Positions 1 through 64,000 of a stretch of DNA of 64,000 nucleotides are shown here, one piece after another. Position 1 is the first letter of the stretch, and every line of letters begins with the position of its first letter. Source of the stretch: Methylomonas subterranea (lineage in GTDB: Bacteria; Pseudomonadota; Gammaproteobacteria; Methylococcales; Methylomonadaceae); assembly GCF_024505185.1 (NCBI RefSeq), contig NZ_JANIBJ010000023.1, positions 1-64,000 of the forward strand, given 5' to 3'. The position numbers and the translations under genes were made by a program. The notes beneath the pieces are model-generated. The model was not told the DNA's origin. It worked only from the letters and a program-made list of their open reading frames with translations, and searched no databases.

Positions 1-129
1 TTAGTGAAGACATCATTTGCCGAATGGTTCTTGCTTATACACCTCTTCCTTGGACTCTCTTGGGTAATGGCGCATTTGCATTCGGCAATGGATTATTCGT
101 AAACTCTATGACATTGTTATTAGCGCTAT

Positions 130-155
130 GTCCGATTAGCAAAACGTAATCGGAC
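130..155. repeat. REP-like palindrome
   Basis: A 9-bp perfect inverted repeat (GTCCGATTA / TAATCGGAC) with an 8-base spacer. A second, 7-bp inverted repeat (TCCGAAT / ATTCGGA) lies at 176-199. Both resemble dispersed palindromes of the REP type and sit upstream of the toxin-antitoxin genes. They could instead be part of the operator of that pair; the sequence does not decide. Confidence 0.5.
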
Positions 156-287
156 GAATTTATCGCCTTCTTTCCTCCGAATGGATTTCGTTATTCGGAG
201 TTGATTGGATTTTTCACTTTCAAGAGCCGCATTCAGCCGCTCACCTGTTTCGCGAGCCAGCCCTACCACTCACTGAGGAGACCGATC

Positions 288-473
288 ATGCAAACGCAAT
301 CGCTTAAACAGGAGGCCTTGGAGTCCCTGAGGCACCTGCCCGATGATGCCGACATCGACGAAATCATGTACCGCCTCTACGTGATTGACAAACTGCGCAA
401 GAGCCGAGAGGCTATCGAAAAAGGTGAGATCATCAACCACGAGGAACTGAAACACGAGATCGAGCAGTGGTGA
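288..473 (+). CDS. Antitoxin of a type II toxin-antitoxin pair
   Basis: A 61-residue acidic protein. The ATG at 288 is preceded by GAGGAG at 275-280, which favours it over an in-frame upstream start at 201. The sequence is helical and charged, with a run of E and K in the C-terminal half, as in small antitoxins partnered with ParE/RelE toxins. No DNA-binding fold could be named with certainty. The gene overlaps the toxin start by several bases, so translation of the two is coupled. The role is inferred mainly from the neighbour: the antitoxin would bind and neutralise the toxin and probably repress the operon. Confidence 0.75.
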   Translation: MQTQSLKQEALESLRHLPDDADIDEIMYRLYVIDKLRKSREAIEKGEIINHEELKHEIEQW

Positions 474-763
474 TCGTCTGGTCAAAACTGGCGCGCGAAG
501 ACTTGCGCCTGATCCACCAGTATATTGCCCACGATTCCAAACACTACGCCGCCCGCGTGGTACAGGACATCACCGAGAAAATCGAAGTGCTGCGGGAATT
601 ACCCAAATTGGGCCGGATGGTACCGGAAATCGGCGAAGAGAATGTACGGGAAATCGGTTTGTATTCCTATCGCATCCTGTATGAATTGATCAGCGACACG
701 ATCTACATCCACGGCGTCATTCATAGACGGCGGCATTTCAAGCCGGAGGATTTGCCGCGGTAA
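467..763 (+). CDS. ParE/RelE-family toxin
   Basis: A 98-residue basic protein beginning at GTG 467, or GTG 470 which overlaps the antitoxin stop codon. The N-terminus (W-S-x-L-A-R-E-D-L-x-x-I-x-x-Y-I) and the C-terminal block around Y-R-I-L-Y-E and the H-x-R-R-x-F ending are the usual layout of the RelE/ParE superfamily. Such toxins either cleave ribosome-bound mRNA or poison DNA gyrase; the sequence alone does not say which. The pair lies next to a repeat-rich, transposase-containing stretch, consistent with a mobile or accessory origin. Confidence 0.88.
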   Translation: MVIVWSKLAREDLRLIHQYIAHDSKHYAARVVQDITEKIEVLRELPKLGRMVPEIGEENVREIGLYSYRILYELISDTIYIHGVIHRRRHFKPEDLPR

Positions 764-767
764 ACGC

Positions 768-835
768 GACCGATGCGCCTCCTTACGTCGGCGGCATCCT
801 ATCGGCCATCAAATTTAGCGCACGTTATCGCGTTG
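768..835 (+). repeat. RAYT-flanking repeat, copy A
   Basis: A ~68-bp unit beginning CGACCGATGCGCCTCC and ending TTAGCGCACGTTATCGCG. Related units occur at 952-1010 and 1848-1916, with a partial unit at 1918-1950, so the copies bracket the transposase gene. They are candidate REP units mobilised or maintained by that transposase. Confidence 0.7.
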
Positions 836-951
836 GATGGGGTAACGAAAATGATACACCGGCGAAGCGGGATGAGAATTGACCCTCGGAACAACGCGAT
901 AAAGTCCGCCCCATATAGGTTGTGCCGAGCCAGCGGCGAGGCACAACGGTC

Positions 952-1010
952 GCGATCGATGCGCCTAACGGCGGCATCCTATCGGTCTCCAGGATTTAGC
1001 GCACCGTGTC
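952..1010 (+). repeat. RAYT-flanking repeat, copy B
   Basis: Second, shorter copy of the repeat at 768-835 (shared core GGCGGCATCCTATCGG and TTTAGCGCAC). It overlaps the 3' end of the transposase gene, whose stop codon lies inside the repeat. Confidence 0.65.
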
Positions 1011-1517
1011 GTGGTTGATGTCGCCACACCAATCCAGCGGTAAAGTTTCATTCAAAACATAACGATGGAAGGTGGAGTACGGCCAGTCTTTAACCCGCTC
1101 GACGTAGCCATGTTTCAGCGGATTAACGTGCACGTAATCAATATGCCGGACATAGTCCAATTCGTCGATGACCGTATGCTCCCAAAAACGTCTTTGCCAT
1201 ACACCGCGCTCATGGCGTTTGCGGCGCGTGGCCGATAAACGTTCCGTGCGCGGCAACCCTTTGGCGAACAACAACTTGATCAAGCGCAAACGCACGGGAA
1301 AATCGTCGGTATTGGGCGGCAAGGTCAATACCATGTGCATATGATCCGGCAACACCACCCAGGTGTCGATATAAAACGGATACAAGCGTTTGACCCTGCG
1401 CACCGAGTCGCGCAGCAAATCGATATGATCGGTCAACAGGGTTCGTTGGCGATCCAACAAGTTCACCGTAAAGAAATAACAACCACCGGGCACAAAATTC
1501 CGTCGATAATTCGGCAC
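996..1517 (-). CDS. REP-associated tyrosine transposase (RAYT, Y1_Tnp/IS200-like)
   Basis: A 173-residue protein if translation starts at GTG 1517, just before P-N-Y-R-R, the usual N-terminus of this family. A longer frame to 1637 reads through REP-like palindromes and is unlikely to be coding. Family features seen: G-G-x-Y/C-F-F-T near the N-terminus, the metal-binding H-x-H inside V-L-P-D-H-M-H, a basic W-Q-R-R-F-W-E-H block, and Y-V-H-V-N-P-x-K-H-G with the catalytic Tyr region. RAYTs are single-copy HUH nucleases thought to cut and spread REP palindromes rather than move as an IS. Copies of flanking repeats on both sides and REP palindromes just upstream fit that role. The gene looks intact. 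Confidence 0.9.
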   Translation of the reverse strand: MPNYRRNFVPGGCYFFTVNLLDRQRTLLTDHIDLLRDSVRRVKRLYPFYIDTWVVLPDHMHMVLTLPPNTDDFPVRLRLIKLLFAKGLPRTERLSATRRKRHERGVWQRRFWEHTVIDELDYVRHIDYVHVNPLKHGYVERVKDWPYSTFHRYVLNETLPLDWCGDINHDTVR

Positions 1518-1727
1518 AGCCCCACCCCAAAACCAATGAAGACACATCGTACAATGCCATGGGGATGGCGTAGGGCGGATTCGGAGCGCAGCGACAATCC
1601 GCCAAACACCCCGGCAATGCCCCAAAGCCCAGCGCAACAGGAGCGGCTATCGCCGTTGGAAGGCAATCGATGGTGGATTGCCTATCGGCGAATCCACCTT
1701 ACGTCACGGGTTATCCGCCGTACGGCC
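1468..1727 (-). repeat. RAYT 5'-region repeat, copy 1 (with two REP palindromes)
   Basis: This stretch, covering the first codons of the transposase and its upstream region, recurs as a direct repeat at 2053-2320. It holds two palindromes: GGCGGATT...AATCCGCC at 1574-1603 and GGTGGATT...AATCCACC at 1672-1698. It ends in the palindromic block CCGCCGTACGGCC, which is also found at 2308-2320 and, inverted, at 21789-21801. These are probably REP units recognised by the RAYT. Confidence 0.8.
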
Positions 1728-1756
1728 ATGGGCGGCGTCGTAGAGGTAAGCCAGCA

Positions 1757-1779
1757 CCGCCGAGGGTTGATCTCGGCGG
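1757..1779. repeat. Perfect hairpin
   Basis: CCGCCGAG and CTCGGCGG form an 8-bp perfect stem around a 7-base loop, followed on the plus strand by CTTTGGGTTT. It is terminator-like but lies outside any gene, so it may equally be another REP-type palindrome of this nest. Confidence 0.55.
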
Positions 1780-1799
1780 CTTTGGGTTTAAAACAAATT

Positions 1800-1824
1800 G
1801 GCGGAACCTGTGGGCGGTTCCGCC
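1800..1824. repeat. Perfect hairpin
   Basis: GGCGGAACC and GGTTCCGCC form a 9-bp perfect stem with a 7-base loop. Read on the minus strand it is followed by AATTTGTTTT, so it could end minus-strand transcription. No nearby minus-strand gene on the upstream side requires it. Confidence 0.5.
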
Positions 1825-1847
1825 TGGTGTGTCTAAAGCCATCATAC

Positions 1848-1916
1848 GCGACCGATGCGCCTCCTTGCGTCGGCAGCATCCTATAGGTTGTCAGGATTCA
1901 GCGCACCTTATCGCGT
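1848..1916 (+). repeat. RAYT-flanking repeat, copy C
   Basis: Third copy of the unit at 768-835, immediately followed at 1918-1950 by a partial fourth copy that repeats AGGATTTAGCGCACGTTATCG. By eye it differs from copy A at about a dozen positions. Confidence 0.65.
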
Positions 1917-1950
1917 TATCGGTCAACAGGATTTAGCGCACGTTATCGGG

Positions 1951-2056
1951 TTTTCAGAGTAACGCTCATGAAGGCCTGGCAATCACCCCGGCATATGAAA
2001 GTCAACGGCGTTATGTCGTTAGTTTTTGGGCGGTTGACACGTGACTTTCAGAGTAA
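1951..2056 (-). repeat. Dispersed ~105-bp repeat, copy 1
   Basis: This segment matches the reverse complement of 46650-46759 along nearly its whole length, with about a dozen differences by eye. The unit is bordered by direct copies of TTACTCTGAAAGTCA (degenerate at one end here). It contains an inverted repeat, TGAAAGTCAAC against GTTGAC-acg-TGACTTTCA. It is too short to code for anything. The copy abuts the truncated transposase at 2019-2102. A MITE-like or REP-derived element is the best description; its mobiliser is unknown. Confidence 0.75.
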
Positions 2057-2102
2057 AGAAATAACAACCACCGGGCACAAAATTCCGTCGATAATTCGGC
2101 AC
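2019..2102 (-). pseudogene. RAYT transposase remnant (N-terminus only)
   Basis: From GTG 2102 this frame repeats the first ~17 residues of the intact transposase (P-N-Y-R-R-N-F through G-C-Y-F-F-T). It then diverges into the 105-bp repeat and stops after 27 residues. The upstream region (2103-2320) is also duplicated from the intact locus. The rest of the gene is missing, so this is a dead copy. Confidence 0.8.
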
Positions 2103-2320
2103 AACTTCTCCCAAAAAATCAACCAAAGAAAATCGCCACCGTGCATTTAATGGGGATGGCGTAGGGCAGATTCGGAGCGACAATCCGCCAAACATCCCGC
2201 CAACGATCCAAAGACCATCACAACAGGACAGGCTATCGCCGTTGGAAGGCAATCGATGGTGGATTGCCTATCGGCGAATCCACCCTACACCTCGTCACAA
2301 GATTGATCCGCCGTACGGCC
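2053..2320 (-). repeat. RAYT 5'-region repeat, copy 2
   Basis: Direct repeat of 1468-1727, with a few small insertions and deletions in the middle. The segment GGCTATCGCCGTTGGAAGG and the following palindrome are conserved. Together with copy 1 it shows duplication of the transposase locus followed by loss of most of the second gene. Confidence 0.8.
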
Positions 2321-2329
2321 GTATTTAAA

Positions 2330-2800
2330 TCAAGTGATTTTTTGCGCCAGCTTTTGTACAACATTTTGCGCCGCATCTAATGGATCAATCCCATCGCAGT
2401 TGTAAATGCTGCAAGATGCCATATCCTCAGGGAAGCCGAACTGACTATACAGCTCTTGAAGAGCATTAATTTTTTCCTCATCTGAATCCTGGCTCTCTAA
2501 CAGTGAAGAGAGATGTGCAAATCGCCACTTCTCAAGAGCCTCGTCTTTTTTTTCCTGTGACAGCGGTTTCCCATATGCCTCAATAAAACGAAGGCAAACA
2601 GAAATTAGTTCATCGTCAGGAATGGACTCTCCTATAACGATACTGATTAAATCGCCGTCAATCTCACCATAGACCTGACGCAAACACTCTTCAGCGTATT
2701 TGATGAGGTGCGACTTTTCGCACCACCCATGCTCAAGACCGACAAGCAACGTATGCCACTCCAGGAGATTGGCTCGTTTCATCATTTCAAAAGCAGACAT
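2330..2800 (-). CDS. DUF2247-like protein, candidate immunity protein of the RHS toxin
   Basis: A 156-residue acidic protein starting at ATG 2800 with AAAGGA eight bases upstream. It begins only 13 bases after the stop codon of the giant RHS gene, the classic position of an immunity gene in polymorphic toxin loci. The N-terminal phrase L-L-V-G-L-E-x-G-W-x-x-K and the C-terminal half resemble DUF2247 proteins as I remember them, a family often found beside RHS and other polymorphic toxins. No membrane segment or signal peptide is seen, so it should act in the cytoplasm by binding the toxin tail. The family call is from memory; the immunity role is inferred from position. Confidence 0.65.
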   Translation of the reverse strand: MSAFEMMKRANLLEWHTLLVGLEHGWCEKSHLIKYAEECLRQVYGEIDGDLISIVIGESIPDDELISVCLRFIEAYGKPLSQEKKDEALEKWRFAHLSSLLESQDSDEEKINALQELYSQFGFPEDMASCSIYNCDGIDPLDAAQNVVQKLAQKIT

Positions 2801-2813
2801 AAATTAAATTCCT

Positions 2814-5800
2814 TTAGGGCTTCGGTGGAATTTGGTTCGGGAACCCCGTAACCTGTCCATTCGGAATAAATCGTCGGTGCGTTACTTGACCTTGATCGAC
2901 AATCCATTCAAAAACACCCTGCTTACTATTCAGACCGCCTTCGACTTGATAAAGCTCGGACTGTCGAATAACTAGGCCACCCGGTCCTTTGGTTGGTATG
3001 CTGAATTTCGTGGCATCTCCAACGAAGTTGTCCACCATATTCGGGAATGAATGCAAGGAATCTGTCTTGGTGGCACTTCCGGTACGCATCCGGCCAAGAA
3101 CAGCATTTTCAATCTCGCCTACGCCCTTTGCCGCATAATTCGACGCAGAATTATATGCCTTAATCCCTCCCGCAAGTACAGCAGCGACACTATCACCAAC
3201 TACTGCTGCCGGAGCCATACTTACGGCTACACCCGGAACCCTCAACGTTTCGCGCGCCGTTGTCATGAATTCCGAGCCTATGTTGCCTAGCCTCGCCATC
3301 ACCGACCCACTCCCCGGATACGACGGCACAGCCACCATACTCGGCACCGCCTTCATCAACCCCAACGGATCGCTAAAGCTGATCGGATTATTCCCCACAT
3401 AAGCATAAGGATTAATCCCATCCGCAAAACCCGCCGGGTCGCGCTGGGCGAAGCGGCCCAAGCCGGGGTCGTAGGTGCGTGCCCGGTAGTATATCAAACC
3501 GCTTTTATCCGGTTCGCGGCCGGCGTAGCCGTAGCGGGGTATCGTGCCGGTTTTGCCGATAGTCTGGCCGAAGGCGTCGTAGCGGGCGCTGGCGGTGATA
3601 GCACCTGCGGCATTGCTGGTGGCGACGATGGAGCCCAAGCCGTCGGCGTGGTAATAGGCCGTGTCGCCGGGCGTGGTGCGGATCAGCGGCCGGTCGAGGC
3701 CGGCGTAGGCGTAATGAGCCTGGGCGCTGTTCCAGTCGGCGCCGTATTCGCTCAACAGAGTCTGTCCGGCGTAGACAAAACGCTTCGGCGTGCCGCCGGT
3801 GAGGGTTTCGATGCGCCGATCTTGGTGGTCGTAGCGGTAGTGTTCCGTGGCGATGCTGGTGCCGATGGTTCGAACCAAGGCTAGGCGATCCAGGGCGTCG
3901 TAGTCCAGGATGAGAAAGTCGGCGCTGAGTTGAAGGATTTGATTGCCGACTTCGTCGTAGCTGTAGCCGGTCAGAATGCCGCCGGTGTCGCTGCCGCTGC
4001 GGACCTGAGTCAGCTGCTGGGTGGCGTCGTACAGGTAGCGGCGGACGCTGCCGTCCTGAGCGGTGCGCTGGCGGCGGTTGCCGTAGGCGTCGTATTGGTA
4101 GGCTTCGAGCAGGGTCGACGCGGTGTCGTTTTGGCTGCGCACTTCCCGCAAGCGGTCCAGGGTGTCGTACTGGTAGCGGTAGTCGGTGCTGGTGCCGGCG
4201 ATGACTTCCAGGTGGCGGTTACGCCGGCCCAGGGTGTCGTAGCCGTAGCTGTGGCGACTGACCTCGGCGCCGCCGGCCGCGCGGTTGACCAGTTCTTCCA
4301 GGTCGCCGCCGGCGCTGTAACGGTACAGGCTGCGGTAGCCGTTGGGCATGGTGGTTTCCCGCAACCGGCCGCCGGCGTCGAAGATGAAATTGGCCTGCGC
4401 GCCGCCCGGCGCCTGGATGGCACTCAAACGGCCCACGGCATCGTAGAGGAAGTCCTGGCGCCAGCCTTCGTTGTCTTCCAGGCTGTCGAGCAGGCCGCCG
4501 GGGCTGTGGCGGTAGGTCAGGGTCTTGTTGCCACGGTTGTCTGTGGCCGTTGCCAGACGCTGTGCGTTATCGTAGGTGTAGTCGTAACTGACTTCCGGGG
4601 CGTCGACATGAGTAAGCTGGCCGAGTGCATCGTAGCTATAGTCGGTGACGTGGGGCGCGGGGTCGGTGTCTTTCAGCCGGGCGGTTTGCCGGGTCAACAG
4701 GCCGCCGCGGGCGTGGTCGTAAGTCCATTCGACGATGTGGCCGTTGGCGGATTCGCGGCGCACGGGCAGGCCGTGGCCGTCGTAGACCCAGCGGGTGACG
4801 TGGCCCAGGGCGTCGCTTTGCTCGATGACGCGGCCGAAGTCGTCGTAGACGTAGCTGGCCTGGGTGCTGAGGGTTTCGGTGCCGTCGGCGGCGCGGTAGC
4901 CGGCGCGGACGGTTTGCAGATCGCCCAACGCGGTGTATTGGGTTTCGGTGACTTGGCGGATGCCGGTCAGACCCAAGGCGTCGTGAACCGGGCCGACGGT
5001 TTTGACCGGGCGGTTCAAGGCGTCGTATTGGGTCAGGGTTTCGCGGCCGCCGTTGTCGACGCTGCGAATGACGTTGCCGTTGGCGTCGTAGAAATAGTCG
5101 GTGTAGCGGCCGTCGGGGCTGGTCAGGCGTCTCAGGCGGCCGTTGCCGGTTTTGTCGTAGTAGGCGTATTGGCTGACAAGGCCGTTGGGGTCGGTGGTTT
5201 TCACCGGGCGGCCGGCCAGGTCGTATTCGGTGGTGACGGCGTTGCCCTGGGCGTCGAAGGCGCGGGTCGGCCGACCGACGGCATCGCGTTCGAAGCGAAT
5301 GCTGTAGCCGTCGGGGTTGGTGATCTTGACGGCGTTACCGGTTTCGTCGTAGGCGGTGCGGGTGGCGTGGCCGGCGCTGTCGCGCTGGACCACCGGACGA
5401 TCGAGGCTGTCGTATTCGGCGACTTGTTGTTGCAGCAGGCGGTAGTTGCCTTGGGCGTCGAAGCCGGCCAGGCTGGCGCCGATGGCGTTGCCGTTGTTGT
5501 CGTAGGCGAAGTCGCGCCATTGGCCGATGGCGTCGGTGGCGCGGGTGATTTGGTCGTCGGCGTTGTAGCGGGTTTCGGCCGGGTAGAAGCGCGTATCGAC
5601 GGCGGTCGTCGGCCGGCCCAGATTGTCGAAGACTTGGTTGGCGCTGCTGCATTGCTGGGCCAGGGCGCCGCCCAGTTGCTGCAGGCCGCAGCGCTTGACC
5701 GAAACGGGGTTCAGGCCCTGGGCGTCGTAGTGGTATTCGATGTAAGGGCCGGTTTTGGTGGCAAAGTCCTTTACCCGCGTCGCGCGGGTCAGGTTGCCGT

Positions 5801-8800
5801 TGGCATCGTAACTTTGGATAGTCCAGGCCGCGATTTGCGAGGCCGTGGGGGTCGTAGTATGTACACCCGGCTTCAGGGCGATGGTCTCGGTGCGGTTGCC
5901 GTTGGCGTCGTAGCGGTACAGCGTGACGTTACCGTTGACGTCCTTGATCTTGGTCGGCAAATTGAAAGCGTTGTAATCCTGGTAGGTGACGGTGCTGCCG
6001 TCTGGCTGGGTCATGACGGTAACGTTGCCGATCGCGTCGTAGCTGTATTGCACCGCGTGGCCGAGCGCGTCGCGCCGCCGGGTTTCGCTGAGCGGGTTGG
6101 CGGTATCCTGGTATTCGTAGACCAGCCGCGAACCGTCGCCCTGCCATTGTTGCAGCGGCTGGCCGTATTCGTTGAACAGGTGAGTCTGGCTGACGCCGCG
6201 CTCGTCCACGGTGGTGGTTTCCCTGCGGAATTTGTTGTAGCGGAAGGTGTAGCTATGGCCCTGGCTGTCGGTGTGGCGGAAGGTCTTGCCGTTGGCGTAA
6301 TACTCGAACTGCATGGCGTTGCCGTTCGGCCGGGTGTAGGCTTTCAGGGCATGGTCGAGGTTGGTGCCGTCCGCGGCTTGATAATAGGCATAGCTGGTCG
6401 ATCCGGCACGGCTGCCGGCTACCATTTCCGAGCTTTCGTATTTGACCAGGTCGCCGCGGCTATCGTAAGTATATCGGTAGGTGCGGCCGGCCCAGTCGGT
6501 GATGCGGGTGATGTGGCTGCCACCGTTGTCGTACCAGAAGTGTAGTGACCGGCCAATGCCGTCGGTGGCGGTGAACAGGTTGCCGGCGCTGTAGACGAAC
6601 GTCAACGTGTTGCCGTTGCGGTCAAGCACCCGCGTCAGGTTGGCGGTCTGGCGCGCGGTGCCGGCGACGTTTTGAAAGAAGAAGGTCAGGCCGGATTTTT
6701 CCTTCAAGCTGTATTCGCCGTTGGCCTCCCGTTTAGCGCTGACGCGCAGACCGGCTTGCGGCGTAAGGTTGGTATTCACCGGCACTCCGGCAGCGGTTCC
6801 CGCGACGGTCAACTTATTAGCCGCGCCAGTACCGTCGATCCAGATTGCGGTATCGACCTTGCCGTTCGCGTCTTCGTCGAAAAACTGAAGCTGGTGGTTG
6901 AAGCTGTGCGTCCAACCGTAGCCGAGCGGGCCATCCTTGCGAACATTGGAATTGTAGGTGCGCTCGAAGACCAGATCGAGCCCGCCCCGGCCCTTGATCG
7001 TAAAATCCCGCTCGGGATGGTAGAGGTTGCCGGACACCAGATTGACCGGGTCGCCGCCGAAACTGCTGTTGGTGGCGACATTGCCGGTGTTGATGCCCCC
7101 GTAGGAGTTGACTAAGTTGAGTTTGAGGTTGGAGTTGGTTACCGAGCCCACGGTTAGAAAATTTGTGGTTGCAGGCTTAAACACCCCTTGATAGCCGGTA
7201 TTCAACCAGGACGAATAGGTATTGGAGATTGGCGTGGAGAGGGAATAACCACCCTGAGCCGTTAGGTACTGGCCTGAAATCGTATAGCTGGTCTCGGCTG
7301 ACAGTAGGTTCCGCTGGCCGTCGAGACTGGCTTTTTCCGCAATCCATACGGCTCCGGCCCAACCGTCGTAATTGATCAGGCAACGCGGCAGGGTAACCTG
7401 GAAATATCCCTGGTTTATGAACAAATCTTTTAGATTTTGTTTAACCGTGGCCGAATAATTCAGGTTGTACGGCGACGTCGCGCAACCGACATTCAGTAGC
7501 GTATCGACGTCCGCGCTTTTGCTCAATACCACAACGGGCAATCCTGTATCTCTGGCGTACTGCAGACCGCGCACGGTGCTGACGGCATCGACGTGGGCCT
7601 GTTCCTGCCAGATATACGATTCGTAGGCGGAGCCGGAATAGCCCGCTAACAGGTAACTGTCGTAATTTGAGCTACCGGTGGCGACGTTGCGGGAACGGAA
7701 GCTGCCGCCCGGCACATCGACCAGCAGCCCTTTGCGCGACACTGCAAAGGGCAGATCGAACACATATTCCACTTTCATGGCGGTGGATGTGAGTCCAATG
7801 TGATGGCCGCTGTCGCCGGTCTCGCCGTAGAGCTTACCAACGGTTTTGCCAGCCTCAGTGATGTAGCCCATGTATTTCAGGCCGGCAATGTGCAGGTATT
7901 CGCCCAGGGTGGCGTCGATTTGCGCGTTGGGATTGGCATTGGAGCCCACGGCGGCAAGCAGCTTGGCGGAGCGTGTTTCCAGCATCGCGTTGGAAGCCTG
8001 AAAGGCATAGAGCTGAAGCGCATGGTAGTTGTGCGCGCCGATGTTGTAGTATTCGACCTGATTGACGGTCTTGTTATTGAGCGAAAGACGAAGCGCCAGC
8101 CGATTGTTGCGGGAGCAAAAACCCACCGAATTATAGGTTCCAATCGGCGTGATATCCGTCCCTTCCTGTTTGAAAACCGGCCGAACCTGGGTTTGCAGAT
8201 AGGTCGAGCCGCTGGCGCAAGGCACTACCATCGACGTACCGGATTGCCAAGTCGCGACCTTGCCGGCGGCCGTGTTCGCCGTGTTGGTTTGGGTAAAGGA
8301 CAGTGTCAGGCGACCGGCGGCGAGTTCGGCCATTGGCAGCTTCAGGCTAGGAGCCAGGGTGATGCTGCCGGCGGAATTCTTTGCCGTGATCTCGGCGAAA
8401 TAGCGGTGGCTGTCCGGCAGCGCCGCGGTTTCGGCTTGACCGCTTTCCCAATCCTTGAAGTTCACCACTTCGTATGGCAAGGTGCTCGGCAATACATCGA
8501 TATTTTTCTGCACAATGGTGCTGCGGTAGCCGCCGCCATGCGCCAGCGTTTTCCCCAGCAGCGCTTCCATTTGATCCCGCAATGCTTCCTGCGGCATGAC
8601 GGTGGTGCGTTTGCTCAAATAAGCGTTGTAGTCGAAGCTGAAATTCGCAACATCGGCAACGGTCGTTCCGTCGGCATGGCTCGTTTCCTTAAAGCTCGCG
8701 TCCAGCGGAATCCAATGGAAACCGCTGTCGTCATTGCGCGAGCCCCGGTAATTGCCGTAGGGCACGCAGGCTTCAACCCAGACGTGAGTAAACGCATTGG

Positions 8801-9899
8801 CGGTGACATTACCGTTATTGTCAATGTATTTAGTCACCGGTATTTGCCCATTGAGCAGACGAGCGCGGGCACCCTCGTCTGCTTTGACGCCTAGCCAATC
8901 CAACAGCCGCGGATCGTTACTCGGGAAGCGCACTTCGCCGTAGACGTAGCGGGCGGGAATTTTGGAGGCGCGCAGCAAGGCAATCAACAACGAAGCCTGA
9001 TCGGTGGCGTTGCCGGAGCCGCTAACCAGGGCGGTTGCGGCGCCTTTCAAGGAGCCAAAATACGGTTGGAATTCGATTTGGTTTTTGACGTATTGGTAAA
9101 TCTCGGTCGGCGAGTAGTGCAGTCTTTCGGCGAGGGCCAAAATTTGAGGATCGTTTAGCTTGATTTCCGGCATTGCGTCGTCAAGGTCCGCCGTTTGGTA
9201 GCCGCACGCGGTGGCCTCGGGCTCCGCGGCCAGCGGCGCGTTCGGCGTGTCGTCGGGGGTGAGCGTTGTTGCTTCCTGCAGGGTAAACGTGGGTTGAGGC
9301 TTGGTTGGCACCGATACCCGCGGCGGCTGAAGCTGCTGCAAAAGATTTTGCAGGTTCGCCTCGGCCCGTTGGCGGTCGCCGTCGGTTTTGGCGTCGAGAA
9401 CTTGGCCGAACGCGGTGTCGAGGCGGTCGAAGCGGTCGCGCACTTGTTCAGCCAGCGCCGAATCGTCCAGACCTTGGTTGGCGAGCCAGTCGTCGATTTG
9501 GTAACGGTAATCGCGGAAGCCATCGCGTTTTTGCCGCAACCGCTCGGTGCGCGGCGATAGATTGCTGGTAGCGGAAGGTTCGTCGAGCAGCTGTTGAGTG
9601 GCGTGGTGACCATTGGCGATACCCTCGGACCAGCTGTCGGCTTCGCTGGGGCGTCCGTCGCCGATGTATGTGGCTGCCATGGTCTCGGCCACGGTGTCGA
9701 AATCGAGCATGGCCGCGTCGGCGCGCGGTGGGGCCGGCTTGGCGTGCGGGCTCACTACCGATTCGGTTTTCGCTAACGGAGCTTCGGAAAGGGCAGCTTG
9801 TTTGTCGACATAATGCCATGTCAAGGCCCCCAACGTGACGACCACCAAGATGGCGGCGATTGAAAGGAGCGATGTCGCTTGCGACGTATTGTTTTGCAT
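2814..9899 (-). CDS. Giant RHS/YD-repeat protein with transglutaminase-like domain and variable C-terminal tail
   Basis: A 2361-residue protein starting at ATG 9899 (GGAG upstream). In order: an N-terminal membrane anchor (about 10-30); a charged, possibly coiled stretch (about 120-200); a transglutaminase-like domain (about 240-400) with its His (T-H-V-W-V-E) and Asp (W-I-P-L-D) but with the usual Cys absent (G-N-A-x-D-Q-A-S-L-L); a beta-rich region; and from about 970 a long run of RHS/YD repeats. The RHS core ends with Y-D-P-G-L-G-R-F-x-Q-R-D-P and D-P-L-G-L near 2181. After that lie 180 residues of unrelated tail, the usual place of a toxin domain. The tail ends in a small domain with F-E-W-I-V-D and T-H-R-R-F-I-P-N-G, which I cannot name; His/Arg-rich endings of this type occur in RNase-like toxins. 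RHS shells encapsulate toxins for contact-dependent delivery. The downstream gene is the candidate immunity protein. Confidence 0.9.
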   Translation of the reverse strand: MQNNTSQATSLLSIAAILVVVTLGALTWHYVDKQAALSEAPLAKTESVVSPHAKPAPPRADAAMLDFDTVAETMAATYIGDGRPSEADSWSEGIANGHHATQQLLDEPSATSNLSPRTERLRQKRDGFRDYRYQIDDWLANQGLDDSALAEQVRDRFDRLDTAFGQVLDAKTDGDRQRAEANLQNLLQQLQPPRVSVPTKPQPTFTLQEATTLTPDDTPNAPLAAEPEATACGYQTADLDDAMPEIKLNDPQILALAERLHYSPTEIYQYVKNQIEFQPYFGSLKGAATALVSGSGNATDQASLLIALLRASKIPARYVYGEVRFPSNDPRLLDWLGVKADEGARARLLNGQIPVTKYIDNNGNVTANAFTHVWVEACVPYGNYRGSRNDDSGFHWIPLDASFKETSHADGTTVADVANFSFDYNAYLSKRTTVMPQEALRDQMEALLGKTLAHGGGYRSTIVQKNIDVLPSTLPYEVVNFKDWESGQAETAALPDSHRYFAEITAKNSAGSITLAPSLKLPMAELAAGRLTLSFTQTNTANTAAGKVATWQSGTSMVVPCASGSTYLQTQVRPVFKQEGTDITPIGTYNSVGFCSRNNRLALRLSLNNKTVNQVEYYNIGAHNYHALQLYAFQASNAMLETRSAKLLAAVGSNANPNAQIDATLGEYLHIAGLKYMGYITEAGKTVGKLYGETGDSGHHIGLTSTAMKVEYVFDLPFAVSRKGLLVDVPGGSFRSRNVATGSSNYDSYLLAGYSGSAYESYIWQEQAHVDAVSTVRGLQYARDTGLPVVVLSKSADVDTLLNVGCATSPYNLNYSATVKQNLKDLFINQGYFQVTLPRCLINYDGWAGAVWIAEKASLDGQRNLLSAETSYTISGQYLTAQGGYSLSTPISNTYSSWLNTGYQGVFKPATTNFLTVGSVTNSNLKLNLVNSYGGINTGNVATNSSFGGDPVNLVSGNLYHPERDFTIKGRGGLDLVFERTYNSNVRKDGPLGYGWTHSFNHQLQFFDEDANGKVDTAIWIDGTGAANKLTVAGTAAGVPVNTNLTPQAGLRVSAKREANGEYSLKEKSGLTFFFQNVAGTARQTANLTRVLDRNGNTLTFVYSAGNLFTATDGIGRSLHFWYDNGGSHITRITDWAGRTYRYTYDSRGDLVKYESSEMVAGSRAGSTSYAYYQAADGTNLDHALKAYTRPNGNAMQFEYYANGKTFRHTDSQGHSYTFRYNKFRRETTTVDERGVSQTHLFNEYGQPLQQWQGDGSRLVYEYQDTANPLSETRRRDALGHAVQYSYDAIGNVTVMTQPDGSTVTYQDYNAFNLPTKIKDVNGNVTLYRYDANGNRTETIALKPGVHTTTPTASQIAAWTIQSYDANGNLTRATRVKDFATKTGPYIEYHYDAQGLNPVSVKRCGLQQLGGALAQQCSSANQVFDNLGRPTTAVDTRFYPAETRYNADDQITRATDAIGQWRDFAYDNNGNAIGASLAGFDAQGNYRLLQQQVAEYDSLDRPVVQRDSAGHATRTAYDETGNAVKITNPDGYSIRFERDAVGRPTRAFDAQGNAVTTEYDLAGRPVKTTDPNGLVSQYAYYDKTGNGRLRRLTSPDGRYTDYFYDANGNVIRSVDNGGRETLTQYDALNRPVKTVGPVHDALGLTGIRQVTETQYTALGDLQTVRAGYRAADGTETLSTQASYVYDDFGRVIEQSDALGHVTRWVYDGHGLPVRRESANGHIVEWTYDHARGGLLTRQTARLKDTDPAPHVTDYSYDALGQLTHVDAPEVSYDYTYDNAQRLATATDNRGNKTLTYRHSPGGLLDSLEDNEGWRQDFLYDAVGRLSAIQAPGGAQANFIFDAGGRLRETTMPNGYRSLYRYSAGGDLEELVNRAAGGAEVSRHSYGYDTLGRRNRHLEVIAGTSTDYRYQYDTLDRLREVRSQNDTASTLLEAYQYDAYGNRRQRTAQDGSVRRYLYDATQQLTQVRSGSDTGGILTGYSYDEVGNQILQLSADFLILDYDALDRLALVRTIGTSIATEHYRYDHQDRRIETLTGGTPKRFVYAGQTLLSEYGADWNSAQAHYAYAGLDRPLIRTTPGDTAYYHADGLGSIVATSNAAGAITASARYDAFGQTIGKTGTIPRYGYAGREPDKSGLIYYRARTYDPGLGRFAQRDPAGFADGINPYAYVGNNPISFSDPLGLMKAVPSMVAVPSYPGSGSVMARLGNIGSEFMTTARETLRVPGVAVSMAPAAVVGDSVAAVLAGGIKAYNSASNYAAKGVGEIENAVLGRMRTGSATKTDSLHSFPNMVDNFVGDATKFSIPTKGPGGLVIRQSELYQVEGGLNSKQGVFEWIVDQGQVTHRRFIPNGQVTGFPNQIPPKP

Positions 9900-9971
9900 G
9901 AGTTACGATCTCCAAGAACGCATCCGTGCGCAGCCCTTTAACAAGGCGCGGCAATTCGGCCTGATTAGGGT

Positions 9972-11651
9972 TTATCTTCCGGTTAGTAGTGTGTTGACGA
10001 CGCCGAACACCACCGCTTCGTTGATACTGGGATTACGCCCGATCTGAACTTCCGCGCCGTCGCCCAGGTTGTCGTGATCGGTATCAAAGACATTGGGATC
10101 GCTGTGGTGGCGGAATTCGTCGAGATTCGAAAGTTGGTCACCGTCGGGATCCAGCCCCGCATCGCCGGGATCGTTACGATTAAAAGCGTGAGTCTTTTCC
10201 CAAGCGTCGGGCATTCCATCCCGATCCGTATCCCAATCATCGGGATAATTATTCCATTCGAGGCGGTCGGGAATGCCGTCATGATCGGTGTCGGCGGCGA
10301 GCGGATTCAACTTGTCGCGCAGTTCGAAATAGCTTGGCACGCCGTCTCCGTCCGTATCGGTTGTCGTGTCGTTTACGGCGATGACGCGCAGGTATCCGGG
10401 TACGGTTACGGAAACACCCTGGCTGTCTTTAAGGTTCAATACGAAAGGATAGGAACCGGCCGCGGAGGGCGAGCCGGAAAGCGACCAGGGTTCAGTTGTG
10501 CTCACCGCGATGCCGGGCGGCAACTGCCCGCCAACTAATGACCAAGCGTAACCGGGCGTGCCGCCGGTTGCGGCTAACGGATACGAAAAAGGAACATTAG
10601 CCAACGCTTCGGTCGCGATCGGATTGCCGCTCAGCCCGGTTGGATTGGGCGTTGCGCTCAAACCGTTTTGCGGTAGCAATTTCCAGCCGTCGGCTTGGTT
10701 CGGGTCTGTGCCCACAAAAGGTTCGACTGCGTCGGGAATTCCATCTTGGTCGGCGTCGGCCATGACTGTGGCCGGGAAGGTGCGCAAGGCGAGCGCCGTG
10801 GCGTAGGCGTCGCCACTCCAACTGCCGTCGGCCGCTTGCTTGCTCCGCAGAAAGGTGGCGGCCTGCGTCAATGCTGTGTCGGTGCCGATCGGCGCAAGTG
10901 CGGCATTCGCTGCCGCTTGCAACGCGAGATAGGCGCTGGCGGTGTTCCGTTCCGAGCCGGTATCGGCGGCGTGATCGGTAAAGCTGCCGTCGCTCTGCTT
11001 TCTGGCCAGTAGCCAGGTGGCGGCGCGCAAGACTAGCGTGGCGGCGCCGCTACGCCCGTCTTGATGTAAATGGCTCAGCGCCGTGATGTTGCTTGCAGTC
11101 GGCAAGATGGCGGGCGTTTGGTTGGCTCCCCGTGCACCGCCCCAGTAGGACCAACCTTGATTCCCAACCCCTTGTCCCGCCGTGGTGAGGTTGATATAGG
11201 CCGCGACGGGGGCCGTGACGCCGGCCGTGCGTAAGGCTTCCATCGCCAAGCCGGAATCGGGAAACCCGCCGCCGTATCCGGCGTAAGCCCCCCAAACCCC
11301 GGTAACATTACCTTGTCCCAACAGAGTTCTGGTCAGACTCAGCTCTACCGTATCGACGCCGGCATCTTCCAATGCGATAATTTTACGGGCCAGGGAATCG
11401 ACGCTATCTGTCTGACAATTCGACAGCCACGCCTGCGCTCGGGTGTAATGAATGCCTTTGTCGGCGCCGGCGTTTTTCAGCGCCGCCAGAGCTTCCGCCG
11501 TGGCCGCCGCACTCGCCCACCCTTGCCCCCAACTGCCGTCGCCGTTCTGGTGTTGGAACAGCCAACCGACGGCTTTCGCGCGGCCGGTATCCTGGTCGGC
11601 TAAAGCGATATTCGATGCACCGGAAACCAGTGCGGTCAGGCCGACGATCAT
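9972..11651 (-). CDS. Secreted toroid-repeat protein with Ig-like and calcium-binding repeats
   Basis: A 559-residue protein with a short N-terminal hydrophobic segment ending A-L-A-D, a likely signal peptide. Residues ~25-280 hold several repeats of the prenyltransferase/squalene-oxidase toroid kind (Q-x-x-D-G-S-W at repeat starts; A-x-A-L-x-A-L-x-x-A). A putative Ig domain follows at ~355-425 (G-G-T-P-G-Y-x-W-S-L...L-P-P-G-I). Then come calcium-binding thrombospondin-3-like repeats (D-T-D-G-D-G-V, D-T-D-H-D-G-I-P-D, D-T-D-R-D-G-M-P-D). It should be exported and bind calcium. The toroid lacks the acidic D-x-D-D motif of real triterpene cyclases as far as I can see, so it is probably a binding scaffold. 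It lies upstream of the RHS gene on the same strand, 72 bases away, and may be co-expressed with it. Confidence 0.8.
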   Translation of the reverse strand: MIVGLTALVSGASNIALADQDTGRAKAVGWLFQHQNGDGSWGQGWASAAATAEALAALKNAGADKGIHYTRAQAWLSNCQTDSVDSLARKIIALEDAGVDTVELSLTRTLLGQGNVTGVWGAYAGYGGGFPDSGLAMEALRTAGVTAPVAAYINLTTAGQGVGNQGWSYWGGARGANQTPAILPTASNITALSHLHQDGRSGAATLVLRAATWLLARKQSDGSFTDHAADTGSERNTASAYLALQAAANAALAPIGTDTALTQAATFLRSKQAADGSWSGDAYATALALRTFPATVMADADQDGIPDAVEPFVGTDPNQADGWKLLPQNGLSATPNPTGLSGNPIATEALANVPFSYPLAATGGTPGYAWSLVGGQLPPGIAVSTTEPWSLSGSPSAAGSYPFVLNLKDSQGVSVTVPGYLRVIAVNDTTTDTDGDGVPSYFELRDKLNPLAADTDHDGIPDRLEWNNYPDDWDTDRDGMPDAWEKTHAFNRNDPGDAGLDPDGDQLSNLDEFRHHSDPNVFDTDHDNLGDGAEVQIGRNPSINEAVVFGVVNTLLTGR

Positions 11652-11788
11652 AGGAATCAGTCTTTCGCGTATTTAAGTTTTCAAGGTTCCCTCGCCTTTT
11701 TACGTCGTTCCTTATCGCTTGACGGTTGGAGCACATGCGCGTCAGCGCGGGGCTTCGCCGGATGAAGAGCGGCAATTTCGGTCGGCTG

Positions 11789-12190
11789 CTAGTTTGCGTC
11801 GAGCAAAATCTCGTTGATAGTATTGAGCTTGCTAGTTGTGTTGCATGCGGCTGAATAAATCTTGACGGGTTTTCCGAGCGCCACCGCCAACGATATTTGG
11901 GAAATCATGACCTTCTGTGCTTCTGATGGGACGTTACTTGGATAAACCATATGGAATATGGGCTCCGCCGCGTTATGCCCCGCACAAGTATTGATGTTAG
12001 TGGCGGCCGTCGGCTCCATGTAAACAAAAAAACCGGCCACGGTTGATCGGGTAAAAGTGACTGCGCCATAAGTAGGCGTCCAGTCGGCCGTCCATCCCGT
12101 TGCAGGTAACAACAGCGCGCCGGTCAACAGATTGCGGACACTTAATTTCAATAGCGTTTTTCCCGCGCGCAGAGCGTTTTTTGTTAGCAT
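11789..12190 (-). CDS. Small exported protein, unknown function
   Basis: 133 residues from ATG 12190 with GGAG upstream. The first ~35 residues form a signal peptide (basic start, then a hydrophobic stretch ending T-G-W-T-A-D). The mature part has two cysteines, in N-T-C-A-G-H and A-A-C-N-T, that could form a disulfide. Between them is a helical pattern, S-x-I-S-L-A-V-A-L-G-K-P-V-K-I. I do not recognise the family. It heads the minus-strand group running into the toroid and RHS genes, with a structured leader upstream (12229-12330). Confidence 0.7.
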   Translation of the reverse strand: MLTKNALRAGKTLLKLSVRNLLTGALLLPATGWTADWTPTYGAVTFTRSTVAGFFVYMEPTAATNINTCAGHNAAEPIFHMVYPSNVPSEAQKVMISQISLAVALGKPVKIYSAACNTTSKLNTINEILLDAN

Positions 12191-12228
12191 GGCTTTATCT
12201 CCAAAGGCCGTAATTTAGGTGAGGTTGT

Positions 12229-12330
12229 TGGGGCACCAAGAAGCGAAGCGGTATTGCGCCGCTGTTCAGTCTTTTAATCATTCGCCCATGTCCACCCGTT
12301 ATTGCTAATGGGTTGGCGTAGCGTGCCCCA
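12229..12330 (-). promoter_or_regulatory. Structured leader region, possible cis-acting RNA
   Basis: A closing stem TGGGGCAC (12229-12236) / GTGCCCCA (12323-12330) encloses ~86 bases. Inside is a second hairpin of the form ACCC-x-TTA/TAA-x-GGGT. It lies 39 bases upstream of the exported-protein gene on the minus strand, as a 5' leader RNA would. I compared it by memory with c-di-GMP, cobalamin and glutamine riboswitches and found no match to their conserved boxes. It may be a regulatory RNA or only a dispersed palindrome. Confidence 0.4.
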
Positions 12331-12712
12331 GAAAAATCGTCCCTTTTCGGGGAATTGACTTTTTGTTCAACTGTTCCGAGGAAGTTTTAGCAGCACGGAC
12401 TTCAAGCAAATAAATCGGGACTTCGGCGGCTTGTTTACTTTGGCACGGGTAATTCATTTTTTAACGGCTTAGTCAATGTGTAAATGGTTGGGTAAGCCCT
12501 TTAAGTCGGAAGCCGAATAGCGCAAGGTGGTCTTGTCTTGTCGGGAACCTGTCCGAGAATTCAGTAGGCACCAAATTCACGCGGATTTATTCAATATCTG
12601 TGTCAGTGGTTTTTCACTAATTTGACACACATTTCACTTTCTATGTCACTCGACCGGGGCTCGGACCGATTGCCGAGTTGCTTTCTTCCGCGCGGCCAAA
12701 AGGAGGAAACCA
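12331..12712. other. Intergenic stretch without a recognisable gene
   Basis: About 380 bases between the exported-protein gene and the hairpin downstream of recD. I see no convincing coding frame; the short frame at 12622 has no ribosome binding site and weak coding character. It probably holds the promoter of the minus-strand 12190 group, which I could not place. Confidence 0.5.
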
Positions 12713-12744
12713 GGGACAAAGCCGCCCGATACCGCCTTTGTCCC
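12713..12744. terminator. Hairpin downstream of recD
   Basis: GGGACAAAG (12713-12721) and CTTTGTCCC (12736-12744) form a 9-bp perfect stem with a 14-base loop, 23 bases past the recD stop. On the minus strand the stem is followed by a T-rich but interrupted tract (TGGTTTCCTCCTTTT), so termination there is plausible but not canonical. Confidence 0.55.
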
Positions 12745-12767
12745 GTGCTTTTTAAAGCGCGGCGGGT

Positions 12768-14675
12768 TTACTGGATGCTGTTCAGTATGGCTTGCATAAA
12801 TACGTCCGGGCGGCTTTCCAGCAAGGTAAATTGCGCCTTGGCCCGGGTGATGCCGGTATAGACCAGTTCGCGGGTGAGCACGGGACCCGAGGTTGCGGGC
12901 AGCAACAGGGCTACGTGGTGGAATTCCGATCCCTGGGATTTGTGTACCGTCATCGCAAAGGCGGTTTCCGCATCCGGCAAGCGCATCGGCGATATCCAGC
13001 GTAAGGCCTCGCCGCCGACTTCGCTGTCCGGAAATACCACCCGCGGTTTGCCGGCGGCATCGCTCAAGGTAATACCGATGTCGCCGTTCATCAGGCCCAG
13101 GTTATAATCGTTGCGGCTGATCATTACCGGCCGGCCCGGGTACCAGAGGGCGGATTTTTTGCCGGGAAACAGCCATTGCTCGATACGTTGATTCAGTCCT
13201 TCGACGCCCCAGTCGCCTCGGCGGACCGCGCACAACACTCGGAAGCGGTCGAAGGCCCGTAATACATCCAAGGCCCAGCGATCGTAATCGGCCGCATCGC
13301 GCGGCGGCTGTTCGACCATGCGCCGATAATGGCCGTAGCCCGGCGCGTCGCCGGTTTCGGCGCTGATCAGCTGTTTCAGGCGCGCATCGGCTGTATCGGA
13401 CAGCAGCAGGCCGTGCAAGTCGGGATAAGCCGGCTTGTCCCGCAAAATCGCTTGCGCGCGGCCGGCATCGCCGGCGTTTACGGCGCCGGCCAGTTGGCCG
13501 ATGCCGCTGTCGGCACCGAAACGGTGGCTGCGGCGCAGCATCGCGGTCTGCTGGTTGATGGCCGAGCCGGCTTCGGCTGCCGGCAGGCTAACGCCGGCGT
13601 ATCGGCTCAACCAAGCCAGCGCGGCGGCGTCGTAAGCGGCCCGTTCGGCCCCCCGGCATAAATCGCCCATCACCGACCCGGCTTCCACCGAAGCCAATTG
13701 GTCTTTGTCGCCCAGCAATATCAGTTGCGCCTCGGCCGGCAGCGCGTCCAGCAGGGCCGCCATCATTTCCAGATCGATCATGGAAGCTTCGTCGACAATG
13801 ACGATGTCCGCCGCCAGCGGGTTGTGCCGGTGATGTTGAAAGCGGCGGCTGTCCGGGCGGCTGCCCAGCAGCCGGTGCAGGGTGGCGGCTTTTTTCGGGA
13901 TCTGCCGGCGGATGTGGTCCGCCAGCGCCAGATGTTCCAGAGCCTTGCTTATCGATTCGCTGACTCTGGCCGCTGCCTTGCCGGTGGGGGCGGCCAGCAA
14001 AATGCTTAACTTGCGTTGCCGTTCGTCGGCGGCCAGTTGTATCAACAAACTCAGCAATTTGGTCAGCGTGGTGGTTTTACCGGTGCCTGGGCCGCCGGTG
14101 ATGATGGCAAAGCGAGCCCGCAAGGCCAGCACGCAGGCGACTTTCTGCCAGTCGGTTTGCGCGGCGTCGCTGTCGAACAAGTCGTCGATTTCGGCGAGCA
14201 GGGAGGCCGGCAGGCTGTCTCTGACCGGCTGTAAGCGCGAGCCGATTTCGCTGTCCAGAATTTGCTGATATTGCCAATAACGGCGCAGATATAGGCGGGC
14301 GCCGTGCAACACCAGCGGGGTGCTGCCCGCGGCGGGGGCTATCAGACTGGAATGCGCCAGGGTTCGTAGCCAATCGGCCAAACTGTAGGCATTCAGCTGC
14401 GCCAGCTCCCGTATGCAGGTTTCATCCGCGGCCTGGCGGGCTTCATCGGCGGGAATCGCCAGGGTAGGGCCGGGGTTGGCGCCGAGCTTTTCCAGGTCCA
14501 GATAGACCTCGCCGCGTCCCAGTTGATGGCTGACCAGCGCGCCGGCCCACACCACGCCGTCACTGGCGCTTGGGTCCAGGTCGAGTAAAAAACCGGCAAA
14601 CGCGCGGTCGAGCCGGCTCAGCCAACCCAAGGCTACCCAATGGTCGATGCGTTGCAGGACTTTCAGTTGTCTCAT
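12768..14675 (-). CDS. recD: Exodeoxyribonuclease V alpha subunit (RecD)
   Basis: 635 residues from ATG 14675, which overlaps the recB stop by four bases (ATGA), so translation is coupled. An open frame continues upstream inside recB but does not belong to the protein. Seen: a Walker A motif G-G-P-G-T-G-K-T-T-T near residue 193, the Walker B-like V-I-V-D-E-A-S-M, the Q-rich L-L-G-D-K-D-Q-L motif, and the C-terminal T-V-H-K-S-Q-G-S-E-F helicase motif with the closing V-x-T-G-I-T-R-A-K. RecD is the 5'-3' helicase motor of RecBCD, which processes double-strand DNA ends for recombination and degrades linear DNA. Length fits the family. Confidence 0.95.
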   Translation of the reverse strand: MRQLKVLQRIDHWVALGWLSRLDRAFAGFLLDLDPSASDGVVWAGALVSHQLGRGEVYLDLEKLGANPGPTLAIPADEARQAADETCIRELAQLNAYSLADWLRTLAHSSLIAPAAGSTPLVLHGARLYLRRYWQYQQILDSEIGSRLQPVRDSLPASLLAEIDDLFDSDAAQTDWQKVACVLALRARFAIITGGPGTGKTTTLTKLLSLLIQLAADERQRKLSILLAAPTGKAAARVSESISKALEHLALADHIRRQIPKKAATLHRLLGSRPDSRRFQHHRHNPLAADIVIVDEASMIDLEMMAALLDALPAEAQLILLGDKDQLASVEAGSVMGDLCRGAERAAYDAAALAWLSRYAGVSLPAAEAGSAINQQTAMLRRSHRFGADSGIGQLAGAVNAGDAGRAQAILRDKPAYPDLHGLLLSDTADARLKQLISAETGDAPGYGHYRRMVEQPPRDAADYDRWALDVLRAFDRFRVLCAVRRGDWGVEGLNQRIEQWLFPGKKSALWYPGRPVMISRNDYNLGLMNGDIGITLSDAAGKPRVVFPDSEVGGEALRWISPMRLPDAETAFAMTVHKSQGSEFHHVALLLPATSGPVLTRELVYTGITRAKAQFTLLESRPDVFMQAILNSIQ

Positions 14676-17600
14676 GCCGCAATACCGGTAGTGGCCGCAC
14701 CGCAAAACAGCCGATCCAGGGCTTCTATCAGCATTGCCGGTGGTTTGAACGACAAGCGACCCGCGCCGGCGCTGTCCGCCCCGCGCAAAAACAGATACAC
14801 GCCGCCGCCGATATGCCGGTCGTAAGCGTAAGCCGTTCCCAGCCGGCTTTTCAGCAAACGATGCAGTGCCAGCAGATAAAGGACCGCTTGCAGGTCGTAA
14901 CGTTTGTTCAGCATGGCTTGCTCCAGTTTGTCCTGGCTGTAAGCGCCGGCATCGTTGCCCAGGGCGTTGAATTTGTAATCCAGCACGTAATATCGGTCCT
15001 CGTGCACGAATACCAGATCGATAAAGCCTTTCAACAGCCCGTTGATTTGCTTGGCCTGTAGGCGCGGCCGGGTTTGTCCGCCAAAGGTATGTCGACAAAC
15101 CAGACTGTCGACGGCCAGCGCATCGACATTGTCGGCACCCAGCAAAAACTCCATTTCTGCTTGATAAGCGGCGCGGTCCAGCCCGGACAGGCCGATGCCG
15201 TCCGCTCCGGTTAAGGGTAAGGTCAGCCATTGTTGTAAGGCTTGCCGCAAAGTTTCCCGCTTATTGTCCCAGTCCGGCTGCTTGAAAATACTGTTTATCA
15301 TTTGAGCTGCCAGTTCGGGGCGCGCTTGCAGGCAGGAAAATCCCAGCTGAGCGCATTGCTCCATCAATTCGTGCACCAACACACCGGGACCGGCGCCGCG
15401 CGGCAGGGCATGAATGCCTTGGGCGGCCGGCGCGGTAAGCGCGGGAGTGGGATCGAGTTCGTCTATGCGTTTGTCGTCGCGGAAGGTGTCCGCCTCAATG
15501 GACGGCGCGGAGCCGCCCTCGGTTTGCAGGGCCGAATAGCTGGCAATCCACCAGTCGTCGCCGATAACGGCGGTCGACTGGCGCGGGCCATCGACGGCCG
15601 TTGCCGAGTCCGCGGGCCGATAAATGTCCGCGGCGGCGGCCGGCGCTTCGAGTATGTCTATGGCGGGGCAAGCGCCACGCAGTTCGGTCAGTCGGACGTT
15701 TAATTCGCTTGCCGCCATACCGGCCCGCCAACCCAGCACATAGCCGATGGCGCTCTTGTGCAAGTGGCTGGCTTTGCCCGGGCCGCTTTTGATCGCCGCC
15801 ATACCTAGCCAACAGGCGTAGCGGGCGCGGGTGATGGCTACATACAACAGGCGCAGGTCTTCCTGCAGGCGTTCCCTGTCGGCGCCGGCCTTGCTGTCTT
15901 CGCTTTTTTGCAAATCCACGTGCAGAGCGAATTCGCTATCGTGATAACGGTAATAGTGGTCGCGGCCGCCGACTTCGCGAAAGCCGCAGATAAACGGCAG
16001 AAATACCAAGGGGTACTCCAGACCCTTGGACTTATGGATGGTGACGATTTTGATCAGGTTGGCGTCGCTTTCCAGCCGGATGACGCTTTCCTCGCCGGTC
16101 TGGTCGGCGGCGATGGTTTCGGCCAGATGCCGGATCAGGGCCTGTTCGCCTTCCAGACGGCTGCCAGCCTGTTGCAACAGCTCGGCCAGATGCAACAGAT
16201 TGGTCAGGCGGCGTTCGCCGTCCACCAGACATTGCAGGCGGGCGGGCAGTGCGTAGTCGCTCATCAGTTGTCGCAGGGTGGGCAGAATGCCGTCTTGCAG
16301 CCAGCGTTCGCGGTAGCCCATGAAGCGCTCCAGATGTTGCTCCCAGGCCAGTTCGTCCAGCGCTAGTTGCCGCAGACTTTGGTAGCTCCAACCTAGCGTG
16401 GCGGTGCCAATGGCGGCCCGCACCTTGCGTTCGTTGCGCGGCTCGGCCAGGGCTTGCAGCCAGATCAGTATATCGACGGCTTCTGCGCTGGCGTATATCG
16501 ACTCGCGCTCGGACAGATAGACGCTGCGCAGTTGGCGTTCCGCCAGCGCTTGACGCATGAGCCGGGCTTCGTGACCGCTACGTACCAGAATGGCAATGTC
16601 GGCCGGTTGCAAGGGTCGCAGGTCGCCGTCGGGGCCCGTGAAACCGGTCCGACCGGCGCCGGCGCCGTGTAGAAGCCTGACGATTTCGCTGGCGGTGGCG
16701 GCCGCCATTTGCCGGCGATAGGCCGGCATGCCGATGGCTTGTTCGTCGGCGATTTGCCAAAAGCTCAGGGCGGGCGCGGCTTGGTTGTCGACCAGCCAGA
16801 CTTCCTCGCGGCCTTGCGCCGCAACCGGTATGAAGGGCAGCGGATTGCCATCCTGTCGCTTGAAGCAAAATGCGCCGGCTGCTTGTTGGTTTTCGGCATG
16901 TATGAATATCCGGTTGACGGCGTCGACCATGGCTTGCGTGGAGCGGAAATTGGTGCTTAGGGTGTAATGGCGGCCCAGCGTGGCTTGATGCGCTTTTAAA
17001 TAGGTAAAAATGTCGCCGCCTCGAAACGAATAGATCGCCTGCTTCGGGTCGCCTATCATGAAGCAGCCCGGGCCGCTATCGGCTTCGGCGGGGTAGAGAC
17101 GGGCGAATATGCGGTATTGCACCGGATCGGTGTCCTGAAATTCGTCGATCAAGGCCAGCGGATATTGCTTGACTATGGCCGCCGCCAGCCGCTCGCCGTT
17201 GCCGCCGCGCAAGGCCAGATCCAAACGCTGTAACATGTCGTCGAAGGTCATGCGCGCCATGCGTTGTTTTTCGGCGTCGTAACGGGCCCGTAGCCAATGG
17301 ATGGCATGGCGGGTGATGATGTCGGCCATGTCGGTTTCGTTTGCGGCATGCGCGGCCAAATCATCGATGGCCCTGAACGGCGCGGTTTCGAACAGTGGGG
17401 CTTGGTCTTGATGGGCCTTGGTCAGGCCGGCTTGCAGCGATTGTTGGCCGAATTTCATCAAGGCCTCGGCGGCGAGCGGCTCGCCGTTTGCCCAGGCGGC
17501 CAGTTGGCGCAGTTTGTCGGCGAAGCCGGCCTTGCGGTAGAGGTTGCCGTTGAGCAATCCGTTTGCCGATGCTTCGTTCAACAAGTTTTGCAGGGCTGGC

Positions 17601-18328
17601 AGGTCGTCCCGCCAGAGGGAGCGGGCGGCTTGTTCCAGTTGCTCGGCTTGAATTGCCCAGTCTTCCCAGGCTTGAAATGCTTGGGCAAGCGCGTTTTCCG
17701 GGGCTTCCAGTCCCAGGGCCTCGGTTTCGAACAACAACGGTCTCAAGACGCCGGCCAGTTGCTCCGGCGAACTGGCCAGCCGGTAAACCGCCCGGCAAGC
17801 GGTGGTGGAAAGGGGATAAAAAAATTGCCGCCAATAGTCCCGGACGACTTGGTTCAGCAGCTCCCGGTCGTCGGTATCGACCTCCTGCTTGAACAAACCG
17901 CCGCTGTCGAAGGCATGCTGTTGCAGCATGCGGTTGCACCAGCCGTGTATGGTATAAACAGCTGCCTCGTCCATCCAGTTGGCCGCCAGCTCCAGCCGGT
18001 AGGCGCAGGTCGGCCATTGTTCGGCGGCATAATCGTCCCGCAGTCGCCGCAAGAATTCGTCGCCGCCGGTCTTTTCGCGGAAAAATCCCGCCGCCTGGGT
18101 CAGGCGGGCGCGGATCCGTTCGCGCAGTTCCTGGGTGGCCGCTTCGGTAAAGGTCACCACCAGAATATCCGGCGGCAATAATTCCGCGCCCAGCCAGCCG
18201 TGGCCGAGTATCAGGCGCACATACAGGGCAGCTATGGTATAGGTCTTGCCGGTGCCGGCGCTGGCTTCGATCAGGCGGGTGCCGGACAAGGGAAATGTCA
18301 GGCTGTCTATGTTGCTGGCAAGGCTCAT
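14672..18328 (-). CDS. recB: Exodeoxyribonuclease V beta subunit (RecB)
   Basis: 1218 residues from ATG 18328. The N-terminus carries the UvrD-type Walker A (E-A-S-A-G-T-G-K-T-Y-T) near residues 21-31, with further helicase motifs F-T-E-A-A-T, L-I-D-E-F-Q-D-T-D, F-R-G-G-D-I-F and T-I-H-K-S-K-G-L-E-Y-P. The C-terminal nuclease domain has the L-D-Y-K-F-N motif near residue 1113, with its catalytic Asp and Lys. RecB is the 3'-5' helicase and nuclease subunit of RecBCD. recC, often found just upstream, is not in this window: the next gene upstream is a divergent GGDEF-EAL protein. Confidence 0.96.
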   Translation of the reverse strand: MSLASNIDSLTFPLSGTRLIEASAGTGKTYTIAALYVRLILGHGWLGAELLPPDILVVTFTEAATQELRERIRARLTQAAGFFREKTGGDEFLRRLRDDYAAEQWPTCAYRLELAANWMDEAAVYTIHGWCNRMLQQHAFDSGGLFKQEVDTDDRELLNQVVRDYWRQFFYPLSTTACRAVYRLASSPEQLAGVLRPLLFETEALGLEAPENALAQAFQAWEDWAIQAEQLEQAARSLWRDDLPALQNLLNEASANGLLNGNLYRKAGFADKLRQLAAWANGEPLAAEALMKFGQQSLQAGLTKAHQDQAPLFETAPFRAIDDLAAHAANETDMADIITRHAIHWLRARYDAEKQRMARMTFDDMLQRLDLALRGGNGERLAAAIVKQYPLALIDEFQDTDPVQYRIFARLYPAEADSGPGCFMIGDPKQAIYSFRGGDIFTYLKAHQATLGRHYTLSTNFRSTQAMVDAVNRIFIHAENQQAAGAFCFKRQDGNPLPFIPVAAQGREEVWLVDNQAAPALSFWQIADEQAIGMPAYRRQMAAATASEIVRLLHGAGAGRTGFTGPDGDLRPLQPADIAILVRSGHEARLMRQALAERQLRSVYLSERESIYASAEAVDILIWLQALAEPRNERKVRAAIGTATLGWSYQSLRQLALDELAWEQHLERFMGYRERWLQDGILPTLRQLMSDYALPARLQCLVDGERRLTNLLHLAELLQQAGSRLEGEQALIRHLAETIAADQTGEESVIRLESDANLIKIVTIHKSKGLEYPLVFLPFICGFREVGGRDHYYRYHDSEFALHVDLQKSEDSKAGADRERLQEDLRLLYVAITRARYACWLGMAAIKSGPGKASHLHKSAIGYVLGWRAGMAASELNVRLTELRGACPAIDILEAPAAAADIYRPADSATAVDGPRQSTAVIGDDWWIASYSALQTEGGSAPSIEADTFRDDKRIDELDPTPALTAPAAQGIHALPRGAGPGVLVHELMEQCAQLGFSCLQARPELAAQMINSIFKQPDWDNKRETLRQALQQWLTLPLTGADGIGLSGLDRAAYQAEMEFLLGADNVDALAVDSLVCRHTFGGQTRPRLQAKQINGLLKGFIDLVFVHEDRYYVLDYKFNALGNDAGAYSQDKLEQAMLNKRYDLQAVLYLLALHRLLKSRLGTAYAYDRHIGGGVYLFLRGADSAGAGRLSFKPPAMLIEALDRLFCGAATTGIAA

Positions 18329-18622
18329 GCGGGCTGGTCGGATTGGAAAATAACGGTATATTGTAGGTCGGCGGGCGCGCCGGCGAAACTTTCATTGATC
18401 CGGATGGCGCCGGGTTTTTTAAATCCTCCGTTTTCCTGCTTAGCCCATCCGTAAAAAACCGCTGATTGGCGGACGGAGATTTTTCGCGGCGCATGGGAAC
18501 CGTGCATCATTAAGCCGTTAAACGGCAATTTTTTTGTGCGCCGGTGTAAGGTTTTTGTAATGTTTTTCCGGGTATCAGGCTTATTTGTTTACCATATGAA
18601 AAAATTATTTATCCGATAAATC

Positions 18623-20707
18623 ATGCCACGCCGATTCGAATCCCTACCCTCCGCGCAACGTAAAATTTTACTGGTGGAAGACAGCAAGGCCTACCAGGGG
18701 ATGTTCAGGTCCGCGTTTTCGGAAACCGATTACCAGCTGGCCATCTGCGATAACGGCCGGCAAGCCTTGGAATTGATTCGCGAGCAGTATATGGACTTTG
18801 TCTGTTCAAGTTTTTATTTGAAGGACATGGAAGGCATAGAGTTATGCAAAGCGGTGCGCGATATTACCAAAAACGTCTACAAGCCGTTTGTGTTGCTGAC
18901 TTCGGTCGATTCGCAGGATCTGTTGAAAAAAGCCTTGCCGTCCGGGGTGACCGATATTTTCCAAAAGCGCGATATCAACCAGTTGCTGGCGTATATCAGG
19001 CGGTTTCCGTTTCAGGGGCAAAAATCGACCGGCAGGATTCTTTATGTGGAAGACAGCCGCTCGCAACGCGAAATGGTGTGTGCCTTGTTGCAAGCCCGTA
19101 ATCTGAAAGTGGATGCATTTGCTTCGGCGGATGAGGCCTGGGCCTATTTTCTCGCCGAAGATTACGATCTGGTACTGACCGATATCGTGTTGGACGGCAT
19201 GATGAGCGGTTTGAATTTCGTTAATCTGATACGCCGTCAATTGGGCAGCAAGGGCGATACTCCGGTGGTTGCCATCACCGCTTTCGACGATCGCACCCGC
19301 CGCCTGCAGTTGTTCAATCTCGGAATTACCGATTACATCATCAAGCCGGTCGTCGAAGAAGAATTGTTCGTCCGCATCAACAATCTGCTGCTGAAACAGC
19401 ACGCGCTTAGGCTGGTGGCCAATTACGACATTCTGACCCATTTACCCAACCGCAATCTTTTTGCCGAACGCTTTAATCTGGCCATAGCCAACTGCAATAA
19501 GCATAAAACCCTGCTGGCGGTTTGTTATCTGGACTTGGACGGCTTTAAACAAATCAACGACCGCTTCGGCAGGGACATGGGTGACGGATTGTTGATAGAA
19601 GTGGCCGCGCGCATACGCGAGGTGATGAGGCCGCAGGATAATGTTTCGAGACAGGGCGGCGACGAATTCGCCTTGCTGTTTGCCGATCTGGAGTCTCAAG
19701 CGCAGTGCGAAGCCATCGTGAGCAGAATGCTCGCCAGCATCGCGGAGCCCTATTTTTTGAACGGTCAGACGCTGAGCATCGCCGCCAGTTGCGGAGTGAC
19801 CTTTTACCCCAGGGACGATGCCGATCCCGATACCTTGTTGCGCCATGCCGACCAGGCCATGTATCAAGCCAAGCTCGGCGGACGCAATTGTTACCAATTA
19901 TTCGATACCTCGCGGGAAAAAGCCCTGCAAGTGTTTCAACGCCAGCTTGCCGCAATCAAACAGGCCATGGAGCGCGACGAATTTTGCTTGTATTACCAAC
20001 CCAAGGTGGATATGCAAAGCGATCGGGTGTTCGGCATGGAAGCCTTGATACGTTGGAATCATCCGACCAACGGCATGTTGTCGCCGGCGGCATTTTTGCA
20101 TCAGCTTGCGGGGACGGAACTCGAACTGGCGCTGGATACCTGGGTAATCGGGCATGCCCTGCAACAACTCGAGCTGTGGAACGAGGCAGGGTTAAAGTTA
20201 CAGGTCGGCGTCAATATTTCCCCCAAACATATCAAGTCGGCCGGATTTTTTGCCGATTTGAGCGATGCCTTGAGGCGTTATGATCGGGTGGACCCGCGAC
20301 AGTTTCAGATCGAAGTGCTGGAAAGCGGCGTACTGGACGATCTGGCTACCGTGAGCCAAGTGATACAGAACTGCCGGGATAAATTGGGTATCAGCATCGC
20401 GCTGGACGATTTCGGCACCGGCTACTCGTCCTTGTCGCATCTGCGCCATTTACCCATACAAACCATCAAGATAGACCAGAGTTTCGTGCGCGATATGATA
20501 GAAGACCCCAGTGATCACGCCATCGTCGAAGGCGTGATCAGCTTGGCGCGGGCCTTTAAACTGGAAGTTATCGCCGAAGGCGTTGAAACCGAGCGCCATA
20601 AACAGGCCTTGCTGGAACTGGGCTGCGCAAAAGCCCAAGGTTACGGCATCGCTCGCCCCATGCCGGCCGACAAAGTGCACGGCTGGATCAGGAATTATCA
20701 GCGTTAA
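18623..20707 (+). CDS. Dual-receiver GGDEF-EAL protein (c-di-GMP turnover)
   Basis: 694 residues. Order: receiver domain 1 (about 14-130), receiver domain 2 (about 140-260), GGDEF (about 270-430, motif at 345-349) and EAL (about 450-690, motif at 473-475). Receiver 2 keeps its phospho-acceptor Asp (D-L-V-L-T-D). In receiver 1 the equivalent position reads D-F-V-C-S-S, so the Asp is replaced by Ser and this domain should not be phosphorylated. GGDEF and EAL signatures are intact, including the D-D-F-G-T-G-Y loop of the EAL domain, so both synthesis and hydrolysis of c-di-GMP are possible. No membrane segment is seen. The partner kinase is not nearby. The gene is divergent from recB. Confidence 0.93.
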   Translation: MPRRFESLPSAQRKILLVEDSKAYQGMFRSAFSETDYQLAICDNGRQALELIREQYMDFVCSSFYLKDMEGIELCKAVRDITKNVYKPFVLLTSVDSQDLLKKALPSGVTDIFQKRDINQLLAYIRRFPFQGQKSTGRILYVEDSRSQREMVCALLQARNLKVDAFASADEAWAYFLAEDYDLVLTDIVLDGMMSGLNFVNLIRRQLGSKGDTPVVAITAFDDRTRRLQLFNLGITDYIIKPVVEEELFVRINNLLLKQHALRLVANYDILTHLPNRNLFAERFNLAIANCNKHKTLLAVCYLDLDGFKQINDRFGRDMGDGLLIEVAARIREVMRPQDNVSRQGGDEFALLFADLESQAQCEAIVSRMLASIAEPYFLNGQTLSIAASCGVTFYPRDDADPDTLLRHADQAMYQAKLGGRNCYQLFDTSREKALQVFQRQLAAIKQAMERDEFCLYYQPKVDMQSDRVFGMEALIRWNHPTNGMLSPAAFLHQLAGTELELALDTWVIGHALQQLELWNEAGLKLQVGVNISPKHIKSAGFFADLSDALRRYDRVDPRQFQIEVLESGVLDDLATVSQVIQNCRDKLGISIALDDFGTGYSSLSHLRHLPIQTIKIDQSFVRDMIEDPSDHAIVEGVISLARAFKLEVIAEGVETERHKQALLELGCAKAQGYGIARPMPADKVHGWIRNYQR

Positions 20708-20855
20708 ACAAATCTGTCGATGACGGTGTGTGGCCAAATCATTTTGCGTATTCCGTTTGGTTGCATAAGTTTTTTCATGAGCCTATGTTTTACCCTAAAT
20801 TAGGCCTTTTCCCTGACAGATTTCAATTGCCAGGGCGTTGGCAACCTCATTGTCC

Positions 20856-21707
20856 TCAGGCGGCTTGTCGGGTTTGCAGTTGATCCAGCAAATCCCTGCA
20901 ATCGGCGTCGACCAACTCAAAGCCCAGTTTGGCGGCAAAGCGTTTTTCCTTGTCGGTGGGGTTTTTGCGCAAAAACCAACCTCTATGCGAGTCGGCGTCG
21001 TAAGTGATGTCGCTCATCACCATGCGTTCGGAGTCGCGGTTTAACGGGAGCCCTATCAGCAGATATTTTTTGCCTTTTCGGTATTCCTTCAGAAAATCCG
21101 GAATCGCAAATCCGCCCATCAATTCGGTGATGTAATCGACGTAGTCGGCGTCCGAAGCCACATAGTTGGATTCCGGTACCGGTGTACCCATGGGTTTGAA
21201 CAGGATGGGCAGCTTTTTATCGACCTGACTTTGTTCGATATTGAAATAACTTTGCCCGTCGTATTGATAAATTTTGAAGCGATAATCGTTGCCGACTACC
21301 CGCGCCAGGCCGACAATCAGGGTGTGTTCCTCGTCTGCATAAGTGTCTTGCAGTTGGGTGTCGCGGTTGATGTCCACCACATAATTGGGTTTCCACTCCG
21401 CCAGCCAATCGTGAATCGCGGCGCGGCTGTATTTGGTGTCTCTATAGGTTTTATCCAGGAACTGGCCTAGGAAGTTTCGGCCGCGTTTGAGTTCCTGATT
21501 CATCGCCGCGCGCGGAAATTCGTACATCAGTTTGGGTGCCATCGGTTTGCCGCCGTTCATGGCCAAAATCAGGCTATCGCTATCGGCCGGCATCGGTGCG
21601 CCGTTGACTTTGCTGACGGCATCGAACAATACTCCAGGCCCCAGATAAGGCACGACTTGATTGTCATACAGACCGCTGAGGATCTCGGAAAATACGGAAT
21701 TGGACAT
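20856..21707 (-). CDS. SIR2-like domain protein
   Basis: 283 residues from ATG 21707, with CAGGAGT at 21714-21720 on the minus strand; a longer in-frame start at 21752 lacks such a site. The N-terminus (V-V-P-Y-L-G-P-G-V-L) is the NAD-binding-like glycine loop of SIR2-like proteins. K-P-N-Y-V-V-D-I-N-R-D-T is the place where this group has its T-T-N/T-N-Y-D equivalent. A later segment, P-I-L-F-K-P-M-G, recalls the K-x-H-G segment, but with M in place of H, so catalytic activity is doubtful. The gene lies downstream of the formate dehydrogenase operon on the same strand with a ~570-base gap, so a functional link is uncertain. Confidence 0.65.
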   Translation of the reverse strand: MSNSVFSEILSGLYDNQVVPYLGPGVLFDAVSKVNGAPMPADSDSLILAMNGGKPMAPKLMYEFPRAAMNQELKRGRNFLGQFLDKTYRDTKYSRAAIHDWLAEWKPNYVVDINRDTQLQDTYADEEHTLIVGLARVVGNDYRFKIYQYDGQSYFNIEQSQVDKKLPILFKPMGTPVPESNYVASDADYVDYITELMGGFAIPDFLKEYRKGKKYLLIGLPLNRDSERMVMSDITYDADSHRGWFLRKNPTDKEKRFAAKLGFELVDADCRDLLDQLQTRQAA

Positions 21708-22279
21708 GGATGGACTCCTGATGAATAACGAATGCTTATTCAGCTTTAGCAATAATCAATCCAGTTCCGTCGCTTGTTGGCATTTGGATGGCCGTACGGC
21801 GGAAAACAAGGCGTGAAGGCTATGATGAGCGGGCGGAAGGCGGGATTTAATTCACGAACGTTTGTAAGGTTTATCACAATCAGGCCGCTTTGCGTAGACA
21901 TGCGGCCAATCGATACCAAGGCGCGGCGAATGCAAAAGGCTTGGCTGGCGGGTAAAGAGTTCGGATGGCTGCTGCGGGGGAATTTTGTCGGCTGAAAAAG
22001 CCAAGCTAACGATCATGATGGCACGGCATCGTTCCGGCCAATGAGGTGCGTTTGGTAGTAGGAGCGACGCCCAGTCGCAATGATGGCTTAGAATAGCGAT
22101 TGCGCGTCGCTTCTACCAGAGCCTTGAGTGCTGCAAGGTGTTTGCGAACCAACCACGCTGTAGCGGGCTGTTTTGAGTTGATAAGGCTGGCAAGCACCCG
22201 GTTTGGGGGTATTTCTATGTTCTCCACGGCTGCATCGCTTCGGATAAGCCGTGGGTTAATAAATGTCGGCGTCGCCGCG
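21708..22279. other. Gene-free stretch with REP-like sequences
   Basis: No convincing gene. It holds the inverted REP pair at 22052-22119 and a copy of the palindromic block GGCCGTACGGCGG at 21789-21801, which also closes the two transposase-linked repeats at 1715-1727 and 2308-2320. Short open frames here have no ribosome binding sites. Confidence 0.6.
22052..22119. repeat. Inverted pair of REP-like units (BIME-like)
   Basis: GTAGGAGCGACGCCCAGTCG on the plus strand is followed ~25 bases later by the inverse of GTAGAAGCGACGCGCAATCG. The two units can fold onto each other. A further single unit with the same head, GTAGGAGCGACG, lies at 46761-46784. This resembles the REP family with the GTAGGAGCGRC head seen in several gammaproteobacteria. 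Confidence 0.8.
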
Positions 22280-22492
22280 CTACTTCACCAATTTTTTAAC
22301 GGCTTCCGCCACGATGTCCATCAGCTCGGTGCCGCCTTTTTCCAGGTATTCGATGATTTCCTTGCGCATGCGGGGTTCCCAGAAATTTCTGATGTGTTGT
22401 TCCACGCCTTGAATGGCCAGGGCTCTGTCGGGTTCCGATTTGAAAAAAGAGCCGATGTCGTTGGCCATTTTGATTAAATTGCTTTTTTCCAT
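22280..22492 (-). CDS. fdsD: Formate dehydrogenase delta subunit (FdsD)
   Basis: 70 residues. The pattern L-I-K-M-A-N-D-I-G-x-F-F near the start, then F-W-x-P-R-M-R and a C-terminal helix with V-K-K-L, is the FdsD family signature. FdsD is a small accessory or stabilising subunit of cytoplasmic NAD-dependent molybdenum formate dehydrogenases. It is the last gene of the minus-strand operon fdsG-fdsB-fdsA-fdhD-fdsD, one base after the fdhD stop. Confidence 0.9.
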   Translation of the reverse strand: MEKSNLIKMANDIGSFFKSEPDRALAIQGVEQHIRNFWEPRMRKEIIEYLEKGGTELMDIVAEAVKKLVK

Positions 22493-22493
22493 G

Positions 22494-23336
22494 TTATGCG
22501 ACCGATGCTTGGGTATGTTGTAAACGGTGGGGGTGAGTATAAATAACGTGATTTTCGTTACGGGCGAAGCCGACCAGGGTTAATCCGCATTCGTCGGCCA
22601 ATTGTATGGCCAAGCCGGTGGGAGCCGAAATGGCGGCCAGCAAGGTGATGCCGACGCTGGCGGCTTTTTGCACCATTTCGAAGCTGGCGCGGCTGGTCAC
22701 CAGGCACCAGCCCTGATCGAAATTACAGCCGGCTTTGGCCAAGGCGCCGATTAATTTGTCCAGGGCGTTATGCCGGCCGACATCTTCGCGGACGGCGGTA
22801 ATGCCGAGGACGGGGTCCAGCCAAGCCGCGGCATGCACGGCACCGGTCTTTAGATTGAGGGTTTGTTTGCCGGGCATGTCGCGCAAGGCCGTGACCAGGG
22901 TTTCCGCCGCCAAGGGCAAGCCTTGGCCCACCGGTCTGGGGCGGCGAATTGCCTGTTCCAGCGAGGTGGCGCCGCATAGGCCGCAACCCGTGCGGCCCGT
23001 CATATTACGGCCCTTGTCGTGCATGCTGTCGAAACGCGGTTCCGGGATCGTCATGCGCACTTCTATGCCCTTGGAACGCTGCACCACCCGCACCGTCAGC
23101 ATTTCCGACGGGTGTCGAATGATGCCTTCGGTCAGGCTGAATCCCAGCGCAAAGTCTTCCAGATTCAACGGCGTGGTCAGCATGACTACGTGCGGAACGG
23201 TGTTGTAGACCAACACTACCGGCACTTCCTCGGCTACCGAGTCTTCCTTGTATTGGTGGCTTGGGCCGCGCCAGACATCGTATTGCCCCTTTCGATAACT
23301 GGCCCAGCCCAACTCGCTGATGGCATCCATAGACAC
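22494..23336 (-). CDS. fdhD: Formate dehydrogenase accessory sulfurtransferase (FdhD/FdsC)
   Basis: 280 residues from GTG 23336, or 278 from ATG 23330; neither has a strong ribosome binding site. The conserved C-G-L-C-G motif (in G-R-T-G-C-G-L-C-G-A) carries the sulfur-transferring cysteines. T-S-R-A-S-F-E-M-V-Q-K-A and G-x-G-R-H-N-A-L-D-K are the other family blocks. The protein passes sulfur from a cysteine desulfurase to the molybdenum cofactor, giving active formate dehydrogenase. It directly follows fdsA (9-base gap), so it is made with its client. Confidence 0.95.
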   Translation of the reverse strand: MSMDAISELGWASYRKGQYDVWRGPSHQYKEDSVAEEVPVVLVYNTVPHVVMLTTPLNLEDFALGFSLTEGIIRHPSEMLTVRVVQRSKGIEVRMTIPEPRFDSMHDKGRNMTGRTGCGLCGATSLEQAIRRPRPVGQGLPLAAETLVTALRDMPGKQTLNLKTGAVHAAAWLDPVLGITAVREDVGRHNALDKLIGALAKAGCNFDQGWCLVTSRASFEMVQKAASVGITLLAAISAPTGLAIQLADECGLTLVGFARNENHVIYTHPHRLQHTQASVA

Positions 23337-23345
23337 GGGGAAGCG

Positions 23346-26198
23346 CTATTCCACGGCGGTGATGCGATTGTCCAACAGAGACTGCTGATTGTCGGAGAAG
23401 CTGCGGTATTGCTGTTGCCATTCCGACGGTTGCGCTACCTTGGCCACATGCACGGCGGTGACTTTGTATTCCGGACAGTTGGTGGCCCAGTCCGAGTTGT
23501 CGGTGGTGATGACGTTGGCGCCGGAATGCGGGAAGTGGAAAGTGGTGTAGACCACGCCCGGCTGCATTCTGTCGGTAATGACCGCATGCATGACGGTTTC
23601 GCCGGTGCGGCTTTTTACCCCTACCCAGTCGCCGTCGGCAATGCCCAGCACCTCGGCGTCGTGTGGATGGATCTCCAGCCGGTCCTCGTCGTGCCAAGCC
23701 ACGTTTTCGGTGCGACGTGTTTGCGCGCCGACATTGTATTGCGACAGGATACGGCCGGTGGTCAGGATCAACGGGTATTTGCTGTTGGTGCGTTCCTGGG
23801 TGGGAATGTACTCGGTCAGCATGAAACGACCCTTGCCGCGCACGAATTGATCGGTATGCATGATGGGGGTGCCGTTCGGTGCGTCTTCGTTGCAAGGCCA
23901 TTGAATACTGCCCATGGCGTCGATTTTTTCGTAAGTGACACCAGCGAACTGGGGAGTCAGACTGGCGATTTCCGCCATGATTTCCGCTGGATGGCTGTAA
24001 TGCATCGGATAACCCAGCGCGTTGGCCAAATCCTGGGTGACTTCCCAGTCTTCCTTGCCGGCCAGCGGCGTCATGACTTTGCGCACCGGCGAAATGCGCC
24101 GCTCGGCATTGGTGAAAGTACCGTTTTTCTCCAGGAAGGATGAACCGGGCAGGAACACATGGGCGAATTTGGCGGTTTCATTCAAGAATATATCCTGCAC
24201 GATCAAGCATTCCAGTTCGCGCAGCGCGTGATGTACGTGCTGGGTGTCCGGGTCGGATTGAGCAATGTCTTCGCCTTGCACGTACAGGCCTTTAAAGGTG
24301 CCGTCTATGGCGGCGGCAAACATGTTGGGAATGCGCAGGCCGGGTTCGGAGGCTAGCGTAACGCCCCAAGCGGCTTCGAATTGGGCGCGGGTTTCGCCGT
24401 CGGATACGTGGCGGTAGCCGACGAATTCGTGCGGGAAAGAACCCATGTCGCAGGAGCCTTGCACATTGTTTTGCCCGCGCAGAGGGTTCACGCCGACGCC
24501 GTCGCGACCAACGTTGCCGGTGGCCATGGCCAAGTTGGCGATGCCGATGACGGTGGTGGAACCCTGGCTGTGCTCGGTTACGCCCAGGCCGTAATAAATG
24601 GCACCGTTGGGGGCGGTGGCATACAGGCGGGCCGCCGCGCGCAGGGTTTCGGCGTCAACGCCGGTGATGTCGGCGACGGCTTCCGGCGAATTTTGCGGCA
24701 GGGAGACGAAGGTTTTCCATTTGCTGAAAGATTCGACATCGCAACGCTCGAGTGCAAACGCTTCGTCGGCCAAGCCTTCGGTGACGATCACGTGAGCCAG
24801 GGCCGTAACGACGGCAACGTTGGTGCCGGGACGCAGTTTTAAATGATAGTCGGCCTTGACGTGCGGGCTGTTGCGTACCAAGTCTATGCTGCGCGGGTCG
24901 ACGACGATCAGTTTGGCGCCTTGGCGCAACCTACGCTTCATCAGGGAGCCGAACACGGGATGACCGTCGGTTGGGTTGGCGCCTATCACCATGATCACGT
25001 CGGCTTTCATCACCGAGTCAAAGGTTTGAGTGCCGGAGGATTCGCCGAAGGTGTTCTTCAATCCGTAACCGGTGGGGGAGTGGCAAACCCGGGCGCAGGT
25101 GTCGACGTTGTTGTTGCCGAAACCGGCGCGTATTAGTTTTTGCACCAGATAGGTTTCTTCGTTGGTGCAACGGGACGACGTGATGCCGCCAACGGCATCC
25201 TTGCCGTATTTGGCCTGGATTTGTTTCAGACGCTCGGCGGCAAACGAAATGGCTTCTTCCCAACTGACTTCGCGCCAGGCATCGCTGATTTTGTCACGGA
25301 CCATCGGGGTGGTGATGCGATCCTTGTGGGTGGCATATCCGAAGGCGAAGCGGCCCTTGACGCAGGAGTGTCCGTGGTTGGCCTGACCGTTTTTGTCCGG
25401 CACCATGCGTACCAGTTGTTCGCCCTTCATTTCGGCTTTAAACGAGCAGCCGACGCCGCAATAGGCGCAGGTGGTAATGGTGCTGTGCTCTGGCACCCCG
25501 TGGTCGATGACTGATTTTTCCATCAGCGTCGCGGTCGGACAGGCCTGTACGCAGGCACCGCAGGACACGCATTCGGACTCCATAAAGGCTTGGTCCTGAC
25601 CCGGTGACACGTGCGATTCAAAACCACGTCCGCCTATGGTCAGCGCGAAAGTGCCTTGAGTTTCCTCGCAGGCTCTGACGCAACGCGAACAGACGATGCA
25701 TTTGGACGGGTCGAAAGTGAAGTAGGGGTTGCTGGTGTCTTTTTCGGCGCCGAGGTGGTTTTCGCCGTCGAAGCCGTAACGCACTTCGCGCAAACCTACC
25801 TGGCCGACGGTATCCTGCAATTCGCAATCGCCGTTGGCCGCGCAGGTCAGGCAGTCCAACGGATGGTCTGAAATGTAGAGTTCGGCGATGCCGCGACGGA
25901 TGGTGGCCAGTTTGTCGTTTTGCGTGCAAACTTTCATGCCTTCCGCGACCGGCGTGGTGCAGGAGGCGGGATAGCCTCGGGCACCCTCGATTTGCACCAG
26001 ACACATGCGGCAGGAGCCGAACGGCTCCAGGCTATCGGTGGCGCACAGCTTGGGAATGCTGATTCCGGCTTCGGCGGCGGCGCGCATCACGGATGTGCCG
26101 GCATTGACAGTGACCGAGTGGCCGTCGATCTGCAGAGTGATCTGATTTTCCGCCGCGCTTGCGGGGGTACCGTAATCTATTTCGTTATTGGCTGACAT
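23346..26198 (-). CDS. fdsA: NAD-dependent formate dehydrogenase alpha subunit (FdsA)
   Basis: 950 residues, the full length of the family. N-terminal 2Fe-2S ferredoxin-like domain (Cys near 52-80), His/Cys cluster, two 4Fe-4S clusters (C-x2-C-x2-C-x3-C repeats near 165-225), then the molybdopterin domain, opened by a 4Fe-4S motif (C-A-Y-C-G-V-G-C). The metal-ligand position is Cys372 (A-R-V-C-H-S-P), not selenocysteine. It oxidises formate to CO2 at a bis-MGD molybdenum or tungsten centre and passes electrons to FdsB. In methylotrophs this is the last step of C1 oxidation, providing NADH. It is the third gene of the fds operon. Confidence 0.97.
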   Translation of the reverse strand: MSANNEIDYGTPASAAENQITLQIDGHSVTVNAGTSVMRAAAEAGISIPKLCATDSLEPFGSCRMCLVQIEGARGYPASCTTPVAEGMKVCTQNDKLATIRRGIAELYISDHPLDCLTCAANGDCELQDTVGQVGLREVRYGFDGENHLGAEKDTSNPYFTFDPSKCIVCSRCVRACEETQGTFALTIGGRGFESHVSPGQDQAFMESECVSCGACVQACPTATLMEKSVIDHGVPEHSTITTCAYCGVGCSFKAEMKGEQLVRMVPDKNGQANHGHSCVKGRFAFGYATHKDRITTPMVRDKISDAWREVSWEEAISFAAERLKQIQAKYGKDAVGGITSSRCTNEETYLVQKLIRAGFGNNNVDTCARVCHSPTGYGLKNTFGESSGTQTFDSVMKADVIMVIGANPTDGHPVFGSLMKRRLRQGAKLIVVDPRSIDLVRNSPHVKADYHLKLRPGTNVAVVTALAHVIVTEGLADEAFALERCDVESFSKWKTFVSLPQNSPEAVADITGVDAETLRAAARLYATAPNGAIYYGLGVTEHSQGSTTVIGIANLAMATGNVGRDGVGVNPLRGQNNVQGSCDMGSFPHEFVGYRHVSDGETRAQFEAAWGVTLASEPGLRIPNMFAAAIDGTFKGLYVQGEDIAQSDPDTQHVHHALRELECLIVQDIFLNETAKFAHVFLPGSSFLEKNGTFTNAERRISPVRKVMTPLAGKEDWEVTQDLANALGYPMHYSHPAEIMAEIASLTPQFAGVTYEKIDAMGSIQWPCNEDAPNGTPIMHTDQFVRGKGRFMLTEYIPTQERTNSKYPLILTTGRILSQYNVGAQTRRTENVAWHDEDRLEIHPHDAEVLGIADGDWVGVKSRTGETVMHAVITDRMQPGVVYTTFHFPHSGANVITTDNSDWATNCPEYKVTAVHVAKVAQPSEWQQQYRSFSDNQQSLLDNRITAVE

Positions 26199-26219
26199 AA
26201 GCTAACTCCTGGTAATCGA

Positions 26220-27767
26220 TCAGGCTCTGGCGGATTTTGGTTGGCCAAAGTCTTCTGGGAAATGATTCAGCGCGCTTAACACCGGATACGGTGTCATGCC
26301 GCCCATCGCACACAAAGAGCCGCAGACCATGGTGTCGCACAAGTCCCGAAGCAGTTCGGTATTTTTATCCTTTTGTACATCATTGACGATGCGGTCTATC
26401 ACTTCAACGCCGCGCGTTGAGCCGATGCGGCAGGGTGTGCATTTGCCGCAGGATTCTTCCACGCAAAACTCCATTGCATAGCGGGCCATATCCGCCATAT
26501 TCACGTTGTCGTCATGCACGACGATGCCGCCATGACCGAGCACGGCTGAAATGGCGGCAAAGGCTTCGTAATCCAATGGAGTGTCGAACTGGCCTTCGTG
26601 TAGATAAGCGCCCAAGGGGCCGCCAACCTGTACAGCCCGGATGGGGCGACCGCTGGCGGAGCCGCCGCCGTAATCGTAAAGCAGCTCCCGCAAGGTCATG
26701 CCGAAAGCGACTTCAAACAAACCCGGATGTTTGATATTGCCGGCCAATTGCAGGGGCAGGGTGCCGCGCGAACGGCCCATGCCGTAATCGCGGTAGTATT
26801 CGCCGCCCTTGTCCAGAATTACGGGAATTGAAGCCAGCGAGATCACGTTGTTGACAATGGTTGGTTTGCCGAACAGGCCGACGATGGCGGGCAGTGGCGG
26901 CTTGAAGCGTACCAGTCCGCGCTTGCCTTCCAGGCTTTCCAATAGCGAGGTTTCCTCGCCGCAGATGTAGGCGCCGGCACCGCTGCGTACTTCCAGGTGG
27001 AAGGTTTTGCCGCTGCCCTGGATGTTTTCGCCCAGGTAGCCGTTTTGGTAAGCGGCTGCTATGGCTTGATTCAGGGTGATCTTGGCATGCGGATATTCGA
27101 TGCGCAGGTAGATGTAGCCCTGAGTGGCGCCGACGGCCAGCCCGGCGATGGTCATGCCTTCGATCAGTACGAAGGGGTCGCCTTCCATGATCATGCGGTC
27201 GGAGAAGGTGCCGGAATCGCCTTCGTCGGCGTTGCAGACAATGTATTTTTGCTCCGCCGGCGCGTTCAGTACGGTGTTCCATTTGATACCGGTTGGAAAC
27301 GCCGCGCCTCCGCGTCCGCGCAGCCCTGAGTCGGTTACTTGCTTGACGATGTCCGCTTGCGCCATGTTCACGGCGTTTTTCAGCCCCCTGTAACCGTCAT
27401 GCGCTAGGTAGTCATCCAGGTCGACCGGGTCGGTCAGGCCCACGCGGGCAAAGGTCAGCCGATTTTGGTTTTTGAAATAGGGTAGTTGTTCGATGTCGCC
27501 CAAGCAAAGCGGATGCGATTTGCCTTCCAACAGGCCGTTTTTCAGCAGTTCTTCCACATCGCCGGCCTGAACGGGGCCATAAGCGATTCGGCCCCGAGCC
27601 GTTTCGACTTCAATCAGGGGTTCCAACCAAAATAGGCCGCGCGAACCATTGCGGACTATTTGAACGTCGAGTGCTTGTTGACCGGCATGCTGCTGTATGG
27701 CTTTTACCACCTGTTCCGCGCCCAGGGATAGCGCGGTGGAGTCGCGGGAGACGAATAAACGGGTCAT
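26220..27767 (-). CDS. fdsB: NAD-dependent formate dehydrogenase beta subunit (FdsB)
   Basis: 515 residues from ATG 27767, which overlaps the fdsG stop by one base (TAATG); an upstream in-frame ATG at 27785 is less likely. The N-terminal thioredoxin-like part is fused to a NuoF-like core with the FMN/NADH loop G-L-R-G-R-G-G-A-A-F-P-T-G and the N-A-D-E-G-D-S-G-T-F motif. The C-terminal 4Fe-4S motif is E-S-C-G-K-C-T-P-C-R-x-G. It transfers electrons from FdsA to NAD+. Its position between fdsG and fdsA is the standard order. Confidence 0.96.
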   Translation of the reverse strand: MTRLFVSRDSTALSLGAEQVVKAIQQHAGQQALDVQIVRNGSRGLFWLEPLIEVETARGRIAYGPVQAGDVEELLKNGLLEGKSHPLCLGDIEQLPYFKNQNRLTFARVGLTDPVDLDDYLAHDGYRGLKNAVNMAQADIVKQVTDSGLRGRGGAAFPTGIKWNTVLNAPAEQKYIVCNADEGDSGTFSDRMIMEGDPFVLIEGMTIAGLAVGATQGYIYLRIEYPHAKITLNQAIAAAYQNGYLGENIQGSGKTFHLEVRSGAGAYICGEETSLLESLEGKRGLVRFKPPLPAIVGLFGKPTIVNNVISLASIPVILDKGGEYYRDYGMGRSRGTLPLQLAGNIKHPGLFEVAFGMTLRELLYDYGGGSASGRPIRAVQVGGPLGAYLHEGQFDTPLDYEAFAAISAVLGHGGIVVHDDNVNMADMARYAMEFCVEESCGKCTPCRIGSTRGVEVIDRIVNDVQKDKNTELLRDLCDTMVCGSLCAMGGMTPYPVLSALNHFPEDFGQPKSARA

Positions 27768-28246
27768 TATTTGGTACCTTTGCATGCAGCTACAAGTTGA
27801 TCGAATTTTTCCGGAGTAACGCGGCCGTAGACTTCACTGTCGATGGTCATGGACGGCGAGCAGGCGCAATTGCCGAGGCAGTAGACAGGCTCGAGGGAAA
27901 ATTGTTCATCCGATGTGGTTTCGTGGAAACCGATACCCAGGCTTTGTTTGGCGTGATTTTCCAGTGCCTTGCTGTTCATGGCCTGACAGGATTCGGCCCG
28001 GCAGATGCGTATCGTATGTTTACCCGGTGGAGTGGTGCGGAAATAATGATAAAAGCTGATGACGCCGTGTACTTCCGCCTTGGAAAGATAGAGGGCTTTG
28101 GCTATGTCTTCTACGGCGGAGACGGGAATATAGCCCAAGGTATCCTGAATGCCGTGAAGAATGGGAAGCAGATTGCCCGGCATGGTTTTATGGGTATCCA
28201 GTATGTCAAGCACGATAGGTTTTTGGCTTTGGTAGTCTTGCATCAT
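27767..28246 (-). CDS. fdsG: NAD-dependent formate dehydrogenase gamma subunit (FdsG)
   Basis: 159 residues from ATG 28246 (a second ATG follows directly at 28243). NuoE-like 2Fe-2S protein: conserved C-R-A-E-S-C-Q and C-L-G-N-C-A-C-S-P supply the four cysteine ligands. The early block L-L-P-I-L-H-G-I-Q-D-T-L-G-Y-I-P is typical of NuoE/HoxE/FdsG. It relays electrons within the diaphorase part of the enzyme. It is the first gene of the operon, so the promoter should lie in 28247-28425; I could not place it with confidence. Confidence 0.95.
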   Translation of the reverse strand: MMQDYQSQKPIVLDILDTHKTMPGNLLPILHGIQDTLGYIPVSAVEDIAKALYLSKAEVHGVISFYHYFRTTPPGKHTIRICRAESCQAMNSKALENHAKQSLGIGFHETTSDEQFSLEPVYCLGNCACSPSMTIDSEVYGRVTPEKFDQLVAACKGTK

Positions 28247-28425
28247 GGGCTCTGAAATAATGATGAAATTTTTAGCGGGCTATTTAAGCACGAACAAATG
28301 CGCTTTTGCAATGAATGCCAATCCCGCCATCCCGCGTATTTCCTAATGTTTGCGTGGTTTTTTAAAGGTTTAACTATTCGGTTTCAAAATTGTGAACAAT
28401 TTGTTAATCAGGCGCTTTACTTTTA

Positions 28426-28444
28426 AATGATAATTGTTATCATT
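28426..28444 (+). promoter_or_regulatory. Fur box upstream of bfd
   Basis: A perfect 19-bp palindrome AATGATAA-TTG-TTATCATT that closely matches the Fur consensus. It lies 29 bases before the bfd start codon, where Fur-iron would block the promoter, so bfd should be induced under iron starvation. Confidence 0.88.
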
Positions 28445-28473
28445 AGTATCGTGTATTGATTAGCGAGGTCACC

Positions 28474-28662
28474 ATGTACGTTTGTGTTTGTAAAGCTGTT
28501 ACCGACAGCCAAGTAGCTCAGGCAATCGATCAAGGCGCGTGTACGCGCAGGCAATTAATGCAGTGTACCGGTGCGGGTGGGGTTTGCGGAAAATGCAGCC
28601 AAAGCATCAAAAGCTTGCTGGATGAAAAGGCATGCCGCCAGCATGTTATGCAACCGGCATGA
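28474..28662 (+). CDS. bfd: Bacterioferritin-associated ferredoxin (Bfd)
   Basis: 62 residues from ATG 28474 (GAGG upstream); an earlier in-frame start at 28456 is unlikely. It has the four cysteines of the 2Fe-2S BFD fold: C-V-C-K near the N-terminus and C-G-K-C-S (with G-A-G-G-V before it). Bfd reduces the iron core of bacterioferritin so that stored iron is released. The Fur box directly upstream supports an iron-starvation role. A bacterioferritin gene is not in the window. Confidence 0.93.
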   Translation: MYVCVCKAVTDSQVAQAIDQGACTRRQLMQCTGAGGVCGKCSQSIKSLLDEKACRQHVMQPA

Positions 28663-28677
28663 TGCGGATAGCTATGT

Positions 28678-28698
28678 AAGAGTATCCTGGATACTCTT
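28678..28698 (+). repeat. Perfect hairpin after bfd
   Basis: AAGAGTATCC and GGATACTCTT are perfect inverted repeats around a single T. It lies just before the strong terminator at 28711-28741 and may form a tandem structure with it. Confidence 0.5.
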
Positions 28699-28702
28699 GC
28701 CA

Positions 28703-28741
28703 TGCAAAAAGCAGGATGGGCTTCCATCCTGCTTTTTTTTT
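28703..28741. terminator. Bidirectional rho-independent terminator
   Basis: Stem GCAGGATGG (28711-28719) / CCATCCTGC (28724-28732) with a four-base loop, followed by nine T on the plus strand and preceded by five A, so it also works on the minus strand. It separates the convergent bfd and parvulin genes. Confidence 0.93.
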
Positions 28742-28747
28742 GCCCCG

Positions 28748-29761
28748 TTATTCGGCGGCTTTGGGTTGTTCTTGCGCAGATTCGCCAGCGGGTGTTGCCT
28801 CGGTGGTGGTTGAATCGGTTTCCGCCGGGGTGGGTGCGCCATCGTTAGTGGTTTGAGCGTCGAGGCTTTCAGACTTCGGCGCCGCCGGGGCCGCGGCTTC
28901 CTCGCCGACTTGCGGTTCGGCTGGTTTCGGTTCCGGCGCCAGCAGAACTTCAACCTTGGCGCCGTTGCGCAGATTTTCTATCATGGCTTGCGCTTTTTGG
29001 CGTTGCAGCATGGGACGGATTTGTTCTTTTACCGCGTCCAGCGGCGGCGGTGTCAATGCTCTGGCCTCTTCTCTCAGAATAACGTGCCAGCCGAATTGGG
29101 TTTGTACCGGTTCCTTGCTGAATTTGCCGTTTTCCATGGCGACCACCGCTTCGGAGAAAGGGGGTACCATGCGATCAGCGGTAAACCAGCCCAAGTCGCC
29201 ACCATCCGAACCCGCCGGGTCTATGGAGTGTTTTTTGGCCAGCGCTTTAAAGTCGCCGCCTTTTTCCAACTCCGCGATAATTTTTTTGGCTTCGTCTTCG
29301 GTTTTGACCAAAATGTGGCTGGCTTTGTATTCTTCGCCCATATTGGCCATTTTGGAATCGTATTCAGCCTTGATTTCCTCGTCCGTTACCGGATTGGCTT
29401 TCAGGTAATCCTGCAAGGCTGCTTGCGACAACAGTGAGTTCCTGACGGTTGCCATGCGCTCGATGACTTCCGGTGACTTGTCCAGCTGTTTTTGCAGGGC
29501 TTGCTGAATCAATAATTCGCGCTGAATAAGTTCTTCCAGCAATTGTTCCCTGGGGAAAGTTTGGCCCTGGCTACGCTCGGCAATTTCCTTCTCCAAGGTT
29601 TCCAAGGTCTTTTTGCTGATATATACGCCGTTGACTGAAGCTACCGCGTCTTCCTTGCTGACGGTGGGCGCAGTGGCGACGGCATCATTGGTTTTCTCTT
29701 CAAAGCAGCCGGGTAACAGGGTTGCACTGGCCAGTATCAGTGGGATCAGTTTCAGTTTCAT
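28748..29761 (-). CDS. Parvulin-type peptidyl-prolyl isomerase lipoprotein
   Basis: 337 residues. The N-terminus is a lipoprotein signal with lipobox L-P-G-C (Cys19). A SurA-N-like helical domain follows (about 40-130). The parvulin rotamase domain spans about 145-240, with A-S-H-I-L-V, D-P-A-G-S-D-G-G-D-L-G-W-F and F-G-W-H-V-I. The C-terminal ~65 residues are low-complexity, rich in Pro, Ala, Glu and Thr. It should help fold proteins at the periplasmic face of a membrane. PrsA- and EpsD-type relatives share this layout. The operon probably continues from the bolA gene upstream. Confidence 0.9.
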   Translation of the reverse strand: MKLKLIPLILASATLLPGCFEEKTNDAVATAPTVSKEDAVASVNGVYISKKTLETLEKEIAERSQGQTFPREQLLEELIQRELLIQQALQKQLDKSPEVIERMATVRNSLLSQAALQDYLKANPVTDEEIKAEYDSKMANMGEEYKASHILVKTEDEAKKIIAELEKGGDFKALAKKHSIDPAGSDGGDLGWFTADRMVPPFSEAVVAMENGKFSKEPVQTQFGWHVILREEARALTPPPLDAVKEQIRPMLQRQKAQAMIENLRNGAKVEVLLAPEPKPAEPQVGEEAAAPAAPKSESLDAQTTNDGAPTPAETDSTTTEATPAGESAQEQPKAAE

Positions 29762-29764
29762 TGC

Positions 29765-30037
29765 TTAATTTCCTTTGCTGTTTTCTGTTGGGGTTAATGC
29801 ATTAATACCGAGGGCGTGGATCTCGTCTTTCATCATGTCGCCCATGATTTGGTATATCAATTGGTGGCGCTGAACCAGGGATTTGCCCTCAAACTGCTCG
29901 GACACGATGGTGACATTGTAGTGACCGCCGCCCTTATTGCCGGCATGACCGGCGTGTGCGGCGCTATGGTCGATAATTTCAATTAAATCGGGCTTAAGAG
30001 CTTCTTCCAGTTTTTGTCTTATGGTGTTTGTGGTCAT
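29765..30037 (-). CDS. BolA family protein
   Basis: 90 residues from ATG 30037, overlapping the stop of the upstream YciI gene by four bases (ATGA); a longer frame to 30118 reads inside that gene. It has the BolA core: I-R-Q-K-L-E-E-A-L, the H-x-G-H-A-G-N loop, [22 protein letters not shown] and the C-terminal I-H-A-L-x-I. BolA proteins pair with monothiol glutaredoxins in Fe-S trafficking. Confidence 0.92.
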
Positions 30038-30336
30038 TGCGGAAATACTTGTTTGAAGGGTTTGACGGTAACGCGGGCGTAAACGCCTGCTGCTAAATAG
30101 GGATCGGCGTCGGCCCATTTTCGGGCTTCCGACAGGTTGGCGAATTCGGCTACCACCAAGCTACCGGTAAAGCCCGCATCCGCGGGATTCTCCGTGTCTA
30201 TTGCGGGGTGTGGGCCGGCCAGAATCAAGCGGCCTTGGTCTTGTAACTCTTGCAGCCGGAGTAAATGGGCCGGGCGGGCCGCCAATCTTCTTGCCAGGCT
30301 GTCGTTGACATCTTCGCTGATGACGGCGTAAAGCAT
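30034..30336 (-). CDS. YciI family protein
   Basis: 100 residues. It has the YciI fold signature: M-L-Y-A-V-I-S-E-D at the start, R-x-A-H-L-x-R-L with the conserved His, G-R-L-I-L-A-G-P, and A-D-A-D-P-Y-x-x-A-G-V-Y. YciI-like proteins are small ferredoxin-like-fold proteins of uncertain enzyme activity. It lies between yciB and bolA and touches both, an arrangement common in proteobacteria. Confidence 0.92.
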
Positions 30337-30878
30337 TATTTTTTTGCCTCTGTTTCGGGTGCGTATTTATAGAGAAAGGCCATTTGCACCACAATAAAAA
30401 CCAGCATTAGGCCGGGTACGCCAAAAGTTTTGAAATTGACCCAGTCGTCGGTGTTGAAATGGTACATGACATAAAGGTTCAGGAAGCCGATGCCGATGAA
30501 AAACAGAGCCCAGCTCAGATTCAGACGCTTCCAGATAGGGGCGGGTAATTCCAGATTAGCGCCCATCATGCGTTCAATAAAAGGCTTGGAACCGATGAAC
30601 TGGCTGGCCAGGAAGGCTACGCCAAATAGCCATTCGATAATGCTGAGTTTCCATTTGATGAATTGTTCGTCCTGTAGATAAAGCGTGGCGCCACCCATGA
30701 CCAGAATCAGACCCAAGGTGATCCATTGCATGGTTTCCACTTTACGGTATTTAAGCCAGTATATGCTGACTTGCACGACGGTCGCGGCAATCACCGTGGC
30801 CGTGGCAACGTAAATGTCGTAAAACTTATAAGCAATGAAAAACAAAATGATCGGAAAAAATTCTAAAAAAGGCTTCAT
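30336..30878 (-). CDS. yciB: Inner membrane septation protein A (YciB/IspZ)
   Basis: 180 residues, nearly all membrane segments (about five). The N-terminus [14 protein letters not shown] and the later [21 protein letters not shown]-x-F-F and [13 protein letters not shown] are the family signature. YciB takes part in cell-envelope integrity and division. It is the first of the minus-strand set yciB-yciI-bolA-parvulin. Confidence 0.95.
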
Positions 30879-30911
30879 TTAAGGCAGTAGGTGGGCGATG
30901 GTAGGGAAGGG

Positions 30912-31238
30912 TTAAGCGTAATAGTCGACGCGGGATATCAGGTTTTCAAGCCGTTGCTGACCGGCCAGTTTGCTAGACTGCTGGTAAGCCTGCATGGCTT
31001 TATTGGAATTGGCGTCGCCGCCTTGGGAATCAGGATTACGAGGGTTTAATCCGGCATCGGCAAGAGCGGTTTTTATCTGTTCCGGCGTGGATGCCGCGGC
31101 ATGCGCTTTATTTGGAACATCCGTCGCCTGCTGGCTAAACGCGTCGGGTTGGAGCGGTTTTTGGGTAAAACGATCCTGTTCCGGTTTGTGGAAGCCGACG
31201 GGATAAGCAGCCAGGGATGAACTGTGTATGATGTTCAC
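30912..31238 (-). CDS. Hypothetical protein
   Basis: 108 residues, polar and rich in Ala, Gln, Asn and Ser, with no membrane segment or signal peptide. A short stretch, N-K-A-M-Q-A-Y-Q-Q, near the C-terminus recalls small motility-linked or uncharacterised proteins, but I cannot assign a family. It ends 33 bases before yciB and has an ATG start at 31238. Coding character is moderate. Confidence 0.5.
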   Translation of the reverse strand: MNIIHSSSLAAYPVGFHKPEQDRFTQKPLQPDAFSQQATDVPNKAHAAASTPEQIKTALADAGLNPRNPDSQGGDANSNKAMQAYQQSSKLAGQQRLENLISRVDYYA

Positions 31239-31349
31239 GCGTTAACGGTTCGGACAGCTGAAATAATGGGCAATTGTAGAATCTTTGTCCGCAAATGTAC
31301 ATGAGGCCAACCGCTTTACTGATAAAATACGGCATTTGGGAGGAGTGCC

Positions 31350-31652
31350 ATGCATGATGAAACGGTTGAATTGGAAGCGGCGGCTTTCCGGCGATTGTTG
31401 GGACATTTACAGCAACATACCGAGGTTCAGAACATAGATTTAATGATATTGGCGGATTTTTGCCGGAATTGTCTGGCCAAATGGTATGCGGAGGCGGCTG
31501 TCGAGCGAGGGATGGACGTCGGTTACGAGCAGGCCAGGGAGATCGTCTATGGCATGCCCTACGGCGCCTGGAAGGATCGATATCAAACCGATGCCAGCCC
31601 TGAACAGTTGGCCGTCTATGAAGCCAAGCAAAAACTCAAATCTCAATCATGA
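31350..31652 (+). CDS. DUF1244 family protein
   Basis: 100 residues. The pattern F-R-R-L-L-x-H-L-Q-x-H-T-x-V-Q-N-I-D-L-M and the following F-C-R-N-C-L-A-K-W-Y and Y-G-M-P-Y-x-x-W-K match the DUF1244 family, small helical proteins of unknown function that are widespread in proteobacteria. AGGAG lies at 31340-31344. Its stop overlaps the start of the methyltransferase gene (ATGA). Confidence 0.9.
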   Translation: MHDETVELEAAAFRRLLGHLQQHTEVQNIDLMILADFCRNCLAKWYAEAAVERGMDVGYEQAREIVYGMPYGAWKDRYQTDASPEQLAVYEAKQKLKSQS

Positions 31653-32380
31653 TGGCCGCTAATTCTTTTGATGCAATGTTTTCCGGCGTGATCGGTCGGG
31701 AATATGAGCTGTTGAAGCTGATATGTCCAATGTCTACCGAAATGAGCCGACTGGTTGGGCTTGAAGTGGGCGAATACTGCCAGCTGAAGCCGGAGCCTCA
31801 ATGGGTAGTTGAATTGGGGGGCGGTACCGGCATAACCACCTTGTCTATCCTGAGCGCGGATGAACGCCTACGGGTATTGAGCGTGGACAGCGAGCCCACC
31901 ATGCAAAGTCAGGCCAAGCAGAGTTTGCAAACCTGGGCGGACAGTGGGCGATTGGAGTTTTCCGGTCAAGATGCCTTGAGTGCCTTGAGAATGTTGAACA
32001 ACGAGAGCGTCGATGTCGTGGCTTCGGCTTATACCCTGCACAACTTCGAAGCGGACTATCGCCGGCAAGTGATATCGGAAATTTATCGGGTATTGAAGTC
32101 GGGAGGTCTATTCGTCAATGGCGACCGTTATGCCTTGGATGATGTCGGCGCGCACACGCGCGGCACTCAAGCCGAGGTGGCCGGCTATTTCAAGGTGTTG
32201 ACGCAAATCAATCGCCTGGATTTGCTGGAGCAGTGGATTATTCACCTGTTCAATGACGAATCGGAAAATCACCTCATGCGTGAGTCGGTGGCTTTGCGGC
32301 AACTGAGCGAAGCGGGTTTTGACGGGATCCGGATCAAGTTGCGCCATCAGGTCAATGCCTTGCTGACGGCCAATAAATAA
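31649..32380 (+). CDS. Class I SAM-dependent methyltransferase
   Basis: 243 residues. The glycine-rich SAM loop V-V-E-L-G-G-G-T-G-I-T-T lies near residues 53-64. The acidic residue after strand 2 (V-D-S-E-P) and the S-A-Y-T-L-H-N-F block after strand 4 are in place. The substrate is unknown. It is translationally coupled to the DUF1244 gene. Confidence 0.85.
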   Translation: MMAANSFDAMFSGVIGREYELLKLICPMSTEMSRLVGLEVGEYCQLKPEPQWVVELGGGTGITTLSILSADERLRVLSVDSEPTMQSQAKQSLQTWADSGRLEFSGQDALSALRMLNNESVDVVASAYTLHNFEADYRRQVISEIYRVLKSGGLFVNGDRYALDDVGAHTRGTQAEVAGYFKVLTQINRLDLLEQWIIHLFNDESENHLMRESVALRQLSEAGFDGIRIKLRHQVNALLTANK

Positions 32381-32437
32381 AAGGCAGATTTTGATATGGA
32401 TTTGGTATCCGCAATGCATGCGGTCGTGGGGTGAGTA

Positions 32438-34129
32438 ATGGCGCAATCCAAAAATGATAAAAACCAAAAGCCGCAAGACAGCTTCGCGGACGATTTGGAC
32501 TCCATGCTGAATCTAGACGGCGCGGCCGAACATGAAGCAGGTTTGATCGATGATGATGCCATAGACCGGCTTTTGATCGGCGATGCTTTCGAGCCGGTCG
32601 AGGAAGCCGAGGAATCCCGCTTCGATGACATCGATGGGCTGATTGCGATCGAGCCCAGTCCGGATGAAAAGCTGGCGACCGAGTTCGATGAATTCGGCGA
32701 TGACATAGACGATCTGATTGCGGATATCCAAATCAATCCCAAGCAAAACAAAACCATTCAAGCCGAGCCATTGCCGCCACTCGATGTATTAGCGGCGGAT
32801 AATGTCGATCAGGCGGTATTGGAGCTTGCCGGGGACCTTGAAACCTTTCCCGAACAGGTGGTCGATCCGCCGGAAATTACGGCGGACATGCCGGCTGGCG
32901 GCGACGTATTGGCGGATATGGCCGAAATTGATGAATTCTCCGAGGATACTGTCCAGGCCGGGCATGATCGCGCCGATTTTTTGCTGGCCGACTTTGACAT
33001 CTCCGTGGAAGACGAGTTTGCCGAGGATGAGAAATCGGTGCCTGAAGCCGCGAGGCCGATTCAATCCGGGCTTGCCTCAAGCGCAGAACTAGAGCAGCGG
33101 CCTGAAATTGACGATACCCTTGCCGGCGACGAGTCGTCTATTGAACTCGAGGAAGCGGATTCGCCAGTTAGCGAAACCGAAAGCGTCGAGTCCGTTCAAA
33201 ACGAAACAGCCGGCGTTGGCGACCAGCGGCGGGCGGAACGGGAAAGCAATGCAGCCGAGGTGGAGTATGCCGCTTTGATTGCCGGGTTGGGCAATCAAAT
33301 CAACGATTTGGTCAAGCAGCAGGCTCATTTAAGGTCCGAGCTACAGCTTAAGCACAGTAAGGACGAATTGACGCCGTTGGCGGATGCGGTCGACAAGCTG
33401 CAAACCGAACAAAAAAAGGCCAAGCGCACTATTGATGCCCTGAACAATAAAAAACCGGTGTCGGCCTATGTGGCAAACGCGATAGCCGTAATTGCGTTGG
33501 TGATGGGCGGCGGTTTGGGCTATCAAGGCTATGTGGCCAAATCCCAGCTTGGTCAAGTCGTCGAGTATTTGCACAAAATCCAATCTCAGATCAATACCGA
33601 CCCGGCGGCCGAAGCCGCCGAAAAAGAGATGTTGCGTAATCAGCTGGACGAATTGTCACGCGCAAACAGCGTCATCAGCGAACAGATAGCCGAACTGACC
33701 AAGTCTCAGGCCGGCGCCGGTAAGCCAAGCGGCGATTTGGGCAAACAGCTTACGGAATTAAGCAATCAAGACATGCAAATGGGGGCGGCGATAGAGTTGC
33801 TGCAAAGCAAGGTTGCGGCGTTGGAAAAAAACAAGGTCAGCAGCGCGCCCGTGGCCAAGCCCGCACCCAAAACGCCTCCAGTGGCGCGGGAAAATTGGGT
33901 AGTCAATCTGGTGGCGTTCAAACAGGATTGGTATGCCAAGCGCAAAGCGGAGGAATTTGCCGGCAAGGGCGTGCCGGCTACTGTCGTAAAATCGGATTCC
34001 AAGGGCGAAACTTGGTACCGGCTGAGCGTCGATGGTTTCAAAAGTCAATATGAAGCAGCCGCTTATGCCGCAAGGGTCAAGAAAACCCTTAATTTGGATT
34101 CTGTTTGGGTCAGCAAAGCCAAAAATTGA
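32438..34129 (+). CDS. SPOR-domain membrane protein
   Basis: 563 residues. Residues ~1-270 are very acidic and probably disordered (many D and E). A coiled-coil stretch follows, then one membrane segment at about 346-366 (V-A-N-A-I-A-V-I-A-L-V-M-G-G-G-L), then a further coiled coil. The C-terminal SPOR domain (about 485-560) contains W-V-V-N-L-V-A-F and W-Y-R-L-S-V-D-G-F. SPOR domains bind denuded glycan strands at the septum, so a role in division or peptidoglycan recognition is likely. The long acidic cytoplasmic arm is unusual for the small SPOR proteins but is known in larger ones. Confidence 0.85.
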   Translation: MAQSKNDKNQKPQDSFADDLDSMLNLDGAAEHEAGLIDDDAIDRLLIGDAFEPVEEAEESRFDDIDGLIAIEPSPDEKLATEFDEFGDDIDDLIADIQINPKQNKTIQAEPLPPLDVLAADNVDQAVLELAGDLETFPEQVVDPPEITADMPAGGDVLADMAEIDEFSEDTVQAGHDRADFLLADFDISVEDEFAEDEKSVPEAARPIQSGLASSAELEQRPEIDDTLAGDESSIELEEADSPVSETESVESVQNETAGVGDQRRAERESNAAEVEYAALIAGLGNQINDLVKQQAHLRSELQLKHSKDELTPLADAVDKLQTEQKKAKRTIDALNNKKPVSAYVANAIAVIALVMGGGLGYQGYVAKSQLGQVVEYLHKIQSQINTDPAAEAAEKEMLRNQLDELSRANSVISEQIAELTKSQAGAGKPSGDLGKQLTELSNQDMQMGAAIELLQSKVAALEKNKVSSAPVAKPAPKTPPVARENWVVNLVAFKQDWYAKRKAEEFAGKGVPATVVKSDSKGETWYRLSVDGFKSQYEAAAYAARVKKTLNLDSVWVSKAKN

Positions 34130-34347
34130 GCGCGGATCAGGAGGGCGGCGGTAAATGCGGAATGACTTGTGACAGATTTGGCGCGCGGACTGACATCCGT
34201 GGCAGTCGATGTGTTGCTTGTCACAATAAAAAGATAAGTTTTTGTCGGGCACTGATTTATGTGATTGATTTCAAAAAAAATTAAAATTATGGCTTTGCTT
34301 ATGCTGTTTCCTTGGCGTGATCAAGCCGTTTTTAAGTGGTGGGTGCC

Positions 34348-34554
34348 ATGGAAAATTCAAATGAAATCAATGAAATGTATGTCGAACGCTTCGCATTCAT
34401 AGAAACCTTGAGTCGGGAGTTCGTTGCCATGACCGGATGCGGCGTGTATGTGTATATGAATCCAATGGATTTGGATCAGCTGTTCGATAAATACCAAAAT
34501 CTGGGTTTATCCATCAGGGCATTTGCAAGGCAATGCGTCAGGAATTTTACTTGA
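34348..34554 (+). CDS. Hypothetical small protein
   Basis: 68 residues from ATG 34348; GTGG/GGTG precede it and an in-frame upstream start at 34336 is less likely. Features: F-I-E-T-L-S-R-E-F and V-Y-M-N-P-M-D-L-D-Q-L-F-D-K-Y. No signal peptide or membrane segment is seen and the family is not recognised. Confidence 0.5.
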   Translation: MENSNEINEMYVERFAFIETLSREFVAMTGCGVYVYMNPMDLDQLFDKYQNLGLSIRAFARQCVRNFT

Positions 34555-34595
34555 GGTTTTAGCGATTCATACGCTGGAAAATAACGGGACTTGAA

Positions 34596-35252
34596 ATGGA
34601 TCAGGCTTTTTGGCACGAACGTTGGCGGCAAAATCAAATCGGTTTTCACGCCGAGGCGTTTAATGAACATTTGCAGCGACATTGGCCGGCGCTGCAGGTT
34701 GTCCAGGGCGAAACGGTGTTTGTGCCATTGTGCGGCAAAAGCCGGGACATATTGTGGCTGATGGCCCAAGGCTACAGTGTGAAGGGCGTCGAACTGAGTT
34801 CCGTGGCGGTAAAGGCGTTTTTCGCCGAAAATGGCCTGTCGGCGCATGAATGCCGGAAGGAGAATTTCACGGTTCACCAATTAGACGGCCTGAGGCTGTT
34901 TTGCGGCGATTTTTTTCAGCTTGGCTTCAACGATGTCGGCGACGTCGCGGCGGTTTGGGATCGCGCATCCCTGGTGGCGTTGCCGCCGGTGATGCGGGCC
35001 GCGTATGCGGCGCGCATGCGGCAATTGCTTAAACCGGGTACTCGGATTTTGTTGGTCGCGTTTGATTATCCCCAATGGGAAATGCAAGGCCCGCCTTTTA
35101 GCGTGCCGACCGCCGAAGTGGGTGAGCTTTACGGCGGCTGGTGCGAGGTCGAGTTGTTAGCCACCAAAGACGTATTGGATGACGAACCGCATTTCCGCCA
35201 GCGGGGTTTGAGCCGCATGCAAGAACAGGTCTATAAGCTAACGGTAGATTGA
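34596..35252 (+). CDS. tpm: Thiopurine S-methyltransferase
   Basis: 218 residues, the usual length. The family opening F-W-H-E-R-W-x-x-N-Q-I-G-F-H appears at residue 5. Also seen are V-F-V-P-L-C-G-K-S-x-D-I-x-W-L, G-V-E-L-S-S-V-A-V, C-G-D-F-F, and V-W-D-R-A-S-L-V-A-L-P. It transfers a methyl group from SAM to thiol or metalloid substrates; bacterial TPMTs often act on selenium or tellurium compounds. It starts 41 bases after the small hypothetical gene. Confidence 0.95.
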   Translation: MDQAFWHERWRQNQIGFHAEAFNEHLQRHWPALQVVQGETVFVPLCGKSRDILWLMAQGYSVKGVELSSVAVKAFFAENGLSAHECRKENFTVHQLDGLRLFCGDFFQLGFNDVGDVAAVWDRASLVALPPVMRAAYAARMRQLLKPGTRILLVAFDYPQWEMQGPPFSVPTAEVGELYGGWCEVELLATKDVLDDEPHFRQRGLSRMQEQVYKLTVD

Positions 35253-35599
35253 TGACTACTGCTGCCAGCTCAAACCATCCGCGCCGATACTGCTTCGCTC
35301 TGATCAACACTGTCTTCCTGGCATAGATTTTTTCTGCTAATTCAATGAAAAAAATGCCTGCTGCATAACGGTTTTCGGCCAAATTCACCGGGAAATCGGG
35401 TTTTCGGTCGTCACAGGGTTGAAGTACACCGAATGGCCGCTAATTTTTTGCGCTAGAAATATTGAACCGCAACTTCGGCTTGTGCCCATACTGATTTAAT
35501 TACCGTGATGCTTGGAGGAGCTGTATGAACCGGTTTATGGATGAAACGGTTTAATCATCCCGGACACTTCGAAAGACACTGTTTATACTGTCTTTAGAG
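35253..35599. other. Gene-free stretch
   Basis: About 350 bases between tpm and the IS remnant. I see only very short frames, such as one from an ATG at 35525 behind GGAGGAG that stops after nine codons. It may be decayed mobile-element sequence; nothing more can be supported. Confidence 0.5.
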
Positions 35600-35605
35600 G
35601 TGAAT

Positions 35606-35809
35606 ATGAGCGAGAGCAACAAACACAAACGCCCCAAATATAGGTTGGAATTTAAGTATGATGCGGCCAAGTTGGTACTTGAAAACGGTTATACCCAACA
35701 GCAAGCCGGTGATCATTTGGGGATATCGTTAAGTGCCTTAGGCCTTGGGTCGCCGCGGAGTGTGAACCGACTCAACGCTCCCGGTCCATGGCTTCAAACG
35801 GATCGATGA
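35606..35809 (+). pseudogene. IS3-type transposase OrfA remnant, frameshifted
   Basis: From ATG 35606 (AGAGG upstream) the frame encodes the helix-turn-helix start of an OrfA-type transposase (K-Y-R-L-E-F-K-Y-D-A-A-K-L-V-L-E-N-G-Y-T-Q-Q-Q-A-G-D-H-L-G-I-S, shown only to mark the helices). After L-S-A-L-G a base change shifts the frame: the other frame continues W-V-A-A-E-C-E, as expected for OrfA, and ends at 35817. No OrfB is present. It is a dead IS fragment directly in front of the type II secretion genes. Confidence 0.75.
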
Positions 35810-35900
35810 TCAATTAACCCCGGTAATGACGTAAAATGCAGCCAACATTTGCCGTGAGCATGGTCATTGGTTTTATTTTTCTCTCAACACTTTATTCCGC

Positions 35901-37118
35901 ATGCCATTATTTTCCTACAAGGTAGTTAACAGCCAGGGGCTGACCGAGGAGGGCGTGCGGGATGCCCAGGATGAACACGGCCTGTTGCTGGAACTGCAAA
36001 GCCAAGGCTTGATTCCCATCCGCATCGAGCTCGCCAAGGATAAAACCTTCCTGGGTTTCAGGCTCAAATCGGCCGCCGTGCGTTTGTCCAACAAGGAAAT
36101 CGGTCTGCTGACCGGCGAATTGGCGACTCTGCTGGAATCCGGTTTGCCGCTGGATCGCTCGTTGACGATATTGTTGCAGCTGACCGAAGACAATCCCAAA
36201 TTGAACAAGCTGGTGGCCAATGTGCTGGAAAAGGTCAAGGCCGGCAAGGCCTTGGCCGATGCGCTGGAATGCCAGAGCGGGGTGTTTTCCAAGTTTTACC
36301 TGAACATGATCAGGGCCGGCGAACTGGGCGGCAATCTGGGCGGCGTGTTGCAGCGTCTGGGCGATTACATGGAGCGCAGTCAGGAGTTGAAGGATACGGT
36401 CAGCACGGCCTTGATCTATCCGGCCATTTTGCTATTGATGTCGTTGGCGTCCCTGTTTGTGATGCTGACTTTCGTGGTGCCGCAGTTCAAGGAAATGTTC
36501 GAAAGCGCCGGCCAGGCCTTGCCGGTTCCCACCCAAATCGTGGTATGGCTGGCGGAATTTTTACAGGGCTACTGGTGGTTGATACTGCTGATAGGTTTGA
36601 GTGCGGTGCAAATAATGAAGTCGCAATTGAGCAATCCGGTCAGCAAAAAAAGCTGGGACCGGCGTTTCCTGCGCGCGCCCTTGTTCGGCGAGATCGTCAT
36701 CAACATGGAAACCGCCAATTTCAGCCGTACTTTCGGCACCTTGCTGGGTAACGGGGTATCCATTCTGAAATCGCTGGGTATCGTGCGGGAAACCGTTAGC
36801 AACACCGTGTTGGAAGCATTGCTGGCGGATGCGGAAGAACAATTGAAGCAAGGCCGTACCATGGCCGACGCCTTGGCCAAGCAAAACCTGTTTCCCAAGT
36901 TGGCGGTGCAAATGATTAAAATGGGCGAGGAAACCGGCAAGTTGGAAGAAATGCTGCTGCGTATCGCGGTGATTTACGACAAACAGCTGAAAACCACCAT
37001 TCAGCGCATGCTGGCCTTGCTGGAGCCGGCCTTGATAATTTCCCTGGGATTGATGATCGCCGGTATCATCGTCTCCATTTTATTGGCTATTTTAAGTGTC
37101 AACGATCTTGCAGTCTGA
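35901..37118 (+). CDS. gspF: Type II secretion inner-membrane platform protein GspF
   Basis: 405 residues. It has the two T2SSF repeats, each beginning with the L-A-T-L-L-E-S-G-L-P / F-G-T-L-L-G-N-G-V-S type of motif, and three membrane segments (about 170-195, 220-240, 375-400). The N-terminus M-P-L-F-S-Y-K-V-V-N is typical. GspF anchors the assembly ATPase at the inner membrane. It heads the T2SS gene run here; gspE, usually beside it, is absent. Confidence 0.95.
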   Translation: MPLFSYKVVNSQGLTEEGVRDAQDEHGLLLELQSQGLIPIRIELAKDKTFLGFRLKSAAVRLSNKEIGLLTGELATLLESGLPLDRSLTILLQLTEDNPKLNKLVANVLEKVKAGKALADALECQSGVFSKFYLNMIRAGELGGNLGGVLQRLGDYMERSQELKDTVSTALIYPAILLLMSLASLFVMLTFVVPQFKEMFESAGQALPVPTQIVVWLAEFLQGYWWLILLIGLSAVQIMKSQLSNPVSKKSWDRRFLRAPLFGEIVINMETANFSRTFGTLLGNGVSILKSLGIVRETVSNTVLEALLADAEEQLKQGRTMADALAKQNLFPKLAVQMIKMGEETGKLEEMLLRIAVIYDKQLKTTIQRMLALLEPALIISLGLMIAGIIVSILLAILSVNDLAV

Positions 37119-37131
37119 AGGAGGCGCAATC

Positions 37132-37557
37132 ATGCAACACACATCTCGCCGCCAAAGCGGTTTTACCTTATTGGAACTGCTGGTGGTATTGGGAATTATT
37201 GCCTTGCTGGCCGGCATCGTCGGCCCGCAGGTCATGAAGCACATGGGGGCGTCCAAAACCAAGGCCGCCAGGGTGCAGATAGAGGATTTGTCCGCGGCGC
37301 TGGATATGTACAAGCTGGACGAAGGGCGTTATCCCACGCAACAACAAGGTTTGGAGGCGCTGATTCGAAAGCCCAACGACGCCAGACGCTGGAACGGTCC
37401 TTATCTGCGCAAGGAAAAGGTGCCGCAGGACCCTTGGATGAACGACTACCATTATGTCTTTCCCGGCCAACACGGTAGTTTCGATTTATTCAGCTATGGC
37501 GCGGACGAAAAAGAAGGCGGCGAGGGCGAGGATCAGGACATCAACAGTTGGGAATAA
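37132..37557 (+). CDS. gspG: Major pseudopilin GspG
   Basis: 141 residues from ATG 37132, with GGAGG eight bases upstream. The prepilin cleavage site S-G/F-T-L-L-E-L lies near residue 10, followed by the hydrophobic helix. The C-terminal region has the calcium-loop features Y-P-T-Q-Q-Q-G-L-E-A-L, W-N-G-P-Y-L-R-K, P-Q-D-P-W and Y-G-A-D. It builds the T2SS pseudopilus. Confidence 0.97.
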   Translation: MQHTSRRQSGFTLLELLVVLGIIALLAGIVGPQVMKHMGASKTKAARVQIEDLSAALDMYKLDEGRYPTQQQGLEALIRKPNDARRWNGPYLRKEKVPQDPWMNDYHYVFPGQHGSFDLFSYGADEKEGGEGEDQDINSWE

Positions 37558-37563
37558 ACCGCC

Positions 37564-38043
37564 GTGCCGATTGCCGCCATCCCGGCTGGCTTTAACAATA
37601 CCCAACGGGGCTTTACGCTACTGGAGCTGATCATCGTCCTGTTGGTCAGCGTGCTGGGTTTTGCGGTGGTCGGTAGCAACATTTCGTCCGGTAATCAAAG
37701 CACCCGTATTCAGGCCGCCGCGCGGGATATCGCCTCCGCCTTGCGTTATGCGCACGGTCAGGCCTTGATATCCCGGCAACCGATTGCCGTTACCGTCAAT
37801 CTGGACGACAACAGTTATTCGATCGGCGATCGCGGCAAAATTTATCGCTTGGATCGCGAAATCGCGATTTCGGTTACCGTGGCCGAAGAAGAATTCGCCG
37901 AAGGGGGGCGGGCCGGTATCCGTTTTTTCGGCGACGGCTCGTCAACCGGCGGCCGCATTACCCTGGAATGGGGCACGCAACTGCGGCGCATCGATGTGAA
38001 CTGGATTACCGGCGCGGTGGCAATACATGATGCGGCGGCTTAA
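37564..38043 (+). CDS. gspH: Minor pseudopilin GspH
   Basis: 159 residues from GTG 37564. The prepilin motif R-G/F-T-L-L-E-L-I-I-V-L lies near residue 16. A GspH-like globular domain follows, with A-L-R-Y-A-H-G-Q-A and G-I-R-F-F-G-D-G-S-S-T-G-G. It belongs to the minor pseudopilin tip. It overlaps gspI. Confidence 0.92.
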   Translation: MPIAAIPAGFNNTQRGFTLLELIIVLLVSVLGFAVVGSNISSGNQSTRIQAAARDIASALRYAHGQALISRQPIAVTVNLDDNSYSIGDRGKIYRLDREIAISVTVAEEEFAEGGRAGIRFFGDGSSTGGRITLEWGTQLRRIDVNWITGAVAIHDAAA

Positions 38044-38455
38044 GGGCTTTTCCCTGCTGGAGATATTGGTGGCATTCGCCATCATGGCGGTGGCGCTGAC
38101 CATAGTGTTGCGCATATTCGGGGCCGGCGTTAACACAGCGGTCATTTCCGAGGAATACAATCTGGCGGTACAGATAGCCGAATCCCTGATGGCGCGTACC
38201 GGGGTGGAAACGCCCTTGCGGGAGGGCGAGTTGTCCGGCCTGGAAGGCGATAAATACGCCTGGACGGTCGGAATCTCTCCCGTGCCGGAACCGGTTGCGG
38301 CACGCGCGCGTTTTCAGTCGGCGCAAAACCAGGCTGTCCGGCCCGAGCATAAATTGATGGTGGTCAGCGTAAGGGTGCGTTGGGGTGACGCGGCGGACAA
38401 GCAGCGTAGCGTAAGATTGGACGGCTTGAAAATATGGCGGGAGCCCGCGCAGTGA
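38027..38455 (+). CDS. gspI: Minor pseudopilin GspI
   Basis: 142 residues from ATG 38027 (a second ATG follows). The short leader M-M-R-R-L-K-G precedes F-S-L-L-E-I-L-V-A-F-A-I. The globular part contains Y-N-L-A-V-Q-I-A-E-S-L-M-A-R and a C-terminal strand V-S-V-R-V-R-W. It starts the minor pseudopilin tip complex with GspJ and GspK. Confidence 0.92.
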   Translation: MMRRLKGFSLLEILVAFAIMAVALTIVLRIFGAGVNTAVISEEYNLAVQIAESLMARTGVETPLREGELSGLEGDKYAWTVGISPVPEPVAARARFQSAQNQAVRPEHKLMVVSVRVRWGDAADKQRSVRLDGLKIWREPAQ

Positions 38456-39126
38456 GACTAGCGGGCCGTCATGGTTTTACCCTGATTGAAGTGTTGATTG
38501 CCATGACGTTGTTGGGCGTAATGGTGGTTTTGTTGTTCAGCTGCTTGCGGATTGCCGCCGAAAGCTGGAACGCCGGCGAGAACAAAATGGCCTCGGTGAA
38601 TCAAAAAGCCGTGGTTTATCAGTTTTTCAAACGGCATTTAACGTCGATTCGGCCCATGCCGGTGATGAATTCGGCCCAGGATGCCATTCCAGACGGCGCG
38701 CAGGTTTTTCAGGGCTTTGCGCAAAACCTGACCTTCGTGGCGGGCTTGCCGGCGAGTTCGGCGCGCAAGGGTTTGCAGATTTTCAATGTAGTGCTGGATC
38801 CGGCCGGCGCGATGGTCAGGGTGACATTGACGCCTTATCGCTTGACGGACGCCGACCGGGCGCCGGACAAGCCGGAGGTGCTGCTGGAGCGCGTTGCCGA
38901 TTTGCGGTTTGCCTATTTCGGCAAAATCGAGGAGTTCGACGAACCCCGCTGGCAACAGGAGTGGTTGGTGCCCGACCGTTTGCCCAGCCTGATAAAAGTG
39001 TCCATAGCTTTACAGGATGGCAGCTATTGGCCGGATATGGTTTTCGATTTGAAAATCAGCCGGGCGGCCAATGCCCAGATTCTTGCCGACGAAGGCCTGA
39101 GCAATGCCGATGCCGACCAACAGTAG
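38434..39126 (+). CDS. gspJ: Minor pseudopilin GspJ
   Basis: 230 residues from ATG 38434, or 224 from GTG 38452, which overlaps the gspI stop. The prepilin motif H-G/F-T-L-I-E-V-L-I-A-M lies near residue 13. The globular region resembles GspJ (R-P-M-P-V, L-x-F-A-Y-F, P-D-R-L-P-S-L-I-K-V). It is part of the tip complex. Confidence 0.9.
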   Translation: MAGARAVRLAGRHGFTLIEVLIAMTLLGVMVVLLFSCLRIAAESWNAGENKMASVNQKAVVYQFFKRHLTSIRPMPVMNSAQDAIPDGAQVFQGFAQNLTFVAGLPASSARKGLQIFNVVLDPAGAMVRVTLTPYRLTDADRAPDKPEVLLERVADLRFAYFGKIEEFDEPRWQQEWLVPDRLPSLIKVSIALQDGSYWPDMVFDLKISRAANAQILADEGLSNADADQQ

Positions 39127-40072
39127 GCGCGCGCCGAAGCCGGTCGGCCGGCAGCGCGGTCTGGCTCTGGTTATCGTGATCTGGATCTTGACCTTGCTGA
39201 CTTTGATGGCCGGTAGTTTTGCCATCGGCATGCGCCGCGAAAGCAGTATCAGCCACGCCATAACGGCCAATGCCAGTGCTTCGGCCATGGCGGAAAGCGG
39301 TATACGCCTGGCGGAATTCAATCTGCTTTCGGACGACCCGGAACAACGCTGGCGAGGCAATGGAGCGATTTACCAAGTCATCCGCCCTGACAGTCGGATG
39401 CGGATACGTATTTTTTCGGAAGCCGGCAAGGTCGATATCAATACCTCCAACGACGCGCAGTTGGAGGCGGTTTTAAAATCTGTGCTGCCGGACGATTGGC
39501 AACGCCAGCATTTGCTGAATGCAATTTTGGATTGGCGGGACGCCGATGACGATACCCGCACCCAAGGCGCCGAGAAACGCCAGTATAAACTGGCCGGCTT
39601 GTCATACGGCCCCGGCAATGGCCCGTTTCAGAGCCTGGAGGAATTGCAGTTGGTGTTGGGGATGAATGAAGCCATTTTCGAGGCCATTCGACCCTACATT
39701 ACCGTTTATTCATCGGCGGCCGAGGTCGATCCCCGCCAGGCCACGCCGGAATTGTTGGGAATATTGGCGGCCGATCTGAAGGATCGCAACGTTCAGGACA
39801 TGGCGTTAAACGGCATGGGCGGTTCGGCCGATGTCGGGGGAGGCTTTGCGGGCGATAATCAAACCTATACTATTAGTGTTGATGTTGAAATGGGCCAAGA
39901 CGCGCATGCCGGGCTGGAGGCGGTGGTGCAATCTCAAGGCGGCGATAGTGCGACGGCCTTTGAAACCTTGGACTGGAAAGCAAACCTGATTACGTCGTCG
40001 TTATTTAACCCAACCATGGAATATTCCGTCATTACGATTCAAGATGAATTTAGATACGACGATAGATTTTGA
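39104..40072 (+). CDS. gspK: Minor pseudopilin GspK
   Basis: 322 residues. Basic leader, cleavage after R-G, then L-A-L-V-I-V-I-W-I-L-T-L-L. The helix-hairpin-helix region D-I-N-T-S-N-D-A-Q-L and N-A-I-L-D-W-R-D-A-D-D of T2SK is present, followed by F-Q-S-L-E-E-L. GspK caps the pseudopilus; its alpha domain is large, as here. It overlaps gspJ by 23 bases. Confidence 0.94.
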   Translation: MPMPTNSRRAPKPVGRQRGLALVIVIWILTLLTLMAGSFAIGMRRESSISHAITANASASAMAESGIRLAEFNLLSDDPEQRWRGNGAIYQVIRPDSRMRIRIFSEAGKVDINTSNDAQLEAVLKSVLPDDWQRQHLLNAILDWRDADDDTRTQGAEKRQYKLAGLSYGPGNGPFQSLEELQLVLGMNEAIFEAIRPYITVYSSAAEVDPRQATPELLGILAADLKDRNVQDMALNGMGGSADVGGGFAGDNQTYTISVDVEMGQDAHAGLEAVVQSQGGDSATAFETLDWKANLITSSLFNPTMEYSVITIQDEFRYDDRF

Positions 40073-41243
40073 TGTAAAGAAATTTTTCAACTGGTGGAGC
40101 GGCGAACTGGCATTTTTAGTGCCGAAGGGTTTGCGGCAGCGCCTGCGCCAGCGTCACGGCAGCGCGGTGTTTACCCCTACGGCTCAGGGTTTCGAAGTCA
40201 GGCTGGTGGACGATGAGGAAAACCTCATTTTGCAATGCCATATCGATTTAAACCAGACAAACAGCTTTCAACAACTCAAAACCCAATATCCGGCGCTGGA
40301 AAAAGCCGATTTCGTGTTGCGCCTGCCGACTGAACTGGCCTTGCACAAGCTGCTTTACCTGCCCATGGCAGCCCAGGAGAATTTGCGGCAAGTGGTCGGG
40401 TTTGAATTGGATCGCTATACGCCGTTTAACGCCGAACAGGTTTATTTTGCCTTGGTGCCATTGGGCGCAACCGAGTACGCCCAGCTGCGGGTGTTGTTGA
40501 TTGCGGCCCCCAAGTTGGGCGTGGACGAAGCCCTGACCAATCTGACCCTGTTGGGCGCCAAGCCGCATAAAGTCGATTATGCGCCGGTCGCCGCCGAGTT
40601 TTCGCATGTGCATAACGCCTATAATTTGTTGCCGGAGCGCTTTCGCCATCAAGAGAGCGGCTGGAGCCGATCCCTGCAATGGCTGCCGGGCGTCGGTCTG
40701 GCCCTGTTGATGTTGGCGGCGATGGCCTTGCCGGTTTGGCGGGAAGGGCAGGCGGTCGATAGCCTGCAAACGCGTATCCGGCAACTGCAAAAGCAAAATC
40801 GGGTGGTCGATGAACAGCAAGGCGAAATCGACGCCCTGCGTCTGGAGACGCAAAAGTTGATCGATATCAAGCAGCAATCGCCGGCGCTGTTGGCGGTATT
40901 AAATGAATTGAGTCGCCTGCTCAATGAAGACACCTGGTTGACCAATTTGCATTTTTCGGAAAACCAGATGCAGATTCAGGGCCAATCGCCGGCCGCCTCG
41001 GCCTTGATCAGTATGCTGGAGAGTTCCGATTTTTTCAGCGCTGTCAGCTTCGTTTCCCCGTTGACGCAGGATAAAACCACCGGCCGCGAACGTTTTCAGA
41101 TCAGCATGACCGTCAGCATGCCACCCGCCGGGCCGGATGAACCGAATGAAGAGGCAGTCGACCGTGACGCGACTCCCGCGCCTGAAAATCAGCCGGGCGA
41201 ACAGGAGCCGCTGGAAAGCGGCGGAGAGGTCGGCAATGAATGA
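40044..41243 (+). CDS. gspL: Type II secretion GspL-like protein
   Basis: 399 residues. The N-terminal half is a cytoplasmic actin-like/PilM-like domain, shorter than classical GspL. One membrane segment lies at about 215-235 (V-G-L-A-L-L-M-L-A-A-M-A-L-P-V). A coiled coil and a PilN/ferredoxin-like periplasmic domain follow (W-L-T-N-L-H-F-S-E-N-Q-M), ending in an acidic, Pro-rich tail. It links the ATPase to the periplasmic parts. The fusion-like PilM/PilN layout is that of the T2SSM_b-type systems. Confidence 0.85.
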   Translation: MNLDTTIDFDVKKFFNWWSGELAFLVPKGLRQRLRQRHGSAVFTPTAQGFEVRLVDDEENLILQCHIDLNQTNSFQQLKTQYPALEKADFVLRLPTELALHKLLYLPMAAQENLRQVVGFELDRYTPFNAEQVYFALVPLGATEYAQLRVLLIAAPKLGVDEALTNLTLLGAKPHKVDYAPVAAEFSHVHNAYNLLPERFRHQESGWSRSLQWLPGVGLALLMLAAMALPVWREGQAVDSLQTRIRQLQKQNRVVDEQQGEIDALRLETQKLIDIKQQSPALLAVLNELSRLLNEDTWLTNLHFSENQMQIQGQSPAASALISMLESSDFFSAVSFVSPLTQDKTTGRERFQISMTVSMPPAGPDEPNEEAVDRDATPAPENQPGEQEPLESGGEVGNE

Positions 41244-41817
41244 TCCGCGTCTGCAGCGCTGGCTGGCTGTCGGTTTATTGCTGTTGGTGGTGTCCGCCAG
41301 CGTGTTTGCGGTGTTCCTGCCATTGATCAGTGCGGGCTTGAGTTATCGCGAACAAAAAAACGATTTGTTGTTTCAGTTGCAACGTCAACAAACCATAGCC
41401 GGCCGGGAAGCCCAGGTGGCGGATGCCTTGGAAGCGATCAAGCAGCAAGTAGCGGAACAGGGCTATTTTAGTACCAGTACCACGGAAGCCTTGGCATCCG
41501 CCGAATTGCAAAACATCGTCAAAACCGCCGTGGCCGATGCCGGCGGCCAGTTGACCAGCACCCAAGGCCTGCCGGGCAAGGCGGGCGACGGCTTTTTCCG
41601 GGTGGCGGTGAAAGTGCGCATGACCGGCAGCATGGAAGCCCTGGTTGGGGTGTTGCGCGGCATAGAAAGCGCCGTGCCGGTTCTGATCGTCGATCAATTG
41701 GACATCAATCCGGTGCGGGGCGCGCGTAACCGCAAAACCAACAAAATCGAGCCCAGCGATCAGCTGAATATCAGCTTTCAGGTCGTCAGTTTTCTGAGGA
41801 GTCCAACTCATGAATAG
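41236..41817 (+). CDS. gspM: Type II secretion GspM-like protein (T2SSM_b type)
   Basis: 193 residues from ATG 41236, overlapping the gspL stop by 8 bases; a longer frame to 41137 reads inside gspL. N-terminal membrane segment (about 10-30), coiled coil, then a ferredoxin-like periplasmic domain with G-F-F-R-V-A-V-K-V-R-M-T-G and L-R-G-I-E-S-A-V-P. It pairs with GspL in the inner-membrane platform. Confidence 0.85.
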   Translation: MNDPRLQRWLAVGLLLLVVSASVFAVFLPLISAGLSYREQKNDLLFQLQRQQTIAGREAQVADALEAIKQQVAEQGYFSTSTTEALASAELQNIVKTAVADAGGQLTSTQGLPGKAGDGFFRVAVKVRMTGSMEALVGVLRGIESAVPVLIVDQLDINPVRGARNRKTNKIEPSDQLNISFQVVSFLRSPTHE

Positions 41818-42421
41818 CCGCTTGGTAAAATGGCAACTCATCGCTTGCGGCTGCCTGAGTCTGCTGATACTGGTCGAGTGGGGCATCGGCGAAGCCAGTC
41901 GCGCCGAGCTGCAAGCCATTCTGGATAAGGATGTTCCAAGCGAATATCAAGCCGAAGCCATGCCCGCCTTGAAGCAGACCCAGCCGTTCGGCGAGCATTT
42001 TAATGCCATCGTTGAGCGTCCCCTGTTTATAGAGGGGCGAAAACCGCTTCCGGAACAAGTCGTGGAGGAAACCGAGGCCGCCGACAACAGCCAGTTGGAC
42101 GATTGGCTGTTGATCGGGATCTACAGCAAGGATAATCGAAAAATGGCGTTGTTCAGAAAGCGCAACGAAGCCAAAACATTCTTAAAACTCAACGAAACCC
42201 AAATGATAACCGGTTGGCAACTGATGCGGATTCTGGATGACCGGGTGCTTTTGCAACAGGGCGGCCAGCAAAAATCCATTATGCTCAGGAAGCCGAGGGA
42301 GCAAAATCCCCCGCCTCAGATGCCGAAAAGACCGCCGGTTCCGGCAAAACCCAAAATTCCATCCGTGCCGATTAATAACAATTCCGTAGAGAATATCAAT
42401 AATGACAGTGAAATCCAGTAA
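41810..42421 (+). CDS. GspC/GspN-like protein with HR domain
   Basis: 203 residues. N-terminal membrane segment (about 8-25), then a linker. A domain at about 93-160 (L-L-I-G-I-Y-S-x-D-N-R-K-M-A-L-F ... M-I-T-G-W-Q-L-M-R-I-L-D-D-R-V-L-L) looks like the homology region of GspC. The tail is Pro-rich with no PDZ domain. GspC normally connects the inner-membrane platform to the secretin; this is a short version. It overlaps gspD by 20 bases. Whether it counts as GspC or GspN cannot be settled here. Confidence 0.75.
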   Translation: MNSRLVKWQLIACGCLSLLILVEWGIGEASRAELQAILDKDVPSEYQAEAMPALKQTQPFGEHFNAIVERPLFIEGRKPLPEQVVEETEAADNSQLDDWLLIGIYSKDNRKMALFRKRNEAKTFLKLNETQMITGWQLMRILDDRVLLQQGGQQKSIMLRKPREQNPPPQMPKRPPVPAKPKIPSVPINNNSVENINNDSEIQ

Positions 42422-44648
42422 AGCGCCGACAGTTCTGGCGCTGGCCTTGTCGATGACGGGCTGTGAATATATCGGTCCGCAACTGCATCAGAAAATGCCG
42501 CTGCCGCAAGCGGCGCCGATCAGCGACGATCAATTCGCCGTGGCGGAACATGACGACAACCAGGCTAAAACCGCCAAGGTGGAAGTGTTTCCCAATACCG
42601 AGTCCAGCATCAATACCGGCAAGGGCTTGACCGCCGCGCCCAAAACCGGCGGCAAGGGCGAATACAGCTTGAATTTCGACGACGCGGATTTGGGGGAAGT
42701 CGCCAAGGTGATACTCAGCGACATCCTGGGCAAAAACTACACCCTGAGTCCGCAAGTGACCGGCAAGGTGACCTTGCAGACCACCCAACCCTTGAGCAAG
42801 GACGATTTGATTCCGACCCTGGAGATGCTGTTGAGCGTCAATAACGCGGCCTTGGTGATCGAATCCGGCATGTATCTGATCAAGCCGTCCAATGAAGCCA
42901 TGTACGGCAGTTCCTTTAAATCGCTGGGAACCTCCAGTCTGCCGTCCGGTTATCAGACCCGGGTGATTCCGGTGCACAATGTGGCGGCCGGCGAAATCGC
43001 CGAGATCTTGAAACCGCTGTTGCCGGAAAAGTCGCAGTTGTTCGCCGATCCCAACCGGAACATTCTGCTGGTGTCCGGTTCGGCCGGCGAATTGAACCGG
43101 ATTATGGATGTGGTGCGTACTTTCGACACCGATGTGTTGCGGGGGCGTTCGTTTGCCTTGTTCACGCCGGCCCACGTCGATGCCGGCAAGATCATCGAAG
43201 AGTTGCAGCAGATTTTCGGCCGTAAATCCACTGCTGAAAAAGCCGAAGAAAACAGTTTTTTCAGATTTATCGAAATCGAGCGCATGAACGCCGTGCTGGC
43301 CATCACCCACAATGCCCGATATCTGCAGGATATCGAGAGCTGGGTGTTTCGGCTGGACAGAACCAATCCGGAAGCCAGCGGAGGCGTCAATGTCTATCGG
43401 GCTCAGCATGTCAGCGCGGCAGCCTTGGCGGATACTCTGAGTAATATTTTCGGTACCGGCACTGTGCGCAGCGGGCGTTCGGCGTCCATAGCCTCGGGGC
43501 GCCGTTCCAGCTCGGCCAGTAACAGAACCGCCGGCGTTACGGGAGGCAGCGGATCAACGGGTAGCTCCAGTAGTGCTTCAAGTTCCAGCTTAGGCTCTGG
43601 CAGCGGTTCTAGCGGCGGCATTATGGACAGAACTCTGGGCGATAGAAGTCAAGGCAGCACTAGCGGTGTTAATTCGATTTCCAGCAATGCTTTCGGCAGT
43701 GGCGGGGTTAACAACAATTCCGGCATGGCAAACGTCAAGATCATTCCCGATGAAGGTAACAACGCTCTAGTGATTTTGGCCAACTCGGAGGAGTACGCAA
43801 AAATTTATCGGGTTTTGAAACAGCTGGATGTGCTGCCGCTACAAGTGCTAATTGAAGCAACCATCGTAGAAGTCGATCTGAAAAATGATCTTCAATATGG
43901 CATTGAATGGTATCTAAACAAAGGGCACAGCGCGATTTCCGGTGGCGGTGTCGATCAGGGTGTTGATTTCACCAGTATCGCCACCGGCGTGGCAACCGGC
44001 GGTTTTTCTTATGCCTTCGCCTCGAAGAATATCAACGCCATATTACATGCGGAAGCCACCAAGGATAATATCAATATCATTTCGTCGCCTTCGTTGATGG
44101 TATTGAATAACCAGGAGGCTTCGATCAAGGTCGGCGACTCTGTTCCCGTGCAAACGGGGTCGGTAACCAGCGGTGTTACAAACAATCCCGGCGTTACCAG
44201 TTCCATACAAATGATGGACACCGGTATCAATTTATCCTTAAGGCCCCGGGTAAATGCGGGTGGCTTGGTGTTAATGGAGATTCTGCAAAGCTCAAATGAT
44301 GTCAAAACGTCTGAAGCTACCCCGCTTAACCCAACTATCGCCAAGCGGGAAATCGAGACCAGCGTCGTCGTGCAGAGCGGCGAAACGATAGTGTTGGGAG
44401 GAATGATCAGGGAGTCTAGCGACTACAACCGTTTTGGCGTTCCGTTGTTGCATGAAATTCCCTTGTTAGGCCCTCTGTTTGGGAGTACCACCCGTAACAA
44501 GGACAAAACCGAGCTGGTTGTCTTGTTGACACCACGCGTCGTCAACAGTCGCCAGGATGCGCAACTGATCACCGACGAATTCCGTCGCAAGCTATCCTCG
44601 ATTTACCTGGTGCCCGAGGAAACCCAGCCCGATACCCTGGAACAATAG
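42402..44648 (+). CDS. gspD: Type II secretion secretin GspD
   Basis: 748 residues with a lipoprotein signal (S-M-T-G-C, Cys near 21), so it may self-pilot to the outer membrane. N0 domain (Y-S-L-N-F-D-D-A-D-L-G-E-V), N1-N3 domains, and a Ser/Gly-rich linker at about 356-446. The secretin domain has V-L-I-E-A-T-I-V-E-V, S-P-S-L-M-V-L-N-N-Q-E-A, G-D-S-V-P-V-Q-T-G-S and the C-terminal E-L-V-V-L-L-T-P-R-V-V. Codons from about 43700 to 44400 look more AT-rich than the first part of the gene (by eye, not computed). It forms the outer-membrane pore. Confidence 0.96.
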   Translation: MTVKSSKAPTVLALALSMTGCEYIGPQLHQKMPLPQAAPISDDQFAVAEHDDNQAKTAKVEVFPNTESSINTGKGLTAAPKTGGKGEYSLNFDDADLGEVAKVILSDILGKNYTLSPQVTGKVTLQTTQPLSKDDLIPTLEMLLSVNNAALVIESGMYLIKPSNEAMYGSSFKSLGTSSLPSGYQTRVIPVHNVAAGEIAEILKPLLPEKSQLFADPNRNILLVSGSAGELNRIMDVVRTFDTDVLRGRSFALFTPAHVDAGKIIEELQQIFGRKSTAEKAEENSFFRFIEIERMNAVLAITHNARYLQDIESWVFRLDRTNPEASGGVNVYRAQHVSAAALADTLSNIFGTGTVRSGRSASIASGRRSSSASNRTAGVTGGSGSTGSSSSASSSSLGSGSGSSGGIMDRTLGDRSQGSTSGVNSISSNAFGSGGVNNNSGMANVKIIPDEGNNALVILANSEEYAKIYRVLKQLDVLPLQVLIEATIVEVDLKNDLQYGIEWYLNKGHSAISGGGVDQGVDFTSIATGVATGGFSYAFASKNINAILHAEATKDNINIISSPSLMVLNNQEASIKVGDSVPVQTGSVTSGVTNNPGVTSSIQMMDTGINLSLRPRVNAGGLVLMEILQSSNDVKTSEATPLNPTIAKREIETSVVVQSGETIVLGGMIRESSDYNRFGVPLLHEIPLLGPLFGSTTRNKDKTELVVLLTPRVVNSRQDAQLITDEFRRKLSSIYLVPEETQPDTLEQ

Positions 44649-44705
44649 GCCTAGGTTGGGGATGGCTGTCGGCGGTTTGTCACGCGCGCAGGCGCTCGGG
44701 ACCAC

Positions 44706-45950
44706 ATGCGCATGAATCCGCGCTTCCGCCAATTGTTGCTCGACATTCTGCATGTCGACCCGAACAGGCCGACTCTTGACCAGTTGACCTCCCTATCGCC
44801 GGCAGACTGGCGTAACTTGGTCGACGAAGCCATTCATTTTCGCTTGGCCCATCAGTTACAGCATCATCTGCTGGCCGACACCCGAGCCGGTGCATTGCCG
44901 CCGGCCGACTGCCTGACTCGGCTGGCGGAAGCCGTGCGTTCGGTACTGGTACATAACCTGGGGCAGCAGCATCAACTGCATAAAATGTTGGCCGCCTGCC
45001 GGGACGCGGGATTGCCGGTGCTGCTGTTGAAGGGCTTGTGGCTGACCGAAGTCGTATATGGCGATCTGAAGGCGCGCAACAGCGGCGATATCGATTTAAT
45101 GCTGCATCCCAAGGATATGCCGAAGTTTATGGCTGTTGCCCGCCAGCTGAATCTGACCGCGCCCGTGGCCGCGGCGGATATGGCCGATCTGCTGCGGGCG
45201 CAAAACGAGTTGCCGCTGTATGCCGGCGATAAAGCCTGTTTCGACATTCATTGGTCGTTTACCCGCCCCGGCGAAGAAACGCCGATTGACGAAGCCCGGC
45301 TGTGGCGGCGGGCCGAAACCGCTTCGGTCGCCGGCTTGCCTTGCCAGAGTTTATGTCTTGAGGATCATTTGCTTTATCTCTGTTTTCATACCGCCATGCA
45401 CCACGGCTTTTTGTATGTTGGTCCCAGGGCGCTGTTGGATGCGGCCCGACTGATCGAGCATCCGCCGCGCGCCATCGATTGGGACGATTTTGTAAGTTCG
45501 GCGCAAACCTTGGGTTGGCAGCGCGGCGTCTGGCTGACGCTGGAACTGGCGCGTGTATATCTGGGTGCCAATCCGCCCGGGCCGGTCATGCGGGCATTGC
45601 ATCCCGCGCGGGTGGATGCGGCAGTTGTCGAGGCGGCGCTGGCGGCGATTTTTCAAGGTCAGAACTATCGCGACGCCCTGACTCCCAATATCGTGCGCCT
45701 GTTGGAGCAGGGCGGCTGGCGGCAAAGGCTGCGTCTTTTGGCTGCTCGATTGTGTCCGCCGCGCGAGGTGATCGTCTCCCTGTTGAGGGAACAATATCCG
45801 CATGCCGACCTTTACGGCCTATATGTCAGGCATTGGCGGCGCATGATAGGCGATCATGCCGGCAAAATAGTGATGTTGCTATTCGGCGCGCGCCGGCAAC
45901 GCGCGGAAATGCAAAGAGCGACATTGCTCAAGCGCTGGCTGGAGTCGTAA
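44706..45950 (+). CDS. NTP_transf_5-type nucleotidyltransferase of a peptide-modification cluster
   Basis: 414 residues from ATG 44706 (another ATG at 44712). The core L-L-K-G-L-W-L near residue 108, followed by R-N-S-G-D-I-D-L-M-L (catalytic G-S/x-x-D-x-D type) near 121-130, matches the uncharacterised nucleotidyltransferase family NTP_transf_5. H-W-S-F and H-L-L-Y-L-C-F-H-T-A-M-H-H are family blocks further on. Such genes recur in lasso-peptide loci with HprK-like kinases and in the HPr-rel-A type systems, where they probably add a nucleotide to a peptide or protein; the substrate is unknown. It begins 57 bases after gspD on the same strand and leads into five precursor-like genes. Confidence 0.85.
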   Translation: MRMNPRFRQLLLDILHVDPNRPTLDQLTSLSPADWRNLVDEAIHFRLAHQLQHHLLADTRAGALPPADCLTRLAEAVRSVLVHNLGQQHQLHKMLAACRDAGLPVLLLKGLWLTEVVYGDLKARNSGDIDLMLHPKDMPKFMAVARQLNLTAPVAAADMADLLRAQNELPLYAGDKACFDIHWSFTRPGEETPIDEARLWRRAETASVAGLPCQSLCLEDHLLYLCFHTAMHHGFLYVGPRALLDAARLIEHPPRAIDWDDFVSSAQTLGWQRGVWLTLELARVYLGANPPGPVMRALHPARVDAAVVEAALAAIFQGQNYRDALTPNIVRLLEQGGWRQRLRLLAARLCPPREVIVSLLREQYPHADLYGLYVRHWRRMIGDHAGKIVMLLFGARRQRAEMQRATLLKRWLES

Positions 45951-46045
45951 CCGATTCCCGCGCAATTTGGCGGGATTAAAGGTTTGTGTTAGCATCCGCC
46001 ACTCGGCGACGCAGCCGATTTGTAATAATTCAGCGAGAGTGTAGG

Positions 46046-46207
46046 GTGGATAAGCAAAGCGAGCCAAAAACAGTCGGTGTCGAGGATCAAACGGCCGGTT
46101 CGGACCTCGAATCGGTCAAGCAGGTTTGGAACGCGCCGGGAATCGCGGTTCTGGCCGTGAATCCCGGTACCGAGGTGGGGCCGACTTCCGGGCCTACGCC
46201 CATTTAG
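46046..46207 (+). CDS. Candidate RiPP precursor peptide 1
   Basis: 53 residues from GTG 46046, with GAGAG at 46035-46039. The leader is acidic. The shared motif begins at W28 and continues P31, I33, L36, V38, T42, E43. The tail after T-E is VGPTSGPTPI: Pro/Gly/Thr-rich, with no Asp, Glu, Lys or Cys. It is the first of five tandem small genes with the same motif spacing. A weak hairpin (TCCCGC / GCGGGA, 45956-45975) separates it from the nucleotidyltransferase gene. There is no signal peptide, so export would need the ABC transporter of the cluster. Confidence 0.8.
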   Translation: MDKQSEPKTVGVEDQTAGSDLESVKQVWNAPGIAVLAVNPGTEVGPTSGPTPI

Positions 46208-46236
46208 CGTTACGGTTACTTCGTTCCGGTTTAACG

Positions 46237-46404
46237 ATGAATATCCAGATCCAGAACGATTCGCGCGCCGAATGCGGTCATGCCGGCGATAAGCTTATCG
46301 ACTCTAACGGGAAATTGAGTTGGTTGCCTCCGGCAATGAAGGTTTTGATGGTCAATCGCGACACCGACGAGGTGTTGATCAGCGGCGATGTGCAGATCGA
46401 ATAA
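46237..46404 (+). CDS. Candidate RiPP precursor peptide 2
   Basis: 55 residues from ATG 46237. Motif residues: W29, P32, M34, L37, V39, T43, D44 (Asp in place of Glu). The tail after T-D is EVLISGDVQIE, acidic and without Pro or Cys, unlike the other four. The leader is unrelated in sequence to peptide 1 apart from the motif. No strong ribosome binding site is seen upstream (ttccggtttaacg), so translation may be coupled or weak. Confidence 0.78.
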   Translation: MNIQIQNDSRAECGHAGDKLIDSNGKLSWLPPAMKVLMVNRDTDEVLISGDVQIE

Positions 46405-46419
46405 TCAGGAGTCTTTAGC

Positions 46420-46584
46420 GTGCAAAATTCCGACAACATGGCACATAACGAAAAAATCAGTCAAGCACCGGCCGACAATGTCCCGAAATTGACCTGGATC
46501 GATCCTGAAATTGAAATTTTGGCAATCAATTCCGCAACCGAAATCCCCGATGTATCCGGTTCCGGGCCGTTGCCGGTAGGTTGA
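46420..46584 (+). CDS. Candidate RiPP precursor peptide 3
   Basis: 54 residues from GTG 46420, preceded by AGGAG at 46407-46411 at ideal spacing; an internal ATG at 46438 has no such site. Motif residues: W26, P29, I31, L34, I36, T40, E41. The tail is IPDVSGSGPLPVG. It begins 15 bases after peptide gene 2 and is followed by a clear terminator, so genes 1-3 appear to form one transcript. Confidence 0.8.
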   Translation: MQNSDNMAHNEKISQAPADNVPKLTWIDPEIEILAINSATEIPDVSGSGPLPVG

Positions 46585-46589
46585 GCAAT

Positions 46590-46619
46590 GGTTCGCCGAT
46601 GTTGCCGGCGAGCCTTTTT
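46590..46619 (+). terminator. Rho-independent terminator after precursor 3
   Basis: Stem GGTTCGCCG (46590-46598) / CGGCGAGCC (46606-46614), one G-T pair, 7-base loop, followed directly by TTTTT. It should end most transcription six bases beyond peptide gene 3, and could set a high ratio of precursor to enzyme mRNA. Confidence 0.88.
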
Positions 46620-46649
46620 AGATAGAATGAGAGGGCGAATCGGCGGTAT

Positions 46650-46759
46650 TTACTCTGAAAGTCACGCGGCAACCGCCCAAAATACTAACGACATAACGCT
46701 GTTGACTTTCATCTGCCGGGGCGATGCCTAGCCTTCATGAGCGTTACTCTGAAAGTCAT
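46650..46759 (+). repeat. Dispersed ~105-bp repeat, copy 2
   Basis: Matches 1951-2056 in the opposite orientation. Both ends carry TTACTCTGAAAGTCA as direct repeats (46650-46664 and 46744-46758). GTTGACTTTCAT near the middle pairs with the left-end TGAAAGTCACG-x-GGCAAC. It lies between precursor genes 3 and 4 and is directly followed by a REP-like unit. Confidence 0.8.
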
Positions 46760-46760
46760 G

Positions 46761-46784
46761 GTAGGAGCGACGCACAGTCGCGAT
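46761..46784 (+). repeat. REP-like unit
   Basis: GTAGGAGCGACGCACAGTCG followed by CGAT: same head as the inverted pair at 22052-22119. It sits immediately next to the 105-bp repeat. Confidence 0.75.
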
Positions 46785-46873
46785 TCGCAAGGCCATCATC
46801 GCGCCGGTTTCATGAGCCTTACGTTGATTCAGTTCAATGATGTTTTTATGGTTGATCCGAAAGGGGGGAATGT

Positions 46874-47041
46874 ATGGTCTACGACGAAAAAAAATTGCGG
46901 GAAAAGACTGAGTCGGCCGAGCAAAAGCTTGCGGAGGCTGGCAATCGGGCTTGGCGGACGCCGGAGATGCAATGTTTGGTGATTAGCAAAATTACCGAGG
47001 TACCGGCACCGGTTTGCACGGGTTCCAATTGCCCAACCTGA
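46874..47041 (+). CDS. Candidate RiPP precursor peptide 4
   Basis: 55 residues from ATG 46874, with the strong purine run AAGGGGGGAA at 46861-46870. The leader is highly charged and helical (K, E, Q, R). Motif residues: W27, P30, M32, L35, I37, T41, E42. The tail is VPAPVCTGSNCPT, with two Cys spaced C-x4-C. Being downstream of a terminator, it needs its own promoter in 46785-46860, which I could not place. Confidence 0.82.
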   Translation: MVYDEKKLREKTESAEQKLAEAGNRAWRTPEMQCLVISKITEVPAPVCTGSNCPT

Positions 47042-47106
47042 TGTCCGGCGGTTTACGAGGTGGTCCGGGCACCGGGTTGCGCGCCTAAGTACACAGGAGA
47101 TTCAAG

Positions 47107-47262
47107 TTGTTGGATGATGAAAATACAGTGATTGAAACCGAACAGGTCGATGGACCGCAAACGCCGATTTCGCTCGGCAGTTGGCATACACCTGAACTGA
47201 AAAGCATACAGATCGGCGTGGCTACCGAGGCACTTTGCGATGCTTCAAGTCCTTGCACGTGA
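47107..47262 (+). CDS. Candidate RiPP precursor peptide 5
   Basis: 51 residues from the rare start TTG 47107, supported by AGGAG at 47095-47099; no in-frame ATG exists. Motif residues: W26, P29, L31, I34, I36, T40, E41. The tail is ALCDASSPCT, with two Cys spaced C-x5-C. The leader is acidic. It lies 65 bases after gene 4 and is followed by a perfect hairpin, then by the kinase gene. Confidence 0.8.
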   Translation: MLDDENTVIETEQVDGPQTPISLGSWHTPELKSIQIGVATEALCDASSPCT

Positions 47263-47280
47263 TTAATTAAATCGAAGGCA

Positions 47281-47305
47281 GTTTCCGCGTTGATTACGCG
47301 GAAAC
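47281..47305 (+). terminator. Hairpin between precursor 5 and the kinase gene
   Basis: GTTTCCGCG and CGCGGAAAC form a perfect 9-bp stem with a 7-base loop. No T-run follows, so it is either an mRNA-stabilising or attenuating structure. Such hairpins often sit between precursor and enzyme genes in RiPP operons. Confidence 0.6.
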
Positions 47306-47347
47306 GACCGAAATATCCCAATTCATCCAATCCCGTTTTTCCCTTAC

Positions 47348-48295
47348 GTGCCTGCTATTTCCGTTACGGACCAAAACTCGGTCAAGTTTGCCACCCATCA
47401 TGCCTTCGGGTTGCGCTGGCACATTCCATTCGAATTTCCAAACTTCGCGCCGGTAAACGACGCCTGCATGGCGGATGTGGTCGTCGAATTGGCCGAACTG
47501 CCCGCCGTGGCGGCCGATCCTGAAAATCAGGGACGATTCAGCCGTATTAGTGCCGACGGGGTGATTTTCAAGTTGGAAGGCGTTGCCACTTTTCAGGTTT
47601 GCGGGGGCCGGCGGGTGAGGGTGGATCCGGAAGCCGGCGGCGATATGCAGATGATGAAGTTGATCCTGATGGGGGCGGTAGCGGCTTTTGTCCTGCATCA
47701 GCGGGGGAGGTTGCCCTTGCACGGCAGCGGAGTCGCCACGCCGCAAGGCGCCAGATTGTTTGTCGGTCACTCCGGCGTGGGTAAATCCACTTCGCTGGCC
47801 GCCTTGGTCAAGCGCGGTTATCCGATGATTTGCGACGATTTGGCGTCCATTTGTCTGGATGGCGATGTGGCACCTCGGGTGTTTCCCGGCGTGCCCTTGT
47901 TCAAATTGTGGGCGGACAGCGCCCGGGCCTTGGGAGTGGCAACCGCTGTGCTGCCGCGCGTGCGGGAGCAATTGGATAAATTCATCGTTCCGGCCGCCGC
48001 CGGGTATCAGGTTGCCGACAGCCTGCCCTTGCACACCATCTATCAGTTGGAGGTGCACGATAGGCCGGAGATAGCTTTCGAGGTCTTGCGCAACGCCGCC
48101 AAGTTTCACGCCTTATTGGATCATACCTGGCAGAACCTGACCTTAAAGCGCATGGGCTTGCACCGGATACATTTTCAGCAACTGGTTAGCTTGGCCAATC
48201 GGGTCAGGGTGGTGGCGATACGCAGACCCCGCGAGGGTGCCGAGACCGGCGTGGCGCAATTGATGGAACGCCTGGAAGCCGACTTCCAGGCTTGA
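47348..48295 (+). CDS. HPr-kinase-like protein (HprK-related)
   Basis: 315 residues from GTG 47348; no clear ribosome binding site is seen. The C-terminal half is the HprK kinase fold: L-P-L-H-G-S-G-V (His125), Walker A G-H-S-G-V-G-K-S-T (140-148), then R-G-Y-P-M-I-C-D-D-L (Asp163, Asp164). There is no HPr-type phosphotransferase context, so this is the HprK-related branch found with PqqD-like proteins and in some lasso-peptide loci (e.g. paeninodin, where the kinase phosphorylates the peptide). The Ser/Thr-rich precursor tails are plausible substrates. The N-terminal ~110 residues are not recognised. Confidence 0.85.
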   Translation: MPAISVTDQNSVKFATHHAFGLRWHIPFEFPNFAPVNDACMADVVVELAELPAVAADPENQGRFSRISADGVIFKLEGVATFQVCGGRRVRVDPEAGGDMQMMKLILMGAVAAFVLHQRGRLPLHGSGVATPQGARLFVGHSGVGKSTSLAALVKRGYPMICDDLASICLDGDVAPRVFPGVPLFKLWADSARALGVATAVLPRVREQLDKFIVPAAAGYQVADSLPLHTIYQLEVHDRPEIAFEVLRNAAKFHALLDHTWQNLTLKRMGLHRIHFQQLVSLANRVRVVAIRRPREGAETGVAQLMERLEADFQA

Positions 48296-48369
48296 CGGCC
48301 ATGGCCGATATTGTCGTATAAAGTTGCTTGGCGGCTTCTGTTTGATGAGATGGCTGATACGATGCCTTT

Positions 48370-48696
48370 ATGATCGTAAAGTTGATAGATGATGAGATAA
48401 CAGGAATGGACGATAAACAAATTTTGACCCTGGAAACCCGCGTGGCCCGCTCCGAACGGCTGACGGGCAGTCAGGTCGACAACGAGTGGGTGATGATCGA
48501 TCTGGAAAGCGGCGAATACTACGGTTTGAATGCCATTGCCAGCGACATCTGGCAACTTCTGGTCGAGCCGATTCGGGTGGCCGATCTGTGCGCGGATTTG
48601 CTGCGGCGCTACGATGTCGACAAGGAGCGTTGCGAGGGCGAGGTCTTGGTCCTGTTGCGGCAAATGCAGGAAAAACGCATGCTGCGGGTGGTTTAA
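48370..48696 (+). CDS. PqqD-family peptide chaperone (RiPP recognition element)
   Basis: 108 residues from ATG 48370, or 96 from ATG 48406, which is nearer the usual PqqD length. The PqqD core is clear: M-I-D-L-E-S-G-E-Y-Y-G-L-N-A-I-A-S-D-I-W-Q-L-L, then L-C-A-D-L-L-R-R-Y-D-V and a C-terminal helix. PqqD-fold proteins bind leader peptides and hand them to modifying enzymes. In lasso systems (B1) the recognised leader motif is Y-x2-P-x-L-x3-G; in PqqA it begins W-x2-P. The W-x2-P motif of the five small peptides fits such a groove. Confidence 0.9.
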   Translation: MIVKLIDDEITGMDDKQILTLETRVARSERLTGSQVDNEWVMIDLESGEYYGLNAIASDIWQLLVEPIRVADLCADLLRRYDVDKERCEGEVLVLLRQMQEKRMLRVV

Positions 48697-48714
48697 GCGC
48701 TTTGGTTTTTCCGT

Positions 48715-49212
48715 TTAAAACGCTTGGCCGGCAAAGGTATCGGCGGCGACAAAAGTACTTACCACGGTAAACTCCGCAAACCCGTCGCCGCCGGTAACCG
48801 GCACCCGGTCCACCCGCACCCAGGCATGGGCCTTCATTTCGGTCGGGTTTTGCTTGTTTATGCCTAAAAACAGCGCGTATGGAATGCCGTTGATACCCAG
48901 TATGACGCGCGCCGTCATGGCTTGCGCCAGACATTTCGATTCCCACGGCGTGTAATTGGCGGCGGTTCGGATGGCGCTACCGATATGTTCGGCGCGCATG
49001 ACTTGTTGGGCGCCGGCCAGCGGAATTACGCCCACGTTTTCAAGGTGTCGGCCCAGATATCGCGCTATGTTTCCAAACGGCACGAGCAACAAAATGGCTC
49101 TCATGATGCCCAACAGGCAGAAGGCCGGGCCCAACCAAAGCGTCTCCCGCCAGTGCCGGCGCCGCAGTGCCCTGAATTTACGTAGCAAGAGCTTGGGTTT
49201 GCGCAGGTGCAT
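48715..49212 (-). CDS. Lasso-B2-type transglutaminase-fold protease
   Basis: 165 residues on the minus strand. The catalytic Cys94 is in W-E-S-K-C-L-A-Q-A and His129 in A-H-A-W-V, with Asp135 (W-V-R-V-D) as the likely third residue. A hydrophobic segment lies at about 25-48. This is the Transglut_core3/lasso peptide B2 layout; those proteins cut the leader off a PqqD-bound precursor. It ends 18 bases from the end of the PqqD gene, convergent with it, and is divergent from the ABC exporter (62-base gap). The odd strand means it is expressed separately from the peptides. Confidence 0.88.
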   Translation of the reverse strand: MHLRKPKLLLRKFRALRRRHWRETLWLGPAFCLLGIMRAILLLVPFGNIARYLGRHLENVGVIPLAGAQQVMRAEHIGSAIRTAANYTPWESKCLAQAMTARVILGINGIPYALFLGINKQNPTEMKAHAWVRVDRVPVTGGDGFAEFTVVSTFVAADTFAGQAF

Positions 49213-49274
49213 GGGCGAGTCGGATTTCAGCGCGGTTCATTGAAAGCGCACGTATTTTAAGCCATTTTAGCAGC

Positions 49275-51035
49275 ATGATCATTAATTCATCCCTGACCCG
49301 GTTCTTGCGCGCATTGTGGCAATTCGACGCGGTTTCCCTGAGCTATAACCTGTTGCTGAACATTGCCGCCGCCGCTTTCGAAGGCATCGGATTCATGGCA
49401 TTGTTGCCTTTGTTGAAACAGATTCATCAGTTTCGGGACGACAATTTACCCGCGCCGGATGCCTGGGCCATGCCGGCTTATTTGGCCGAATGGCTGCGGG
49501 CTTTGCCGGCCGACCAGCGCCTGCTGGCGATGTTGTGCGCATTCTTCGGTCTGATCGGCTTGCAGTCGTTGTTGGTGACTTACCGCGAACAGCATTCGCC
49601 GATTTTACAACTGCGTTTTGTCGATCATATGCGGATGGCCTTGTTCCGCGCGCTGGCCGAATCGCGCTGGCGGTTTTTAGCCCTGCACCACAGCAGCGAA
49701 TTCGTCAGTGTCCTCACCAACGATTTACAGCGGGTCGGTATCGGTTGCCTGTTTTTCCTGCAGTTAATCAGTCAACTGGTCATATTTCCGGTGTATTTTA
49801 CGGTCGCCTTTGCCATGTCGCCGGTTATTTCGGTCATGGCCATGCTGATGGGTGTTTTGATGTGGTGGGGATTACGTTCCTCCAGCCGGGCCTCCCGACA
49901 AAACGGTATAGAGATCAGTCGAGCCAATAAAAATTTGTCCAACGACGTTCAGGAATTCATGGGCGGCTTGAAATTGATCAAAATCCATGGCGAGGCTGAG
50001 GGTTATATGCAGCGGTTTTCCAATGTCATGGCTGATCTTAGCGGACACCTGCAAGCGTTTTACGTCATCAGAAGCCGGTTGCAATCTGTTTATCGTTTGG
50101 TAGGCGCGCTGGCTTTGGCGGTTCTGACCTATGTGTCCATAGTGTGGTTGCATAGTCCGCCGGAAACCCTGTTGGTATTGATCGCGGTATTCGCCCGCCT
50201 GCTGCCTCAGGTTGCCAAGGTACATGTGGGCTTTCAGCAGATTTGGAATATGCTGCCGGCCTTCGATAACTGGCTGTATTGGTTGGATGCCTGTCGGGAG
50301 CAACGCGAAAGCCTCGACGATAACAAGGCCGCGCGGACTTTGCGCGACGGCATCGTCTTCAACAATGTCCGTTACAGTCATCCGCAAAGCCGGCAAGTTT
50401 GCTCAGTACCGGCGCTGTTTATTCCGGCCCGAAAGACCACCGTGGTTACCGGCCCGTCGGGGTCGGGTAAAACCACATTTCTGGATTTGCTCAGCGGTTT
50501 GCAAAGGCCGGATTGCGGAAGCATTGCCGTGGACGGCGAGCTACTGCATTCGCAGGCGGGTTGGCGGCGCATGTTGGCTTATGTGCCGCAGGATTGCGCG
50601 ATCTTTGATGGCAGCGTGCGCGACAATTTGAATTGGGGCGCTAACGATATGGCCGATACGGCATTCTGGCGCGCGCTGGAACAAGCCGCCGCCGGCGATT
50701 TTGTCCGTAATTTGCCGAAAGGATTGGATACCTGGGTTGGCGAGCGCGGCGTACGGTTGTCCGGCGGCGAAAAACAGCGTCTGGCATTGGCGCGGGCATT
50801 GCTGCGGCAACCGGAGTTGCTGGTTCTGGATGAGGCCACCAGCGCGCTGGACAGCGACAATCAACAGCTGATTTTCGAGGCGATTCGGGCGTTGAAGGGA
50901 CAGTTGACGGTCGTCATCGTCACCCACCATTATTATGACATTCGCCATGCCGTGGACGGTTACATAAGGGTCGAGCAAGGTTCGGTCGGCACATGGCAAG
51001 CCGTCGATCCGTCAGCCGAGAACTATATCGAATGA
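49275..51035 (+). CDS. ABC exporter, fused membrane and ATPase domains
   Basis: 586 residues. The N-terminal half has about six membrane segments; the ATPase half has Walker A G-P-S-G-S-G-K-T-T (393-401), signature L-S-G-G-E-K-Q-R (495-502), Walker B L-L-V-L-D-E-A and the switch His in V-T-H-H-Y. There is no N-terminal C39 peptidase domain, so it cannot remove leaders itself; the B2-like protein would have to. It likely exports the mature peptides. Its stop overlaps the start of the ATP-grasp gene (ATGA). Confidence 0.92.
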   Translation: MIINSSLTRFLRALWQFDAVSLSYNLLLNIAAAAFEGIGFMALLPLLKQIHQFRDDNLPAPDAWAMPAYLAEWLRALPADQRLLAMLCAFFGLIGLQSLLVTYREQHSPILQLRFVDHMRMALFRALAESRWRFLALHHSSEFVSVLTNDLQRVGIGCLFFLQLISQLVIFPVYFTVAFAMSPVISVMAMLMGVLMWWGLRSSSRASRQNGIEISRANKNLSNDVQEFMGGLKLIKIHGEAEGYMQRFSNVMADLSGHLQAFYVIRSRLQSVYRLVGALALAVLTYVSIVWLHSPPETLLVLIAVFARLLPQVAKVHVGFQQIWNMLPAFDNWLYWLDACREQRESLDDNKAARTLRDGIVFNNVRYSHPQSRQVCSVPALFIPARKTTVVTGPSGSGKTTFLDLLSGLQRPDCGSIAVDGELLHSQAGWRRMLAYVPQDCAIFDGSVRDNLNWGANDMADTAFWRALEQAAAGDFVRNLPKGLDTWVGERGVRLSGGEKQRLALARALLRQPELLVLDEATSALDSDNQQLIFEAIRALKGQLTVVIVTHHYYDIRHAVDGYIRVEQGSVGTWQAVDPSAENYIE

Positions 51036-52201
51036 AAGCGCTGGTCATCGGAACCGCCTTCTTCAACATGTTGTCGTTGCCCGCCCTGTTGCACAGGGCG
51101 GGCTTGCGCGTACATGTGCTGAGCACGGTGAAGTCCATGGCGTGGGTGGCATATATTGCGGAGTTGACCGTGGTCGGCGATCCGGATGAAATGATTGCGA
51201 ATGCCGCCAAGCAGGCCGAGTCCGGTTTCGATTTGGTCGTCGTCGCGGACGACCTTACTCTCAAGGCCATTGTAAATTCCGGGTTGTCGCCCGAGGACAA
51301 GGTCAAACTGTTGCCAGTATTGCAAACCGAGGACTTTGCCCACCTATACAGCAAGATCGGTTTATCGAGAGTGTTGCAAAAAAACGCCATCGACACGCCT
51401 GATTTTGCAGTTGCCGAAACCGCCGATGAGTTGAAGGGGCGGGCCGAACGCATGGGTTTTCCATTGCTGGTCAAAACCGATAGTTCGGGTGGCGGCATTG
51501 GAGTATTTGATTGCGGCGACAGGGCGCAACTCGGCCAAATACTTGAAAGCTCGCCGGTTTATCCGGTTCTGTTGCAACGAAAAATCCCCGGCCGGTCATT
51601 CGATCTGAGCGGATTTTTTCGGAACGGAAAACTGGTGCAGTTCGGTTGTGCCGAGCAATTGGATTTTGTCGGCGGAGCTTTCGGTCCCAGCAAGTTGAGG
51701 CGCTATTACCGGTCAAGCCAAGTGGATGCGAGGGTGAGTGAAGAACTGAATCGGCTTGGCGCGGCGCTGGGAGCCGACGGCTTCGTCAATATTACCTGCA
51801 TCGTTTCCGATATCGATCAAAAACGCTATTACATCGAGGCGGATATGCGGCCGAATGTTTGGGTCGAATATCCGAAATTTATCGGCGACGATCCGGCGGA
51901 TAAAATTCGCGGTTATTTTCTGCATGGGCAATATTACCAACATCCGGACAAAGTGGCGGACGATTCGGCCGACGGGAATGTCTTGGCTTATCTGCCGAGG
52001 ATGAATAACCTTGAAATTCTGACGAATCAATATGCTTGCATAAACTGTTTCGACAATTATGCGGGGCTCCCGCTGTACCGCTGGATGTTTTTACAGCGAT
52101 GGCGCCTGTTCTGCGTGCAGTTTGTCAAACCTTATGTGTCAGCGCCCGTTTGGGGCTATATGAAGCGAATTTGGCAACTCGGCCGCAAAAGCACGGTTTG
52201 A
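51032..52201 (+). CDS. ATP-grasp family ligase
   Basis: 389 residues from ATG 51032, overlapping the exporter stop by four bases. N-terminal Rossmann-like part (M-K-A-L-V-I-G), then the ATP-grasp core: F-P-L-L-V-K-T-D-S-S-G-G-G-I-G near 145, and the metal-binding segment Y-Y-I-E-A-D-M-R-P-N-V-W-V-E near 280. ATP-grasp enzymes join a carboxylate to an amine, hydroxyl or thiol through an acyl phosphate. In a RiPP context they can make ester or amide crosslinks (graspetides) or add amino acids. Coupling to the exporter supports membership of the cluster. The subfamily is not recognised. Confidence 0.85.
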   Translation: MKALVIGTAFFNMLSLPALLHRAGLRVHVLSTVKSMAWVAYIAELTVVGDPDEMIANAAKQAESGFDLVVVADDLTLKAIVNSGLSPEDKVKLLPVLQTEDFAHLYSKIGLSRVLQKNAIDTPDFAVAETADELKGRAERMGFPLLVKTDSSGGGIGVFDCGDRAQLGQILESSPVYPVLLQRKIPGRSFDLSGFFRNGKLVQFGCAEQLDFVGGAFGPSKLRRYYRSSQVDARVSEELNRLGAALGADGFVNITCIVSDIDQKRYYIEADMRPNVWVEYPKFIGDDPADKIRGYFLHGQYYQHPDKVADDSADGNVLAYLPRMNNLEILTNQYACINCFDNYAGLPLYRWMFLQRWRLFCVQFVKPYVSAPVWGYMKRIWQLGRKSTV

Positions 52202-52211
52202 AGGCGTCGCG

Positions 52212-53837
52212 TCATTTTGCCGACCTGGGTGCCGGCACCAGCACGGTATTTTGCGGCGGCCGGCTGTCGTCCAAGGCGGGGTAGTCCTTGGTGAAATGCA
52301 GGCCGCGGCTTTCCTTGCGTTGCTGGGCGCTACGGATGATCAATTCGGCAACGATGACCAGATTACGTAATTCCAGCAAATCGCTGCTGATACGGAATTT
52401 GCCGTAGTAGTCGCTGATTTCGTCTTTCAGCAGTACCAGGCGGTTCATTGCCCGTTCCAGGCGTTTATTGGTGCGGACGATGCCGACGTAGTCCCACATG
52501 AAGCGGCGCAGTTCGTCCCAGTTGTGGGCTATCACCACTTCTTCGTCCGAATCGCTGACCTGAGATTCATCCCAGGCCGGCAACGATGGCGGTTCCGGCA
52601 GATGCGCGAATCGGCGGCGGATGTCCTGGTTGGCCTGTTCGGCGAACACCAGACACTCCAGCAGCGAGTTGCTGGCCATGCGGTTGGCGCCGTGCAAGCC
52701 GGTACAGGCCACTTCGCCGATGGCGTACAGGCCGGGGATGTCTGTCCTGGCGTCCCGGTCCGTCATCACGCCGCCGCAGGTGTAATGGGCGGCGGGTACC
52801 ACCGGAATCGGCTGCTTGCTGATGTCTATGTCCACTTCCAGGCATTGGCTGTAAATGGTCGGGAAGTGTTTTTGGATGAATTCCTTGGGTTTATGGCTGA
52901 TATCCAGATACACGCAATCGATGCCGTGTTTCTTGATTTCGCTGTCGATGGCGCGAGCGACGATGTCGCGCGGCGCCAGTTCCATGCGTTCGTCATAGCG
53001 GCGCATGAAGCGTTCGCCGTTAGGCAGGATCAAATGGCCGCCTTCGCCGCGCACCGCTTCGCTGATCAAAAACGAGCGCGCCGACGGATGGTAAAGACAG
53101 GTGGGGTGGAATTGCATGAATTCCATGTTGCCTACCCGGCAGCCGGCCCGCCAAGCCAATGCTATACCGTCGCCGCTGGAAATGTGCGGGTTGGTGGAAT
53201 ACAGGTAGACTTTGTTGGCGCCGCCGGTGGCCAGTACCACCACCTTGGCGGCAATGGTTTTGATGGTGTCGGCCTTGCTGTCCAACACGTATGCGCCGCA
53301 GATGCGTTGCGGGGACAACTCCAGTTTCTCGGCGGTTATCAGTTCGACCACATTGTGATGTTCCAACAAGTCGATGTTGGGGTGTCGTTGGGCGCGTTCG
53401 ATCAGCGACAGCGAAACGGCTTTGCCGGTGGCGTCGTCGGTATGCACGATGCGACGATGGGAATGGCCGCCCTCGCGGTTTAAATGCAATTGTCGGCTGC
53501 CGTCCAGGCTTTTTTCCTCGGTAAAATTGACGCCTTGGGCCCGCAGCCATTCTATGCTCTCGCGGCCCTTGGAGACGGTGAGTTGCACGATTTCCGGATC
53601 GCAAAGGCCGGCACCGGCAATCAGGGTGTCTTCGATGTGCGATTCTATGGAATCGTACTCATCGTCGAACACCGCCGATATGCCGCCTTGGGCATAATAG
53701 GTACTGCACTCGGTCAGTGCGAATTTGGCCAGTACCGCGATCCGGTAAGTGTCGGCCAGATGCAATGCCAGACTGAGACCGGCGCCGCCGCTGCCGGCGA
53801 TCAATATGTCGTAATGTAGGTTGGAATGCGCTGTCAA
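52212..53837 (-). CDS. nadB: L-aspartate oxidase (NadB)
   Basis: 541 residues from TTG 53837, the only start I see before the FAD motif. N-terminal [11 protein letters not shown] loop; [10 protein letters not shown]; the H-T-D-D-A-T-G block; Q-F-H-P-T-C-L; H-Y-T-C-G-G-V; and [10 protein letters not shown], all typical of NadB. It oxidises L-aspartate to iminoaspartate, the first step of de novo NAD synthesis. It is divergent from rpoE, an arrangement well known in gammaproteobacteria. Confidence 0.97.
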
Positions 53838-53974
53838 GGTGGTCTGTTTTGGAGTGTGAAGGTTTTATGACGCTGGCTGAAAATCATAACTTGTTTTAAA
53901 GCGGCGGTAATTTTTTTTGTATTGCCAGAACTAATGATGTTTAATTCTGTCCATCCCACAACCGTAAAAGTTCA

Positions 53975-54565
53975 GTGAACGAATCAACAAGGCTCTCCGA
54001 AGATTTAGATCAGGACTTGGTGCGAAGAGTCCAGCAAGGCGATAAAGCGGCCTTCGATCTTCTCGTTATCAAGTATCAACACAGGATAGTGCATCTGGTA
54101 AACCGGTATGTTAAAGATCCCAGTGAAGCACAGGATGTGGCGCAGGATTCCTTTATCAAAGCATACAAGGCCTTGGGCGATTTTAGGGGGGATAGCGCTT
54201 TTTACACCTGGCTTTATCGAATAGCGATCAATACCGCCAAAAATTACCTGTTGTCGCGTTCCAGACGGCATTCCGATTACGAAGTCGATATGCAGGATGC
54301 CGAACAAATCGAGAACGCGCCGCAGTTGAAAGACATTGAAACCCCGGAGCATCAATTGATGAACGACCAGATTATCAGCGTAATCAAGTCGGCCATAGAA
54401 AAGTTGCCGGAGGAAATGCGCATTGCCATTACTCTGAGGGAGTTCGAAGGCATGAGCTACGAAGAGATTGCCGAAGCCATGGATTGCCCTATCGGCACCG
54501 TGCGCTCCCGGATATTCAGGGCCCGAGAGGCCATAGACGAAAAACTAAACCCATTGCTCGGTTAA
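53975..54565 (+). CDS. rpoE: RNA polymerase sigma-E factor (RpoE/AlgU)
   Basis: 196 residues from GTG 53975. Region 2 contains D-P-S-E-A-Q-D-V-A-Q-D-S-F-I-K-A-Y-K-A-L-x-x-F-R-G-D-S-A-F-Y-T-W, listed to show region 2.2-2.4; region 4 contains Y-E-E-I-A-E-A-M-D-C-P-I-G-T-V-R-S-R-I-F-R-A-R. It directs the envelope-stress response and is held inactive by RseA. It heads the operon rpoE-rseA-rseB-mucD. Confidence 0.97.
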   Translation: MNESTRLSEDLDQDLVRRVQQGDKAAFDLLVIKYQHRIVHLVNRYVKDPSEAQDVAQDSFIKAYKALGDFRGDSAFYTWLYRIAINTAKNYLLSRSRRHSDYEVDMQDAEQIENAPQLKDIETPEHQLMNDQIISVIKSAIEKLPEEMRIAITLREFEGMSYEEIAEAMDCPIGTVRSRIFRAREAIDEKLNPLLG

Positions 54566-54575
54566 AGGTATTACC

Positions 54576-55082
54576 ATGCAAGCACAACAATTTGAAAAAC
54601 TCTCATTACTGGTTGACGATCAACTCGACAAGCCGCAATCCGTACAGTTGTTAAAGTCGGTTAGGCACGATCCCGCGCTGCAAGCCAAACTGCAACGTTA
54701 TGCCCTGATCAGTCAGGCCTTGAAGGGCGAACAAGCCGCGGTCGCTGATTTGGATTTTGCCGATAAGGTCAAACAGCAATTGAAATCGGAACCGGTCTAT
54801 TTGATGCAGCGGAAAAAATCCGACGATCAGTTTAAAAAGACCTCCTTGGCGGTGGCGGCGTCACTGCTGTTGGCCGTGGTGGGTTTTTATGCCGGAAAAA
54901 TGCACAATCAGGTCCAGACGCTGGCGCAAGCCACTACTACCGCGGCGGCGGAGCAGAGCCCGGCGGAGCAAATGAATGCCCAGTTCAAGGAATATTTACA
55001 AGCTCACGACAATGTTTGGTACGTTAACAATAATGCCGGAGTCAAATCCTACGCCCGCTTGGCCAGTTACCAATCCAGATAA
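54576..55082 (+). CDS. rseA: Anti-sigma-E factor RseA/MucA
   Basis: 168 residues. The cytoplasmic N-terminal domain has L-S-L-L-V-D-D-Q-L and L-Q-R-Y-A-L-I-S-Q-A-L-K-G, matching the RseA sigma-binding fold. One membrane segment lies at about 90-106 (S-L-A-V-A-A-S-L-L-L-A-V-V-G-F). The periplasmic tail ends Y-A-R-L-A-S-Y. It sequesters RpoE until regulated proteolysis releases it. Confidence 0.93.
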   Translation: MQAQQFEKLSLLVDDQLDKPQSVQLLKSVRHDPALQAKLQRYALISQALKGEQAAVADLDFADKVKQQLKSEPVYLMQRKKSDDQFKKTSLAVAASLLLAVVGFYAGKMHNQVQTLAQATTTAAAEQSPAEQMNAQFKEYLQAHDNVWYVNNNAGVKSYARLASYQSR

Positions 55083-55090
55083 GTTTGTCG

Positions 55091-56035
55091 ATGCGATTTT
55101 TATTTGTTTTCCTGCTTTTAATATCCCGCGCATTTGCAAATGACGATCAGGCTTTAGACGGTCAGCAATGGTTGCAAAAGGTCAACCATGCGATGAAGAA
55201 CATGAATTACCACGGTACCGTGGTATTCATGAAACATGGTCAGATCGACACCATGAAGTACCGGCACACATTCGAGAACGGCGTGGAAACCGAACGCTTG
55301 AGCTCGCTGAATTCCCCGCTACGGGAAGTGACCCGCCATTCCAATGAGATCAGTTGTTTGTACAAGGAAAGTCAACAGAAAGTCGAAACTCATCATCCGA
55401 TAGATCGATCCTTCATCGTCAACCTGCCGCTGAAGCCCGAACGTTTGCACGATCAGTATCTGTTTGCCGTGGCCGGCCAGGAAATGATCGCCATGCGCCC
55501 CGCGCAGGTGATTGCGATTTTACCCAAGGACGATTTGCGCTATGCGCGTAAACTGTGGATAGATACCACCAGTCTTTTGCCGCTGAAAGTGGAAGTTTAC
55601 GGCCAGGATGGTAAAACGCTGGAGCAAGTCCTGTTTACCGAGTTGAATCTGGAAGATTCGGCCGCGCCATCCGATGCGGCTCTTACGGCGGCCGAAGCGG
55701 AGGACGATTCCCATCAACATGTTTCGCAAGCCGAAGCCTTCGAAAAATCCCCATTTGAGTTAAAAAAATGGCCGGCGGGATTTGAAAAAATTTTTTTCAT
55801 CCGCAATACCATGCAGCAGTCTAAAAAAACCGTGGATCATTTGTTGATCAGTGACGGTTTTTCCAGCGTATCGATCTATTTTGAAGCCAAGGGTGAAAAA
55901 AGTATCGAAGGCTTGCGCACACTGGGACCGGTTAATTCCTACAGCCGGGTGATAGACGACCTGCAAGTCACCGCGTTGGGTGAAGTCCCGCTGCAAACCG
56001 TGGAACTGGTTGCCAAAAGCGTATCGTTGCGTTGA
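55091..56035 (+). CDS. rseB: Sigma-E regulatory protein RseB/MucB
   Basis: 314 residues from ATG 55091 (an upstream TTG at 55085 is less likely). A signal peptide ends R-A-F-A-N. The MucB/RseB N-terminal domain (N-Y-H-G-T-V-V-F-M-K, E-R-L-S-S-L) and C-terminal domain (L-L-I-S-D-G-F-S-S-V-S-I-Y-F-E) are both present. RseB shields RseA from DegS and senses lipopolysaccharide or unfolded proteins in the periplasm. It overlaps the upstream part of the mucD frame. Confidence 0.94.
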   Translation: MRFLFVFLLLISRAFANDDQALDGQQWLQKVNHAMKNMNYHGTVVFMKHGQIDTMKYRHTFENGVETERLSSLNSPLREVTRHSNEISCLYKESQQKVETHHPIDRSFIVNLPLKPERLHDQYLFAVAGQEMIAMRPAQVIAILPKDDLRYARKLWIDTTSLLPLKVEVYGQDGKTLEQVLFTELNLEDSAAPSDAALTAAEAEDDSHQHVSQAEAFEKSPFELKKWPAGFEKIFFIRNTMQQSKKTVDHLLISDGFSSVSIYFEAKGEKSIEGLRTLGPVNSYSRVIDDLQVTALGEVPLQTVELVAKSVSLR

Positions 56036-56079
56036 AACATTATCCACTTTTAAGTATGAAATATATGAATGGAGAATTC

Positions 56080-57477
56080 ATGGTCAATAAATTTGTAAAT
56101 AGCGTATGGTTATGGCTTTTGCTGACATCGCTGGCTTTCGCGCAACTGCCGGATTTTACCGAAATGGTCAAAAACAATGGCGACGCGGTGGTCAACATTA
56201 GTACTACCCAAAAGGCGCCGGATATGCAGATGGATTCCGATCAGCAGCAGATTCCACAGGATATACCGCCCGAACTGGAGGATTTTTTTAGGCATTTCTT
56301 TCAAGGCCCCGGCCGCGGTTATGTACCCAAGGAAACCAATTCCCTGGGTTCTGGGTTCATTATTTCCAAGGACGGTTATATCTTGACCAACCATCACGTG
56401 GTGAACAACGCCTCGGAGATCGTGGTTAAGTTGAAAGACCGCCGCGAACTGCTGGCGAAACTGGTGGGTTCCGATGAAAGCACCGATGTGGCGCTGCTGA
56501 AAGTGGATGCCAAGGATTTGCCGGTGGTACAGATCGGCTCGCCGGAGCAATTACAGGTCGGCGAATGGGTACTTGCCATTGGCACGCCGTTCGGGTTTGA
56601 ACAATCGGTGACCGCGGGTATCGTCAGCGCCAAGGGCCGTAGCCTGCCGGACGGTAATTATGTCCCCTTCATACAAACGGATGTGGCGATCAATCCCGGC
56701 AATTCCGGCGGCCCCTTGTTCAGCATGCGGGGCCAGGTTGTGGGCATCAACTCGCAAATTTACAGCCGTTCCGGCGGTTATATGGGCCTGTCCTTTGCTA
56801 TTCCCATCGATGTGGCCATGAACGTCGCCGAACAGATCAAGCTCAAGGGTAAGGTATCCCGGGGTTGGCTGGGCGTACAAATTCAGGATGTGACGCGCCA
56901 GTTGGCCGAATCCTTCGGCATGGACAGACCGCATGGCGCCTTGGTCGCCAAAGTCATACCGGGCGGGCCTGCAGAGAAAGCCGGGTTGCAGGTTGGCGAC
57001 ATCATCGTGGAGTTCGACGGACACATCATAGAAACCTCCGGCGAATTGCCGCCCATCGTCGGCATGACTCCCGTCGATGAAAAAGCCGCGCTTAAGATCA
57101 TCCGCCAGGGCGACAAGGAAGAGTTGTCGGTAAAAGTCGGTTTGTTGCCGGCTCAGGCCGTACAGTTAAGCCAGGGTTCCATGCCGGAAACCATGGTAAA
57201 CAGGCTAGGCTTGGCGGTGGCGGATTTGACCGAAGATCAGCGTCAGCAACTACAGGTTGAAAAATACGGTGTGCTGGTGCAAAAAGTCGGCAAGGGCATC
57301 GCGTTGGATGCCGGCATTCAACCGGGCGATGTGATTTTGCGGGTGCAAAATGCGCCGGTAAAAGATGTTGCCGATTTTAATAAAATCGTTGCTAAACTGC
57401 CGGTGGACAAATCGATTGCCATGTTGATTCAACGCAACGGCAGCCCGGTCTTTTTGGCGTTTAAGATCGATAAATAA
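56080..57477 (+). CDS. mucD: Periplasmic serine protease MucD/DegP-like
   Basis: 465 residues from ATG 56080 with GGAG at 56071-56074. A signal peptide ends L-A-F-A-Q. Catalytic triad: His106 (L-T-N-H-H-V), Asp136 (S-T-D-V-A-L-L), Ser209 (G-N-S-G-G-P-L). Two PDZ domains follow (about 255-350 and 370-460). It degrades or chaperones misfolded periplasmic proteins and moderates the sigma-E response. It is the fourth gene of the operon, with a 44-base spacer after rseB. Confidence 0.96.
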
Positions 57478-57490
57478 CAGGTATCTTGCT

Positions 57491-58396
57491 ATGACTAAGG
57501 CAATCAACATTACACAATTGATTGGTAATACCCCCTTAGTCAAACTGCAAAGACTCCCGGCCGACGATTCCGCCACCGTGCTGGTTAAGCTGGAATCCAG
57601 AAATCCCGGCGGTTCTGTTAAGGACCGCATTGCTCAAGCCATGCTTCAGGCGGCTGAAAAATCCGGCCTGTTGAAAGCCGGGGGCGCTATTGTCGAACCG
57701 ACCTCCGGCAATACCGGAATTGCCTTGGCCATGATAGCGGCCGCCCGCGGTTATCGCTGCACTTTGGTGATGCCGGAAACCATGTCGGTCGAAAGACGGC
57801 ATTTGTTGGCGCTATACGGTGCCGAGATAGTCTTGACGCCCGCTGGCGAGGGTATGAAGGGGGCAATCGACAAAGCCCTGCGCATCGCGGCGGAAACCGG
57901 CGCTTTCATGCCGCAGCAATTCGAAAATCCCGCCAATCCCGAGGTGCATAGACAGACCACGGCCCAGGAAATCTGGTCGGGGACGGATGGGCAAATCGAT
58001 GCCTTTGTCTGCGGGGTGGGGACGGGCGGTACGATTTCCGGGGTTGCTGACGTGATCAAAAATCGTAATCCCAATTTCAAGGCCATTGCCGTGGAGCCGA
58101 CCGAATCGCCAGTCATTTCCGGTGGCAGCCATGGCCCGCATAAGATTCAAGGCATTGGCGCCGGCTTCATTCCCAAAAATCTCGATCTCGATTTAATTGA
58201 CGGCATTGAACTGGTCTCTACCGAAGAGGCCTTCGCGGTGCGCAAGCGACTGATACGCGAGGAGGGCATCATGGCCGGCATTTCCTCCGGCGCCAGTGTT
58301 TGCGCGGCCCTGCGGGTTGCGGCCCAACTGGGCGCCGGCAAGACCGTGGTCACCATTATTCACGATACGGGTGAGCGTTACCTGAGTATGAGTTAA
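57491..58396 (+). CDS. cysK: Cysteine synthase (O-acetylserine sulfhydrylase)
   Basis: 301 residues. The PLP lysine is Lys44 in [18 protein letters not shown] and the phosphate-binding G-T-G-G-T-I follow. [11 protein letters not shown] is the CysK-type block, and G-I-S-S-G-A closes the active site. The layout fits CysK better than CysM. It makes cysteine from O-acetylserine and sulfide. It starts 13 bases after mucD, so it may be co-transcribed. Confidence 0.93.
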
Positions 58397-58426
58397 ACTC
58401 GGGGTTTTTTAGCCATTTTTCGCTGA

Positions 58427-59680
58427 ATGAATGATTCGACATTAAAACCCCGCCCGTCCGGGTTGGGTTACCTTATCAATCGTATCCAGACATTATTTGT
58501 CAGCATGCTGCGCATCTGGACGATTCCAATTGTGTTGATGCTGAGCGTGTCGTCCGGCTTTACCACTTATTACGGCTTGTCGCATTTTATTACTCCCTGG
58601 ATTGCGCTGATCATCACCATCGCCATTCAATCGATCATTGTGATTTGTTCGCTGGAAATGGCCGGGATACACTGGGCCGCCAATCGAACCCGGTACTTTT
58701 CCGTGCTGGCCTCGCTTTGCATTGCCGTGACGGCATCGATTACGTTTTCGTATTTCAAATTCTACGAAATTTCCGAACGGGAAACCCTGCACATCGATAG
58801 GGTGCAGCGGATCAGGCTGGACATCAAAACCTATCTTGCCAACGTACTCGAGCAAAAAGGTCAATTGCTGCAAAAACATCAACAGGCTCTGGAGCGGGCC
58901 TCGGCCGATGTTTCGCGGGCCTATTTCGGTACCCACGATCAAATTGCCCCCGCTTATAAAAATCAGGTCGGAGAGGGGCCTTTCTGGCGGCATTACAATC
59001 AGATTTATCAGGAGAAAAAGCAGGCCTTTCAGCTCCGGGAACAGGCTTTTCTGGAATTGGACAGCAAGATTCGTCAGCTGCAAGCCAGTTTGGGCGAGCT
59101 GGATATCGCCCAAAATCGGGAGACAGCTTATTACCTGATGCTGAAAAATTATCAGGACATACAACTGATAGTGAATCAACTGGCCAGCAGCGCCGGTTTA
59201 AGCTTGCCCGATGCGCCCATGTTGATGAGCTACACCCAATTCGCGGAGGATGTAAAGCCGTCCTTCGCCATGTGGCGGGGGTTTTCCTGGTTTGCTTTTG
59301 CTTGCGCGGCCATGGTGGATTTTTTTACCGTCTTGTTATCGTACCGCTTGGAATTTACCGCGCCCGGCCCCTTGACCGCGCAGGAAGAAGAGTTGATATT
59401 CGAATGCCTGCGGCAGTTTTCGGAATTTCGCATCAATCAAAACGACGAACTGGAGATGGTCATCGAAAAATCCGAGCTCGAAAAAGCCCGGCGTTATTCG
59501 GATTGGTCGCGGATGTTCGTGGTCGGGCTGCTGTTGAGCCGGGGGTTTTTAAGGAAAGTGGATGCGCGCACCGTCGAATTCGCCCCTAGTCTTTACCCGT
59601 TGATTGCCGAAAAAATGTCGGACAAGATAGCCGCTCTTAAAGCCAAATCGCTGGTTAAATTGCCGGCCGACCCGTCATGA
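58427..59680 (+). CDS. Multi-span membrane protein with coiled-coil loop, unknown function
   Basis: 417 residues from ATG 58427. Three hydrophobic segments lie near residues 27-48, 53-73 and 85-105, and a fourth near 283-303. Between the third and fourth is a ~175-residue, probably coiled-coil loop (many Q, E, K, R). The C-terminal ~110 residues are soluble. The family is not recognised. Its stop overlaps the start of the next gene by four bases (ATGA), so the two products probably act together. Confidence 0.75.
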   Translation: MNDSTLKPRPSGLGYLINRIQTLFVSMLRIWTIPIVLMLSVSSGFTTYYGLSHFITPWIALIITIAIQSIIVICSLEMAGIHWAANRTRYFSVLASLCIAVTASITFSYFKFYEISERETLHIDRVQRIRLDIKTYLANVLEQKGQLLQKHQQALERASADVSRAYFGTHDQIAPAYKNQVGEGPFWRHYNQIYQEKKQAFQLREQAFLELDSKIRQLQASLGELDIAQNRETAYYLMLKNYQDIQLIVNQLASSAGLSLPDAPMLMSYTQFAEDVKPSFAMWRGFSWFAFACAAMVDFFTVLLSYRLEFTAPGPLTAQEEELIFECLRQFSEFRINQNDELEMVIEKSELEKARRYSDWSRMFVVGLLLSRGFLRKVDARTVEFAPSLYPLIAEKMSDKIAALKAKSLVKLPADPS

Positions 59681-60744
59681 ACAACTCCGATGCCGAACTG
59701 GAAGCGTGGTTGGCGGGTGAGGATCTGTTCCTGCCCGCGCTTCAGGATCCCGAACACTGGGTTGCCGGTTTCGATCCCGACAGACAATTGGTGTTGCTTA
59801 AAATTGGTCCGTTCCAACGCCTGTTTTTACGCCCCCCGAAATTTACCAAGCGTTTCTATCACCAGCTATTCCCGCTAACTATCGAAACCTGGCCGTATCG
59901 GCGGCGGGTGCAATTATTCGACGACTTTTGCACGGTGGATATCACGCTGGATCTGCGCTTTCAGGCCACCTTGAATTATGTGCAAAAGAATACGGAAGTG
60001 CTGGAGGACATCAATTCGCATATTCAAGGATTGTATGCCGCCGTTATCGAAGACAAAATCCAGCAGGAGTTGAATAAACTGGCCGATGGCGCTTGGGTGC
60101 GGGATGGTTTAGCGGAACATGAGAAACGGATTGCCATTAGTGTTTGCGAAGTCCTGACCCAACAGCATATTCAGGCCGAAGCTATCTGCCGGATGAGCGT
60201 CAGCTTTATCGACTTCCCCGAGGTTCAGTTGGGCAAGGATAGCGTTTATCTGCATATGCTGAAGAAAACCTTTGAATTAAACCAGGAAAAAAATCTGGAA
60301 CGCCAACGCCAACAGCGTCTGAACGAACAACAGGTCCTGTCCGAAAAACAGTTGGAACTGGAGCATCTGAAACAAGTGGCCGAAATGCAGCGTCAGTTGC
60401 AGTTGGCCGAAGCCGAAGCGCAAATCCGTTTGTTACAGGATAAGGAGCAACAACTTGCCCGGCAACTGGAAGTCGAAAGGCGCTTGCATTCGGTACAAGT
60501 CGAGCACGAGCAACAGCTTAAGGAAATGAGTTTTGAACTTGAATTGCGCACCCAGCAAGAGCTCGAAGCACGCCGCAGAGTAGCGGAAGCTGAGCAGATG
60601 ACTGAGCGCCTGGCGCATCAGGCTGACATGGAAGATAAACAGACCCTGGCTGAAATTCAACGGCGGGAGTCTGCCCGGCGGCGCTGGTCGGAAGCTGATA
60701 AGGCCGAAACCGATTTGCCATCCGACAGAGAGATGGACGCATAG
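59677..60744 (+). CDS. SPFH-like protein with long coiled coil, unknown function
   Basis: 355 residues, coupled to the membrane protein before it. The N-terminal half looks like an SPFH/band-7 domain without its usual membrane anchor (F-D-D-F-C-T-V-D-I-T-L-D-L-R-F and a helical region with Y-V-Q-K-N-T-E-V-L). The C-terminal half (about 195-340) is an unbroken coiled coil rich in Q, E, R and L. SPFH proteins form large ring assemblies on membranes. Here the membrane part could be supplied by the partner. The domain call is moderate. Confidence 0.65.
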   Translation: MNNSDAELEAWLAGEDLFLPALQDPEHWVAGFDPDRQLVLLKIGPFQRLFLRPPKFTKRFYHQLFPLTIETWPYRRRVQLFDDFCTVDITLDLRFQATLNYVQKNTEVLEDINSHIQGLYAAVIEDKIQQELNKLADGAWVRDGLAEHEKRIAISVCEVLTQQHIQAEAICRMSVSFIDFPEVQLGKDSVYLHMLKKTFELNQEKNLERQRQQRLNEQQVLSEKQLELEHLKQVAEMQRQLQLAEAEAQIRLLQDKEQQLARQLEVERRLHSVQVEHEQQLKEMSFELELRTQQELEARRRVAEAEQMTERLAHQADMEDKQTLAEIQRRESARRRWSEADKAETDLPSDREMDA

Positions 60745-60748
60745 GCCG

Positions 60749-60901
60749 ACTTTGTCGGACGTAAGCAAGGCCGTCTACCCACCGATACCAAAAGGGCACA
60801 AGAGCGGGCATTCAGTGCCATGGATGGCAAGCTTAGCTCCGTCCCTGGAGTCTGGGGAAGCCCTACCGAAATGACCAGCGCTATCGAGAATCCGACAAAG
60901 T
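60749..60901. repeat. Possible MITE-like element
   Basis: ACTTTGTCGGA at 60749-60759 is repeated inverted as TCCGACAAAGT at 60891-60901, enclosing about 130 bases without a gene. The left end is also a local palindrome (CCGAC-TTT-GTCGG). No target-site duplication is obvious, so the element call is tentative. Confidence 0.35.
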
Positions 60902-60937
60902 AGAAATTGGGAATTTATTCCCGGAAAGCGCGGAGCT

Positions 60938-61771
60938 CTAATCGTTTAAGCCTTCGAGGTTGGATTTTAGCGCGGTGATTTCGGCGAGCTTGGCGTCGAA
61001 AAATGCCTCGGACAAGCCGATTTTTTCGCCAATCGCTAAGGGAAGCGCCGCCAAAATGTCTGCTTCGTTTCGTCCTTTGTCAACCGCGTCGCTGATAAAT
61101 TGAGCCAAATGTAGGCAACAGGCGATAGGGGAGGGTTGCTGATAGGTCAAGGGCTCTCCCGAATGCTGAATGGCCTCAATCAATTCGTCGCCGAACTTCC
61201 AGCGTCGACACAATTCCGCGCAAACATCTTGGTTGGTAAAACCCAGACAGTTCCTTTCAAATGTGGCGCGCGAAGAATGCCCGGCCCGAGTATGTTGATC
61301 GATTTCGTTGGCTTCGCTGGGTAATCCGATGTGTATCAAAAGGTTGCCCAGGTTGCCGATCAGGCCGGCGGTATAGGCAATGTCGCCCGAGAGTTTTGAC
61401 TGTTCGGCAAGCCATTTGGCATAAACGGCCGTTCTAAAGCAGTTGTTCCAGAATTTTCTCAGATCGAAGTTTTCGATCTTGGGCATTGAACAGACAATGC
61501 CGGACGTAATGACCAGCGTCTTCAATTGATTCATCCCCAGCATGACCGTGGCTTCATCGATCGAATTGATTTTTCGCGATAAGCCAAAATGCGCGGAGTT
61601 AACCAAGCGTAAAATTTTCAGTGAAATGACTTGCTCTTTTTCGACATTTTTTGCGATGTCCAGCATTTCCGCCTGGGGATCGTTGAGTTGGTTAATGATG
61701 GTTCTAACGACTTCCGGAATTTGCGGCAGTTTGGGAATGTTATCGAACAACTGGTTCATCTGAATCGGCAT
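60938..61771 (-). CDS. HDOD domain protein
   Basis: 277 residues from ATG 61771 with AAGGAT upstream on the minus strand; a longer frame to 61834 lacks such a site. Typical HDOD blocks: L-P-Q-I-P-E-V-V, V-I-S-L-K-I-L-R-L-V-N-S-A-x-F-G, I-x-S-I-D-E-A-T-V-M-L-G, then Y-T-A-G-L-I-G-N-L-G. The HD catalytic residues are replaced, as in this signalling-output domain. No other domain is attached. Confidence 0.9.
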   Translation of the reverse strand: MPIQMNQLFDNIPKLPQIPEVVRTIINQLNDPQAEMLDIAKNVEKEQVISLKILRLVNSAHFGLSRKINSIDEATVMLGMNQLKTLVITSGIVCSMPKIENFDLRKFWNNCFRTAVYAKWLAEQSKLSGDIAYTAGLIGNLGNLLIHIGLPSEANEIDQHTRAGHSSRATFERNCLGFTNQDVCAELCRRWKFGDELIEAIQHSGEPLTYQQPSPIACCLHLAQFISDAVDKGRNEADILAALPLAIGEKIGLSEAFFDAKLAEITALKSNLEGLND

Positions 61772-62045
61772 ATGGGAGGCATCCTTGAAAAGTGAAAAGC
61801 CCCACCAGTTTAGTTGAATCCCGTGTTCGATCAATACGGCAAGGCTTAAAAATTTTTCTCCGTGCCTGATTAGGGGGTGTGCGATGTTCGAGGTATGCGC
61901 GGAATCGATTTTAATGCCGGGTAAATGTCGATAAAGCTGGATACTGGTGAGGATTTTTATAATAATCAGGATGGCGAAAACGGCGGGCGAGCGAGAGCCC
62001 CGTGGGCTTTCCGTCTAACAATAATAACCACAATGAGGTGATACC

Positions 62046-62441
62046 ATGCTAGCTAAAATTGCAGTTGCCGATTACATGTCCAGACATCCCGTAACGGTCG
62101 GTCCGGACACGGAAGTGTCTCTGGCGTTCAAGAAGATGTTGGATCACAAGATCACCAGCGTGCCGGTCGTGGACAGTCACGGCAAATTGCTGGGGATTTT
62201 TTCTGAAAAGGATGGCATGAAAATTGTCATTGAGTCTGCGTATAACCAAAGCATGACCGGCAAGGTCAGCGAGTTCATGACGCCAACGCCGCTGGTGGTG
62301 GATGTTGAGGAAAGCTTGGTCGACGTTGCCGCCAAATTTCAAAATTCTCCGATCAGGAGTTTTCCGGTGTTTCAAGACGGCGCCATGGTGGGCATGATCA
62401 GCCGTGTCGATGTTCTAAGGGCATTGGTATCCGCTCATTGA
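62046..62441 (+). CDS. Two-CBS-domain protein
   Basis: 131 residues with GAGGTG upstream. Two CBS motifs: about 10-60 (T-S-V-P-V-V-D-S-H-G-K-L-L-G-I) and about 75-128 (R-S-F-P-V-F-Q-D-G-A-M-V-G-M-I-S-R-x-D-V). Stand-alone CBS pairs bind adenine nucleotides and act as energy sensors. The target is unknown. Confidence 0.92.
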   Translation: MLAKIAVADYMSRHPVTVGPDTEVSLAFKKMLDHKITSVPVVDSHGKLLGIFSEKDGMKIVIESAYNQSMTGKVSEFMTPTPLVVDVEESLVDVAAKFQNSPIRSFPVFQDGAMVGMISRVDVLRALVSAH

Positions 62442-62510
62442 TGCGTTCGACTTTAAGATTGTGATGTAACTTAACGCCGTAGCAAGAATTTTTAACCAAC
62501 AGGAACGTAT

Positions 62511-62675
62511 ATGCAGCATGAAAATCCCGACCAGGGTAGCAAGCGTGTCAAAAACATCGCGGCGGTATTGTATTTGTTATTGATGTTATTCGTGGTCGGC
62601 GGGACCTATTGGCATCAACAGCAAGATGGGTCGGAATCCGCAAACGCATCGGATGGATCCGAAGCAGTCCGATAG
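62511..62675 (+). CDS. Small single-span membrane protein
   Basis: 54 residues from ATG 62511, with AGGA at 62501-62504. A basic N-terminal part (G-S-K-R-V-K-N) leads into one hydrophobic helix at about 16-33 (I-A-A-V-L-Y-L-L-L-M-L-F-V-V-G-G), then a Gln/Ser/Glu-rich periplasmic-type tail. The start site and the clean membrane-protein composition argue it is real; the family is not recognised. Confidence 0.6.
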   Translation: MQHENPDQGSKRVKNIAAVLYLLLMLFVVGGTYWHQQQDGSESANASDGSEAVR

Positions 62676-62858
62676 ATTCTGTTGAATTTGTTTCACGCGA
62701 AACTCTTAATGTGGCATTACAAATCACTTTAACCATGTCCATTAATCAACATTAAATATATTTAATAACTATTTGATTATAATGATTTTATGTAATTTAT
62801 TTTTTGATGATTTTGCAATGTTTCGCATTACCTGTTTTCCGAGCGCGGGAGGGATGGC

Positions 62859-63554
62859 ATGCAAACGGTATTGATTACCGGGGCCAATCGCGGCTTGGGG
62901 CTGGAGTTTTGCAGGCAATATCTGCAGTCGGGTTGGCGGGTAATCGCAACCTGCCGACAACCCGCCGCGGCTAAGGCATTGAACGATTTGGCCCGGCACC
63001 ATCGGGATCTACAGGTTTACAATCTGGATGTGGCGGATTTTTCCCAAATCGATGCATTGAGCGGCTCCTTGGCCGAATTGGACTTGGATGTGTTGTTAAA
63101 CAATGCCGGAGTCTATAGCGATGTCTCCGAAAATGGCTTCGGCCGCCTGGATTACCCGGCCTGGTCGGAGGCATTTTGGGTGAACAGCATGGCGCCGGTT
63201 AAACTGGCCGAGGCTTTTCTGCCGCAAATCAAACGGGGACGGAAAAAGCTGATTGTTTCCGTCAGCAGTCTCATGGGGAGTATTACGGACAATACCAGCG
63301 GTGGCAGTTTGCAATACCGCTCCAGCAAGGCCGGGCTGAATGCGGCCATGAAAAGCTTGGCGATTGATCTGCGCCGACAAGACATCGCAGTGTTGATATT
63401 GCATCCAGGCTGGGTAAGAACCGATATGGGCGGTAAAAATGCGCTAATCGATGTCGACGAGAGTGTTGCCGGCATGCGGCGGTGTATTGACGAATTTACT
63501 CTGGCACAGTCCGGTAGCTTTCTAAAGTATGACGGCACGCCGTTGCCCTGGTGA
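62859..63554 (+). CDS. Short-chain dehydrogenase/reductase
   Basis: 231 residues. NAD(P)-binding T-G-A-N-R-G-L-G near the start, N-N-A-G at about 86, the catalytic Ser in V-S-V-S-S-L-M-G, and the Y-x3-K pair in Q-Y-R-S-S-K-A-G. H-P-G-W-V-R-T-D-M-G closes the fold. It resembles the C-factor-like SDR group. The substrate is unknown. Confidence 0.92.
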   Translation: MQTVLITGANRGLGLEFCRQYLQSGWRVIATCRQPAAAKALNDLARHHRDLQVYNLDVADFSQIDALSGSLAELDLDVLLNNAGVYSDVSENGFGRLDYPAWSEAFWVNSMAPVKLAEAFLPQIKRGRKKLIVSVSSLMGSITDNTSGGSLQYRSSKAGLNAAMKSLAIDLRRQDIAVLILHPGWVRTDMGGKNALIDVDESVAGMRRCIDEFTLAQSGSFLKYDGTPLPW

Positions 63555-63807
63555 ATTTTACCCTCGGGCTTAAATTTAGTGGTTGACATTGCGGTTTATA
63601 TTTCAGGTTATGCACAAACACTAATTTTGCTTAACGCGCAAAAAATGCTTGACAGGGCAACTTATTGAAATTCAGGTAAAAATGCGTAAGCTGTTGAAAT
63701 AAAATGAATATATTGGCGTGGTCAAGTTTGATCCAATCTAAGGAAACATCAGTAAAATCAGGGCTTGTCATCCGTTTTTGACATTTAACCCACAGAGTTA
63801 TCCACAG
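63555..63807. other. AT-rich region with DnaA-box matches (possible replication-origin-like site)
   Basis: Matches to the DnaA box TTATNCACA: TTATGCACA at 63608-63616 and TTATCCACA at 63798-63806. On the opposite strand, TTACCCACA lies at 63812-63820, forming an inverted pair with the second. Between them is AT-rich sequence, including AAATAAAATGAATATATT near 63697-63714. No gene is seen in this interval. Whether it is oriC or an incidental cluster cannot be decided here. Confidence 0.4.
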
Positions 63808-64000
63808 CTATTGTGGGTAACTCGAGCATGCCGGCATCAACAATTTCATGCCTTTTATCGCCAGTTTTCCGCCAATAGGTCCCTTGCCGGCACACCGGCG
63901 CGGAATGTGATCTAAGCTTTCATTCAAGCGGCCCGCGGGCTCATCCGTGCCGCCGATTAAGACCGGCCGCTCTATTTTCTTGGCGGTTTTGCGCGGCCTT
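63808..64000 (-). CDS. Possible partial minus-strand gene running off the window
   Basis: A minus-strand frame is open from the window edge to a TAG at 63808-63810 (about 63 codons). It contains V-L-I-G-G-T-D-E-P-A-G-R-L-N-E-S. I do not recognise it, and its stop overlaps the DnaA-box region, so it may be a chance frame. Confidence 0.25.
   Translation of the reverse strand, partial: RPRKTAKKIERPVLIGGTDEPAGRLNESLDHIPRRCAGKGPIGGKLAIKGMKLLMPACSSYPQ

Follow-up and report, generated by a model that had tools for sequence, protein, structure and literature searches.

A multi-precursor RiPP locus with lasso-type processing genes, an HprK-like kinase and an ATP-grasp gene, and no recognisable lasso cyclase, in Methylomonas subterranea

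Gene content of the locus

The window (the whole stretch of DNA analysed, 64,000 nucleotides) covers bases 1-64000 of contig C23 (78.8 kb) in the 4.4 Mb genome of Methylomonas subterranea, a relative of methane-oxidisers. Positions 44706-52201 start with a PF14907 nucleotidyltransferase gene, followed by five small genes and then by those for an HprK-like kinase and a PqqD-fold protein; next come a B2 leader peptidase, encoded on the minus strand, an ABC exporter, and finally the ATP-grasp enzyme (Table 1). Every gene named in the original prediction of a contiguous set is present, each at the coordinates given for it; the lasso-B2-like protease is present as claimed, its strand being corrected to minus. 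All reading frames of the locus are open along their full length. The type II secretion secretin GspD (Pfam match) lies on one flank and a convergent gene, which we take from its sequence to resemble nadB, on the other. GC content of the locus is 0.52-0.60 per kb, with no clear contrast to the flanks. Promoter and terminator scans of the region stayed at shuffle level, and the hairpin listed in Table 1 belongs to a class that is not significant as a set, because the region has 11 such sites against 11.7 in shuffles.

Table 1. Features of the locus (positions in the window; G472, the second genome discussed in the text)
Feature	Position	Strand	Remarks
NTP_transf_5 (PF14907) nucleotidyltransferase, 414 aa	44706..45950	+	PF14907, 156.4 bits; G472 orthologue 64% identical
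Precursor 1	46046..46207	+	GTG start likely; tail after T-E VGPTSGPTPI; WxxP motif; G472 orthologue
Precursor 2	46237..46404	+	tail after T-D EVLISGDVQIE; WxxP motif; no orthologue seen in G472
Precursor 3	46420..46584	+	tail after T-E IPDVSGSGPLPVG; WxxP motif; G472 orthologue
Terminator-like hairpin and T run, 3' of precursor 3	46590..46614	+	hairpin scan
Precursor 4	46874..47041	+	tail after T-E VPAPVCTGSNCPT; WxxP motif; no orthologue seen in G472
Precursor 5	47107..47262	+	TTG start, AGGAG upstream; tail after T-E ALCDASSPCT; WxxP motif; G472 orthologue
HprK-like peptide kinase, 315 aa	47348..48295	+	HprK models, all under curated cut-off; 79% identical in G472
PqqD-fold B1 protein / RiPP recognition element	48370..48696	+	PF05402, 72 bits; 82% in G472
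Lasso-type B2 leader peptidase	48715..49212	-	NF033537, 89.5 bits (cut-off 33); 69% in G472
HepA/MsbA-like ABC exporter, lasso D type	49275..51035	+	ABC_membrane and ABC_tran; no peptidase domain
ATP-grasp enzyme, 389 aa	51032..52201	+	PF08443, 26 bits (cut-off 21), weak

Residues K109, G110, D128, and D130 of the nucleotidyltransferase are each kept in 8/8 aligned sequences, and H125, K146, D163, and D164 of the kinase in all 39 aligned kinases. We equate the latter with the conserved His-Lys-Asp-Asp of lasso kinases described in the available text of PMC9266682. Kinase and nucleotidyltransferase would supply the likely key chemistry, in line with the phosphorylation or nucleotidylation originally proposed.

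The best NCBIfam match of the PqqD-fold protein is the lasso PqqD family NF033536 (68 bits, cut-off 80); a second PqqD of the genome lies on contig C38. The "PQQ-type" parts of the original prediction come down to this fold, which is standard in lasso pathways, and beyond it the label is unsupported; no PqqE-like or other radical SAM gene was found among the locus proteins scanned. B2 retains C94 and H129, each shared by 12 of 13 aligned sequences. No SipW-like signal peptidase lies between 44706 and 52201, where B2 is found instead.

The ATP-grasp gene is better started at 51032 (389 aa) than at 50993 (402 aa), and the overlap of its ATG with the TGA stop of the exporter (ATGA) suggests translational coupling. 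Alignment with two distant relatives (22-23% identity) places K148 and E269-x-D-x-R273, Asp replacing the Asn of the E-x-N motif present in both relatives, and the enzyme is assigned as a distant member of the superfamily. Its structure predicted from the single sequence has a mean pLDDT of 38, too low to be of use.

Two further features of the window lie apart from these genes. A repeat with TTACTCTGAAAGTCA stands between precursors 3 and 4 (46650-46664 and 46744-46758, plus strand), with another copy at 2042-2056 (minus strand); genome-wide there are 39 exact copies, which at several sites follow one another in tandem every 94-95 bases, and none of the reversed control. The copy near 2042 seems to resemble the beginning of a gene for a REP-associated transposase, so that the repeat may derive from one. 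Positions 2814-9899 (minus strand) encode a 2361-residue protein with RHS repeats, DUF6531, and a transglutaminase-like domain.

Precursors and their conservation in a second genus

The five small genes have a common leader, [WY]xxPx[ILVM]-x8-T, which is absent from the rest of the 64 kb. All five have W-x2-P-x-[ILM], a Thr exactly 14 residues past the Trp, then Glu or Asp and a tail of 10-13 residues; precursor 3 may start at GTG 46420, with AGGAG upstream, or at ATG 46438. Six frames were scanned for [WY]xxPx10T with a tail of 8-30 residues, an upstream start codon, and a frame no longer than 150 residues. The 64 kb gave exactly five matches, namely the five precursors, whereas shuffles of 44700-52201 gave a mean of 0.175 and a maximum of 3 (200 shuffles) and whole-window shuffles a mean of 2.1 and a maximum of 4 (20 shuffles). 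Judged by sequence, the five are real genes and more than a product of chance. The prediction of a multi-precursor RiPP locus stands, with five small genes of common leader beside genes for modification, leader cleavage, and export. Several features are those of lasso pathways: B1 (PqqD) and B2, the [Y/W]xxPx leader, and a Thr that is penultimate in the leader at the putative cleavage site.

The only close relative of the kinase in 311 genomes of the order is that of G472 (79% identity), the others reaching at most 36%. G472 is a metagenome-assembled genome of Methylomicrobium sp., another genus of the family, and the match lies on contig JAGXSU010000016.1; in genome_contigs the kinase pair A1 found one locus, the same contig with identical sequence. 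Gene order there is as here, with nucleotidyltransferase, three orthologous precursors, kinase, PqqD, B2, and exporter (proteins 64-82% identical), and B2 is again opposite in strand to its neighbours. The set from nucleotidyltransferase to exporter therefore recurs in a relative, as the original prediction proposed to check. The orthologue of precursor 5 has the tail end VVCDASNPCT. For the three precursor pairs dN/dS is 0.46, 0.54, and 0.40, rough values given a dS of 0.9-1.5, and the conservation of small genes that had been set as a test was found for three of five.

The G472 contig ends inside the exporter gene, which is 77% identical over its first 319 residues; its second half was not found elsewhere in that assembly at similar identity. 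The absence of an ATP-grasp gene from the assembly is therefore uninformative, and a cyclase or ATP-grasp gene could lie beyond the break. A partial protein 5' of the G472 cluster matched no Pfam family at E 1e-5, and the genomic setting probably differs, given the match to GspD here.

Missing cyclase and core residues

No Asn_synthase match lies on contig C23, where a cyclase just outside the locus had also been looked for; three full-length and four short matches lie elsewhere in the genome. All three full-length asparagine synthetase (AsnB) homologues score higher on the XrtA amidotransferase model than on the lasso cyclase model (1080/272, 285/142, and 534/240 bits). Four AsnB proteins of comparison loci have the lasso model on top (280-405 bits), under its curated cut-off of 525, and the genome's own XrtA enzyme reaches 272 on that model. 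Bare scores therefore separate the cyclase types poorly, and it is the ranking of models that tells XrtA enzymes from lasso cyclases. By this measure the genome has no recognisable lasso cyclase, as the original prediction held for the locus.

For comparison, 41 further stretches with HprK-like genes were used. Genomes of the order supplied 15 and a phylum sample 26 (covering 28 non-own places); the weak kinase matches in G088, G506, and G515 were left out. An AsnB homologue was found in 35 of the 41, a tally of any homologue that perhaps includes exopolysaccharide enzymes, and B2 in 24, with AsnB in 21 of those (tblastn, E 1e-4). The six stretches without AsnB comprise two that are short or truncated where a contig stops (L058, L107), two with the kinase only (L106, L122), and two uncut ones (L060, L121) with matches to kinase, PqqD, exporter, and B2 (weak in L060), so that absence of the cyclase is not unique to this cluster.

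The kinase tree has 40 rows from 43 candidates, three having been removed by a length filter, and is rooted at the midpoint. The window and G472 kinases form a pair (100/100) inside a set of 21 rows (82/87), and the other 19 rows of that set all come from AsnB loci. The stem of the pair is long (1.75) and the 82/87 fork moderate; the tree is compatible with a phosphorylated lasso pathway having lost its cyclase, but does not prove it.

Such a loss could also mark a decaying lasso cluster with no product. The cyclase is gone and the spread is patchy, with the kinase at 79% identity or more in 2/311 genomes of the order, own included. This is quite improbable against intact motif residues, open frames, and the same state in two genera with orthologous precursors under the dN/dS values given above.

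Some comparison loci have contents of their own. L121 (G886:C1:2328600-2348500), from another part of the phylum, has two kinase matches, PqqD, B2, and exporter at 8800-14000, and the motif scan gave no WxxP precursor there. L059 and L060 (G079, G065) are kinase-PqqD-nucleotidyltransferase loci where a small gene has a Gly/Pro-rich tail end, possibly another peptide system. L053-L055 (G014, G023) are lasso-type loci with kinase and AsnB plus, by eye, sulfotransferase-like genes, some of them adjoining small genes that resemble phage tail fibre proteins; a sulfotransferase is annotated beside a similar locus in Thalassobaculum, and similar small genes are annotated as phage tail fibre in Azospirillum.

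The comparison stretches gave 31 motif matches. Sixteen with I, L, V, or M at W+5 were kept as reference precursors and 15 dropped, a criterion adopted once the 31 had been seen; all 16 come from AsnB loci and have cores of 15-26 residues. Asp or Glu, the ring-closing residue of lassos, is found at core 7-9 in 15/16 references and 1/8 precursors of the window and G472 (Fisher p 1.8e-4), and a C-terminal Ser in 15/16 and 0/8 (p 1.2e-5); with all 31 kept, the reference counts are 17/31 (p 0.049) and 16/31 (p 0.012), and p values are only indicative as the eight precursors are related to each other. The sole acid at core 7-9 is Asp at core 7 of precursor 2. Ser at core 5 or 6 occurs in 7/8 (not in precursor 4) against 4/16 references, and Glu or Asp directly after the Thr likewise in 7/8 against 4/16. 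With both the ring-closing enzyme and, in nearly all peptides, the ring-closing residue missing, the product is probably something other than a lasso.

A conventional lasso pathway that uses, in trans, an asparagine synthetase homologue from elsewhere in the genome is accordingly improbable. It could draw on the Asp of precursor 2 and on the three full-length AsnB homologues, one of which (C1:192745) does not begin with MCG as glutamine-using enzymes do. The other seven precursors have no acid at core 7-9, and this copy is the one scoring 285 on the XrtA and 142 on the lasso model; the XrtA amidotransferase is 7 kb away from it, and the genes around it resemble glycosyltransferases by eye.

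The ATP-grasp enzyme offers another way of closing a ring. It would activate a carboxylate, C-terminal or of the acid beside Thr, as an acyl phosphate, and once B2 has freed the core N-terminus the products would be head-to-tail or otherwise cyclised peptides. The ATGA overlap with the exporter, the retained ATP-grasp-like motif residues, the missing cyclase, and the frequent acid after Thr all agree with such a role, which is nonetheless unlikely in view of the distribution of the enzyme. At E 1e-6 it matched 5/311 genomes of the order, own included, the other four at 25-26% identity and none an orthologue; at E 0.001 it matched 49/101 relatives, own included, where the non-own matches are at most 42% identical, over short stretches, and many lie in frames of about 1,080 residues. 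A search of the class at E 1e-8 gave no match in the 368 genomes besides the own one (369 in all). None was found in plasmids or, with three queries, in the 41 comparison stretches (tblastn, E 1e-4), and of 32 candidates in a pattern scan of genome_contigs none was confirmed. Two of six kinase-bearing genomes have weak matches. Around three relatives of about 25% identity (L080-L082) and in stretch L083, no B1, B2, kinase, or nucleotidyltransferase match lies nearby. The gene has been seen with this cluster in one genome only, and the G472 contig ends too early for a check. A broader version, also unlikely and a shade more doubtful, has a lasso chassis with ATP-grasp replacing the cyclase, the 10-13 residue cores being ring-closed or terminally extended after phosphorylation and sugar or nucleotide transfer; if true, this chassis would be a RiPP class without described product.

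NCBIfam includes graspetide ligase models, and none is among the 25 NCBIfam families matched at E up to 0.1. The "graspetide-type" part of the original prediction is not borne out. A pathway in which the ATP-grasp enzyme links Ser, Thr, or Lys side chains to those of Asp or Glu is very improbable: such an enzyme is present and 5/8 cores contain an acidic residue, but there is none in precursor 1, in precursor 4, or in one of the G472 cores.

Proposed pathway and comparison with known systems

This is a real and unusual RiPP locus, and it is probably functional. On balance we favour a locus derived from a lasso pathway by loss of the cyclase, with short linear phosphopeptides, perhaps also glycosylated or nucleotidylated, as its products. 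By analogy with characterised relatives, the PqqD-fold protein would bind the WxxPx[ILM] leader of each of the five precursors, the HprK-like kinase would phosphorylate a core Ser, and the nucleotidyltransferase would place a hexose or nucleotide on that phosphate; B2 would then cleave one residue past the conserved Thr, and the 10-13 residue products would be secreted by the ABC exporter. As a guess, the ATP-grasp enzyme would couple an amine to a carboxylate of the peptide, in the simplest case that of the C-terminus. The lack of a terminal Ser, the usual target of lasso kinases, in all eight precursors counts against phosphopeptides, as does precursor 4 with its core free of Ser at 5 and 6. 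The first objection is partly answered by BsfK, a lasso kinase that phosphorylates the internal Ser3 in the available account (PMC10368454).

The cluster is a direct test bed for the action of kinase and nucleotidyltransferase without lasso formation, and it offers five natural substrates together with an ATP-grasp enzyme. In titles and the starts of abstracts, no description of a B1-B2-kinase-nucleotidyltransferase-ATP-grasp cluster was found. Pheganomycin-type ATP-grasp peptide ligases likewise lie beside small precursor genes and could ligate at a terminus; their leader system differs.

The phosphorylated lassos paeninodin, pseudomycoidin, and Bsf share with the locus, in the parts of the reports available (PMC9266682, PMC8498205, PMC10368454), the genes B1, B2, D, K, and in some cases N, a [Y/W]xxPx(L) leader, and a Thr two residues before the core; for example, PsmK phosphorylates and PsmN glycosylates (PMC9266682). 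Unlike them, the locus has no cyclase, no acid at core 7-9 in 7/8 precursors, no C-terminal Ser, short cores (10-13 residues), and an extra ATP-grasp enzyme.

The original prediction called the cluster undescribed. Cyclase-less lasso-like phosphopeptide clusters, the linear polyphosphorylated peptides (LPP), were published in 2026 (Popov et al., 2026; PMC13381572), so the claim holds in part: LPP use another peptidase and are stated in the available text to be restricted to Bacillota. Shared with LPP are a discrete RRE, an HprK-like kinase, an NTP transferase, an MsbA-like exporter, a [Y/W]xxP-type leader, and the lack of a macrolactam cyclase (PMC13381572). The LPP leader YxxPxVLxHQxIxFETxxS is removed by a SipW-like signal peptidase, and the kinase LppK places several phosphates on the internal Ser3 (PMC13381572), whereas here WxxPx[ILM] with Thr 14 residues on is paired with lasso B2, and Ser stands at core 5 or 6 in 7/8. 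The term ATP-grasp is absent from the LPP paper (PMC13381572), and this enzyme is the component that could make the locus more than an LPP-like variant. Phosphorylated lasso pathways may have yielded cyclase-less ones more than once, two such origins being suggested: one in Bacillota, where LPP have a new peptidase, and one in the Gram-negative order studied here, where B2 was kept. On this reading, the cluster would be a B2-processed, Gram-negative counterpart of LPP.
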